DNA of 64,000 nucleotides, from NCBI RefSeq assembly GCF_947623445.1, contig NC_135247.1, positions 6,388,501 through 6,452,500 of the forward strand. Reading direction: 5' to 3'. The position numbers were made by a program, and so were the translations under genes. The notes below the pieces were generated by a model. The model worked only from the letters and a program-made list of their open reading frames with translations. It was not told where the DNA came from and made no database searches. Shown here one piece after another: positions 1-64,000 of this stretch. Within the stretch, counting starts at the first letter, position 1. Each line of letters begins with the position of its first letter. The DNA comes from Clavelina lepadiformis (Eukaryota; Chordata; Ascidiacea; Aplousobranchia; Clavelinidae).

Positions 1-2187
1 ATGCTGATCTTTCTGATTTAACATATGCTTACGGTTGGAGAACTGGTGCTGTTATTCCAGAATTAGAAGAAGAAATAGCCATAATGAATACAAAGTTATT
101 CGGCAAGTCTGTCATATGGCTTCAAACGCTTGAACGTCTATTGGAGCGAATGCAAGTATGCTATTATTACCTATATATATATTTAGATTTTAAGAAGATG
201 TCATTATAGATTCAAACATTAATGCCATACATCAACACTAGGGTTATTAAATAATTGGAATTCTGAAAGCTAATATGTTGAGGTTAATGATAGACAATGT
301 TGCTGAACCCATTCTTCAATAATTGATATACACGATAGTATAGACCAGTGATGGGCAAACTGCGGCTCGCCGGCATGTTTTTTGTAGCTCTGCTAGTCGA
401 ATCGTAAAATTCCAAAAAAGTTGTAAAGGTTACCAAGAGTACCGTTTATGAACATTTCTCTCTTTTTCTTTTCTTTATTTAGGCCAGCATTTCGTTTATG
501 ACGTAACACTAAACAAAGAATCCGAAGAGTTAGTTAACAGCAAGTCATTTCATTTCATTGCAAAGACAGTAAGCTTTAGCTCAGTTTAGTCTACTTAAAT
601 ACACTGCAAAATGAAAACGATGACATGTAATGCCAGCAAAAAACGAAAAAGTGAAGATGAAAACAGAGATTTTAAATCTAGAGTGAGAAGAAAACTATGT
701 GTTTACTAGTCAAGGAAATAAACCTCTGTGTCTAATCTGCCATACAAAACTGAGCCAAAACAAAGGCTTATTTTTTGTACTGAAATAATTTTGAAGCTCT
801 CTGGTACTTGTATTTTCTGCAAATTGCTCTTCCATTGAATACATTTGCCCACCCCTGGTACAGACCAACTGGTGCAAACTATTAAAAATGACATACCCAA
901 TATCCTTGCAAAAACAACAATAAAGAAGCCATTGATTTACTAGGAATCATGAATAAAACATGACATAGCCAAGCTTGGGGATAAAGTTTTCGCCTAATTT
1001 CTTTAAAATAACTGTGGCTAAGCTCAACTTTGATTTGTTCGTGCAGTTCACATCTCACTAAAATTCTTCTTCTTTCGTATGAGGTCGGCTCAAGTATATT
1101 CAGCTACCAATTGCAGCCATTTCTTCCCTTCTTCGTGAGGGGTCTTCAGGTCCTCTTAGCCTATGGGTGGGTGTAGGACACGACAGTCGAAGATGATGTG
1201 TTCTGCTGTTTGTGATTCTGCACCGCAAATGCATGATGGTGATGTTTTGAGGCCCCAGCGGTGCATGCATTCGCCAAAACGGCCTACTCCAGTTCTGAGG
1301 CGGTTCAGGGTTGTCCAGACCTTTCGAGGAAGGTCTGCGCCAGCGTATGAGTATTGAAAACGTACAATAAAACGTTTAAGCACACCATATTAGAAAATAG
1401 AAATATATTAACCATTTTTCATGATAACCTGATGTGAGGAGCCTAATCTTTGAAAGTAGAAAAATCAGTTTTGATAATTTGATTATATTAGTTATTTATA
1501 TGAAAAGCTGAAAACCGGTCAAAAGCATTTTTTTAAACTTATTTTGCGACACTGAAATAATCCAAACCACATTGTAAGGATTTTAATTTTATAATTTAGG
1601 CATTTTAGTTGTTTTGATACTAATTCCTAGAACTAATCCCAACTTCCAAATTATCCTGAAAGAGTCTGAACTATAGACAATTTTTGACATGTTATCTCTA
1701 TCTGTTTTATAGATAATTCTTCCAGTATAGGTGTATCTATACATAATTTTGTGTTTATGAGAACAAGATTAGTTTTACTTTGTTGTATTTTGTTTTGTCT
1801 TTTTACTTTATTTTTTTTAGAAATCGTTTGCACAAATTTTACTTGCAGATTTATCGGGATGCTGAAAGTCAGCAGGTTCTGCGTGATTGGTTGAATGAAC
1901 GTGATGATTTGAAGGTCATCGTGAAAGAGATATTCAATCCACACTTTGGTTCTGTCTTCCGATCTCATTTGTCAGCATCCTTCTTTACAGGAAGACTTTG
2001 TAGAATTGCTGACATTTATACATCACGTGTTACAAATTTGTTGCATTATTATCCAAATCATTTCTTTTTTCCAGTGCGTGGAACGCTAGCTCACGAACAT
2101 ATCATTAGTCTTGCTTATCAGCATGATGGTTTTGACTACGCTATTGAACGTGCATTGAGAGACAAACGTACAGGTGTTCCAAAGTAA
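1..2187 (+). CDS. 5'-nucleotidase domain-containing protein 2/3-like, C-terminal part
   Basis: Last two coding exons of a HAD-superfamily cytosolic purine-type 5'-nucleotidase family protein (NT5DC2/NT5DC3 type); the start lies left of the window. Exon 1 (1-155, frame from base 3) reads [20 protein letters not shown] and ends in a phase-0 GT donor; exon 2 (1849-2187) starts [20 protein letters not shown] and ends at TAA 2185-2187. Family hallmarks seen are the post-catalytic 'GWRTGA(I/V)IPEL' block, the 'FGSVFR' block and '[29 protein letters not shown]'-like tail. The HAD catalytic motif I would be encoded upstream. The family is annotated as hydrolase-like but physiological substrates are poorly defined. 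The 1.7-kb intron holds a hAT element and a LINE fragment. Confidence 0.88.
346..857. mobile_element. non-autonomous hAT (Charlie-like) DNA transposon in NT5DC intron
   Basis: The element runs from CAGTGATGGGCAAACTGCGG to ...TTTGCCCACCCCTG, imperfect terminal inverted repeats typical of hAT elements. It is flanked by an 8-bp target duplication, GTATAGAC (338-345) and GTACAGAC (858-865), with one mismatch. Internally, from about 611 on the plus strand, a decayed reading ([13 protein letters not shown], then an LCLICH-like stretch in another frame) recalls the N-terminal BED/zinc-finger region of hAT-derived transposases such as those of the GTF2IRD2/ZMYM6 type. The frame is broken and only 512 bp remain, so it is a dead deletion derivative. 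Confidence 0.75.
1060..1383 (-). mobile_element. 3' fragment of a non-LTR retrotransposon (LINE)
   Basis: Minus-strand frame 1156-1383 reads through the conserved C-terminal end of many LINE reverse-transcriptase ORFs: '[12 protein letters not shown]', then a Cys/His knuckle '[17 protein letters not shown]'. Downstream on that strand the sequence ends in a GAAGAA-rich tail near 1060-1070, as expected for a LINE 3' end. The reverse transcriptase core is absent, so this is a 5'-truncated copy inside the NT5DC intron, inserted opposite to the gene. Confidence 0.8.
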
Positions 2188-4440
2188 AACGTCATATTAT
2201 GAATGTTAAATTTTATCGTTTTCAAGTTTTCCTTTTAGTTTCAGTACTTGTTGGTACATCTTGTTATTAGTTTTGTTTCTCTGGAAACGACTCATATTTT
2301 TTAACTGACTACTCATTTCAGTTTCATTTTGATGAGTTTTTTTATTTCAACAGTTTCCAAAAGTACTACTTTTAATTCACTTGCAGTAATACATGTTAAC
2401 TTAAATTTATCGTTTCAAAAGCACCAACGACTTAAGAACAGAACTGTTTGCCTTTAGATAATATCCTTATATTAAGTGTTATTATTCTGGTAGTGTAAAA
2501 TTATATTAAGATATTTATGAAAATTTCTAAATAATGTATAGTCTGTAGAATATCCTAGTGATATTTGTTGGCTTGCTCATATCAGCTTTTACTGTCAAAA
2601 ACATCTTAAATATACTTCCCTGTATTCTTAACGTAATATTATTTTTGGGATATATCATTTTGAGTCTTATGCATTGTCATGCAATTGTGTATTTTTACCT
2701 ACAGAACTGCCGATGGATCGGCACATCTGACTGCTTTCGATCATTAACATGGTCGTGATGCATACTGTCATATCACTGTGTTATCAAGCATGCCAAAATT
2801 GTAGGCCGAAAGAGATTTGTTGAGTTTTATTTAACTTTATACTTACGTGTTTATCAAGGTTAGAAAAATTGCATTGATTGCCTGTTCTTTGGTCAAAGCA
2901 TTCTTGCCTAATTTTGGTGCTATATACTGTACATCCTTACATCAATCCGCTGTACGGCACAATTCCAGGTTAACTGTTGTACCTTATCGCTTTACTTGTT
3001 TTGTGTGTACCACATAACAGTTTTTGCACCACTACGGTTGTTAAGCATGCTGATTGGTTTATTATTAGACTATATCAGGTAATCTGTATCAAAATGTTGC
3101 TTGCTCTCATTGGGTGTATTCACCGTGTTAGTTTCTAAATCATTTCACCACTTTAGCAGGAAAACTTGCTCAAGCGTTTATTTACGTCATTGGTCTGGTA
3201 ACTGACCGAGAATTATGGGTTAAAATATTGCACAGCCATTTACTAAATACTGCGTTGTGAACTTGCAAGCCTCACGTCCATAAAAGTTTATAGTATTAGT
3301 ATAGCATAAATTTTTGCACACATTTCCAGAGTAGTAAACAAGACAGCAAACTCAAGTCGCACATCGAGTAATATTCTTTTTGAAGCTCAATTGAGTCTTG
3401 GTAGAAGCAACTCGACTCATTTGCTAAATAAGAGTCGATTCAATCTAAGCCAAACAGAAAGCAAGAATATCATTTCTGTAAAGTTGTCAACCATAAACCT
3501 TTAGCATTGTTACAAAATTTTCTTCACTTGGCAACTCCGTATATCGTATATACCCGTTCGTAGACAAATAATTTCATTTTAAGTTAACACTTTAATGTGG
3601 TTGGACCAAAGAGTAGAGATTTGTTTTACGGTTCTAGGTCGATTCAACCCACAGACGATTCAACCCCCGGACGATTCATGTATCGATTCTAAATATAGAC
3701 TGTTGAGCAACATACTAGAAATTTAGCAAAAAATAGGCCTACCTTGCTTTAATAAAAATATGTTATTTCGTCAAATAATATAATTCTTTGATTCCAATTA
3801 AGGAAGAAACAATAAAAAATTGCATTGGCAGGTAGGCCTAAGTCCCCTAATCTGAAGCCGCACTTCAAAATTCTGAAACTAGTAATAGCCTATTTATCTG
3901 ATTTATTAAACAATCAAAATATTTTAATATGATTTATATGGAATGTGTTGGTTAAACATTTAAAATATAAGAAACTTTTTTTACACGTTTGGAGAAATAT
4001 TGTTTTTGAATATTCTGTCTGCATTTTGTTTTATATTAAATGGTAGCGACGAAAATAAGTTCGAAGTTAATCAATCTGGATTAATTTGTGTCCGCCTGCT
4101 ATGGTTGTGAGATGCTGTTATGAAATGACGTGGCTATGGGCTACATCTCACTCCATGTGGTGTTGCAGGCTGCGTGAACAATTCGGCATAGCACTTGCTA
4201 TCAGCAGAGCGGACAACGAAAATGATAAAATATTTATTAGCAAAACTATTGTAAACGACGAAAACCTAATTGAACTGATAATTATAAAGTACTAAAATGC
4301 TATCAATGAAAGAATTTAAATTAAACGAGTAAACGAAAACTTAAATTGGTTTAACTATAAAAGATTATGTTGTCTGAACCGTGTTAATCAAATTCTAAAG
4401 TAAAATAAAAAACAGGAAATAGTTTAGCACTCTTAAGATT
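2188..4440. other. 3' UTR and intergenic repeat-rich stretch
   Basis: Contains the 3' untranslated part of the NT5DC gene; I see no clear AATAAA close to the stop. No convincing coding exon was found on either strand. At about 3340-3460 an ACTCAAGTCG/GAGTCGATT-rich repeat occurs that resembles sequence at about 57590-57880 near the other end of the window. Confidence 0.5.
3639..3683 (+). repeat. copy of a 'GATTCAACCCACGG' repeat family
   Basis: GGTTCTAGGTCGATTCAACC followed by two more variants of CGATTCAACCC/GACGATTCA. The same motif string, with the same GGTTC..GGTCGATTCAACCCAC beginning, forms the left arm of a palindrome at 58014-58116. Here only one arm is recognisable. The start GGTTC is shared with the foldback element at 58670. 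Confidence 0.5.
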
Positions 4441-4444
4441 GACT

Positions 4445-5310
4445 TTATATTTTTCTACACGAGCTTTCGCAAGCATAAGCATGCTTCTTTAGGTGTACTG
4501 TAAAATGGCAAAAAAATATTTCAAAATTGCTCGATAAAGGTCTGCTTGGAAACAACAATCGCAATTGTGACGTAATATCTACATGCATCCAAGCAATCAC
4601 AAAATACTTAACAACGTAACAAGATAAAAAAATAAATTGGTAAATGAAAGGAAAACGGGAAGAAAGCCGTATTAAAGTCAAATAATGAATATTTATTTAT
4701 AAAGTCCCATAAAACCGGCATCTCTGTTAAGGCCGTCGTTAATGCAAATAAAGAAGTGAATGGCGCGCTGTTCCTCAATTCTGCGATCAAGACGGTTATT
4801 AGAAATTAATTTTCGTAATACGGTGATGCGTGAGTCGTTGATGTTATGGCCCGGTGAGTTGAAATGTTGAGCTAATGGTTTATAGTTATGTTCATGACGG
4901 ATATCACTTTTGTGACCCGTGAATCGTTTCCTCAAGGCTGATCCTGTTTCTCCCACGTAAACTGCCTTGGGGCAGCGTTGACAACAGATGACATAGATGA
5001 CGTTGGTGCTGTTGCATTGAAATCTCCCACTGATGCGATGCGTAAACCCATTTGGGCCGACAACACGGTCAGTTGTGTAGATGTAAGGACACAGTTGACA
5101 TCTGGTGTGTTGGCAGAGGAATGTTCCCACTTCTTCAGATGTGTCGGGTAATTTGCTCGACGTCAGGAAATTTCTGAGGTTGGGAGGTTGTCGGTAAGCT
5201 ATTAGAGGTTTGTTTGGAAAGATAGCATTGAGTGTAGGATCAACATTGAGAATGTCCTGTAGATCTTTAGCTATACGCTTTATGGGTCTCAGTTGTGGTG
5301 AGAATGTCAT
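4445..5310 (-). mobile_element. Penelope-like retroelement relic with GIY-YIG endonuclease end
   Basis: Minus-strand reading 4693-5310 (205 residues) contains 'VIYVICCQRCPKAVYVGET', 'LRKRFTGHKSDI' and 'KPLAQHFNSPGH', the GIY-YIG endonuclease block that forms the C-terminus of Penelope-like elements. The reverse transcriptase part is not present, so the copy is fragmentary and old. Beyond the ORF, 4455-4497 (minus strand) carries a hairpin and 'GCGAAAGCTCGTGTAGAA', which recurs at 21231 in the window together with its downstream flank; this is the probable pseudo-LTR region, known in this family to carry hammerhead ribozyme motifs. Confidence 0.8.
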
Positions 5311-6400
5311 GACGAGTGGAGTCCTATACGACTCTATACGTTTTTACATATTTTCAAGATAAAAGACTGGAACCAGTTACTAGATTGAAACGTCACCACT
5401 AGCGCCACTCAAGTCTTCAGCTTCGGACCAAGAGGGGTCTCCAGTTTCAGCACTACCATCTATTGGACCGCATTTGCATCTTTTTCGTACATCATTGTCG
5501 ATGTTCCAAAGAAGTTTTCATCTTGCAACGAGCAGTATTGTCATCACATTTTCCAAAGATTAATTATCATTAGTGGGCATTCACGCTGTTCAAGCTCGGG
5601 CTAATCAACAACGCCCTTCCTTAGTGCTATGGCCATCAGAAACAGGGCTCTTGCCCAGGATGGGGTTTCTTTTCCCATCCACTGATGTACAGCATTGAAG
5701 CAATTTTCATTCATCAGTTGCTTGAACACACCACCTGCTCGTTTGCTTAATTTTCACTTTTTCAACTAATGTTTTATGGATTTAAGTAGTTATAGGTTTA
5801 GTGGCCGTGCTAGTTGTTACCAGCAAATATCAACGTTATTTCTCTGGAGCACATTTTAAGCCTTTTCGGCTTTGTTACTTTTTCTTGTTCATTGGCGCGT
5901 GTTAGTAACGACTGGCTTGATTTTTCGTCCCTACTGCGCTTTTGGCGAAAAATAAAATGATTGATTGATGAGACCTAATGGCTTTTCGATGCTTGACATT
6001 TACACCTTATAGCTTCATCAATGCAAAGAACTTCGGGTTTCAACCGTTATATTGCGTTCTCTAGGAAGAACCTGTTCTCCTCCATTTCATTAGAGTCAGC
6101 TTGCTTGATTGCGCCCGACTTGACCGCTGTATTTACAATCAGACCACTTAGAAACTTGTAACGCTATAAGTCTTCAATCAATTCACCACAGTGATTTGTG
6201 TGTGTCGCATTTTGATATGATTTTCATGTTTCTAGGTATGTATAATTTATTAATTTTCTACACTTCACAACTGTTTTTTTTTACGTATTTTCTCTGTTTG
6301 GTACTAGCAGCTTTCCACATTAACTGAAATTCATTCCGGGGAAGCCCATAAACAGTTTCCCCCTAATGATATATGACGCAATTTATTCTGTTTTTTGTGC
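5311..6400. other. intergenic, no gene recognised
   Basis: Non-coding by inspection. At 5935-5975 an AAAATAAAATGATTGATTGA run with a short GATT repeat looks like the 3' tail of a retroposed element, but no body could be assigned. The right end passes into the SREBP promoter region. Confidence 0.4.
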
Positions 6401-6445
6401 GATGACGTAAAATCACGCCACAATCGAAGGTGCTTCTTGATTGGT
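6401..6445 (+). promoter_or_regulatory. SRE-like site with CCAAT (NF-Y) and CRE-like sites upstream of SREBP
   Basis: ATCACGCCAC at 6412-6421 differs by one base from the classic sterol regulatory element ATCACCCCAC. An inverted CCAAT box (ATTGG, 6440-6444) follows after exactly 18 bp, and TGACGTAA (6403-6410) lies immediately 5'. Vertebrate SREBP target promoters, including that of SREBF2, place an SRE 16-20 bp from an NF-Y site. Position 1.1 kb before the SREBP ATG suggests the SREBP promoter, with a non-coding first exon between; that exon is inferred, not seen. Confidence 0.5.
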
Positions 6446-6479
6446 TGAAACCATGGTGGCCTCATACGCCGCATCACAC

Positions 6480-7517
6480 ATTTGACTGAATATCAACAAC
6501 AGCAAGGTGCAGTCTGATGTACCAAGAAGAGCTGCTGAGCTGAGGAGTTTCATTAATTGTTTCAAAGATTAATTTTCTAACAGTGGACTGGTGGACGGTA
6601 GCAGGGTTTTGGCTGAACGAACCCTGACGTCCCTGCGTAGCTTAACTTTGTAAAAGTTTAGCGATTATGGCTGGTCTAATTAATGTCTACAGGCAGACAG
6701 GTTTAAAACTTGGACTAGCTTAAAATACTACGTTTGCCACTGCAGGCATAATAACACAAGATGCAAAGCACACAGATTGGAATCGGCAAACTTTGTCCGC
6801 CGAAGATTTATGCCAGCAGTCAAAATAGTTTACGCCAACATAAATATTGCATCAAAATTGTTAATTTGAAAATCTCTCCACTTAAAATGTATGTACATCA
6901 TCCACCATGTATGTAAATCAAAAATTTACAAACACAAAAATCCTCTGGCGTGAAAACTGCATTTGGTTTTTCGCCATAGATCTTTGTCGGAAAGGCCCTA
7001 GATTCCAGCCTGGTAAAGCATCACTGGTGAAATATAGAAAGTTGAACGCCAATGTATAATAAATGAACAAACTTGAATTGAGGCTTCAGTGCACGCCATC
7101 ACGTCAAAGTTTTCATGCATGATTATTGGTTGAAAACTGCAGTAGTTTCCAGTTGGGTCCCCGGTAAAGTCCACCCCACCAATAATAACAATTCTGCAAA
7201 CAGACATGGTCCAGGCCGAAAGGTATGCCACTAACGTGGTATGAGCTGTGACATTCAGACATCTATGTTGCCTGCAGGTTATTTTACACCAATTCAATTG
7301 GCCTATAGCTATGGAAATTTAAATGCCAGCACGCCAAATTTTTATCCAAGTGCTGAAATCTTTGTAAAACATTTTTTCTGTAAACTTGTATGTTCAAAAA
7401 TTATTCCTTTCTCAATTTAGGATATATTCTGTACTGCTGGAGGCACACACAAGACTATAGTTATAGGTTGCATACTGTAGTGCTTTTATCAAAAGTTTGT
7501 AGGCTATCCATCCGAAG
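6480..7517 (+). other. probable 5' UTR/first intron of SREBP
   Basis: No coding exon recognised. The ATG exon appears to begin after an acceptor-like ...AAGTTTGTAG at about 7492-7501, 17 bases before the ATG, so an upstream non-coding exon is likely somewhere between the SRE/CCAAT module and here. Antisense and sense ORFs in this stretch show no family likeness. Confidence 0.4.
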
Positions 7518-10500
7518 ATGGACTTAGCCTCGTATGTACTGGGAAGAGGTAATGATGATGACTTAAGTGCTAATTATGGCATGAGTGGTCTTGATCATAC
7601 ATCATCATTCGTGGATGCTATCTCTGAGGACATGACTGGTATTCCTGGAGGAAGTAATGTGGGAGACGATTTTATGGAAAATACGTTTATGGCTGATATT
7701 GATGGTTGGCTTACTTTGTATTATTTTTAATAAAGATTAAATATTCCTTAGAATTTTTTAAAGAAATGTTTGCCTCATTACATTCAGGATTTCCGGCTGT
7801 TATGTATAAAAGACCATTTTTTGGCTCTGTATTTCCCAAGTTGGAAAAATCTGCCAACTGTAAAGCCGCTAATTACCTGCTACTCTATCACAATTATGTT
7901 TTGTGTAACTACTACTTCCTGGTGGGGTACTAGACTGCTAAGCTAGTGGGTCATAAGTACATTGTACTACTGTAAAAATCGCTTATACTGACTGCGGCTA
8001 CACAATAACTGTGGAGATTGGACTTAGTCGCATAACTAACATTGTGCAGTAGTAATAGACAGCTAATCTATGTGAATTTGATACAGTAGTACAAGAAACA
8101 GACAGTTGTTTTGAAAATAATTCTCTAATATAGTAATAACAATATATTTCTTGTAATTGGTTTGGAAAAAAAATTTAACGTTCAGCAAATCCCCAATAAA
8201 AATAAAATCAATACAGAACATAAGGTTAGAAGCGACATTGACTGAATAGAATTTGCATTAACTGAAATAAATATATACTTTGGCCTAACAGTAAAAATAT
8301 CATAGTCTAATGTCAACATCGAAATCAGACTCAACCAAGATTTCCAGTGCAAGCTCTTTTACTCGATAAAAAACAGCAAACAAGGTGTCAGAATAAATCT
8401 AACACATGTGCAGTACTAATGCTCATTGTTAAGTTGAAGAGTGTGCTACTGTGCTTTTGTCAGGTGAAACATGAAACATCTCTATCGTTAAATTTAACAC
8501 AATTTTTGAAAAAAAAAGCTTAGTGGAGTTACAGTTGCTTACATATTTCAATATATGTAATACATAAAATTAAGCCATAGATTTTATTTCATTATTTTTT
8601 TGTCTTATAGACTATTATGTAAGAGAACTGTATTTGGTTTGGTTTGTATCGGCATGCGTAGGAACTTTGATAATATAAAACATACATATATATAAAGGAA
8701 CCTTGTATATACTGTACTTGTAGCCACATAAGTGTAAAATTGCTTGGGCCTTCTATTAAAACTTGAAACAGTTGGCAACCCTAGGCGATAGTATTCCTGA
8801 TATATGTGCAAATATAAATTTTGAATTTGACTTTCAAGTTATTTAATTTTACTAACTTTATATATATATATACATATAATTATTTTGTTTTTCAAACGTA
8901 GTTAAATAAAGTTTACTATTACAGAAATTCTACAAGGAATGTCGTACGAAAAACAGCCGGAAGAACTGTCCAATTCTGTTGTTGCAAATTCTGTTGGACA
9001 ACAGTCACTGAATGATTTGTTAAATGCCCCCCCACTATCAGCATCAACCTCTAAAAGTGTTGCTCGAAGAAGTCCGTTGTCTACCGGACTAAATGAAAAT
9101 ACAACATTTCCACCACCGCCCAATTCACCACCTGACATAAAACCGATCGTAGAGCAGGTTGATTTAGTTGTTAAACTTTAATTCTGCGTAAAGTTGTTCT
9201 TTCCTTTTCAATTATTCACTTTTCAATTTTAAGGATATAAATTATGTTGGTCTGTTACTTACTTTTTACAGACATTAGTTATACCCACTGCTGCAGTTTC
9301 TCCCATTCAAAATGTACTTCCAACAAAGTTGGAGCCAAGTCCTTCAATAGGACAAACTTCCACACAGCCAACAAGACTTCAGGTTTCCTAACTTGTATAT
9401 TTTTTAATCAATTGTTTATGAAGAATTTGGCAAAATGTAAAAATACATGTTTCTGGGTGATAGATAATTAAATCATTTTTACAGTATCATACATAGTACT
9501 ACTACTTTCTCATATTAACTAATAACTATAAAACTTACTTGGTTACTCTGCTGCAAATTCAGCTCATGCCAACCTAACCAGAGTGTTTTTATCCCGTGTC
9601 AACCACTAATCCAGCCAATTAAATTTTTTGTCAAAGTTGGCTAGAATAGAATTTTGAATTTTGAGAAATTAACTAGAATTTTGTCAAAGTTGGCTAGAAT
9701 AGAATTTTGAATTTTGAGAAATTAACTAGAATTTTGTCAAAGTTGGCATTGAATTGATGTGGACTGAATTAACTAGCATGTATTGACTAGCAGCTCACAA
9801 TAACTATAAAATGTAAACAAACAACTTCATTATTTTACCTTTTTAGGCATTGCTCATGACCCCCTCTGTACCCCAGGTCAGCTCCGTTAACCTAATTCCA
9901 GAATTGCTTACCAATTTGCAACAAAGCATATCTTCAGCTCAAGTCACTGTTGCACAGACTGTGCCTGTAGGTATCATGTTTCATGCAGCTAATACTATCC
10001 ATTTAGTTAATCTCACTATTCTTTTTTAATGTCCAAATCATATTGGCTTTGTAGGTGATTGCTACCCCACCTTTATCACCACAACAGCAACAGCAAAAAG
10101 TTAACAATGTGGATTGGGTAACAGCACTGCGGCAAAATCCTCACCTTCGTGAGCAAGTGCAGCGACAGATTGTGCAGAATCAAGTCGTGGAAAATGTACA
10201 TAGTTTAACTCCAGTTGGCAACCTATCACCAGTGCCATCACCTCCAATCGAGGATAATGCTTCTTCGCCGTTGCAAACTGTAAGTATGCAATTATACAAC
10301 TGAAAGTAGTGTACATCTTATAGTTACAAGCATGTTTACAGGCTATTATTTAGCAGGGAGTGCAGAGTGTTTTTAATGGAAGTGCTGTTATAACTCAAGT
10401 TCCATTGTTGGTGGATGGGCGAAAATACCCCATACAAAGGTAAACCTTGCAGCATCAACCGATTGCCGTTAAGAATTTTAGAGGGAATTGAATGGTACTT

Positions 10501-13500
10501 TTTTGCGTATTCAGTGTTTCACCTATTTTCAAATTTGACCTTTACTTTATGTATGAAAGATACATATTACATATTATGTTAACATGGTTTAGTGATTTTG
10601 CATTTTCACACTTTTCGTATAGACTGCCATCTACTACAATACCTAAACCAGAACCGAAACCACAGCCAGCTAAACGATCATCGCATAATGCTATTGAAAA
10701 ACGATACAGGTTGTGGCACTGTGATTGCCAAAATGCACATAATATTTTCATATTTTTGGTGCTGTTTTGTATGAGAAATACATGCTGTGTGTATTATCTG
10801 TATTTACATTATTAGGTTTTATTTTGTAGATCATCTATTAATGACAAGATAATTGAACTGAAGGACTTGTTGATTGGTTCTGATTCTAAGTTGAATAAAG
10901 CTGCAGTACTGAAGAAGGCGATTGATTACATCAAATTCCTGACTAACGCCAATCGCAGACTAAAGATGGAAAACCAACTGTTGAAGAAGCACTTGACATC
11001 AAATGAAAAACGTAATATTTTCTCACATCTCCTTTTTTCTTTGTTGTGAAATGTATTCACTAATGTTAACAGTTTTCAATAGTAACCGTGCGAGATTTGG
11101 TGAAGAATGACATAAGTGTATTGGATGAAACTGTGTTTGATCCCCACATGGAATGTCTTCCAACCCCACCTCATTCCGATCCAGATTCCCCGCAATCTTC
11201 TTCGATGCAAGATCTGGACAGTCCACAGATGATAGATGAATTTATCACAGCAAATGAAGTTGAGGTGGCAATTTTGTTTTTATGTTTATTGTTAATACTT
11301 GAAATGTAAAATGCAAGGTAATGTTTAATTTGACACAGCAGACTGCCTCTCAAGCAAATACAACCATCACTCAAGGCATTGACAGAAATCGTGTTCTTCT
11401 AAGCGTCTTTATGTTCACCTGCTTATTTTTCAACCCTGCAAACTCAATCATCAGTGCTCTCACACCTAGCGTGGGCAATCTTGAAGGAAGTGAACATATT
11501 TCTGGACGTAAGTTAGCAATTTGAATTAAATTTTCTCTTGTATCTAACCTGCTACTGGGTTGATGAAACCTAGCACTGTTATCCAACTTTCTTCGGTTAT
11601 TTTCATGATATCAAACTTGTTTATCCAGGTCGGACAATACTTGGCATTGACATTGAAACTTTATCACCTTCATATGGTTGGTGGGATTGGGTTTTTCCAA
11701 CTTTGCTTACTTGGTTCATCAACGGCTTTATTTCACTTGCTGTTTTATGGCGGTTGCTTGTTTCGTGGGAACCGGTTACAAAAGCACACTCTAAGTCCTC
11801 GGCAAGCCATTGGCATCACAGGAAGTTGGCAGAAATATGCATAGACAAGGTGATTTGTAATATTTAGAAATATTGTTGAAGTTCAAGTTTGTGTAAGGAG
11901 TAAATGAATGAATTACAATGTGTTCTGCATTATATACTGATGTAAAAGTTTTGTTCTGCACAAACAGGGAGATTTTGCTTCAGCAAATAGCCATTTGCGA
12001 CGGAGCTTAGTAGCAGTTGGTAGACCCCTCCCTACATCCCGTTTTGATCAATGGTGTTCTGTGGTTTGGAATATGTTCCGCCTTGTGCTTGGAATCGTTA
12101 AGCTTGGCCCTTGGCTTGCACGAAGAAAGTGCAATTTATCAGTACGAAATTCAGCTCGTGATGCTGCACAGGTTTATCACAGACTTGACCAACTGCAATT
12201 GACAGGTATGGTAGATGCATGAGGTAATTCTTGATGTAAAGCCAAAGCACTTCCAGCCACAAAAATTAATACACAAATCATTTTCTTCTGCCCAACATTG
12301 GTGTTTTTTTTGTAAGTGGTTGATTTTTCTTATCCAGGCAAAATTTCTTCATCAAGGGTGATGGGAATTGTTTACTCTCTAAATGCAATAAACATGTGCG
12401 AGGTGGCAGGATGGAACACCACACCACCTGATGTTGCTGCCAGAATCTATGCCACTGCAGCGCTACGTTTCAAGCAAGATACTCCCGCTATACTACATTT
12501 CATCTTTGTAAGTTTACGTTTTTGCAAGTGTTGTTTTGAGCATAAATCACTGTGATTGTTTTTACAAATCTAACTTCTGTTCATTGCAGAGATATTTTCT
12601 GATCCAGTCTCGCAGTGTCATCAATGCCCATACTGACTGCGTTGAGAATTTAAGATGGATTTGCAATTCAAGAGGACACAGATTCATTGTGGATGAAAGT
12701 TGGACTTTTGATGGGATAGTGACTGATCAGCGAGATAATATGTTTGAGTTTTCTCACATATCTGATCCCAGTAAGCGGTGCAAGACAATTCATGTTTTTC
12801 ATAAAGTGCAGCAGATAATTATTTGTTCATAATGGGATTTTCATTTTGCTAACCCCTTTTTACAGCGGATCCTCTTGCTCATGTTGCTTTCCACTTCCGC
12901 AAGCATCTCCTGCGGTCTGCGCTTTACTCCCTCATCAACCCAGTAACGATGAATGACGATGATGTCATTGTCCCATCACTAATGAGAAAGAAATGGTCGA
13001 ACCCATTTTATGTGGCACAGGAACAGCTACAATTGTTTGATGAGGCAAATGAAGGTAACCATTGCTGCAGGAATCAATTGAACTTGTAATCTTACAATAT
13101 GTTCTTACATCAGTGGTTGATGATGTTAACACGAAGTCACTTTTTTGAGTGCATTGTATCGGGCTCTGTCTGATCACAGATTTTGAGGTCGTTGAAGAGG
13201 AAGATATGGCAGAGAGCAAATTCTGGTGGGCTGCTGCAATGATCTCTTCTCGATGGTTGGTTTGCGACAATGACGGTGCATCTGACCTCTTTCAGTATAT
13301 TGAAAGACCATCAAAGTCACTAGCAACGTCCAAGTAGGGATGCATTTGTTATAGAGTCACCATGACTTGATTGTCCAATCATTATGGATTCAAAACGTGG
13401 GAAACTTAAGGTATAAAATAGATATCGCTGATTTGCAGGAATCCATTGCCAAGAGCGCTGATGTGGTCACTTGTAGCCAGAAGAGACTTTTTGCTTCTCC

Positions 13501-14657
13501 AAGAGGAATTGAAAGATGATCCAAGATTCACTGATCAACTTGCTGCGTCCTTCAGCATCATTTTGCAGAGATGCAACCAGGCGTCTCGGTTGCTGAAAGA
13601 CAGCCTTATGTGTCCGCAAAACAACGAGCTCACTGCTCTTGTACGTTTTTTCTTGCTTTGTTTTGGCAAAAGTTATTAGTTTTTTTAGATAGTTTTTTAA
13701 TTGGTTTTCCAGTCTGCATATTCTTCTTGCTGCTGTCGAAAGTGCATTGTAGTTGCATTGCACGTGGCTTAGTGTGACGCGCAATGTTATTGCAGTGCAA
13801 CATCGACTACATGCACATACTGCGGAAAGAGCTGTAATTAATACTGAAGGATATAACCATTGCATAGTACTACATGCGCAGTCAGCGTGTTCAGTTTGTT
13901 AAATTTACTACGATAACAGCCCGTTCTCAATAGAAATTTCTTTGGATATTGCAGGCTTTCCAAGCGACAGCTTGTGAGTGGCTGCTCACAACGCGTGCTG
14001 AACTGTGGGAATGCACGGGAGGCTCAATTGAACAGAGAGCTCCACTTGACCAGATTTCAGGGTTTGATGCTAACATTCACTTGATGCGAATGATCGCTCA
14101 TGAACTGCCGTCAATGTCATGTAAAGTGAGTTGACTGCACTGATGCATGATTTTTTGCTATTACAATTAGTATTTGTTTGGGATAAGGCTAACACGTACC
14201 TTTCTCAGCATTCATTTACTTAGTCTTTTCAATCCAATTGGGTTCCTCCACAGGTGCATTTACATGAAGCGACACTACGCATGATGGCTGGAGCAAACCC
14301 CATCAAGACCTATCACATACTGGAAAGAAGTTTGCGCAAAAGACGAACTCCTAAATGTGAGTGCTGAATCCACTTCGAACTGTTCGAAGCTACTGGTGGT
14401 TGATCAAGAAAAATTTGTTTTCAGCTGAAGATGAGGAATCAAGTTCTCCTGAAGTTGGAGAAAGAGAAAGAGTGTCAGCTCTTGCACTTGCAACGCGACA
14501 TCTGCCCTCATCCATGTTCTCTGCTCCTGGACAGAGGATTGGAATGATCAAGGATGCAATCCTCTCCATGGATAAGCTCGGTGACAAGAAAGGAGCTGAT
14601 GAATGCCGAAGGATGCTGCTAAAACTTGGAGACTCTTCCTCTGTTTCTGCACGATGA
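7518..14657 (+). CDS. SREBF: sterol regulatory element-binding protein (SREBP)
   Basis: ER membrane-bound transcription factor released by S1P/S2P to activate lipid genes. Exons: 7518-7704, 8925-9157, 9272-9382, 9847-9966, 10055-10279, 10357-10439, 10623-10709, 10830-11011, 11083-11264, 11339-11507, 11629-11849, 11968-12205, 12338-12507, 12590-12770, 12866-13054, 13180-13333, 13439-13640, 13955-14125, 14254-14356, 14425-14657. All phases agree, giving 1146 residues. Acidic N-terminus (1-62); Pro/Gln-rich linker; bHLH from R338 with H341, E345, R349 and the SREBP-specific Tyr348; leucine zipper to about 405; DRNRVL (485-490) plus Asn502-Pro503 in membrane helix 1 (S2P requirements); lumenal RTIL (528-531) S1P site; helix 2 about 548-568; C-terminal SCAP-binding regulatory domain with well-conserved [14 protein letters not shown]. 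Vertebrate SREBPs are of similar length; one gene here versus two in vertebrates is expected for a tunicate. Confidence 0.96.
9626..9750 (+). repeat. 53-bp tandem repeat, about 2.3 copies, in an SREBP intron
   Basis: The start TTTTGTCAAAGTTGG recurs at 9626, 9679 and 9732, a period of 53 bp. The first two units are nearly identical; the third breaks off after TTGGC. It lies in the intron before the exon at 9847. Confidence 0.85.
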
Positions 14658-16133
14658 GAAGCAACGGACGTTTTAATTTTTCATGTACATTGTTATATTT
14701 TTGGCGTTTTTTGTATTTACTTGCAAGTAAAAATGATTTCCTTTACATCTGATGTAAATTTTTTGTGAAAGAGATTACAAAATACTCTCTTAACGACAAA
14801 AAGAATGGTAACAGATTGTTGTGGTCGTGGTTCAAAACGGTGTCCAGTTGAGTCGTAATCCTAGATCGCCCCTCAAATTGTTTTTTTATTTAAATCTAAA
14901 CTTTCAATCTACAATATTTAATATTAACATCACACATTATTCGAACATTCTAACAGAATCTTGAAAAACATTTGTGATACTAACGTATAGTCAAACAAGC
15001 TTAGTTTTCATTGAATGTTTGATCTTTCAAACTAATTTAACTGGTGCTAGAATATAAATGCATTGTCATTATCATCTGCATTGTGTGTAAATTTAGCAAG
15101 CAACCGTTTATGAATCGGTATTAAAGAATTACAAAGTTGGGCTACACAATTTTTGCAGGGCCTAAATTTTCCTTCAGCCCCAAGCCCCTATTGCGCTCTA
15201 CACGGCTGTCTTCGCAACCCCGTCTCCTGTTTTCCGCAGCAGTCTAACCTGCATACTTGTGTATGCAGTAAAAGCATTGTGGTGATTTGGATGTGAAAAG
15301 CCTAAGCCTGGTGCCATCACTATATAGTAACAGGCCTAAGTACGTAATTCAGCAACTTCCTTTTGAAAATAGTGTTGTTTTTTCGTTTTCGTAAATATCC
15401 AACGACAAACATCCATAATTATAATCGTTTATTCCGAAAGCAAAGATTGCCAACAATTTTGCAAAAGTGCAAGTTACAAATCGAGGGAATGCTTTACATA
15501 ACTCCACTTGATATTTCTATCAGTAATATATTATTGCTAATAATAGTGCTGATGTCGTTGGCGAGCACTTACAATAAAATAAACAAGGAAACCCGTACTA
15601 TTATCTCGCTGTTTTCAACTCGACCTGCATTTGGACAACATTCTATGTCGATATTTCAAGCACTAGAATATGAGTTGCCCAAACACCTTAACCAGCAGAG
15701 CTACTTTATCCGAGTAAGCATCAACGGTACTCAGGTGTTCAACGGATTTTATTAGGCAATGATCCGAATGAATATGATCATTTTAGTACTATGTATAAGA
15801 CTGTAAGGTGTAAAATGGTGTGGGATACTGCAGAAACGTGATGGTTTCGGTCAACAGCGGAAAAGGATTGCAAAACACTTAAAAATATCTTTTAATTTTT
15901 ATATTAAGATGAAGTACTCGAGTATGTCTATGTTGAGTACTTGGTAAGTTGGTATGCTCCAATAGTACTTGAATGTTTTGTTAAACTACGTACAGTTTTG
16001 TTAACTAAACTGGATAATTGTTATAGCTGTTATGTAGCCTGACTGCATGTAGGCTATTTGGGTAAAAAATTCAATTTGGCAAGCAAATTACAAAAATATA
16101 TCGATTAAGAAACGATTCTTGCCACAGGGTTCT
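14658..16133. other. convergent intergenic region between SREBP and synthetase A
   Basis: 3' ends of two convergent genes meet here. No clear AATAAA was found near either stop codon. A 130-codon open frame at 15363-15755 (+) has no recognisable domain and no splice or promoter context, so it is not called. Confidence 0.4.
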
Positions 16134-19100
16134 TTATAATTTCGATTTTTGCTCTTCTGCTCTAAGTTCTCGACGCAAAATTTTTCCGCTCAAACTCTTC
16201 GGAATGTAACTACGAAAGGCGACACCACCACGCAGCAGTTTGTATGTTGCAACTTTGCCTTGGAAGAATCATAAATTCTCTGTATAATCAACGCCGATTA
16301 CAAGAACATGGATGTTATGAAAGTTACTAACCTTGCATAAACCTCTGGACTTCTTCAGCAGTAAGCGTCTGATCCTTTTTAACAACAAACGCTTTAGGAA
16401 CTTCACCAGCTTCTCGATTTGGAATTCCAATCACGGCAACATCAGCTATATTAGGATGTTGCAACAGAACTTCCTCTAATTCCGCTGGAGCTACCTACAG
16501 ATCACATAGCTAGAATTTATATTTTAATAGTATTTTTTGTTCCAAGACTTGTGGATAAGTTATACCTGAAACCCTTTGTACTTGATGAGTTCTTTTATTC
16601 GATCTACGATATAAAAGCAACCAAATTTGTCGTAATGGCCAATATCTCCGGTATGAAACCAACCATCTCCAGTAATGCATTGGGTAGTAGCTTTTGGATT
16701 TTTGTAATAACCACGCATGACCTTTAGCAAGTTTAGTATTTATTAATACTTTTAATTGATTTGAACGTCGGTAAAAACATTTCTGTAACAATTAAATCAA
16801 CATATGTGTCAAAAATCTAACCTGTAAAGTTTTTACACAAATCTCTCCATCTTGGTTTTCACTCAGCTCTTGACCGGTTTTAACGTCGACAATCTAACAA
16901 CAATTTCGTTTTATTTCAATATACAAACTACAGCTTAACAGTACATTTGTAAAAACGGTATGCAATTGAAAAGTTAAATATCCTTTTCGTCAAAATGATA
17001 CCATATATGTCATCTACTCTATAAACGGATATTGGAATGTAATAAAAAGGTTCTCACGAGCCCGAGCTTTTAAGTTTAACGTTTGTAAATATACCTGAGC
17101 CTAGATCCAACGTATGACGTCATACAAAAAAATAAAGAAATTTGAATTTGAACAAAATTCTTTTACCGTTATACCATGGGCTATGTGCAGATCATACGTC
17201 CTTGATCAGACACGATGTCTGAAATGAAAGCATTTAACAAATACAGGAACCTAAACTAGAGACAGATTATGTCATGAACTCGCATATATAAGTTGTAGGT
17301 TCTTGAAATAAACGAACCAAACTTCCAACAATTAAGGCAATAACTGTGGACATAATTAACCTTATAGTGATTGAGAGCAAATTTTATAAAGCCAATACGT
17401 CTTTTAAGTTGCATTGAAAAGAGTTTCTGTAAACAACATATTTTTTGCTTATTTGCACAAAAAGTTGGGGTAGATCTGGGAGTGAAGTTCAGGTTCATGA
17501 GAACACTTAAAAATGATGAAACTCGAGCTCGTATTCGGCATATGCTTAATATTTTCATACATTAGACATTTTTAAGCACACCAAAAAAAAAACAGATCAA
17601 ACATCAGCCCAAAACCTTCATTAAAACGTTAGGTGCAGGTACTCCGATCGATTCTATAGGTATATGTGTGTCCATGGCAGCAGTGGTTACAACACCACAT
17701 TCTGTCAAGCCATATCCTGTATAAACAAAACATTCAAATATTTATATATAACATGTCATTTTTTGCAAACTTTTCTGTTTTAACTAAAAGCATTAGTAAA
17801 GTCTTTAAAGTTTTTTTTTGAGCAGTATATAAATCATACCTTGAAAAATTTCCACTTTGAGCCGTTTTCGTACCTGGTCAGCTACGTCAGCTGGTAAAGG
17901 TGCGGCACCACACAGGATTCGTTTTAGGGACGAAATGTCATATTTGGAAATCAAAGGGCTGTTGAAAATGGCCAGTACCATAGGCGGTACGGCGTTAAAC
18001 ACCGTTACCTACAAACAAAGTTAAACTACAATGAAAATTAATTCAAAAAATTTGCAAGCACATAATTTATGTCCTCAATAAAACTAAGCTTGCATTTAAC
18101 TTAATTAATAAGGGATTCCTACCTTAATCTTATAACGCTGTAATAAAGCCTAAGCTAACATAATAATCAAAATGCTATAGTTACGTAATGTCAGCAAATT
18201 TTTTCAACTTTATCCTATGAGGTTGGCTCGGTGGCAGAACGGTTAGCTGCTTTGCAAAAAAAATGCAAACCGGATTCGATTCCCACTTGCGCTATACCCT
18301 TGTAATCCCCTTGAGCACGGTATTAGCGAAGCTTGCTCATATATTCAGTGTTCCTGATGAACAGTTCTGAATCCGGACAATGCGGTATAAAAAATGGGTG
18401 TCTATCGAAACTTGAACGAAGACAAGTTCGGTAACCGGGGCTCGAGCGATGAGAAAATAAATTAAATTCAAGCGAAACAACTCTCCTCAGTTCGAGGACA
18501 AAAGTTGTGATACTATACCGAAAAATGCCAGGATTCACTAACTAACTCAAATTCTGAAAAACCATCCTCTAATAATAACTTGTATAACTCTAACATAGCT
18601 TATATGTATCAAGTTTTCATTTCGACGCTGGTATTTCTTGTGCATACTGTATAGGCTATGTAACCTAACTTTTTCTTAACCAGGAAACTTCCCGCTTGAC
18701 AGCTAGTCAATTAGCTCTTTGACCTCACTAACTTTTAATTGCATTTTCTTGTATAAAAACATCCATCTTACTTCTATAAAACCCAAACGTAACTGAAATC
18801 AACACTCGCCCAGTCGAGCGCAACACCACACCAAAACAAATTCCACGCAATGAGAAAATCAACGTGGAACGCTAAACACCAATTAGGCCCTAGGGCGGAC
18901 TTGGACAACTATCTAGTTGTCTAATTAGACTAATTAGAGCGAAATGCCGGTAATCTAATTCTAATCTAACTTGTGAAATGTTTCTATGCTCTAATTTTAA
19001 TTCTAATCTAATTTCTGGTTTTCCTGAAAATGCTTCTTTGTCCGCGGCGTTTTCCAGCAAGTGATACAAGAATATTCCTCGCGCAGGGAAAACCAGTGCC

Positions 19101-22100
19101 AAGCTGCCATTGCATTGCTTACACCGTACAATCATAGTAGTTATTGTGACGAATACTAGCCATAGTGACATAGTACCTTGTAGTCAGTTACGATATAATG
19201 CAGGTTGGCAACGCGGCAATGAATAGAGAGTAGGGTAGAGAGAGTAGAGCTTTACTGAAAGAAGCTTCAATACAGTCGACGAAAGAGCTCCTAAAATGAA
19301 AATCTTCCACTAAAGTCGATAGCTGCGAAAGACCTTCTAGTTTCGACCACAACCAGAACAGCAGCTCGTCTAACTCCGAAGAAAAAGAGATGGTTAACAC
19401 AGGCTTGTTCTCTTTCATGCCGTCAGCTACATCAAGAAAAAAGAGGAAGATTACTTCAGGTCTAACCAAGGAAAATATTCTAAGTGATAAAGTTGAAAGA
19501 TATTTCGCAGCAGAGCGTAAGAGCATGGATTGTGATGTTTTGAGTAACTGGAAAAGCGAAAATCGTTTTCCTCATCTCAAGGCCGCTGCTCGAGAACTCC
19601 TAGGCATGACTGCAACATCAGCTCCATCGGAAAGAGTTTTCAGCCATGCAGGATAACTGTATAGTGCGAAACGAGCCAAGCTTGGTGTACAGACATTTGT
19701 CATTCTCATGCTTATGAGAATGAACTCTGATTTGATATGAACTGAACTTGATTTTTGTTCTATTTCTTTCTAATTCGGAATTTAATTCAATTTCCAAGTT
19801 TTTGCGAATTCAGTAATTCTAATTCTAATCTAATTTGGAAAAAACTGTGTAGCTATAATTCTAATTCTAATCTAATTTGGAAAAGCTGAAAATTTTCTAG
19901 TTGTCCAACTCTGCCCTAGGGGCCGCGATGTGAGACGTCACAAAAGATCGACCAAAAACACGTGTACAAATAAATAAGTAAAATACAGCAGCACGTGAGC
20001 AAACCTAAAACCTGACAAGCATGCACACAAAAGACATAACGCGAACAAAAACAGGAGCTGACCCACACATTTAACCAAATCAAAATATAAGAGTGGTGTA
20101 AAAAAACAATACGATGGCTATAAAACGGGTGCATAAATATAATCCCGTGACATATATAGTGCCATAATTGCGGGTGCATGTATACCAACGAGTTTCCTTT
20201 TTTATCTATGATATATAATCTATATACTGTATAGATACCTTGTGCTTTTGGACGCTCGAGAAAAACGATTCCAAACTAAATCGTTTTTCAATTACAACTT
20301 TAGACCCTTGAAGCAGACCCAGAAATGGAAGCATGATACCATAAATATGGAACATTGGCACGACCAGATAAATGACATCGCGTTGGAAACTTCGGAAAGA
20401 GACTCTGCATAATAAAATGTACTGTAATTAAACACATGCTACAGCTGTTGGTTCAAGTGTATAATGTTGAACTGCCATGGTGGTCATTTAAACCAAACTA
20501 AACTCCTCACCGGGATATGGTGATCATAGCGATTATATTTTGCTGAGTGAGCATTACACCTTTCGGCATGCCAGTTGTGCCACTGGAGTAAGGAAGAAAG
20601 GCGAGGTCTTCCGAAGGATTTACTGATACGTCGTGTGGATAGTCTAATCAAATATTAGTTATGTATAAGCCAATCGAAAAACATATACATGGTTGTAGAA
20701 GTCCAATACTCATTTTTATGTAAGAATCCCTTCATAAAATAAATCGTAGAAAACTCAGGTCCAATCTTAAATTAAAAAAAACTTTTGCATAAAAGTGGCT
20801 TTCACCACCAGGCCTTATAGGCCCTTCGATGAACTTTGATTAAAACTTTATTTATTGCAAAACTTAACTAAAGCCTGAGTCACTACAAGCCCGATGCAAA
20901 TTGTCAAATGAAAAATGAATGTATTGGCAGACTAAAAAACAAACCTGACGAAAAATGTATGTAACTACACAAAGCGCTGCTTTAATTTAAAAACAACGTA
21001 GGCCTACGACATAATTTCTATAACATGTACGCACCTGCCATGTTAGCTCGTCCAATAAGATCGTGAACCGATTCACACTGCGAACATGACTCCACAGAAA
21101 ATATATGCTAAAACATACAAATGTTTGTCTTGAAAAAGTTATTTTATTTTTTAAAACGGTAATATAACCCAAAGCTGTTATACTACTATAATGAGTAATA
21201 CTATAATACTAATACTATTAATTATGGTATACACCTGATGAAGCAAACTTACTCTTTCGAAAGCTCGTGTAGAAGAATTATAAATTAAAAATAAAAGCCA
21301 AACCTATAGAGTTCCATCTTGTATTCTGTTTTTATATTTTATTATATACTGGTTAACTCGGTTCAGTCACCATTAGGTTCTTATACCATAATGAGTTAAC
21401 AATTTGTATGGTTTAACAATTTCGATAAACGCAATCAGAAACTATCATTTAACGGTAAATTAAATTATTACTTTAATTACAAGCAAACGAGTTTTGAATG
21501 AACATACTGTATATTTGTCCTTATTGAGTAGCCTAACCTGGAAGGAAAAGATAAATACAGTAAGTATAAATGAACGGTCAATATAATGTATTTAGTTCAC
21601 ATAAATCATTGTGTAGAAATAATTTTTTTTTACAGTGAGTCAAAACAACGACAGAACAGAGATGTTACTGTAATATAACAGTAGTGATATAGTTAGTATG
21701 ATATAGTAATAGCTTTTGTATAGAAGTACGATTATTTGGAAAGGAAAGGTGAGGATCGAGGCTGTTAATAGCGATTGTGAGCTTGGATTACTGATTTGTA
21801 AGAAAAACCATCCAATCTGCTTTGCTCAATGGTCCTTGATCGTAAAAGGGGGTGATTTTTGCCAATGTAGTTGGTATCCATTTCACATGAACATGAAAAA
21901 CTGCCGTACAACATTCGGCACAAAGTTTCTAGGTAGGCTGTACAAGATCTGTTGTTGAAGTAGTTCACATTGAACTGTGGGTATAGGCTAAAGTTTAGCT
22001 AAACACATTGTCATAAGTTAACTTTTAACTTTTTGCTTTTAAGTTGCTCATTGTTGTATTTTCAGGAACGTTTGGGAGCGTCGGGTTTATTTTCGCTGGT

Positions 22101-23860
22101 GCTGTTGTTAGCGCTAACATTTTGATGACAAGAATGAAACAACAGGTTGATGAAATATTTGCCTGTGGTAGATGTTTTAGAAATAAAAGGTTGATTTATA
22201 AATTATAAAGTGTATTTGTTGAACATCTGGCCCATGTATGATTAGTTAAGTATAAGCAGCAGGTCATTTCCAACTTGCTTGGCGCGTATACGTTTTCGGT
22301 TTAAAGTTGTAGTTTTTTCAAGGTCCATCAATTCGCTTGTATACAGTATTTTGTCTCTATAGTATAAACTTAAAGGAACCACGGATAGCAATTTCCAGAC
22401 ATACATACATTCGTGTCAAACGGAGAGGCGATTGCTGCCATTATTACCGGAGATATGACCAGCAATGATCGTAATAGTTTCTTTTAAAGGGACTTTGGTT
22501 AATTATTATTATTATGTATTGAAAAATAAAAGATAAAAAAGGGCTGTTCAAAGTGCGGTCAGCGGGCCAAAAACAGTCTTCACGAAAATTGTTTGTAGCC
22601 CTTAACCAGTCTTGCAATTAAGGTTGATGTAATTGAATCTTAATTTTTTGCAAGGATAGGCGTTTACTTCAACTTGGCTTCCCAGTTCGAACTGTCAAAA
22701 AGTCAGGAAATAAATATTTTGTCAGATTTGATAAGCTAAGGTTTACAACCAAGAATTTTATAACAGAAAGGTGAAGAATAACAGTTTGCAGCCCGCCAAG
22801 CCACAAGAATTGATAGTGTAATGTGAGCATGTGACCTAGTGTCCTAGTTAGCATTATACACAAAAACTTTGGACATTACAGTTGGGATAAAGCAATGTAA
22901 GTAGGCTACTGCGCAGTAAAGAAAACAATTTGTACAAGACGCGGCTGTATATAGAAGTAAACACAAGCAAAGTAAACATACCTATATAACGCTAATCTCA
23001 AAGATTAATGTTTAACTTTTACCTGCACAGAGTTGATGCCTTTAACAATTTCTCTCATTGCACCGCATTCTCCAGCATCAACAAATATCATTTTCGGAAG
23101 GGAATGTTGAAATTGTCGCCGAATTTCGTCTTAAGAAAATATTTAAATTTCATAAAATCATAATTTTAATATGCAGTGAGTTGAAGTTTCCCTCAAACAA
23201 CAACTTAAGCGGCCAAAATCGCTAAAGTTTTTATGTTGTATTTCGCCACCACAAGCTTTCCAAAGACGATGGCAATTATTTTTCTATAATTAAGAAACTA
23301 CGATGTCATAAAAGCTACGATCAGCGTGTTATAAACATACCACGAGTGTAATGAGGGTTGCAAGTTGTAACTGCAGCTCCGCATGCAACAGACGCGACTA
23401 CGATCAGTGGAAACTCTATACAGTTGGCAAAAGAAGTTGCTATCACATCGCCCTTGTTTAACCCGAGGCTTGCCAACGTGCTCGCCAATCTCACTCCCTT
23501 TTCTCGAATTTGCTTGTATGTGAAGAATTTTGAACTGTCAGCACTATCCACCTGTACATTTAGGAATAATGTTCATTAATGTAATTCTTTAATTTTACGA
23601 GTTATAATCCCTTTAAAAGCGCATCCAACTTACAGATAATTACAGAGAGGTGTTTTAGTCGATTTATGTAAAGCATCTATGTAGGCCACATTATAATTAA
23701 TCATATTCTGATCAAGTTCTACTGTTGAGGACTAGATAAACTTATAAATTGTTACCAATGCTACATCGTTGTCCTGTTGGCGCCCTAATCCGTCCAAAAG
23801 ATATTCAATCAAAGAAACTTTAGGTATTACAACATCAGGTAAAGGTCCTCTGATCACCAT
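16134..23860 (-). CDS. 4-coumarate-CoA ligase-like acyl-CoA synthetase A (peroxisomal)
   Basis: ANL-superfamily adenylating enzyme (acid + ATP + CoA to acyl-CoA), related to 4CL and beetle luciferase. Twelve exons, minus strand: 23756-23860, 23341-23551, 23023-23129, 21035-21107, 20511-20643, 20239-20404, 17840-18008, 17616-17716, 16822-16893, 16566-16721, 16333-16494, 16134-16258; about 526 residues. P-loop motif [11 protein letters not shown] (184-194), FHIYG, GYGLTE (322-327), WFHTGD (400-405) with Asp405, [10 protein letters not shown] hinge region (420-429), catalytic Lys511 in [11 protein letters not shown]. It ends ...KSKL, a canonical PTS1, so peroxisomal location is likely. Oddity: exon 16333-16494 is 162 nt whereas the same exon in B, C and D is 163 nt; the run at 16377-16380 lacks one base, shifting the frame, a real lesion or a homopolymer sequencing error. 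Substrate unknown. Confidence 0.9.
18217..18470 (+). repeat. tRNA-derived SINE in an intron of synthetase A
   Basis: A tRNA-like head with A box TGGCTCGGTGG (18224-18234) and B box GGATTCGATTCC (18272-18283) is followed by an unrelated tail ending near an A/T-rich GAAAATAAATTAAATT. The two boxes are spaced as in a Pol III type-2 promoter, but the arms do not fold into a proper tRNA, so it is a SINE and not a tRNA gene. Tail boundary is approximate. Confidence 0.7.
18888..19921 (+). mobile_element. hAT-type DNA transposon remnant with transposase dimerisation domain
   Basis: Inverted ends CTAGGGCGGACTTGGACAAC and GTTGTCCAACTCTGCCCTAG bound about 1 kb in the 2.2-kb intron of synthetase A. The plus-strand frame 19390-19656 reads '[20 protein letters not shown]' then '[14 protein letters not shown]', the hAT C-terminal dimerisation motif; after a stop the homology (AKRAKLG...) continues. 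Subterminal TTCTAATCTAATTT-type repeats occur near both ends in the same orientation. No clean 8-bp target duplication could be fixed. Most of the transposase is deleted. Confidence 0.75.
21231..21395 (+). mobile_element. Penelope pseudo-LTR fragment with hammerhead-like motif
   Basis: ACACCTGATGAAGC...TTTCGAAAGCTCGTGTAGAA matches the minus-strand end of the Penelope-like relic at 4455-4497, and the homology continues downstream (TCTGTTTTTATATTTTATTA...TAACTCGGTTCAG here; CCTGTTTTTTATTTTACTTT...TAACACGGTTCAG there). CTGATGA and GAAA are the conserved core boxes of hammerhead ribozymes, and ACAC/GTGT could close stem I. It lies in an intron of synthetase A. Confidence 0.55.
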
Positions 23861-24945
23861 GCTGATTCTAACCTACAGTATATCTGCACAAGTACACAAC
23901 AAACTTATCAATCCTACCGCTGTGCTTGCTTCAATGAAGTGATCCAAAGTGATGAAGCAGCGCCGATACCAGACCAAACATGACGTTAATTATTACTTAA
24001 GAATGACATGCTAAGTTATGAGAGTATGTCATTAGCTACAATGAAGAACTATAATAGTAGAATTATATACATTAATAGCGCGAAAATAATAAACATTCGC
24101 TAAATATCCGGTCTTTAGTCGCTTGCTAATAACTTGCGTTGTAATATTTTTGGAATAAATATGGTTTAAGTAGATTGTATTAGGTATACAGTATTACGGT
24201 TCACTTCACTTTTAAAATGCTACAATTGTCTGAAGTACGAAGTCTGGTTTAATTCTACGACTTTGTAATTACCGGTATAAGGAGGTCATTTTAAAATTTC
24301 ATCCTACCTCAAATACAGGCTACAATCAAACTGTAGAATATAGCATTGCAATCAGCTTTCACCGCAAAGACTAGTTTTGCAAAGTAGCTCTGAAAAGTGC
24401 TGTAATGCAAACAGCACAATCATTTCCCGTTTTCGCTTCCTTACATTTCATATAGTTTTAGGCTCAAGGTACTATAGTGGTGTTACAGGGGAAGGCTTAC
24501 TATTTTTCACCCAAAGTGACAATTTCAACGTAAGTAGATCACGGCCGCTGTAGATTAAGGTTTGCGTTATTCCAAACTAAAGCAAGTTCTTAACAAAACC
24601 ATGTAATGTAACGTTTGATCGTATGATTTTGAAATCTTTGACATAGTGCTATGTTGGTAGACAGGACAGTAAAACTATAGAATACTATAATAAAAAGCTT
24701 AGGTGTGGTTGAATGTCATAACATTATCCCGATATATAGAGATATATAGAGGGGCATTGTTATTAGTAAGTTATGCTATGGATAAACATGAAACTGACAA
24801 TTGCAAACGACCTATTGTTATTATCTTAGAGAATTATTATTATTATTATTACTACTTATTAACTTATTACCTGTTATTACTTATTACTTATTCACCATTG
24901 AAACCGTTATGACATACAATTTTGGTTGAAATAGATTAAACTAAA

Positions 24946-25435
24946 GCGATTCCCAAACTTTTTCTCTAGGCGTCCAATACAAAATCTATGAACACTCATG
25001 GCGCCCTAGCCAACCCAAACTTTGCAGGAAAACTATTTCGAACGACTGCCTCAATCTGAGCTGATGACTGCATTTAACACAAATAGAATTAGACGGCACC
25101 ATATGAAGTGGAATTCTTGTGAATGACTGATGTTACTTTTCTTTTTGTTTCCTAGTTTGTATTTATTATTTTCAGATTTAAAAATTAATAAACTGTGTCT
25201 AGAAATATTTGGCAACTGTAATTATCACCGATTTTAATGAATCAAGTTTAATGGACAGTATAGAATAATTTATGGAGTTTACTGCCTCGTAACCTTGTAA
25301 CCAATTAATTATATTTGCATTTTTATATAGCCTATGCTAGTAAAACTATAAACACAACTTTTTTGCATTGCCCCTGGCAAAGTCAAGTGGCTCTCCAGGA
25401 CGCATGGCGGCTCAGTTTAAGAACCGGATTCAAGT
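24946..25435. mobile_element. degenerate hAT (Charlie-like) element
   Basis: The left end GCGATTCCCAAACTTTTT and the right end AGTTTAAGAACCGG are inverted copies resembling the common Charlie/hAT terminus CAGTGGTTCTCAAACTTT. Near the ends 'GGCGCCCTAGCC' and 'CCCCTGGC...GGCTCTCC' also fit this class. No open frame and no clear target duplication remain. Confidence 0.5.
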
Positions 25436-26039
25436 ACTGTACAACTATATCTAGTCACAAGTCCTTTTAATATACCTAATAGAAACATTTTTCTGCAAGT
25501 GACTTTTGAAATCGGTTTTGATTTTCTCAACCCAATGCTCTGCACCTGTCATAGATCATTGAAAGAAGCGTACCTAGTACGCTTTGTATTAGCTTTATCT
25601 ATCAAAAACTCCTTATAGGCCTAGCATAACCTACAGAAGCAGGTTTATTTATATTAGCGTAGGTGCTATTGAAAGTTTCTCCGGTCAGACATTTTGTGCA
25701 ACATAGTCTATAACCCGAAACTCTATAAATTACTAAGTATACATGCGGTAAGAATGAAGCTTCAACCATTTGATTCCCCTGCGCTAACTGCGGTGTTAGC
25801 CAGCCCTTGCATCTGTGCAACGTTTCAAAGTTTTCACTACTGGCAAGTGGTTAGCAACTAACCATACTTTGTATGTAGCCTACAGCCTTCTATGATTTTT
25901 ATGCTTGCCCAGAAGCAACTTTTGTCGCAAAGCCTCGAAATGAAATCACATCGAAGAAATTAGTTTTTTTCTTCTTCAGTGAAATGTTAAAATCAAGATG
26001 CTGATTTAGCTTGACACAAAGTTCAAGTTAAACCATTGA

Positions 26040-26990
26040 ATCAAGGCCTACCATATGTCTTCTTTTAGGAAGATTTGTCCTCTTTTCTAAAGAAAAGTGA
26101 ATGGTCCTCCGAGGACGCTCAAAAATGCCCAAATGTCCTCTTTTTTCGCATTTCGAGTTAGTTGCTTATACTTTCAACATGACGTTTAGGCGAGACGTTG
26201 TATTTATTTCCAAAAAATTACTGTAGCCATGAAACATGCTGAATTGCTGGTTTAAAAAAGGTTTTCCAACAAATTGCCCTACCAGCCCTACCTTCTTGAT
26301 TGTTATTGCAAACATTGTTCGACGTTCTCTGTAACGTTTGGGCCTTTTTCCATGCGAGGATCTGTCGCAATTTTTCTGGCGCAAGTTCGAACTTAACAGA
26401 CCGTAACGAAAGTATCGCTAGTGGTCTCGACAAGTTCGTGGTTTTACAAGCGCGCATGTTGAGTTAAGTTCGAACTTGGGGTCTGTTAAGTTCAAACTTG
26501 CGCCAGAAAAATTGCAACAGAACCTCACATGTAAAAAAGCCCATTAATAAAGCAAAGGTGTGAGTTTTGTAGGCCTAGCCTACGATTAGTGTTACTGTAT
26601 GGTAGGCTATGTTCAAAATTTCTTACAGAAGCTTGTCTAGTTAGGCTATAGCATACAGGTAGTTCTCAGCAGATGCTTTCATTTTTCTGTATTATTCTTT
26701 AAATTTAGACAACCATAAAGCAAAACAAGCTATAAATTATAATGCCGAAGAGGAAAACTCTGTTTACTGATGAGCTACGCCAGAAGTATCCTTGTTTCAG
26801 AAAAGGACGTAGTAATTTCGAAGCTGAATGCATTACTTGTGGATATGGCACGTTTATTTTTGTGGCAAACAAAGGTAGTGTTAGCCTCGATGACCATATT
26901 AAAACCACGAAGCATAAGCAGGCTATTAGAGGTGAAAATAAAGGCATTGATATGAATGCGCAGTATTTTACCAATGCCTTGTTGTGATAT
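26040..26990 (+). mobile_element. hAT-like element remnant with BED-type zinc finger ORF
   Basis: The ORF 26742-26987 (81 codons) starts MPKRKTLFTDELRQKYPCFR and has 'CITCGYGTF...DDHIKTTKHKQA', a C-x2-C...H-x4-H BED/C2H2-like finger typical of the N-terminus of a widespread hAT-type transposase. At 26050-26150 GTCCTCTTTT/GTCCTC repeats recall the terminal sequence of this class; related GGACG/AAGGAC text occurs at 32310-32641. The remaining transposase is missing, so the ORF is probably a truncated first exon. Confidence 0.5.
26339..26545. repeat. long inverted repeat (foldback MITE-like)
   Basis: The arm 26361-26402 is matched by the reverse complement of 26480-26521 with 40 of 42 bases identical; weaker matching extends outward (GGGCCTTTTTCCATGCGAGG against GGGCTTTTTTACATGTGAGG) to about 26339 and 26545. 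The loop is 77 bp. No target duplication was clear. Confidence 0.8.
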
Positions 26991-28235
26991 AATCCATAGA
27001 GTTATATAAAATCCCTCTGTCATAATTATTCCACTGGCGATATGATAACTCAGATTAACATTACTGTACAACAAACATTAAAACATTGAGATTAAAGTCA
27101 AGAAAGAATGGATATTATGAAAAACAATTGTTTTGCGATTGTTTCAACCAGAAGAAGAAAATAAAGCTTCAGCTGAATATTGAAAATATTTCGTAGCATA
27201 AATTCGATAGTTGCAAAGATTACGCTACAATAATAACGAATTCCTTCATATACAGCTATACTATATAACAGTTTGAGCCTATTGGTCTAACTTGATTGTC
27301 TGATATTGAAAACGAATATCAAAGTATATAGATCAAATAGTAGTCTATCACAATAATACGCGCGATCGTAAAATAGCTCACAATTTTCTTTTGCAACTAA
27401 TTTGTACGTTGTGTTTACAATATGGTTACATTTTATAAATAACGGTTAAATTTTTCAACTAACGGACTCCGTATTTTTGAAAAATTATTATCATTAAAAA
27501 AGGTTTTTAACGAAGAATACAAAGGTAGGCTATATATGGATTAGTTTTTAGGCTTCGATCGTCGGTGTTTATCTTATCACGCGTTATTTATAAGTGTTGA
27601 AAATTTATGATCAATGAAGTAAAACATGCATCAAAAGCTATATCTTACCTGCTAAAAAAAGTATGCGTTAGTATACTATATACAGTATAAGTTGTTCAAT
27701 TACAAAACAGCCACGAACATTGCAAAAATATTATTTGGTGAAAACAACAAACACAGATTTCTAGATATCCCTGGACGAAAACCAACCGGGCAAAGTTTTA
27801 ATTCTGTGGCGGAATTAATATTGTACAATACTATATGAATAGCGGCTTTATGTAACATATACAGTCATCAAAGACCTGGCGTCATACCAACACATGATAA
27901 TCTATTGTAAGCAAAGCGACAACAGCTGCGATCAGCTTCGAAAAATTTTTAGCCTGGGTGTGGTTATACAGTACATTATGACCATAAAGTTAGATTTGCT
28001 ATTTGGTATCCTATTTGACACACAGCAATTATTTTACACATTATCTATGCATCTGTTGTACGTTTATACACGGGTTATACTTCGCGCCAATGCAAACAGC
28101 AACTTTTCGACAGTATAACCATATAGAAGTCAATCATTAACTTTTCTCTAGTCTATGGACTGTAGTCAGAAAATTCCTGAACTACTTTGTAGTGTATGAC
28201 TTAGGGAGCAAGCAAAGTTCCATTTGCAATTCAGA

Positions 28236-31200
28236 ATGGTTCTTCGGAGTCATTTGCCTGACCTTGCTATTCCTGACAAGAGTTTGCATGACTATTTGCT
28301 TCAATGTTTGCAAGCTCATGGCGACAGAGTTGCTGTAGTAAGTATAAAAGTGTAATTGTGAGCTCGAAAAAATTGCAAAACTAAGTCATCTGTTGTTGCT
28401 GCTTATAGCCTACGCTGAGCCTTTAGGTTTTAACGCAAAAGCTATAAAAAAGAAATAACTTTTTTCCAGTAAAAGTTTAGTTCAGTCATAATGTCATATA
28501 TAGAGTCAAATCGTTGTTTCAGAATATACATTATGTATATTCCCGTATAATTGACTCGAAACGGTATGAAATGTGCTTCGTGCATCATTACACTTACAGT
28601 CGAATACTGAAGCATGACTCTCCAAGTTGTCCTTGCAATTTGAATTCGATTCTGCGTAAATTTAACTCTAACAAACATTAAGTTTCGTATTTTAGCTCAA
28701 TGCTGGTGACAACAAGGAATCATTTACGTTCAAACAAATCCGGGATTGTGCTGTAAAGTGCGCATGCGCATTATACGATCTGGGTATCGGGAAAGGTGAC
28801 ATCATAGCAACATGCATGACGAACTGCGTCGAATATGTTTTTGTAATGATTGGAGCCTCTGCATGCGGAGCTGCAGTTACAACTTGCAACCCAAGTTATA
28901 CTGAAGGTAAATTAGCTAATTATACCAAACAGGGACCTCGTTTCACGGGGGCAGGAGGGCATTTCCCCCCAACTTTTGAACAATTACCATAGTTTATCAC
29001 AATTGGAACTGTTTTCTGTAACTGCCAATGATTTTTAAACCAAGTTTGTCCCTCCAAAGTTTTATAGCAAACTAGATATACCAAACAAACATGGGCAACT
29101 CTCGTCAAACTGTTTGCTGGATTTCACACTGGTGTTCATATCATTATTATCATCTATTTTCTGCAGTGGAAATAATTCGACAGTTTCAGAATTCTCAGCC
29201 CAAAATGGTATTTGTGGATGCATGTGACTACAACAAAATGGTGAAAGTGTCTCATAGCGTTGGATCGATTAAGGTGAGTAATCTGGAGTTCTTATTACAC
29301 TGTAATAACAATTAAGTAATACAGTGTATATAAGCATAGCGATTTCATCCATTTAATCTAAAACAGGATATAATATCTGCGGAAAGAACATCGATTTGTA
29401 AAACAATATACGACTTGATTGATGGCGCCGTCGAAAAAAGTAAGCAGAAACAAGATGAATTAAGGTAACAATTGGAATTTTCAATGGAACTGCTAATACA
29501 TTTTCTGTTACATTTTCATGTTCGGTTAGACTTTCCTTATCAAGTTGAAGTAAATCCTGACGATACAGTGATGATGCCTTACTCCAGTGGTACTACAGGT
29601 TTATCCAAAGGTGTTATGATCACTCAGAGAAATCTTGTTTCCATCATCGAGTTAGGCAGGTATATTTTGAAACAAAATAAAAATTGATATTGACAGACCC
29701 ATGATTTCATCAATGTATGGAACAAGTAAAAATACTAGAAAAATGAGGTAACACTATTTTATTAACCCAAGCTTAAGCTTGCTTTGTCAGGCTCGGTGTC
29801 TTGATCCTGCTGCCATTTTTTACTATCTTCGTTACAATTGACGAAGCAAGCTCAATTTTGCGAAAGCTTGTGTTAGTAACTAAAATTGAACTTGTTATGT
29901 GGAATATGCTACTCCTTTTCGTTTTATTGCTTTCGATATTGCAAAATCATTAATAGTAAAGCATGCCTTAGGGCTTAGGCTACACTTATATTACAAAAAT
30001 GATATATGAAACATATATGTTATAAAGGAAGATTTATTTAATATTCTGGCATTAAACCCTAAATTAGATCTGAATCGGGTATGATAACCGTACTCAACAA
30101 AAATTAGTCAATTTATTAGAGAATATCCTCAAGACACTTCGTTATACATGAGATGAAATTATTGTTTTTCTTAGTTCGGTCTGCTATTGATTTACATATG
30201 GTAACATTTTGTAGGGTATCCGTTGGAAACTCCAGGGCAGATACTCAGTACCTTGTGCTTCCCATGTTTCATATTTATGGAGGAATGGTTACTTTGTTAT
30301 CTTTAGTTACCGGTTCGAAAACCATTTTGGAGAAAAGATTTACAGTGGACAGTTTTTTTCACAGCGTGCAGGAGCATAAGGTTTATAAAGGAACAAAAAA
30401 TTTTCTTATTGTTTATCACATATTTTCAAGAGCTTAGTGTGGAGTCATTACATACAGCACTTTCTTAAGTTATTTAGTTATCATTTAATCAGTTGCATCA
30501 GCCAACATGCAATAAAAACAAAACTGACAAGAAAAAATCGGATGCATTACTAAGTGCTTTAATCAAATGGAAAAATTTTTTTCGACATACAATATGGTTT
30601 TTAATACAAAACCACTCGCCTTCACCATTCCTATAAGGTACCGGAGACGGGTATTGAAAATTATTCTATTTTAACTTTTTCAGATAAATTTTCTTTATGC
30701 TGTTCCCCCAATGATCCTTTCCATATGTAACAGTCCTCAGCTATCCCACTACGACATATCTTCTCTTTCAAGAATAATTAGTGGAGCAGCGCCGCTACCA
30801 GATGGTGTGGCCAAGCAAGTCATGAAAAAACTAAACGTGCGTTTGTATCAAGGTGAGTTACAAACGGCTATGTGCAACTGTAGCTTATACACGATTTCTG
30901 AATTACTTTCTTCGTCGCAATTACGAAAAGGTAATGTTTTAAAAGATTACTATAATGTCCAACATCGTTTACCAGGCAGAAATGACTCATTGCGATTCTC
31001 ATATTTCTAAAAATGCTTTAATATAGTTTGTTTTATTTGGCAGGCTGGGGTTTAACAGAGGCCGTTCCGCTAGTCGTGTCATCGCTTGATGTTAACATTC
31101 CAATTCAATCCGTTGGATATGCTTCTCCAAATACATTAATTAAGGTCAAACTTTGTTGATTAATTATCTTAATTATTGTGTGATAAAGTTAACGCTACTC

Positions 31201-32209
31201 TGTGATTCCCAAAGGTAACGGATCCAAACACTGGCAAGGAGCTTGGTTCGTATAAAGAAGGCGAAATTTGTGTAAAAGGTCCCCAGGTATTAAAGTAAGC
31301 TCATAACTAAACGTTGCGATTGTTATATTTTCATTACTTTGTAACTAAATGCAAAATACAGGTGATGAAAGGCTATTACAAGGCAGAAGCTGCCACGAAA
31401 CGATCCTTCGACTCTGACGGTTGGTTTCGTACCGGGGATATCGGCTACTATGACAAGTATGAATACTTGTTTGTCGTTGATCGCTTGAAGGAATTGATCA
31501 AATACAAAGGATTTCAGGTTTGCGATTATGGCAACATAGTTTGGCTTCAGACCAGGGGTTCCCAACTGGGGGTACGAGATTGAACATCAAGGGGTACGAA
31601 GATCCTTGGGCCACAAATTATGATTTTTGCATTTTTGTGTGAAATACCGGTTTAACGTTTAATTGAGCTATAAATTTAGCAAAATATATATGAAAAATTC
31701 CATCAGAATTTTTTTGGGGGTACGAAGAATGCTCTGACCTGACAAGGGGGTACGAGCAGCAAAAAAGGTTGGGAACCCCTGCTTTAGACCAAAGCTAAAT
31801 TTAATTGTACAACTTTTGAATATACTTAGGTTGCTCCGGCCGAGTTAGAAGAGCTTCTTTTACGTCATCCGAAAATCTCTGACGTGGCCGTCATTGGAGT
31901 CCCCGATATTGAAGCCGGAGAAGTTCCCAAAGCGTTTGTGGTGGCCACAGATCCTCATCTGAGCAAAATTGACATACATGCGTTTGTGAACGGTAACTAT
32001 AACCGCAGATGTGAAGTGAATGCTTTTATTGTGTTTCAATTGAAGTCAATTTAACTAATACAAAACTTGTGCTTCAAATAGGAAAAGTATCATCCTACAA
32101 GCAACTTAGAGGAGGGATCGAATTTCGTAGTTTCATTCCCAAAAGTGCGAGTGGGAAGATTCTGAGAAGGGAGTTACGAGATGAAGAGAGAAGAAAATCT
32201 AAACTTTAA
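28236..32209 (+). CDS. 4-coumarate-CoA ligase-like acyl-CoA synthetase B (peroxisomal)
   Basis: Complete paralogue of A in head-to-head orientation. Twelve exons: 28236-28337, 28696-28906, 29167-29273, 29367-29439, 29530-29659, 30215-30380, 30684-30852, 31044-31144, 31215-31286, 31362-31517, 31830-31992, 32082-32209. Frames join throughout (525 residues) and exon phases equal those of A. It has [11 protein letters not shown] (Ser replaces the usual Pro), [27 protein letters not shown] and [11 protein letters not shown] with the catalytic Lys. The last residues are RRKSKL, a PTS1 peroxisomal signal. ATG chosen because it is the first in an exon of the same length class and phase as in A and C. 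A hAT MITE sits in the intron after 31517. Substrate unknown; a medium- or long-chain or aromatic acid is typical of the family. Confidence 0.93.
29757..29881. repeat. inverted pair of Penelope-pLTR-like sequences in intron 5 of synthetase B
   Basis: The right arm TTGACGAAGCAAGC...TTTTGCGAAAGCTTGTGTTA resembles the hammerhead-like motif at 21231. The left arm (29759-29792: AACCCAAGCTT...GCTTGCTTTGTCA) is its approximate reverse complement, so two copies lie head to head around about 45 bp. Confidence 0.4.
31553..31781. mobile_element. 229-bp hAT MITE in synthetase B intron
   Basis: Begins CAGGGGTTCCCAACTGGG and ends AGGTTGGGAACCCCTG, near-perfect terminal inverted repeats. Flanked by an 8-bp target duplication CTTCAGAC (31545-31552) / CTTTAGAC (31782-31789) with one mismatch. 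Internal GGGGTACGA repeats occur near both ends. No coding capacity. Confidence 0.85.
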
Positions 32210-32289
32210 ATATCAATCGTCGGATACTTTGTTGAAAGTGATTAATCGATCAAAATAATTCACTAGACCAAGTATACGAAGATTGTGTG

Positions 32290-32641
32290 TCGCGCGTTTG
32301 GGGAGACAGGGCTTCCATCGGTTTCAACTCAAAAATAAGGACGACTAGGAAAAGAAAGACGAATACCACCTTAAACAGTGCACAACAGGAGAAAGCAACC
32401 AATGTTCCTAAAAAAAAAAAAAACGATACACTATCTGCATGTTCTTAACTTTGGTATCTCTTTGGTACAAAATGGTATACTAAAGGTGTCAGAATGTCCA
32501 AAATACGAACCTCTGCCCTAAAAATAAGGACGAAAATGAAAATAAGGACGTTTCTTAGAAAAAAAGGACAAAAATATTTTCCAAGACACAGACCTTTAAA
32601 ATAAGGACAAATCTTAGAAATAAGGACGGTATGGCAACCCT
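32290..32641. repeat. GGAC-rich transposon remnant
   Basis: Several AAATAAGGACG / AAAAAGGACA units end in GGACGGTATGGCAACCCTA; the reverse complement TAGGGTTGCCATACCGTCC resembles a hAT terminal repeat. Similar GTCCTC-rich text flanks the BED-finger ORF near 26050-26150. The left end is not clear. Confidence 0.4.
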
Positions 32642-35072
32642 ACATATCACGTGGTTTTGCGGTGTAGCAGCTAGAAAGTTACAAAAAAGTGTAAACTATG
32701 GTCAGTTGTGCGAGGTGTAACACTAATAGGACGACAGAGCTACTCAGCAGCGCTCGTTGAACAAAAGCAACGCTCAGCTCGTTCGTCGATCAGAAAATGA
32801 GCGTATTCGCACTCACGCTCACATTCTTGAATAAAAGAAATGGGCGTGCTTACGCTCATGGTAGTTGAATCAATGCCACTGTTTCCATGCATTTTCACGT
32901 TGTGCTGCTGAACTTATTTCGAACTGTTATTTATCATTATTACATTCGACAGCTCTTAGATTTCCATGGACAGAGCAAGTAGATTACTTAAACAGTGATA
33001 GTGAATTATTATTCATCTAGAAAAGCTTGTTCAAATTATTTTTCAGGCATCGGGCACTTGATGGGTTCATCCTGTTTAAGCTTTTGCTCGTTCTACTTTT
33101 GTAAAAAGTACGATGTTTTTTACGTAACGCTTATCTGGTAGATTGAAGAAAGTACGCAGCGTAAATGCCCGCTAATAGTATAAAGTTGTAAGTCGGGCTG
33201 GGTTAGGGTTTGAGTTTTAACAAAAATTCGGGCTACAATTGGGCCTGAATTTATACTCAGACTCTGCCGCATTTGCGTAGTAATATGACTTTTTTTATAC
33301 ACGAAGGTGCATGCACCCAGGAGAGTGCTAAAAACTTCTCGCAGAACGCAAAGCGCAACTTAGAATAGAATGACAGACAAAGAATGGCATCAAAAGATGA
33401 TTTTGGTTCATTCCACAAATTATACTTTTGGGCTTAATTTGGGCTTCAAATAAACTTTCGGTTTCAAGTTAACAATATAAGACTCGTTTACAACCCTGTA
33501 ACAATAGGTAACCACGCGATTATAATGTTTGCAGCACCAGTTATGTGAGTGCAGTCAAAATTTTGTAAAATCTGACAAACACATCATTTTTCCAACACTT
33601 CAAACTAAGAGTCACATTTCTTATGTTGTTTTCGTAAAAGCTAAAACATAATATCTTTTAACAAAAAACTGGAGAGGTTTTACAAATTATAGAAAATAAA
33701 ATGACACACTTTTTCGTTTGCAAACTTGCAAAAGTGTTATATAACTTAGTAAAATAATAAGTATAATAATAATAATGTCAGCCAACATAACACCGAGTTA
33801 AATATAAAACGTTAATTTTGCTTGTGGCTGACATAAACTTCATTGGTAAAGGCGAACGTCCCATCGACCGCAGCTCTATACGGCCTATATAGCCTCTACT
33901 TACATCGAAATAGGTCAGGTCATTGTCTTTGCTTTTACCCCATCATCAGGTGACAAATAGTCTCAAAACAGTCAAAATTGTGAAGATTTATCGACTGCAA
34001 ACGCGTTCACAGCATTTCTGTGACAAGCAAATTTGCGCGTGCGGAGGACAAAAAATGCGAGCTCGATCTCAAGTGAGCGCTCAATTGAGAAAAGTCATCA
34101 CTTTATCAGCACTTTCATAACGCATTTTTAACGAACAAAAAGCTACACTAAACAATAAACATGTTGTAAAAGCATTAGTAATATCATTTTTTAACCTATA
34201 ACAGCCCTTTAGAACATAAAAGGTATAAGGCTATGTTGCCACTAGGCACTAATCGTAATTATCATTTGATGCCAACATAATTGCATATCTTATAATCCAA
34301 CACTAAATTGAAACGTCAGCTACCAGTGTTCTTCAGCGTTGTGACTCTGCTGTGTTGTTTGTTTTGCGCATTATACATGTAACTACTGTATACCAGCATT
34401 TTACATCAGATGGAAATGGGTTTACTAACCAACGTTCCCAACTTAAATCGTTTTAATTCGAAAACGTTTATCGGTACAGCTTGTTTATGTTGAGTTATAT
34501 TGGCGACGCTAAGCACTTCCCTCGGTACAGGCGCTATAGGCCTTTCCTACATTTTGCCAAACAAAGCTTTTCCCCGAATAGTCACCTACAAAGTAACTGG
34601 AGGAATTTTCGGAAAATCTTCCACCGTAAACTATATAGGTCGTTTAGCGCGATAAAAACTTTTGGGGATTCACGCAGTACGAATTTTGTTCAAACAAAAG
34701 TGTTGACAATAATTCCTTTCTGTCTCCATAGCAAAGTGCTGGCTATAAAAATGACGCTAATGAACACAAGGTGTCTATTACTTGTGATTAATTTTCAGCC
34801 ACGTGTGTTTGTTCGAGAGAAGAATTCTGCAGGCTTTGTGTACATTTTGGCTTTTCGTTTTTATGTTTACGACGCAACAGCATAAGTTGAACGCAACTGT
34901 CATTAAAGACGTACTTTTTTACGGTGCTCTTTATTGCCCATCTAATTTCTCATCTACGAGTTATGCAAGGAATCTAAGTTACGTATGAAAAGTTAAGATC
35001 AACATCTTCGCGAAAGTAAGAGGCGAAGTTGAGCTAAGTTTAGCGCAATTACCTAATGTTTACCATGTGGAG
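32642..35072. other. intergenic region between synthetase B and the IL-1-like gene
   Basis: No coding exon recognised. At 32750-32880 a stretch rich in GCTCGTT/ACGCTCA motifs looks repetitive. The 134-codon frame at 34481 has no recognisable domain. Confidence 0.4.
33178..33270 (-). repeat. GGGCCCGA-rich palindromic repeat, copy 1
   Basis: The reverse complement (GAGTATAAATTCAGGCCCAA ... CAGCCCGACTTACAACTT) corresponds to 47957-48046 on the plus strand (GAGTATAAGTTCGGGCCCGA ... CGGCCCGACTTATAACT). The two halves of each copy are themselves roughly inverted, as in a small MITE. Confidence 0.5.
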
Positions 35073-35079
35073 TATAAAA
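35073..35079 (+). promoter_or_regulatory. TATA box of the IL-1-like gene
   Basis: TATAAAA in GGAGTATAAAACTAAAAGCC lies 78 bp before the ATG at 35157, so transcription would begin at about 35100-35110 and give a short unspliced 5' UTR. A proximal TATA box fits an inducible, intronless gene. Confidence 0.55.
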
Positions 35080-35156
35080 CTAAAAGCCACCACCAGAAAC
35101 GGCATAAAATTTCCGAAAATTTTCAATCGCAATACAGACTGCAACAAAATTGAACG

Positions 35157-35789
35157 ATGACGATGAAAAGCGGTAAGCGACGTTCCTTCAGCATAAGAAA
35201 GTTATTTCATTGGTTCTTGAATCGAGGCAGAGTGGTACCAAACGCTGAGTGTAGATCGAGTCAAAGCTCCGGTCCCAGATCGAGTACCTGTCAGAGCTCC
35301 ACACTGAGCCCCAGGTCGAGCAAATGCAGCAAAAGCACGGAGTTTCAGGAACTTTATAATTTTCGTGAAATCCAGGATACACAGATTGTCAATGCTAACG
35401 GTAGTGATAAGTGGTTTCCGGCCGATCTTGTAGACGGGCGAAATGTTCTCTGTGGGAACTCGAACGTGTATTGGAAGACTTGGACCACGGATGACGACTT
35501 CCTGTATATATTCGGAATACAAGGCGAGGAATCGTTCCTTTACATCAGCGCAGATGAAGAAAAGGGAAGGTTGAAGTTGCGTACGGGATCTGATCCTTCC
35601 CAACCAGAAGGGATTTCTCAAGGAGACAAAAGAATTTTGAGAACTGAAACCTTTATTGCCGGATCCTATACTTTTAAAGTAGAAGGAAGCGGTTATTGCG
35701 TTTTTTACCACGAAAACGGAACATCATCCCCGCTTGTTTTGGACAAGCCTGCTGCTGATAACATTCCAACAAACTGGCAAATGATTTAA
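35157..35789 (+). CDS. IL-1-family-like beta-trefoil protein, single exon
   Basis: Uninterrupted 210-codon ORF with TATA box and AATAAA. No signal peptide: the N-terminus is basic (KSGKRRSFSIRKLF, residues 4-17) followed by a Ser/Arg/Cys-rich linker (32-61). Residues about 66-210 have the length of mature IL-1 and a matching pattern: FREIQD (69-74) against FRIWD of IL-1RA; FGIQGEESFLYIS (119-131) against LGIHGGKMCLSC; LKLRTG (139-144) against LQLEAV; DKRILRTETF (157-166) against DKRFAFIRSD; YTFKVEGSGYCVF (171-183) against TSFESAACPGWFL; PLVLDKPAADNI (192-203) against PVSLTNMPDEGV; WQMI end. IL-1-family proteins are leaderless cytokines with N-terminal prodomains, which fits. Another beta-trefoil (FGF-like) is the alternative. 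Identification is by eye; the gene structure is secure, the family call moderate. Confidence 0.6.
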   Translation: MTMKSGKRRSFSIRKLFHWFLNRGRVVPNAECRSSQSSGPRSSTCQSSTLSPRSSKCSKSTEFQELYNFREIQDTQIVNANGSDKWFPADLVDGRNVLCGNSNVYWKTWTTDDDFLYIFGIQGEESFLYISADEEKGRLKLRTGSDPSQPEGISQGDKRILRTETFIAGSYTFKVEGSGYCVFYHENGTSSPLVLDKPAADNIPTNWQMI

Positions 35790-36005
35790 CGACATACTAA
35801 AAAGTACAAGGTTTCGATATGAAGGAAATAGTCATTCTTGAAAGAGAAGCCGAAGCAAAGAATTGTATTCAACTGTTTATTATAACAATTTGTATCTTGT
35901 AATTATGTTTATAGTCTTACAACACGCCTACATCTGATTTATTTATTACACATCGTTTGCCATTTTCTTGACCCTGTTGTTGTTACCACTTGAAACATAT
36001 TATTC

Positions 36006-36011
36006 AATAAA
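36006..36011 (+). terminator. polyadenylation signal of the IL-1-like gene
   Basis: AATAAA in TTCAATAAAGTTTTATTC, 217 bases after the stop codon, the first canonical signal downstream, giving a short 3' UTR. Confidence 0.6.
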
Positions 36012-36063
36012 GTTTTATTCAAACAGCTTGATTCTGTTGCGTGATACGCGGGTGGTGTAGCCA

Positions 36064-36118
36064 GGTATATAATATATAAGCCTCTCTCGCCGCGAACCGC
36101 CACGCCAGAGCCACACGT
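36064..36118 (+). promoter_or_regulatory. candidate promoter and short non-coding exon
   Basis: GTATATAATATATAAG (36065-36080) is TATA-like and is followed by a GC-rich tract (CTCTCTCGCCGCGAACCGCC) and a strong donor CACAC|GTAAGTGT at 36115/36116. The first coding exon of synthetase C is preceded by TTGTTAG|CGATCATGG, which could accept such a 5' exon from 3.4 kb away. The link is inference only. Confidence 0.25.
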
Positions 36119-36119
36119 A

Positions 36120-39100
36120 AGTGTTGACAATATACAAACTTTAAAACCGTACACAAAAACAGGCGTTAACTTCGTTAAAACTCATGAGAAATACAGACAG
36201 GTTTTGTTTGTATTAACAAAAGAAGTTATGTTTTTATCACTTTAGGTGAAATAGTTTTTTTTTATAAAATTCTAATCAAACTTAACCCGTGACAGAGACG
36301 GCTTATATGAAGGAAAAGTTGTAAGTTATATAAGCGAACTATAACACTTTATGCAGTAATTAATTCAAGCAATGTTATAAAGTGCTCTTAAACAAAAACG
36401 AACTTGTTTGGAAACAACATTGCACGATTACGAAGAAAGTGGTGGCGGACTTTACGTCGTAAATTATCGAACTTCTTGGTTAACATCGTAAAACTTTTAA
36501 TGATTGAAGATTTCTTAAATCATGAAAAGCTCAGCAACTGACGCTGAAGTGACAACAAAACACTGCCTGAATGCCACTTTTTGTTAACAATGTAGGGATT
36601 CTCTCTTTAAAAGATTTACGATGAAAAAAACCCTTACGTATTGCAGATTGCTCCCGTTAACCCTATTTACACTAGGCTTGGCTTCTCCCGCACACAATCC
36701 TAGCAACAAACTCTGATGTTGCTGTGATTAAAACTCATTTTAAAGGCTTAGGCGAAGTTCCAAAACCCTTCAATGCGAAGAACATGTAAAAACATCCATG
36801 CGTTACAAACTTTTTGTAACTAAGTGTAATACTAATATACACAGGTTACTTGTTAGGCAACTTGATTTCACTTATCTTACCGGTTTTTATGTTGAATTTG
36901 TTTATATATTTGGTGATTGTTTTCTTGTCACGTGCTTTTGATTTATCTATTATTTTTATGTACTGTACTGTTTTGTATTGCACGAACTTAGCACTCCCTG
37001 TAGCACATGTTTGAGTAAGTTTAGCTGTTGCCTTTGGCAGCATAGTGTAATCTTTAATTACGATTGTAATTCCGCACCGTTTTGTTTACGATACTAATTT
37101 TATTATGCACGTTCCATTACCCTTAATTTTGTGACATCAATCAATTCGGTGGATGTTCCCGTAGCAACAGCCTTTCTTGGTTTAGTTATTTTCCTCTACG
37201 AGATTTTCTGATATTTTTGAGATATTGATGTTTTAAAATTTTCATCTAATACGTGTTAATCGCATACATAGGCGCATTACGGACTTTAATAAATTCACAA
37301 TATTCTGACAGAGTTGGTGTAAAACTAATCCAGAACAGGATAAACCTCATTTTAATAAGAAAACTATACACTTAATTGTATTTTATCAAGTTATTATAAC
37401 AACAACAGACACCTTCCAGACGGACCAATCTTTTACAGCATGATAATCCAAAGGTTGATAAACTCTTCATTCCAAAGTCTTAAGCTGCGGATCATACAGT
37501 TCTCAGTGGCAGAAATACTGTAGATAAAGTGCTTGACAAAGATTTAATAACTTGTGCTTAGCCTAGTCAGTTTACGAATTCTCATCTTATGCTATAGCGT
37601 AATATCAGCAACAATCATGACTCATTTTGTTGCATCTGTGGTCAACATACAACGCAAAATCAAAGTGAAAACATCACAAAATTTGTTAAGCATTTGTTCT
37701 TTCGTACTTCAAGGGTGAACCTTAGCGATCAATTGGCGATTTTGCATACATTGGGGTTCCCACAGGCCACAAGGTATGCAAAACCTGTGTAGATGTGGAA
37801 AAGGGTTGAGGTTGTGGCAAAATGGAAAAAAAGCTTGAAGTTTGGTGTACCCATATGGTGTGGAGAGAACTACAAAATCACCACGATAACGTTTATATCT
37901 CATAGTGAAGTTAACAGGTTTTAATCGTAGCAAGAAAAATAGGAAGTATGCTGGCTTGGCATCAGTGAGGTGACTAGTGTTGCACTCTGAAGGTATTCCT
38001 GGTCCTGTCTTGACATCACTGTCAAACCTTTAAAAATCAAACAAAGAAGAACCACATGACAAACACAACTACAATCGCAAGTTTTATTAACTAATGTCAA
38101 AACATTTTTATCAGAGCAATCATCAAATCATAAGCTCCTACGAGATTAGATTTGCTTTTTTTTAAATAACCGGTTAGGCAGCTCCCACCCAGTATAATTG
38201 AAGCCATCTTTCTCATTCTTTCGTCTATGACACTCTTTTTCCCTTAAAGATATGTTTCTGTTATAAGATGCGGCATGTATTTCTGCATTATCGTTAGCAT
38301 ATGTTCGATTCTGATTTAACAAAATTTGCTTTTCGTGTTGGTGAGCTTGGAAAATTTAAAGTTTTTCTTAACATTTAGCGCCCTTTTGTAAAGATTTTAT
38401 AGCCAAGATCTGCGTTGCATTATCCTCAATAACAATGCGCTGACGATGCTAATGCAAGTTGTGTATGTCTTGTAACTGGATCATTTACTAAAAATGCACT
38501 GTCTAGTATACGAACCTCGTGATTCTTCTATAACGTTAAAATGTGCATTAATCAATTTAAAAATGTTTCTTGGTATCACTAAGGTTTATATGTCCTGGTT
38601 GTGAACTTATAACTTACAAATAAACTTGTTTAATTTTCTTGTCAAAATTTTATGAACAGTAACGTAATTAATTTTTTTAATCAAAGAGGTTTCATGGTGG
38701 TTACCCTTATAAGGTTTAGTTTTCATAGGGTTTTATTAAGTTAGCATTGAAGACAGATATATTTAACAAGCTCTGAAACCCTATAGGTGTACCAGTAGTT
38801 TATGCAAAATAGGCAAATTAACCCAACATAAATGTAACGAATTCTTGCTTTGTTCTATGAATGACCTATTTTTGTTTTAAGTAAGCGCAACAGCAAGTGC
38901 TTAGCTGCGTTGCCCTGAAGATACATGAACTCATCTCTGAATTGTGCCATTGCTAACTTTACAAACATCAGTGCAACAGAGTGAAGTAGAACGTTTCGTA
39001 ATCAATCAGGATAATCAACTTGAGAGACATAGAGAAGAATTATCAGCTTTAGAAAACATTATATTCGCCTGAAGGCATATCAGCATAGCCGAAACATGAA

Positions 39101-39480
39101 CGTTTTTTCTGGGGTAGGCTTGATAACAATGTAAGAAAGTGTAGTTGGGTACGTTGCAGACCAACACAGTTCAGTAGCCTAGTTAGTTTCATGCGTTTAT
39201 GCAAGACAGTTGAAAAAAGATTGTTTGACCGTATAGTAGGTTAAAATTTTGAATAAATCTAGACAAAACATAAAACAGCTTCACCCGAATTCTTCACAGG
39301 CTTTTAAAATGAAAAAAGTATAGGTGTTTGATGAAGCTTTGTTGATGTATTTGTAAGAAATTTTCTTATATATTGTCTTTACTTTTGTATATTCTATACT
39401 ATCTTTAATTTTATGGACCAATCAAGGCTCTTAATACAACCTAGAATCCTTACATTCAGTATAGTGAGCTATTGTTAGCG
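36120..39480. other. intergenic region before synthetase C
   Basis: No coding exon found in about 3.3 kb. At 39068-39110 CGCCTGAAGGCATATCAGCA...GCCGAAACATGAACG resembles short hairpin ends of retroelements but could not be assigned. Confidence 0.4.
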
Positions 39481-39483
39481 ATC

Positions 39484-42400
39484 ATGGTGTTAAAGAGTCC
39501 GATGCCCGACATAGTATTGCCTGGTCATAGTTTTCATGAGTATATGCTTCGGAGATTACAAGCCCATGGAGACGAAATTGCTTTGGTAAATATTCTTATA
39601 GCCTTTTAGCCTTCTGCAACTTTTCATAAACTATATCGGCAACATTCTAGTTATTACAACCACATGAAATATAATACATTTCATATGCTTGAAGCAACCA
39701 GGACCTAAACACACGCTTCAAGTGCAAGCAAAATATATGCTGTGCATGCAATAAAGTCGAAGAAGGTAACACACGTCATCGCTTCGTACCTTTTCTATTC
39801 TGGGTGTGATGTGGGCTAATGCGGATACCGACTGTAATAAGAAATGAAGAATAATAATATGAAGGGCTCTATGCCGTTTGATTTGGTTAAATATATCTAA
39901 TTCTACATGGAATGTTTGAATCGAGAGGCAAGCATGCCAGCATGCACAGAATACATTTGAAAAATTGTTGAAGCGTGAGTTTTTGCAACCTGCATGTCTT
40001 GATCTCTTGAAGCTCTAAATCTGTTTGATTCGAGTTATTATTATGAATGCAGAAACTTATTTTTTATCAATTAATGATAGTGAAACAGCTGATAAAGTAT
40101 TATCTCAGTCACATTTATTTCCAGATTGCCTGCGAAAATGGGGACACAATAACTTTTAACCAGATCAGAGAAAATGCTTTGAAATGCGCATGCGCATTCA
40201 ATAGCTTGGGTATAAAGAAAGGTGACGTAATAGCAACATGCTGTTCAAATTCTTTCGCTTTCTCTTACGTTCTGATTGGAGCATCAATATGTGGAGCAGT
40301 GGTAACAACGTGCAACCCGAATTACACCAAAGGTACTTGGAGCAATGCCGAGTTCTATTTCATAAGTGACTGGAATCACTCTTCCGCTATCTTTAAGGAG
40401 CTTTAAGAAATTTTAAGCAGTTTTGACAAAATAGTTGCATTTCGTCATAATGATTGTTATGACAAGTAAGTAATTGTAACATGTAAGACAACACCTATGT
40501 AATTATAGTCGTTGCAACATTTCTGCTCAGTGTTTCTGCCGCCTACAAAATTAGCTTTAGAGTAAGCAATAAAACTGTATGAAAATTATAGAGGAAATGG
40601 GAAGTCAATTTGCTGACTCTCAACCAAGGATAATACTCATTGATGGGAAAAATCACCAAAAAATCAAAGACATAAGTCTTAATGTAAAAAGTATTATGGT
40701 AAGCATTTATATCGATGTCATTGTTAGAAAGCAACGAAGAAATTGGTTTTATTCTGTAATTATGTATTTGCAACGTCTAGCGCATCATTTCTGTTGATGA
40801 AAGTACTGAATGTGGAACTATCGCAGACTTGATGGAAAAAGCAACTTTTGCTGGTATAAATTTAAATCTGGCATGGCACTAAAGGACATCAAATCACTTC
40901 GTAATGCTTTCAATTTCCTCAGACTATCCTCACGACACAGTTGTTGAATCCGACGACACACTATTATTACCGTACTCTAGTGGCACAACTGGACTGCCTA
41001 AAGGAATTATGCTTACTCACCAAAATGTTGTTGCTTTGAACGAAATAAGCAGGTAGAAACTTTGTATAAATGTACCTAAGTTATATTTAATTAAAGAAAT
41101 TAATTACATAACTACTGTAATTTTCATGTTCTATAGGTGTATTTTCATATTTATATAGGTTTGTTTTACAGAATGACATTCGGTATCTGGCAGACGGATA
41201 GCTTGTATTTAGTTTTGCCAACATTTCATATTGCTGGTATATTAAGCATAACACTTAGCCTTTCCATGGGCACAAAGGTGGTGATGGAAAAACGCTTCTC
41301 GTTGGAAAGTTTATTCAGAAATATTGAAAAACACAAGGTAACATTAAGTTTTCACATAATCTGAAATCTGTCATTGGAAAAACGAGATATGTCATGGTGG
41401 CTCCAGTGCTTCTCAACTGAGAGTATTATTTGGATGTACTACAAAAGCTTGTAGATTTTTAGTGTCATCGTTAATGGCAGATTATGAACTAAAGTTTTGC
41501 TTACCTTGACCAGTTTTCTAAAAAATTCCTTTTTGAGTTTTTATTCTTTCTCGTTTATCACATTTCTTTCTTTGCAACTATACTTACCATCTATAACTTG
41601 AAGGAAATCATATAGGCAGGTACACGACGTTTCAAAATCGTTGTTTATATATGGCCAACAAAATTTATGTATACGGCGTTTAAAAAGTGTACACCATAAA
41701 TTGGCAGCTATTGTACATATAAATATGAAAATACATTTCATTTGAAGTCGATTTAAAGCAATTTATGACGCGTACAACCCCCAAATTTTTGCCCATTGCC
41801 CAATTTAGGAGAGATGATCAAACACAGGAAAACTCAGCTTTTAGAAACTTTTACTCCCCCACCCTCAAACGCATTCCCAAATACGCCACTGACCAAGCTT
41901 ATCATAGCATGTAAGATTAATGATAATACCACCGAAAGTCAGGTAAAGCTGTTTAAACTATAGGTCACTATCAATAAAAATGTCAAACAAGGTTAGCTTT
42001 TAGTGTGAATTTAACGTAAACATATTTTTCTACAGATCACTTTACTGGTCTCTGTCCCACCAATGGTTTTGGCAATATTTAACAGTCCGTTACTTTCCAC
42101 ATATGACATTTCGTCTCTATCGAGAATTATTTGCGGTGCAGCCCCATTGGCTGACGGTGTCGCTGTCGAAGTCCAAAAACGATTGAATGTCCGTTTATAT
42201 CAACGTAAGCATTTTTGTGTGTTTTATAGTGGGGAACCGGTATTTATTTGCTTTATTTAAACATAAATAAATAAATTATAACTTAGTATAAATTTAATTT
42301 TCGTATAAATTTAAAATATAAATATTTGTGACCAAAATGAAGATCGCAGTACTTAAAAAAGGCTTTTTAAACTTTATAGTGGTAAATTTTGTACTTGTGT

Positions 42401-44945
42401 TGAAATGTTTGAGATATAGTTAATCCTGCCTGTCTATACCTTTGTCATCCTTGGACTAAAAAAGGTTTTGCACGACATTAACTTATGAATCGTAATTGTT
42501 TAACCCACTGCTGCTTGCTGTCGTGCCTGAAGATAGACACAAACCTATGTATGTCAGGTCTATTCTTACACCACATTTAAACTCATGAATAACGATGAAC
42601 TTAATAAACTCATGAAAACTATCATGTCATATGTAGCCTATACTGGGTTTAGTTTGTTATGGACGCATTTAGATTTTACTTCTTTCACATGACTTGTTTT
42701 TTATTAAACCAAACTTGGCTCGTGGCTAACACACTCTTTAGGTCCTAGGCTACATAAGCAATACGGTGCTACAATAGTGACGTTATAGTTCAGTGCGAAA
42801 ACCACTAAGGCGACAACCCGCTAACAAAACCACTTGACTACGCTCCCGCAGGTGGTCGACTTACCGGGATTCTACGATACTCCTTTGTTGTCTGTCACAG
42901 GAAACATTCTAATCATACTTGATTCGAATACCGAAGTGATCTCTATTGTTTCTTTTAAAGTGACGTAACAAGAACCGCGATCTTCGTCATAATTAAGCGA
43001 TGAATTTGCGTTTTTTTGCCACATATTTATATCAATAACTGCTTAACCACTACTTATTAGTGCAAATCCTTTTACGGTATATTTGCTGACAACTACTCTT
43101 TGGACTTGCCCCTCACTTTAAGGAAATTTAGATACTGTTTTACTCAAATAGACAGACTTATGGTTTCTCAACCAGTATAATGTAAACATAAACTTGCTAC
43201 AGTATGGGGAATGTCAGAAGCTGTTCCTTTGACTTCATCTGGATTGGATGTTAATATTCCCATTCGCTCTGTCGGCGTCGTCACTCCCAATACCATGCTG
43301 AAGGTAGTACTACAGCCTATGTTGACTTGAAAAGCTACAGCGTCTTTTTATAATACTGCAGGCTAACACAACATTTTCCCCATGCTCTTTTACAATAGGT
43401 TGTCAATCCGGAAACTGACACGGAATTAGGACCAAACGAAGAGGGCGAGTTATGTGGAAAAGGTCCGCAGGTATGAATTTATTTTACCAATGGAAATATC
43501 ATCGATATGGTGTGAGGTATGAATATAGGTCTACTCGTTATTATGGCATCATTTATGTTGTCTGGGAACAGTCAACCTTTCACCACATATTTTTTCCGCT
43601 TTAATGGCTGACTTGAGGCACATTGATTGCCATTACAGTGCAAAAAACATTTGTAATTTAACAGCGAAAAGGTCCCAGGTTCATGCTACGCTGTCAAAAA
43701 GCGTTCATTTGAAAACTTTTATCAAATAATTTTTTTTATTACTTGTAGGTGATGAAGGGCTACTTTAACAATCGCACAGCGACATCAAATTGCATCGATT
43801 CCGAAGGATGGCTGCACACAGGAGATATCGGTTATTATGACAAACATGGATGCGTTTACATCATTGACCGGCTGAAGGAGCTGATTAAATACAAAGGGTT
43901 TCAGGTAATCTTTTCTTATACGTTGTTGAGTTATTTTTGCAAAATGTACTCATACATTTAGCAAAATCCAAACCGTGTTTAAACCAGAAATATACTTGTA
44001 TATGACTACCAAAACCAAGGTCAAAATATCACATGTTATGCCAGTTTAAGCATACGGGTTTGCACGTTGGGCCACAAGTAGCGAATTAAAAAAATCTAAA
44101 ATAAAAAAGGCAGCTGCAGAAATATGGTTTTTGAGAAAAATGTTAAAAATCACATGGAGGGAAAGGACTAAAATTTGCAAAAATGGAAAGGACTTCAACA
44201 AAATCATTCAGAAAACAACAAATGCAATTCATAGGACATGTCCATAGATATGGAAATCTGGAGAAAGCAGCAGTGTTGTTAGGTTTCATAGAAGGAAGAG
44301 TAGTGGACGAAAAAATTGACATATCTCATTAGTTTAAATAAATCGACCATAGATGGGTATGTTAAAACAACGACTTTATCCGCATGTCCAATGACAGAGA
44401 GGCTTTGATGACCACGATCGCCGATGTTAGTCGCAGATCTGGCACTTAACTAACTTATGCTTTGAGAACATAGAGATTGCAATCATTTCTAAAACTACCT
44501 CAAAACTTAGGTTGCTCCGGCTGAACTCGAAGAAGTCCTTTTGCGTCACCCGCAAATATCTGATGTTGCAGTGATTGGTATTTCTGATGCGCAAGCTGGA
44601 GAGGTACCAAAAGCATTCGTTGTCAAAAATGACAAATCTCTTGCTGCTGAAGACATTCATAAATATTTGGAAGGTATGATATTGTCTATATAGGTTCCGT
44701 TTTCTTATAGTAAATATCAAGCAGTTTTGATTGTATCAGCAAGAAATTGTTATTTTCCTTTATGACGATACATTTGTTTAATTGCAAGTGACTGCTGTTG
44801 AATTTTACCAGGGAAGGTGTCATCTTACAAACATTTGCGTGGAGGAGTCACATTTCTTGATGTTATTCCTAAAAGTCCAAGCGGAAAGATTGTAAGAAGA
44901 TACTTACGTGATCAGGAAAAGAAAAAACTTTCAAACAGAAACTAA
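39484..44945 (+). CDS. 4-coumarate-CoA ligase-like acyl-CoA synthetase C
   Basis: Complete gene, twelve exons: 39484-39585, 40125-40332, 40592-40698, 40781-40853, 40923-41052, 41172-41337, 42036-42204, 43203-43303, 43399-43470, 43749-43904, 44511-44673, 44812-44945; 526 residues, same intron phases as A and [12 protein letters not shown] (181-191), [15 protein letters not shown] and [11 protein letters not shown] are intact, so the adenylation and thioesterification machinery is present. Differences from A/B: FHIAG instead of FHIYG, and LWGMSE (319-324) instead of G(Y/W)GLTE, so the acyl pocket is probably altered; the conserved Glu324 remains. The C-terminus is KKKLSNRN, not SKL, so peroxisomal import by PTS1 is lost. 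A LINE fragment lies in intron 10. Confidence 0.93.
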
Positions 44946-46943
44946 GACAAAAATTAATGAAACAAAAAAATGTTTGGGTTTTATTGTTAATCTCTATTAA
45001 TTGATTACAAAGCATTACTGTATACATATTATACTGCAAACTATACTAAATCGATTTATTTATGACGTTAACTGGTGGCTTGCAAGACTAATGTTATATA
45101 TGTTGTCTGATAGTAATATTGCCACTGATTTGAATGCAAGTATACGAAAAACGCACACCTGCTTTTTGTTCTTGTAACATTAGACTAATACATAATTTAA
45201 AGGAGCAACCGATCCAGTTGTTGCTATAGAGCAAGCTTTTTTCAGAAACATTCTCACGCAAGTTGATATATATCCAAACTGAAGCTTGTTCGAGCGATTT
45301 TGTTGTCATAATACCAATATCAACTGTCGGTAAATCGAAAGTTTACCTCAGTTTACATCAAGTTGATGGCAATAAGAAACAAAAAGATACCTGCAGAGCA
45401 GACCTACTGTAGGTGGTGTTTACTATAATTTGCTGCAGGGCAAAGACTTTTAAATAACAGTTTTAACTTGCTTTTTAAATAGACTGCTGGTATTTTTGTT
45501 GTCATGTTAGCTTCTGTGTAATCGATAAGTTAGGCTATCGGTACATTCAAGCTCCGCAAAACCTGATGACGACATCACCCTGCACAACTATGCGCAAAAT
45601 ACATTGAATTTCATGAAAGTTTGCGAACTCAAATATGCCAAAATACATTTTGAAAATTATTGAAGCGTGAATGACCGCAGGAAATAATCTTCGTAGTTTG
45701 ACAGCGGAACCGGCAATCAACTAACATGTGGAGAAATACAAAATCTAGCTATGCGATGTGCGTGTAGCCTATACGTTGAACAAGTTAGGAATCAGTAAGG
45801 GTGACGTGATTGCAATTAGCTTGGTCAACTGTATGGAATTTATTCCAATTGAAGTCACCATTTCAGCCTGTGGAGTGATGATCACTACGTGCAATCCTAA
45901 TTATACGAAAGGTATCAAAGCCATCTGACTTCTTAACTGCCATTGTATGAAACATTGTATTGTAATTACCACATCATTGCTATGCCTTGCAGACGAACTC
46001 ATAAAGCAATTTCCAGATTGTAAATCAAAGCTTGCATTTGTGGATTTACAACATGTTCGAAAAATGGAAGAAATTGCTGGAAAAATATCTTCGCTTACGG
46101 TAGGCTATCATTTCTGGAAGTGTTGAAGAAAGTAAAGAAAAAAAACACAACATAGACTATTCCAGTACTCTGTTACACATATTAAACATCCAGCTGCTGT
46201 GGTAACAGGACACGATAAATTACAAACAGTATTCCGAATTGTGAAATGTACTTTGCCTATATGTACTCTTCAACATGTGGTGGTAACATCACTTTTACGA
46301 AATTATTTGTTGATAATACCACATGTACACCATCGGTCAACATCCCGGTTATGCTTTATTTAACGATTTAACAACCAGCTCAAAATTAAAAGGTAAAGTA
46401 GTTAAACAATTTCAGGTCATACTATAACAGATCACGGCATGAGGTTTTTGCTTAGACTTGACAAAGTTCAAGATTTTTTAAGTTTGTCTTCAGTTGATGA
46501 GGAAGATGCGTTTTTGCTTCTTTATGCTAGTGGGACAACTGGATTACCAAAAGGAATAGTACACACGCAAAGGAACTTGACAGCAATATGTGAATTACGA
46601 AAGTAAGCTTACTTACAACTGGCCATACTAAAAGTTGCTACCGCAAACCGAGGCTTAGGGTATTTCACTTGCAGCATATCCCTTGGACAAGGAGCAAAAC
46701 TGATCATCGAGAAACGATTTTCTGTAAAAAAACTGCTTACCAGCTCAGTAAAGTACAAGGTAATATTCACAAGATATTTTAAAAGATTCGTAGCCTCAAA
46801 GCTATTGCATTTTATTGAAATGTCGCATTTGTTCCTGCCGTGTCACCGATGATTTTGCAAATCTACAATAGTGATTTGCTGGCTCAGCATGACATCGTTA
46901 ACCAGGATTGTATGTTCTGCCGCTGCTTTACCGGACGGGGTTG
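39597..46943 (+). repeat. tandem segmental duplication, left copy
   Basis: Begins at TTATAGCCTTTTAGCCTTCT in intron 1 of synthetase C and ends inside pseudogene 1 near TTACCGGACGGGGTTGC. Exons, introns and spacers are matched in order by 48861-57417. Exon 2 of the two copies differs at 2 of 208 bases, so the event is recent. Confidence 0.9.
44107..44320 (+). mobile_element. LINE reverse-transcriptase C-terminal fragment in intron 10 of C
   Basis: Reads [16 protein letters not shown], then with shifts in frame '[20 protein letters not shown]' and '[14 protein letters not shown]', the conserved tail after the RT domain of many LINEs (W-FLRRML-I-W ... R-QL-FLGH--R---LE ... G-I-GKR). The duplicated copy in gene D is at 54811-55025. 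Confidence 0.75.
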
Positions 46944-47866
46944 CTAGTGACGTTAAAATACGCCTGGGTATTCGCTTATTTCAAGGTAAGTCTTGTAGTT
47001 GTCATACAAGAAACTTTCACTTCATACCGTACTTGACTCTTAAATCACTCAGGTTTCTGGTTAACAGAAAGCTTGCCTTTAACAGCTGCCGCATTGGACA
47101 TGCACAATTGCACATTCCTATTTGATCGATTGGAACTTTAGTTCCAAATACAACATTAAAAGTAAGAATACTGAGCTTTCAAGAAGATCGTACTCAAGAA
47201 AAGTTGTTGTTACGTTGCATGTTTCACATTTGTAGATAGTGGATAAGAACATCGGAAATGTCTTGGACCAAACCAAGCAGGAGAACTATGCGTTAAAGGT
47301 CCTCACGTGAGTACCATATATGAAAATTGAAGTATTAAGTTATGCTAAGTATGTGAGTTAACTTAGTCTATGGTACATCAACCAAGGGGAATGGCTTTCT
47401 ATGAGGGTAGTTTTCGGTTAAACATTAATTAGGCTTAAATTACGTGCACACGGTTATGAAAAGATATTACAATAGTCCAAAAGCAATATTAAACTCAATT
47501 GATCATGAAGGCTGGTTTCACACAGGGGATGTTGGTTACTATAACGAACGCTGGTATTTGTTTATTGTGGATAGACTGAAAAAGATGATCAAATTCCACG
47601 GATTTCAGGTCAAATTTGATCTTCTATAGTGAAGTTACTGATGTGATGTGGCATCTTTGATGGAATCAGCAATAACATATACAAATTTATGGTCGTTTGT
47701 ACCGGCTGATTTAGAAGCACTACTTTTAAGTTATCCAAAAGTATCCGACGCTGCGATGATTGGGGTCCCGTACGGTGACGCAGGCGAAGCCTCCAAAGCT
47801 TATTTAGTTCGGATTGATCCTTCCCTAATAGCAGAAGACAAACACCAACTCATAAAAGGTAGATTA
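45690..47866 (+). pseudogene. acyl-CoA synthetase pseudogene 1
   Basis: Third cluster member, decayed. Recognisable exon relics: 45748-45911 (CGEIQNLAMRCAC... then GISKGDVIAISLVNCMEF, separated by a 7-bp insertion AGCCTAT that shifts frame), 45993-46099 (DELIKQFPDCKSKLAF, intact), about 46462-46602 ([14 protein letters not shown]), about 46669-46759 (LGQGAKLIIEKRFS; the FHIYG region before it is lost), about 46833-46986 (frame change before SLTRIVCSAAALPDGV), about 47053-47161, about 47236-47308, 47444-47609 (RYYNSPK...HTGDVGYY; no AG acceptor before it), about 47700-47861 (PADLEALLLSYPKVSD). First and last exons were not found. Several frameshifts and lost splice sites make a functional product unlikely. 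Confidence 0.85.
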
Positions 47867-48860
47867 GCATAGAATATAGAAACTTTAAAACTACGATGTA
47901 AGCTCGTTTCATATTTCAGTGCATAAGTGAAATTACGACGCAAAGTTGTTGTGGCTGTGGCAGAGGGAGAGTATAAGTTCGGGCCCGAATCTGGCCCGAT
48001 TTGTTTGTAACTTGCTGACCCGAAACGCCCGGCCCGACTTATAACTCTGATTTATTTATTTATTTTTGCCAACTTTATTTTGACCTAACGAAATTGCTTA
48101 TTTGTAGAGGCCACAGTTCTTCCTCCAGTTACCCAAACATAACATTTTGTCGATTTCAGACCCAAACGTAATATTTTGTCGAAAAGTCAAGGTGTTTTAT
48201 GGATTATAAAAAGTGCGTCGTGTTTTTTGGCGATAGATTTAGGTAGCTTGTGTTATTTTGTCCTTGTGAAAAAGGCACTATGCCTCGATTTTCTCCGCAT
48301 GCTAAATTCTAATAAACAGCAGATTAAACAATTAATCAGAAAAATCTCGACAAATCTGTCTAACTTTTGCTGAAGACGATTTAGCTTGCTTAGGCATTTA
48401 TGTAGCCTAATACGGAATGTCAGTAGGCTATTCCTAAAATCCAAACTGTTGATCTTCGAAAAGACCACGTTTATGAAGAGGAAGTGTTTTATAAGAATTA
48501 TTTAAATACGCAACAATGAATAAACAATGGACAATTTGCGATAAAAGTTACTGCTGATCCAAGTGGGCATTGTGACTTATTTCCTGTTTTTATGGGTTAA
48601 TATGGTTTAATTGTGTCGCAGTTCCTGATTTACAATGCTTCCACGAGGATTTTTACAAAAATTACTCTCAAAAAACACAAAAACTTTGTCAAAAGCCATA
48701 ATTTGACAAATTTTGACTTTATTGAAAATTTTGACTTTATTTTGACCTATAAACTTCTTAGTAACAATCCCCTAGGTGCTGAAAACAACTTTATTCTTTG
48801 ATTCGTGGTCAGACGAGGTCCTTAAAAAATTTTGACTTTATTGACTTTTGCGGGCCCTAC
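47867..48860. other. unique spacer between pseudogene 1 and the right duplication copy
   Basis: Contains copy 2 of the GGGCCCGA palindromic repeat (47957-48046) and AT-rich sequence. No first exon resembling MVL(R/K)S...LP...HG was seen upstream of synthetase D. The duplication junction is CGGGCCCTAC|TTATAGCC at 48860/48861. Confidence 0.6.
47957..48046 (+). repeat. GGGCCCGA-rich palindromic repeat, copy 2
   Basis: Inverted-orientation relative of 33178-33270. Contains TTCGGGCCCGAATC near its left end and CGGCCCGACTTATAAC at its right; outer parts TATAAGT / ACTTATA are inverted repeats. Confidence 0.5.
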
Positions 48861-49377
48861 TTATAGCCTTTTAGCCTTCTGCAACTTTTCATAAACTATA
48901 TCGGCAACATTCTAGTTATTACAACCACATGAAATATAATACATTTCATATGCTTGAAGCAACCAGGACCTAAACACACGCTTCAAGTGCAAGCAAAATA
49001 TATGCTGTGCATGCAATAAAGTCGAAGAAGGTAACACACGTCATCGCTTCGTACCTTTTATATTCTGGGTGTGATGTGGGCTAATGCGGATACCGACTGT
49101 GGTAGTAAGAAATGAAGGGCTCTATGCCGTTTGATTTGGTTAAATATATCTAATTCTACATAGAATGTTTGAATCGAGAGGCAAGCATGCCAGCATGCAC
49201 AGAATACATTTGAAAAATTGTTGAAGCGTGAGTTTTTGCAACCTGCATGTCTTGATCTCTTGAAGCTCTAAATCTGTTTGATCCGAGTTATTATTATGAT
49301 TGCAGAAACTTATTTTTTATCAATTAATGATAGTGAAACAGCTGATAAAGTATTATCTTAGTCTCATATATTTCCAG

Positions 49378-52300
49378 ATTGCCTGCGAAAATGGGGACAC
49401 AATGACTTTTAACCAGATCAGAGAAAATGCTATGAAATGCGCATGCGCATTCAATAGCTTGGGTATAAAGAAAGGTGACGTAATAGCAACATGCTGTTCA
49501 AATTCTTTCGCTTTCTCTTACGTTCTGATTGGAGCATCAATATGTGGAGCAGTGGTAACAACGTGCAACCCGAATTACACCAAAGGTACTTGGAGCAATG
49601 CCGAGTTCTATTTCACAAGTGACTGGAATCACTCTTCCGCTATCTTTAAGGAGCTTTAAGAAATTTAAGAAATTTTAAGCAGTTTTGACAAAATAGTTGC
49701 ATTTCGTCATAATGATTGTTATGACAAGTAAGTAATTGTAACATGTAAGACAACACCTATGTAATTATAGTCGTTGCAACATTTCTGCTCAGTGTTTCTG
49801 CCGCCTACAAAATTAGCTTTAGAGTAATCAATAAAACTGTATAAAAATTATAGAGGAAATGGGAAGTCAATTTGCTAATTGTCAACCGAGGATAATATTC
49901 ATTGATGGGAAAAATCACCAAAAAATCAAAGACATAAGTCTTAATGTAAAAAGTATTATGGTAAGCATTTATATCGATGTCATTGTTAGAAAGCAACGAA
50001 GAAATTGTTTTTATTCTGTAAATATGTATTTGCAATGTCTTAGCGCATCATTTCTGTTGATGAAAGTACTGAATGTGGAACTATCGCAGACTTGATGGAA
50101 AAAGCAACTTTTGCTGGTATAAATTTAAATCTGGCATGGCACTACAGCACATCAAATCACTTCGTAATGCTTTCAATTTCCTCAGACTATCCTCACGACG
50201 CAGTTGTTGAATCCGACGACACACTATTATTACCGTACTCTAGTGGCACAACTGGACTGCCTAAAGGAATTATGCTTACTCACCAAAATGTTGTTGCTTT
50301 GAATGAAATAAGCAGGTAGAAACTTTGTATAAATGTACGTAAGTTATATTTAATTACAAGAATTTAATTAAGCAACTACAGTATACTGTAATTTTCATGT
50401 TCTATAGGTGTATTTTCATATTTATATAGGTTTGTTTTACAGAATGACATTCGGTATCTGGCAGACGGATAGCTTGTATTTAGTTTTGCCAACATTTCAT
50501 ATTGCTGGTATATTGTGCATAACACTTAGCCTTTCTGTGGGCACAAAGGTGGTGATGGAAAAACGCTTCTCGTTGGAAAGTTTATTCAGAAATATTGAAA
50601 AACACAAGGTAACATTAAGTTTTCACACAATCTGAAATCTGTCATTGGAAAAACGAGATATGTCTTAGTAAAAGGCAGCCTTTGGGGGAGCAATATACCA
50701 TAGTGGGTCCAGTGCTTCTCAACTGAGAGTATTATTTGGATGTACTACAAAAGCCTGTAGATTTTTAGTGTCATCGTTAATGGAAATTTATGAACTAAAG
50801 TTTTGCTCACCTTGGCCAGTTTTCTAAAAAATTAACACTATGCTGTAAGTATGTTTGGCCATGACTCCTCACACACCCAAATTTTTTGGGCCATAGTCCT
50901 TTTTGAGTTTTTATTCTTTCTCGTTTATCACATTTCTTTCTTTGCAACTGTACTTACCAGCTATAACTTGAAGGAAATCATATAGGCAGGTACACGACGT
51001 TTCAAATCGTTGTTTATATATGGCCTACAAAATTTATGTATACGGCGTTTAAAAAGTGTACACCATAAATTGGCAGCTATTGTACATATAAATACGAGAA
51101 CACATTTCATTTCAAGACGACAATTTATGAGGTGTAAAACTCCCAAATTTTTGCCCATTACCCAATTGAGGAGGGGTAATGAAACACGGGAATTTAAAAC
51201 CCAGCTTTTAGAAACTTTTACTCCCCCACCCTCAAACGCATTCCCAAATACCCCACTGACCAAGCTTATCATAGCATGTAAGATTAATAATAATACCACC
51301 AAAAATCAGGTAAAGCTATTTAAACTATAGGTCACTATCAGTCAAAATGTCGAAAAAGGTCAGATTATAGCGCAAATTTAACCTAAACATATTTTTCTAC
51401 AGATCACTTTACTGGTCTCTGTCCCACCAATGGTCTTGGCAATATTTAACAGTCCGTTACTTTCCTCATATGACATTTCGTCTCTATCGAGAATTATTTG
51501 CGGTGCAGCCCCATTGGCTGATGGTGTCGCTGTCGAAGTCCAAAAACGATTGAATGTCCGTTTATATCAAGGTAAGCATTTTTGTGTGTTTTATAGTGGG
51601 CAACCGGTATTTATTTGCTTAGACTCTAAGCCTTAGAGTGAGGGCAAGTTCAAAAATAAGTTGGCCTTAAATCAAAGAATAGTTGTCAGTAAACATACTG
51701 GTGAAAGGATGTTTAATAATACGTTCTGATTGAGTAGTTATTGCCGACATAGTATTGCAAATTCTATTATGACTTAAAGAGCGGCTAATATAACGTCACA
51801 CTCTAAAAACAATATCCCTCATGGCTGGGATTTGTATTAGGTGGGCTATGCCACTATGGTAGGCTAGCTAACGCTTTACGGATGGAATATGTCTTCACAT
51901 GTAGGTGACTGGTAGCAGGCAATATTTGTTTTCAGCGTTGGAATGTCACAAAAAAGAACACGTGAACTGATAAAGTATTCTTGTTTTTACCGAAGTTACC
52001 GGTACCGGACTATCTAGGTTAGAGCCCACAGCCAAGACTAAACTATACTGGTTTGCATCTACAATTCTACATTAACCAGTACAAATACCCCAACAGTAAG
52101 CTGGTTTAGGCTTATTTAACGCGAAATGTTCTTGTTATACACTTAAGTACGCTTTTATTACATCTAATAGGCCTACTATTTACTTGTCGACCACCAAAAA
52201 CTTTTTAGGTCGCCACTATTTCACCAGAAAAAAATCGTGCTGTCGAAGCTATTTTTTACAGTTTCTTGTCAACCTAACTCAAATGTTATAACACATTAAC

Positions 52301-55300
52301 CTAAAGTTAACTCCAATAAAACCTTAAATAGCTAAAGTCAACTTCTTGCATACCCATTCTCCTAACGGTTAGGAGGACCTAGCCGTTACCTTATTAGGAC
52401 CTAACCTATAGTAGTTTAGATTTATTTAACGCAAAATGTTCCTGTTATTCACTTAAGTACGTTTTTGTTATACCTGTTACAGTGGAACCCCGGTTAACGA
52501 ACAACCAGCTATCACGACCACTTCAAAGTGGCACGGAATATCTTTCTATCGCAATGTATAACTTTCTGTTTGGCCAATGCGACCACTCCGGTACCCAAAC
52601 AGCGACAGCAATAAATTGGCACGAAGCAAATGATTGAACCCCACCTAACACGCCCACTAATACATCATGAGTATGACAGAAAAAATCGCAAACTTTTTAA
52701 CGGGCAATTGTTAAATCATAAACAATTAATTGCAGCTGCGCCGTTATCATTTGTGACAGTATTGTGGCGATGGCTGGGCACCACTATTTCACTGGAAAAA
52801 ATCGTGCGTTCGAAGGTATTTTTTACGGTTTCTTGTTCAATCTAACTTACATTTTATAACTTAATAACCTAAATCTACCTTCTAATCTCAGTCTAACTCC
52901 AATAAAACCATAAATAACTGAAATTAATTTTTGCATTCTCCTAACCAAGGGTTTCGTATATCGTAAATTTCGTATAAATTTAAGATATAAATTTCGTGAC
53001 CAAAATGAAGATCGCAGTACTTAAAAAGGCTTTTTAAACTTTGCAGTGGTAAATTTTGTACTTTTGTTGAAATGTTTGAGATATAGTTAATCCTGCCTGT
53101 CTATACCTTTGTCATCCTTGGACTAAAAAAGGTTTTGCACGACATTAACTTATGAATCGTAATTGTTTAACCCACTGCTGCTTGCTGTCGTGCCTGAAGA
53201 TAGACACAAACCTATGTATGTCAGGTCTATTCTTACACCACATCTAAATTCATGAATAACGATGAACTTAATAAACTCATGAAAACTATCATGTCATATG
53301 TAGCCTATACTGGGTTTAGTTTGTTATGCAAAACTAACTTTATTTTGATTTTACTTCTTTCACATGACTTGTTTTTTTATTAAACCAAACTTGGCTCGTG
53401 GCTAACACGCTCTCTAGGTCCGAGGCTATATAAGCAATACGGTGCTACAATTGTGACGTTATACTTCAGTGCGAAATCCACTAAGGCGACCAACCCGCTA
53501 ACACGATCACTTCACTATGGTCCCGCAGGTGGTCGACTTACCGTGATTGTACGGTACTCCTTTGTTGTCTGCCAAAGGAAACATTCTAATCATACTTGAT
53601 TCGAATACCTGAGTCATGTCTATCGTTTCTTTTAAAGTGACGTAACAAGAACCGCGACTTTCGTCATAATTAAGCGACGAATTTGCGTTTTTCTGCCACT
53701 TATTTATGTCAATAACTGCTTATCTACTACATATTAGTACAAATCCTTTTACCGTATATTTACTGACAACTACTCTTTGATTTAAAGCCAACTTGTTTTT
53801 GGACTTGCCCCTCACTTTAAGGAAATTTAGATACTGTTTTACTCAAATAGACAGACAGACTTATGGTTTCTCAACCAGTATAATGAAAAAATAAACTTGC
53901 TACAGCATGGGGAATGTCAGAAGCTGTTAATTTGACTTCATCTGGGTTGGATGTTAATATTCCCATTCGCTCTGTCGGCGTCGTCACTCCCAATACCATG
54001 CTGAAGGTAGTACTACAGCCTACGTTGACTTGAAAAGCTACAGCGTCTTTTTATAATACTGCAGGCTAACACAACATTTTCCCTGTGCTGTTTTACAATA
54101 GGTTGTCAATCCGGAAACGGCTACGGAATTAGGACCAAACGAAGAGGGCGAGTTATGTGGAAAAGGTCCGCAGGTATGAATTTATTTTACCAATGGAAAT
54201 ATCATCGATATAGTGTGAGGTATGAAAATAGGTCTACTCGTTATTATGGCATCATTTATGTTGTCTTGAAACAGTCAACCTTTCACCACATATTTTTTCC
54301 GCTTTAATGGCCGACTTGAGGCACATTGATTGCCATTACAGTGCAAAAAACATTTGTAATTTAACAGCGAAAAGGTCCCAGGTTCATGCTACGCTGTCAA
54401 AAAGCGTTCATTTGAAAACTTTTATCAAATAATTTTTTTTATTACTTGTAGGTGATGAAGGGCTACTTTAACAATCGCACAGCGACATCAAATTGCATCG
54501 ATTCCGAAGGATGGCTGCACACAGGAGATATCGGTTATTATGACAAACATGGATGCGTTTACATCATTGACCGGCTGAAGGAGCTGATTAAATACAAAGG
54601 GTTTCAGGTAATCTTTTCATAAATCGTCGTTGAGTTATTTTTGCAAAACGTATTCATACATTCAGCAAAATTCAAATAGTGTTCAAAACCAGAAATATAC
54701 TTGTAAATGACTACCAAAACCAAGGTCATAAAATCACATGTTATGCCAGTTTAAGCATACGGGTTTGCACGTTGGGCCACAAGTAGCGAATTAAAAAAAT
54801 CTAAAATAAAAAAGGAAGCTGCAGAAATATGGTTTTTGAGAAAAATGTTAAAAATCACATGGAGGGAAAGGACTAAAATTTGCAAAAATGGAAAGAACTT
54901 CAACAAAATCATTCAGAAAACAACAAATGCAATTCATAGGACATGTCCATAAATATGGAAATCTGGAGAAAGCAGCAGTGTTGTTAGGTTTCATAGAAGG
55001 AAGAGTAGTGGACGAAAAAATTGACATATCTCAATAGTTTAAATAAATCGACCATAGATGGGTATGTTAAAACAACGACTTTATCCGCATGTCCAATGAC
55101 AGAGAGGCTTTGATGACCACGATCGCCGATGTTTGTCGCAGATCTGGCACTTAACTAACTTATGCTTTGAGAACATAGAGATTGCAATCATTTCTAAAAC
55201 TACCTCAAAATTTAGGTTGCTCCGGCTGAACTCGAAGAAGTCCTTTTGCGTCACCCGCAAATATCTGATGTTGCAGTGATTGGTATTTCTGATGCGCAAG

Positions 55301-55650
55301 CTGGAGAGGTACCAAAAGCATTCGTTGTCAAAAATGACAAATCTCTTGCTGCTGAAGACATTCATAAATATTTGGAAGGTAAGATATTGTCTATATAGGT
55401 TCCGTTTTCTTATAGTAAATATCAAGCAGTTTTGATTGTGTCAGCAAAAAATTGTTATTTTCCTTTATGACGATACATTTGTTTAATTGCAAGTGACTGC
55501 TGTTGAATTTTACCAGGGAAGGTGTCATCTTACAAATATTTGCGTGGAGGAGTCACATTTCTTGATGTTATTCCTAAAAGTCCAAGCGGAAAGATTGTAA
55601 GAAGATACTTACGTGATCAGGAAAAGAAAAAACTTTCGAACAGAAACTAA
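49378..55650 (+). CDS. acyl-CoA synthetase D, recent duplicate of C lacking exon 1
   Basis: Exons 2-12 match C one for one and all stay open: 49378-49585, 49854-49960, 50044-50116, 50186-50315, 50443-50608, 51403-51571, 53906-54006, 54102-54173, 54452-54607, 55216-55378, 55517-55650. Splice sites are intact. The first coding exon is missing because the duplication began in intron 1. Possible rescue: a new upstream exon, or the in-frame ATG at 49300, which reads into exon 2 and would add an unrelated N-terminus ([15 protein letters not shown]...); an internal ATG arises from I to M in exon 2. AWGMSE replaces LWGMSE of C; one coding change near the end (KHLRGG to KYLRGG); C-terminus KKKLSNRN, no PTS1. 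Either a young pseudogene or a gene with a captured promoter. Confidence 0.8.
51621..52970. mobile_element. 1.35-kb insertion in intron 7 of gene D
   Basis: Absent from the matching intron of C, where about 60 unrelated bases stand instead. It contains a direct repeat: 52111-52366 and 52422-52947 both start TTATTTAACGC(G/A)AAATGTT and end with CTCCAATAAAACC...GCAT...CTCCTAAC. The second unit is interrupted by a TTACAGTGGAACCCCGGTTA block, which resembles a pogo/Tigger terminal repeat. No coding frame recognised. Confidence 0.5.
54811..55025 (+). mobile_element. LINE fragment in intron 10 of D (duplicate of 44107-44320)
   Basis: Nearly identical to the copy in gene C (for example AAAAAGGAAGCTGCAG here, AAAAAGGCAGCTGCAG there), so it was already in the intron when the block duplicated. 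Confidence 0.75.
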
Positions 55651-56289
55651 GACAAAAATTAATGAAACAAAAAATTGCTTGTGTTTTATTGTTAAGCTCT
55701 ATTAATTGATCACAAAGCATTACTGTATACATATTATACTGCAAACTATACTAAATTGATTTATTTATGACGTTAACTGGTAGCTTGCAAGACTAATGTT
55801 ATATATGTTGTTTAATAGTAGTTTTGGCACTGATTTGACTGCAAATATCCGAAAAACGCACACCTGCTTATTGTTCTTGTATCATTAGACTAATACATAA
55901 TTTAAAGGAGCAACCGATCCAGTTGTTGCTATAGAGCAAGCTTTTTTCAGAAAAATTCTCACGCAATTTGGCATATATCCAGGCTATAATTTGCTGCAGG
56001 GCAAAGACTTTTAAATAACAGTTTTAACTTGCTTTACAAATAAACTGCTGGTATTTTTGTTGTCATGCTAGCTTCTGGATAATCGATAATTTAGGCTATC
56101 GGTACATTTGAGCTCCGCAAAACTTGATGACGACATCACCTTGCACAACTATGCGCAAAATACATCGAATTTCACTAAAGTTTGCGAACTCAAATATGCC
56201 AAAATACATTTTCAGAATTATTGAAGCGAGAATGACCGCAGGAAATAATCTTCGTAGTTTGACAGCTGTACCGGCAATCAACTAACATG

Positions 56290-57417
56290 TGGAGAAATAC
56301 GAAATCTAGCTATGCGATGTGCGTGTACGTTGAACAAGTTAGGAATCAGTAAGGGTGACGTGATTGCGATTAGCTTTGTCAACTGTATGGAATTTATTCC
56401 AATTGAAGTCACTATTTCAGCCTGTGGAGTATTGATCACTACGTGCAATGCTAATTATACGAAAGGTATCAAAGCCATTTGACTTCTTAACTGCCATTGC
56501 ATGAAACGTTGTATTGCAATTACCTCATCATTGCTATGCCTTGCAGACGAACGCATGAAGCAGTTTCCAGATTGCAAGTCAAAGCTTGCATTTGTGGATT
56601 TACAACATGTTCGAAAAATGGAAGAAATTGCTGGAAAAATATCTTCGCTTACGGTAGGCTATCATTTCTGGAAGTGTTGAAGAAAGTAAGGAAAAAAACA
56701 CTACGTAGACTATTACAGTACTCTGTTACACATATTAAACATCCAGCTGCTGTGGTAACAGGACACGATAAATTACAAACAGTAGGCCTATTCCGAATTG
56801 TGAAATGTACTTTGCGTATGTACTCTTCAACATGTGGTGGTAATATCACTTTTACGAAACCATTTGTTGATAATACCACCCAAACCTAAAAGGTAAAGCA
56901 GATAAACAATTTCAGGTTTTTGCTTAGACTTGACAAAGTTCAAGATTTATTAAGTTTGTCTTCAGTTGATGAGGAAGATGCGTTTTTGCTTCTTTATGCT
57001 AGTGGGACAACTAGGTTACCAAAAGGAATAGTACACACGCAAAGGAACTTGACAGCAATATGTGAATTACGAAAGTAAGCTTCCTTACAACTGGCCATAC
57101 TAAAATTTGCTACCGCAAACCGAGGCATAGGGTATTTCACTTGCAGCATATCCCTTGCACAGGGAGCAAAACTGATCATCGAAAAACGATTTTCTGTAAA
57201 AAAAACTGCTTACCAGCTCAAAAAAGTACAAGGTAATATTCAAAATATATTTTAAAAGATTCGTAGCCTCAGAGCTATTGCATTTTATTGAAATGTCACA
57301 TTTGTTCCTGCCGTGTCACCGATGATTTTGCAAATCTACAACAGTGATTTGCTAGCTCAGCATGACATTGTTAACCAGGATTGTATGTTCTGCCGTTTCT
57401 TTACCGGATGGGCTTGC
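56290..57417 (+). pseudogene. acyl-CoA synthetase pseudogene 2, truncated
   Basis: Duplicate of the first half of pseudogene 1. Relics: 56290-56467 (AMRCACTLNKLGISKGDVI, in frame, without the 7-bp insertion of copy 1), exon 56548-56654 (DERMKQFPDCKSKLAF), about 56926-57074 (LLLYASGTTRLPKG; Gly to Arg in the P-loop motif), about 57130-57230 and about 57300-57417. It stops at the duplication boundary. Confidence 0.85.
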
Positions 57418-58669
57418 TTTACGACTTACAACTCTGATCGGAAGTAAGAAGTAACATAGTTATGCTGTATACAATCTTGCTATAAGCTAATTATGATTTT
57501 TTTGTATAAACCACTAAGTAGTTTATACGTCAAATGCATGTTATGTCAGATAAATAAACTCGTAACCATTCGAGTTATTGCAAATTACAAAAAAAGTCTT
57601 GACTTGACTCCAGTGAACAATATTTGAAGTACCTCGACTTCATTCGAGTCGGTTCTTGTTATTTCACTGTTTGCGTAAAACCGATCTTTCTTTGTATTTT
57701 TATCCGAACACACATTGAACACATTGAAATATAAGTTATAAATTATTTTTTTCTAAGGCTATCTAGGTTTCAGACGTCAAATTACTCTGGTCACTTATTT
57801 TCAATTGACTCGACTTGACTTGTTTCTTAAAAGGTAAATGCCGATGGCTTGAGTTGACTTGCGACTTGAGTTTCATAATTTGGTAACGAGGATCCAATTA
57901 CATACAAGTATTTTCAAGCCGTTAATTGCGTAAACACTTCACTGAAAATTTTGAGTGTAAATAAAAATACCACACACACCTGCACGTAACGAAGACGTTT
58001 TCAAACCGGTTCGTGGTCGATTCAACCCACGGACAATTCAACCCAGGATTACTCAACTAACATCTGTGAGTTGAATAGACCTTGGGTTGAATCGCCCGTG
58101 GGTTGAATTGATTGATCACTTTTCAAACCAGTTATGTGGCAAACTGTTGCCTGTTATATGCACCTGTCCTTCTATCTATACCTACCTACTTGTTTAATGC
58201 AATTGTATACCAACATAAAATGATTTGATTTTTGCACTACATGGCCGAATGTACAACACGACTAAATTGCGCGAATTATTCCATACAGCTTGCAACAACT
58301 GATTATGTCGGCAGTCTTACTCTTGCTTGCTAGAATAACGGCATGTCCCTTCTAAAATATAAAAACTTTTAGCTTAAATCTAAACCATCAGGCTTTCTGA
58401 GACAAAAATTCAAATTAAAGCAAAAATGGTTTAATAATTTTATAAAGCAAATCGTTTTTCGGAAAACGAAATGCGTAAGCTACTTTTGCATGGTACGATA
58501 GTACAAAAGGAAACATTAAAACACTCACCCAGGCTTTGAAAAAAATGTTGCTGCATTTACAACCACATTCAACTGATTGTTCTCTCTCATAGTTTATATA
58601 GTTCTTTTACAGTAAATCCAATTACCGAAGGAACAAACCAAACAAACTCATACGCACACTAAACAGAAT
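57418..58669. other. intergenic, repetitive
   Basis: 57590-57880 is rich in CTTGACTTGACTC / GACTCGACTTGACTTG motifs and partly matches 3340-3460 in inverse orientation (ACTCAAGTCGCA against TGCGACTTGAGT). The palindrome at 58006-58121 is listed separately. No coding exon seen. Confidence 0.45.
58006..58121. repeat. palindromic 'GATTCAACCCACGG' element with direct flanks
   Basis: Left arm GGTCGATTCAACCCACGG...ATTCAACCCAGG and right arm CCTTGGGTTGAATCGCCCG...TTGATTGATCAC are inverted copies around about 40 bp. The 10-bp string TTTTCAAACC flanks both sides (57996-58005 region and 58116-58125), a possible target duplication. The left terminus GGTTCGTGGTCGATTCAACC is shared with 3639. Confidence 0.5.
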
Positions 58670-59561
58670 GGTTCCACGACATATGGCCGCGGGAAAATGA
58701 CCGCGAACAAACTCACCGGGGACAACTGAACGTGACGTAAATTGACCGCGAACAAACTGACTGTGATGTAAATTGACCGCGAACAAACTAACCGAGAACA
58801 GACTTACCGGAATGAAAATTGACCGGGAGGTAAATTGACCGTGCAAGTGCTGAATTATTGTGTTTAAGTTGATGGTAGTATATGATATGTAAATATTTGT
58901 TTGTAACTATTTCCTTTGTTTTTAACAAAATTTTTTTTTATTTCAATACACATTGAAACATTTATTGAAATTAACAGAAATATTTCCGGAAATACGAGAA
59001 ATACGAGTAACAACATTAAAAGACGTTCACTGCAAAACACATATGACACTACATAATAAGGGCACTAAAATTTACACAAACTGTTATTTGAACAAATAAG
59101 GAAGTTTATTGCGCAAATTGTAGGTTGTGGGCGATGCCTCTGAGAAAATCTAATATGTCACGAGATGAGATAGGGTGAGATAGGCTACAACGCATTGTTT
59201 CATAATCTCATCAAACAACTCGTCTAGACCGGGAAAATGCATGTAACAATAGGAAATCTATGAATATGGGTCACCCTACACCCTACAAGGGGCCAAAAAA
59301 CTCTACGAGTGGCAACCTTGACTGCAATACACGTACTGGATAGTGACTAGATAGCGACTAGATAGTGAATTAGAATTTTGACCTTTTGACGGCCAATTTG
59401 TCGCCGGTTAATTTGATCGCCGGCCAATTTATCGACGGTTAATTTCATCGCCGGCCAGTTTACGTCACGGTTAATTTGATCGCCGGCCAATTTGTTGCCG
59501 GTCAGTTGTCCACTACCAGTTGTCGCCGGTGAGTTTGTTCACGGCCATATGTCGTGATCCC
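58670..59561. mobile_element. foldback transposon with repeat-built inverted arms, 9-bp target duplication
   Basis: Outer ends GGTTCCACGACATATGGCCG and (complement of right end) GGGATCACGACATATGGCCG are inverted. The flanks carry identical 9-bp copies AAACAGAAT (58661-58669 and 59562-59570). Inward, each arm (about 58675-58855 and 59390-59555) is made of irregular short tandem units of the form (A)TTGACCGCGAACAAACT / AATTTGATCGCCGGCC. The 892-bp element has an AT-rich centre and no transposase. A 9-bp duplication suggests mobilisation by a Mutator-like transposase (inference). Confidence 0.8.
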
Positions 59562-59570
59562 AAACAGAAT

Positions 59571-60300
59571 ACCGGGCAACGTACCGAATGCAGTATGGCG
59601 ATTGTAATAGTGCATTGTAATAATTTATATAAATGGCATTTTAATAAGCGATCGTGTGTTCTCCAATTAGATGAAATGTTATACTGTATTTAGAAAGCTG
59701 TACTGTCATTGGTTAATCGTGTCATTCAAACATTTAATTCCTAAACCGACATATTTGACACAGTATATGAGTGTTTTTAAGTGGCGTCATATATTTAGAG
59801 TGTGCGAAGTTAGATGGTACTTTGGTAAAGAATCTCGGTGACGTAGAATATGTTAGATTTTTAGTTATTACTATAAAATACTATGTACACGTAGCATGAC
59901 GTGGAGAACGATGTTTCTTTCCCTGATTGGCTGAGCATAGCGATATAAAAACTAAGGCTTTGTTCAAGCGACCTCTCTTTTCCCTTCTCGATTATATAAT
60001 TATTAATTATCATTCAATTCAAGTGATTAGTTCTATTCGGATTTTGATATGGATATGAAATTGCTTCTGATGTAATTACGACTATATTTTGGGAATATAA
60101 GAATTTGGACTTTATGAACGTTTTACTGACTTAAAGAAACAATCAGAGATAGCATAAACAACGGAGTCAAAATAAAATAGTCAAGGAGTTCTAAAGGAAA
60201 GACTAAAGCCTTTGGCTTCAGGCCAACCTAAAACAATCAACATCGCCATCCCCATAGCAGCAAAGCTGTTGATGAAATTATACGTATGAAACAAACTTAC
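59571..60300. other. no gene recognised
   Basis: Expected to hold the next exons of the minus-strand integrin gene, but no FG-GAP or LGAVGAFDW-like coding stretch was found on the minus strand. A CGATATAAAAACTAAGGC TATA-like site lies at 59940-59957 (+). Confidence 0.4.
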
Positions 60301-60368
60301 CTTTCCTGTAGATGAATGTGATGAAAAACCAATTCGTGCAAGTAACATGTGGTACCGCTCAGATAAAA
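60301..60368 (-). other. duplicate post-I-domain exon (possible mutually exclusive partner of 60921-61006)
   Basis: Encodes VLSERYHMLLARIGFSSHSS, homologous to DVSAITYDLQLAQIGFSSHY of 60921-61006. Both donors are followed by the same intron start (GTAAGTTTGTTTCATxx). Acceptor GAGTGCAG gives entry phase 1 and exit phase 0, the same as the partner, so either exon could be used without frame change. Confidence 0.6.
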
Positions 60369-63300
60369 CTGCACTCAGCGAACACATACATCTTCTATAA
60401 ATTTCGCAGCATAAGCGATACTCCACATATCCAAACAACTCCTGAGTAAACTGAAAAAAGAAATAAAAGAGTATGATTACCATTCACTACGTTTTAATTT
60501 GTTGGTAGTTTAATGTATTAAGTCTAATGTATAATCAGTCCAAAACTTGTGAACCATATATACTCACTTTTAGTTTGCTGTTAATGAATGCTCTTCAAAG
60601 CAAAATGTCCTTCAAGGATGCATATTACATGAGTAACATCAAGAACCGAATTGTTAGGTTTTTATATTCTTTCTAAACTGACTTTAAACATTTACAATCC
60701 CTTTACTAACTCTGCCACATCATTCTAGTCTCTGTATACTGTTTATACGTTTCCTGTTGTTTTTTTCTAGCTTTCTTATTATACTGTATTGTTTAATACA
60801 ATTGACGAAGGAATAAGCGAAATGAGCCCACGTTCGCACACCAAACCAACAATCAAACATCTGCACGACATAAAGTGAAACCCTGGACCAAAGCATATCT
60901 ACTTCATGAAACAAACTTACCTTTTTATTAGAGTAATGTGATGAAAAACCAATCTGCGCAAGTTGAAGGTCGTATGTTATAGCAGAGACGTCTCCCGATG
61001 ACGATCCTACATTGATGACAAAAATATGAAATACTTGTTTAATTTGGTTTGGGTTGGGCACTATTTTATCAACGAAATCGTATATTGTTATAGGACTATA
61101 CAAAGCAAGGGTAAACGGTGTTCATTAATAAGTATATGTAACATATTTTATGCTGATTTGTCATACTGAAAAACATTCAGTCAACTATACTGTAGCATCA
61201 AAAAGAACCTTCAAGGGCAAAATTTAGGATAGCGTTCCGTAGGCGATTAACAATTTCATTTAGCCCACTAAATTCTGACACATAGTACACCCTCTCATCT
61301 GTATCGGTTCCTGTCGCTACAACCTATTAAAAACGTCGTCATACATTAAAGTTCAGCAACCTACTCAACCAAAAGGAAATAAGTGAACTTTCTGAGAAAC
61401 TTAAATTCCTACTCGAAGTTCTTTTTTGACAGCGCGGCCCACACCAACAGAAAATGTAGTTATGCCAAGAGATCGAACATATGCTGCACTTTGCTCTAAA
61501 TATTCAGCATCGCTTGATCTAAACACATCACGATTTAAATAATTTGACAACTACCAAAGTAACAGTAGGCCTATACCATAATTATCACATAGTTGTACGG
61601 AAATCGCTTAAGCTATTTGTACCTGCCATCGGTTAACAAGATCAAAACTTTTGCAGTTGAGTCGGAGTCAAAACGATTGGAGCTTTTGAAATCTGCGACA
61701 GTTTTATTCAATGCATGTGCGGTGTATGTTGTGAAGCTGAAGAGGTCTATTTTATCTACAGCTTCCTAAAAACATATAAAAAGACAATCTTTTCAAAACC
61801 TTGCTTTAGGAATGTAATCTACATACTCAATTCACTATTCATTACAGCATGTGATAGCATCTATATTGATCGTACTTATATAACGAGATTAACTACTTTG
61901 CTATGCGATTTGCTTAACGTAAAACATAAATCAATATTCAATATTAATATCGCATATCAGGGGTGGGAAAATTTATTCAATGAAAAAGTTATTTGCGGAA
62001 AATTACAAACACCAGCGAGCCGCAAAATCAGTAGTGTCAATACAAATACGGCAAACAATGCACGGATAATGAACAATAATGGATATTACTCTTCAGCTAG
62101 AAGAGCCACAAAAAACATGTCGGTGAGCCACATGCGGCGCGCGAGCCTCAGTTTGCCCACCTTTGGCATATAGGATATGTTATGTAATATGTATACATAT
62201 AGAAGTCACTCACCCCAAAAGCTGCTGTGCTGTTATATTCACCGAGTGCTATTTCCGTGACTATGTAAGGTTGCTCGTTGAGTGGTCTATAAAACAAATA
62301 TGCACTTCCGATATGTCCATTGTTAGGCTACTTCGAAAAAAGTTTGAATATTCGAATGAGGTTCATTTCTCAATCTTTGTTTTAAATTGACTATTTTCGT
62401 TATAGGTATTGTTGTAATAATCGATAGAAAGCGCTCAACGGAAATTATTAAACTGTCAATGCAATTTTAATACACTTACAGTGAGTCGTAAAAATGGGCG
62501 TACTGGACCACTCCCACCCTGGTGGAATCATCGTTGATGTTAAAGTTGTTTGCGACTGCTTTGGTCCAGTTTTTGACACGTTCGAAATTGTCAGCCCCAA
62601 CAGAACCAGATCCATCAAGCAAAAACATCAAATCCAGAGCAAATATTGGACAACCTGAGATCATAAAAAATGCTTGTTAAATGCTCTTTAAAAATTAGAA
62701 ATTTAAAGTAAGATGATAATAAATGAAAGTAGTTTATTTGCTTTACTTGTATTTATTGTTCTTGGGTCCGGGTTCCAAGCCTGACCCAAGTCAGAAGTTT
62801 TATAACAATATCCAGGGTTGTAGTTGACGTTTGTACACATTTGTTTTTGTGTGGGAGAGCAGGCCTGCATTTTATGAAAATATGAAGTACGATTATCTTT
62901 GTAAAACGTATACAGTTTGAAACACTTCGTCGAAGCCATCCAAAGGTTATAAGAACAAGTGCAGAAAAGCTTTCGACTGAGTATAAAATTGATATAGAAT
63001 GGAAGAGATGTTTTTACAGTACTACTGCTTAATTACCACCAAATCTCCTTCTGCACTAAGCTCCAGAGATTGCCCAAAAGCACTTCCCGGTTGCAGATCT
63101 GGCGGTCTAATTGACGAACAATTTGTATTGCCCATCAGATGACATGAGAAAAGGTTCCCGGTAGCTAAATATACTCCCTTTTTCATAGTATTCGAAATAT
63201 TTTTTAAAGTTAAAATTAATATAGTAATGGGATTATTAATTATTTGGTTGCCAGATGTCGCACTTTTAAGAAAAAGCTACCAGTGTAATGCAAAACTAAA

Positions 63301-63398
63301 GTAGGCTACTGGAAGTGGTCTTACGTATTCTGGAACTTGAATTCTTTTCATCACTTGTATTCGTTGTATCAGTAAAATAGGGTGCTCCCACCATGAAG
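60301..63398 (-). CDS. I-domain (alpha-A) integrin alpha chain, N-terminal part
   Basis: Cell-surface adhesion receptor subunit. Minus-strand exons, phases compatible: 63325-63398 (FMVGAPYFTD, FG-GAP blade 1), 63037-63164 (GNLFSCHLMG...SAFGQSLELS), 62747-62864 (ACSPTQKQMC...GYCYKTS), 62480-62654, 62214-62286, 61623-61765, 61413-61518, 61209-61323, then 60921-61006 or 60301-60368. The inserted I domain starts ALDLMFLLDGSGSVG (MIDAS DxSxS), has the MIDAS Thr region FTTYTAHAL and Asp in LILLTDG, and ends VSEFSGLNEIVNRL. FALEG..., LAQIGFSS is the standard return to the propeller. The signal-peptide exon lies right of the window. Blades 3-7, thigh/calf and transmembrane parts are not found downstream, so the locus looks truncated or interrupted. 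Ascidian I-domain integrins are known and form their own group. Confidence 0.85.
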
Positions 63399-64000
63399 CT
63401 TTAATAACAAGAAAATAATTAAAAATTGTTATAACCTGCCGATTCATTGTTGCAGTTAAGTTTTGACTGGATTTGCTATATGTACAAGCCAGTAGCTGAT
63501 ACAGGTGCCAGTTGTGTTGGCCTACGTTTTATGGCAGTATACTTGTATAGCTGCATGGTAGTTGTTATGGGTGCCGTCAAAGAGTTAAAATGGATGAGTG
63601 AATGAGTAAAGTTATGTCGTTGTATTAAATCTGTGTCTATCTTATAGTAACGAAAGGACATCGCACATGCGTTTTATGTTGTACAACAACCAGGAAGTCG
63701 AGCGTTGGGTGTGCAGTGTGAATATTGTCATTCTTGCATATTGCTTCCTTGATAAACCCGAAAATATATACACAGCTTGTACATAATTGTTAATGTTATC
63801 ATAATTATATGCAAGTTAGGCATTTTGTACCGCTAAAGTTTGCAGCCAATTGCTTTTTTCACTTCGAATCGGTTGTTGAACGTAAGTGTTAGTGGGATTG
63901 CTGTAGGCTGTGAGTAAAGCAAACTTCATAATCATGCATAAATGTTTTTATTCTTTATATGTTTTACATGCATTCAGATTATGTCGGCTACTTATGAAGT
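63399..64000. other. integrin upstream intron, no exon recognised
   Basis: The exon upstream of 63398 must supply two bases of the split codon plus the signal peptide and first FG motif; none was seen up to the window end. Confidence 0.4.

Follow-up and report, generated by a model that had tools for sequence, protein, structure and literature searches.

The 210-residue reading frame at positions 35157 to 35789 of the window, the whole stretch of 64,000 nucleotides of Clavelina lepadiformis DNA that we analysed, is one of some twenty genes in a family that has no name and is expanding in tandem. The conserved domain of this family is very probably a beta-trefoil (for the fold, see the excerpted text of PMC6596353), and our best reading, to which profile comparisons lead us to give an even chance, is that its members are cytokine-like ligands whose nearest known relative is IL-1. 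The window gene, P0001, has the following features:

Positions 35073..35078, forward strand: TATAAA, possible core promoter 84 bases 5' of the ATG, called by position only
Positions 35157..35789, forward strand: coding sequence of 210 amino acids, a single open frame from the ATG at 35157 to the TAA at 35787-35789
Positions 35157..35348, forward strand: N-terminal region, residues 1-64, leaderless, a possible prodomain (sequence reading and hydropathy)
Positions 35349..35786, forward strand: predicted beta-trefoil domain, residues 65-210 (profile matches to trefoils, and to IL-1 in register)
Positions 36006..36011, forward strand: AATAAA, possible polyadenylation signal, called by position only

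Conservation indicates that this uninterrupted frame, which the initial annotation of the DNA had described correctly, is a real gene. A tblastn search of the same genome (209 Mb assembly, 95 contigs) with P0001 directly recovered five other open frames of 200-225 codons at E below 0.01, with values of 1.6e-9, 2.6e-9, 4.6e-8, 0.0018 and 0.0032. Length alone is weak evidence, because 1 of 60 Markov-1 windows of equal size also held an ATG reading frame of at least 210 amino acids; this frequency speaks for a chance reading frame, but the five paralogous frames make such an accident vanishingly improbable, and we rejected it. Residues 65-210 are the conserved part of the family, and residues 1-64 are poorly conserved (family alignment A1). 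Read from the sequence, the latter comprise a basic start, an LFHWFLNR segment and a Ser-rich linker at about residues 34-60, with no visible signal peptide (top hydropathy of N-terminal 15-mers, 0.09), in agreement with the leaderless, basic and Ser-rich N-terminus first proposed. Of the tight TATA promoter also proposed, the TATAAA is present, as a matter of position only. Searched by itself, P0001 gave no better match than AMP_N in Pfam (E = 0.11) and none better than E = 0.76 in the PDB (phmmer).

Elsewhere in the window, a block of about 7-9 kb containing AMP-binding exons, presumably of the acyl-CoA/4-coumarate ligase type, is duplicated in tandem, and five aligned pieces of the two copies are 93-96% identical. 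A bHLH exon belongs to a gene that we take to be SREBP-like, and a mir-33 precursor lies about 2.7 kb past it; mir-33 within an SREBP host gene is an arrangement known in other animals, and the pair points to an animal as the source of the DNA. A COX1 query matched nothing in the assembly at E = 0.001, and neither did one with GH6, a tunicate marker, although the latter result is uninformative because its control was silent as well. The features outside the gene are:

Positions 4693-5343, reverse strand: GIY-YIG endonuclease-like reading frame, possibly a Penelope-like element (Pfam E = 3e-4, just below cut-off)
Positions 10816-11049, forward strand: bHLH exon of the SREBP-like gene (Pfam HLH, E = 6.8e-10)
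Positions 13737-13805, forward strand: mir-33 precursor (Rfam, 63.9 bits)
Positions 19300-19656, forward strand: C-terminal fragment of a hAT transposase (E = 5.2e-8)
Positions 23321-23572, reverse strand: further AMP-binding exon
Positions 28696-28992, forward strand: further AMP-binding exon
Positions 30675-31010, forward strand: further AMP-binding exon, below the Pfam cut-off
Positions 39595-46945 and 48860-57418: the two copies of the AMP-binding block

Chained searches with L003, L004, L005, L006 and L029 extended the family to at least 21 loci including P0001, a lower bound given that the search scores only the best candidates. The loci form three clusters on two contigs, together with two single genes:

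Contig C8: P0001, single gene
Contig C2, 5.48 Mb: L003, single gene
Contig C2, 17.045-17.097 Mb: cluster of L005, nine near-identical tandem copies (the L042 array) and L002
Contig C6, 5.769-5.783 Mb: cluster of L006, L023, L004, L028 and L011
Contig C6, 1.600-1.624 Mb: cluster of L083, L033 and L029

At 19 of the 21 loci the matched domain lies uninterrupted in one open frame with no intron inside it, and the other two, L023 and one copy of the tandem array (L050), are interrupted by in-frame stops. With the array taken as one member and L023 excluded, the distinct domains number 12 and have a mean pairwise identity of 22%; none of the 12 distinct members scanned matched a Pfam family at cut-off. 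The array (C2:17052032-17086746) consists of nine copies of a leader-bearing member at a spacing of about 4-5 kb, one of them with an in-frame TGA, and has silent differences at only 6 codons and differences that alter an amino acid or a stop at only 11, which places a test of selection out of reach. The last W strand, otherwise conserved, is missing from the end of the array copies and of L029; these domains may be incomplete or may have an unseen last exon.

The predicted fold follows from profile searches. The profile A3, built from 11 distinct domains (all 12 except L083), matched 14 PDB sequences, all 14 of them beta-trefoils, including Mitsuba-1 (the best, E = 5.8e-4), designed symmetric trefoils, Sarol-1 and Phifoil. 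These E values sum over three symmetric repeats and the matches are related to one another, so that they weigh less than they seem, and 13 of the 14 had no individual repeat that reached E = 10 alone. A six-member profile gave 16 matches. Trefoils account for 13 of them (twelve FGF1 chains in addition to Mitsuba-1, with E values from 0.0059 to 1.2), and the others are TRIM3 and two sigma-NS chains. The fold is a prediction from these profiles because single-sequence AlphaFold twice gave no usable model (pLDDT 38.2 for the whole of P0001 and 37.3 for the domain). Foldseek with the domain model returned 635 matches at E ≤10 and none at 0.001, which we regard as noise; IL-1beta stood at ranks 20, 37, 42 and 45 among the 50 matches listed (E = 0.7-1.0), and with a model of such low confidence these ranks are not evidence.

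The same PDB matches suggest another reading, in which the family would be a trefoil family of intracellular or secreted lectin-like or fascin-like binders of sugar or actin, and its likeness to IL-1 would be generic to trefoils. The top match, Mitsuba-1, is presumably a designed trefoil lectin of the mytilectin type and Sarol-1 presumably a trefoil lectin as well, the matching element is the.H..TG.(Y/F)(V/L) hairpin that the family shares with these lectins, and IL-1 proteins are absent among the 14 matches of A3. This hairpin is found in several repeats in mytilectin-type lectins (three in Mitsuba-1), whereas by eye each family domain has one copy, and an hhalign self-comparison detected no internal repeat. 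Fascin repeats are also trefoils, but they score only 10-18 with the family and do not share its register, and the leader-like segments in four distinct members, one of them with a furin-type site, also count against a lectin- or fascin-like role, which we consider unlikely. In the excerpt of PMC10744619 available, mytilectins are reported to be absent from chordates, a further point against lectins.

The reading that we prefer, with IL-1 as the nearest relative, is favoured by comparisons among the trefoil profiles of IL-1, FGF, fascin and hisactophilin. The IL-1 profile was made from nine hand-entered human IL-1-family sequences and retrieves IL-1 structures at E values down to 1.7e-55; the FGF and fascin profiles also come from hand-entered sequences, and the PDB retrieval check concerns the IL-1 profile only. 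With hhalign, A3 aligned to IL-1 in register (columns 51-137 to 59-142) at a score of 31.0 (P = 2e-4, probability 46.5%), compared with 17.2-18.4 for FGF, in a register shifted by a repeat, 12.4 for fascin repeats, 12.8 for hisactophilin and 7.9-12.0 for four unrelated proteins. Over 16 alignment combinations, the IL-1 score was 25.3-34.1 for the 11-member profile, 23.0-29.7 for 12 members, 26.6-34.1 for the eight members left when the leader-bearing ones are removed, and 14.5-18.1, not above shuffles, for the four leader-bearing members alone; over the same profiles and combinations, FGF scored 10.8-19.3 and fascin 10.2-17.9. None of 550 column shuffles matched the real IL-1 score (maxima of 20.5 in 150, 16.4 in 200 and 15.3 in 200), and all 11 leave-one-out profiles scored at least 24.6. 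As a control, a 14-sequence TLR family of this genome was cut into seven slices, which scored 9.6-16.4 against IL-1, with profiles less diverse than that of the family (Neff of 1.6-2.9 versus 4.2).

Among 11 single members, only L002 (29.3) and L005 (24.0) scored above the top shuffle against IL-1; P0001 alone reached 18.8, below the top family shuffle of 20.5, and the other eight 11.4-16.2. In one alignment, inclusion of L083 as the twelfth member reduced the IL-1 score from 31-32.5 to 23.3. The highest scores with single IL-1 proteins were 22.3 (IL-1Ra) and 21.8 (IL-36gamma), and the family did not match a sub-profile of IL-18, IL-33 and IL-1alpha (11.1). When an IL-1 HMM was run over 336 reading frames from the window and the loci, 21 of which were assigned to the family by hand-made motif keys, five family frames stood in the top 12 (P = 3.5e-4, none significant singly), with P0001 at rank 5; the FGF and fascin HMMs placed one and two there, respectively. 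Comparisons among known trefoils provide a yardstick for these scores. Within the IL-1 family, IL-18 and IL-33 scored 28.7 against the rest and IL-1alpha alone 44.9, and between trefoil families the scores were 33.8 for FGF and fascin, 28.5 for hisactophilin and fascin, and 24.2 for IL-1 and FGF. Because FGF and fascin give 33.8, which shows that such values arise between functionally unrelated trefoils and so lends some weight to the lectin- or fascin-like reading, a score near 30 indicates trefoil kinship leaning to IL-1, not membership. Specific kinship of the family to IL-1 is, in our estimate, evenly balanced.

The family could also consist of highly diverged FGFs that have lost their introns. 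FGF1 chains were matched by the six-member profile at E values of 0.44-1.2, the designed trefoils among the A3 matches presumably derive from FGF1, and FGFs are cytokines of trefoil size that likewise comprise leaderless and secreted members. However, the FGF scores of 14-19 are about those of the top FGF shuffle (18.3), the register is off by one repeat, the FGF signature is found in 0 of 12 family domains compared with 12 of 13 FGFs, and Pfam FGF was unmatched in the 12 distinct members, all of which makes this origin quite improbable. The possibility of a better match to FGF had been raised in the initial annotation, and the comparison went the other way, with IL-1 at 23-34. FGF and fascin were both rejected as nearest kin on account of their lower scores and out-of-register alignments.

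The family resembles the branch of vertebrate IL-1 that contains IL-1beta, IL-1Ra, IL-36, IL-37 and IL-38 in its domain length of about 140-150 amino acids, in the in-register columns LGI, L.L, (D,E)KRF, F...PG.F and F.F, and in the occurrence of leaderless beside leader-bearing members, IL-1Ra having a secretory form with a leader. When the family was aligned jointly with nine IL-1-family proteins in MAFFT, its elements I..(T)..KW, FGI, L(K/R)L, D.R.F, (F/L).H..TG.(Y/F)V, L.L and W.(L/M) fell by eye on IL-1 columns along the whole length. The elements FR.I.D, FGI, L.L, DKR and the W.M end, which had initially been aligned to IL-1 by eye, share columns in this alignment, but the E..GY block placed opposite FESA..PGW, present in P0001, is peculiar to it, and most paralogs have H..TG instead. 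Unlike vertebrate IL-1, none of the 12 distinct members scanned matched Pfam IL1 (PF00340), the check that had been suggested at the outset; a search of the genome with PF00340 also gave no match and is uninformative, control genomes being silent too. The IL-1 signature pattern F.S(A)..P..(F)(L).T was found in 0 of 12 family domains versus 5 of 9 human IL-1 proteins. The FES..PGWF signature, whose FES-PG-WF motif the excerpted PMC12108812 assigns to vertebrate IL-1, is missing from the family, which has an added W..W hallmark absent from IL-1.

These differences bear on the possibility that the family is IL-1-like in form and not by descent, as lineage-specific trefoils independently recruited for use as ligands. 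IL-1 genes are multi-exon, with introns inside the cytokine domain, and the matched domains of the family have none. The tandem arrays and intron-free domains stand against an IL-1 exon structure that, according to the excerpt of PMC4090809, is conserved from chicken to mammal; the W..W hallmark and the identity of P0001 to IL-1beta of only 14%, over 83 columns, also favour convergence. In contrast, the register is common to nearly the whole domain (global alignment of 1-151 to 8-159, P = 0.008, probability 2.1%), and we consider convergence somewhat unlikely, an estimate that concerns descent only and overlaps with our best reading, so that the likelihoods given here do not add up to certainty.

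The N-termini of the family differ, as judged from hydropathy readings of 15-mers near the protein start. Six distinct members, P0001 and L002-L006, lack a hydrophobic leader (maximum 0.6), as for IL-1-type ligands. A leader-like hydrophobic segment is present in four (L029, L033, the L042 array and L083; maxima of 2.2-2.9), at the start in L029 and the array, and some 25-30 residues from the first ATG in L033 and L083. In L083, RRKR, which we take to be a furin-type site, directly precedes the domain. L011 and L028 have an internal Cys-rich hydrophobic patch in place of a leader, with hydropathies of 1.6 and 2.9. In both members, L028 (712-1878, forward strand) and L011 (1081-1893, forward strand), the patches (CCFIVCVCPFALLC, CCFLFSLCRW) precede the domain and may be lipidated membrane anchors; a GDPP-rich, repeat-type linker is also present in L028.

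From this anatomy, family members are most likely extracellular protein ligands. The leader-bearing members (L029, L033, L083 and the array) would take the ER route to classical secretion with removal of a pro-peptide, some of them being cut at dibasic or RRKR sites that precede the domain. P0001 and the other members that lack a leader would be synthesized in the cytosol and would exit in an alarmin-like manner, either upon damage or through unconventional release, as is the case for the leaderless IL-1 and FGF1/2. Once released, the ligands would bind a surface receptor, possibly of the Ig-TIR type reported for Ciona.

No IL-1R-like gene was found with the TIR domain of human IL1RAP, which gave a single weak match in the genome (E = 0.008) in a search that exon-split genes could escape. 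This match adjoins leucine-rich-repeat reading frames and looks like a TLR gene, and it was rejected as an IL-1 receptor. The genome has an extensive TIR repertoire (84 matches at E ≤1, 40 of them over the cut-off), with matches on contigs C3, C4, C5 and C7 (L054-L063, L069, L072, L075, L076 and others); many end open frames of about 1000 codons that resemble TLRs by eye, and C4 and C5 carry arrays of short TIR exons. The original description of P0001 as IL-1-family-like is partly supported, by the in-register profile match above FGF and fascin, the uniformly trefoil PDB matches and the leaderless N-termini; P0001 taken alone matches IL-1 only weakly, and Pfam IL1, the IL-1 signature and a receptor gene were not found.

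In the text available from a 2022 review (PMC9020223), no IL-1 homologue had been identified in invertebrates, yet IL-1R-like genes and, in tunicates, IL-1-like activities were known. An excerpt of PMC5465252 describes putative IL-1R genes for Ciona and, for botryllid ascidians, material that reacts with anti-IL-1alpha, and the portions available of three Ciona studies (PMC6707023, PMC5827265, PMC10258323) use other cytokine genes and name no Ciona IL-1 ligand gene. Our literature search, mainly of open-access coverage, found no report of a family such as this one, though one may already be published. We tentatively propose, at less than an even chance, that the family represents the first set of IL-1-family ligands recognized from sequence outside vertebrates, composed of alarmin-type proteins and secreted pro-proteins, and that its members are candidate ligands of the IL-1-like receptors of invertebrate chordates and a candidate source of the IL-1 activities long ago described in tunicate haemocytes. 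If such ligands are real in an invertebrate, they would date the IL-1 system and provide a testable receptor-ligand pair. Even without kinship to IL-1, an expanding, partly secreted family of predicted trefoils that lacks a Pfam model would be new.
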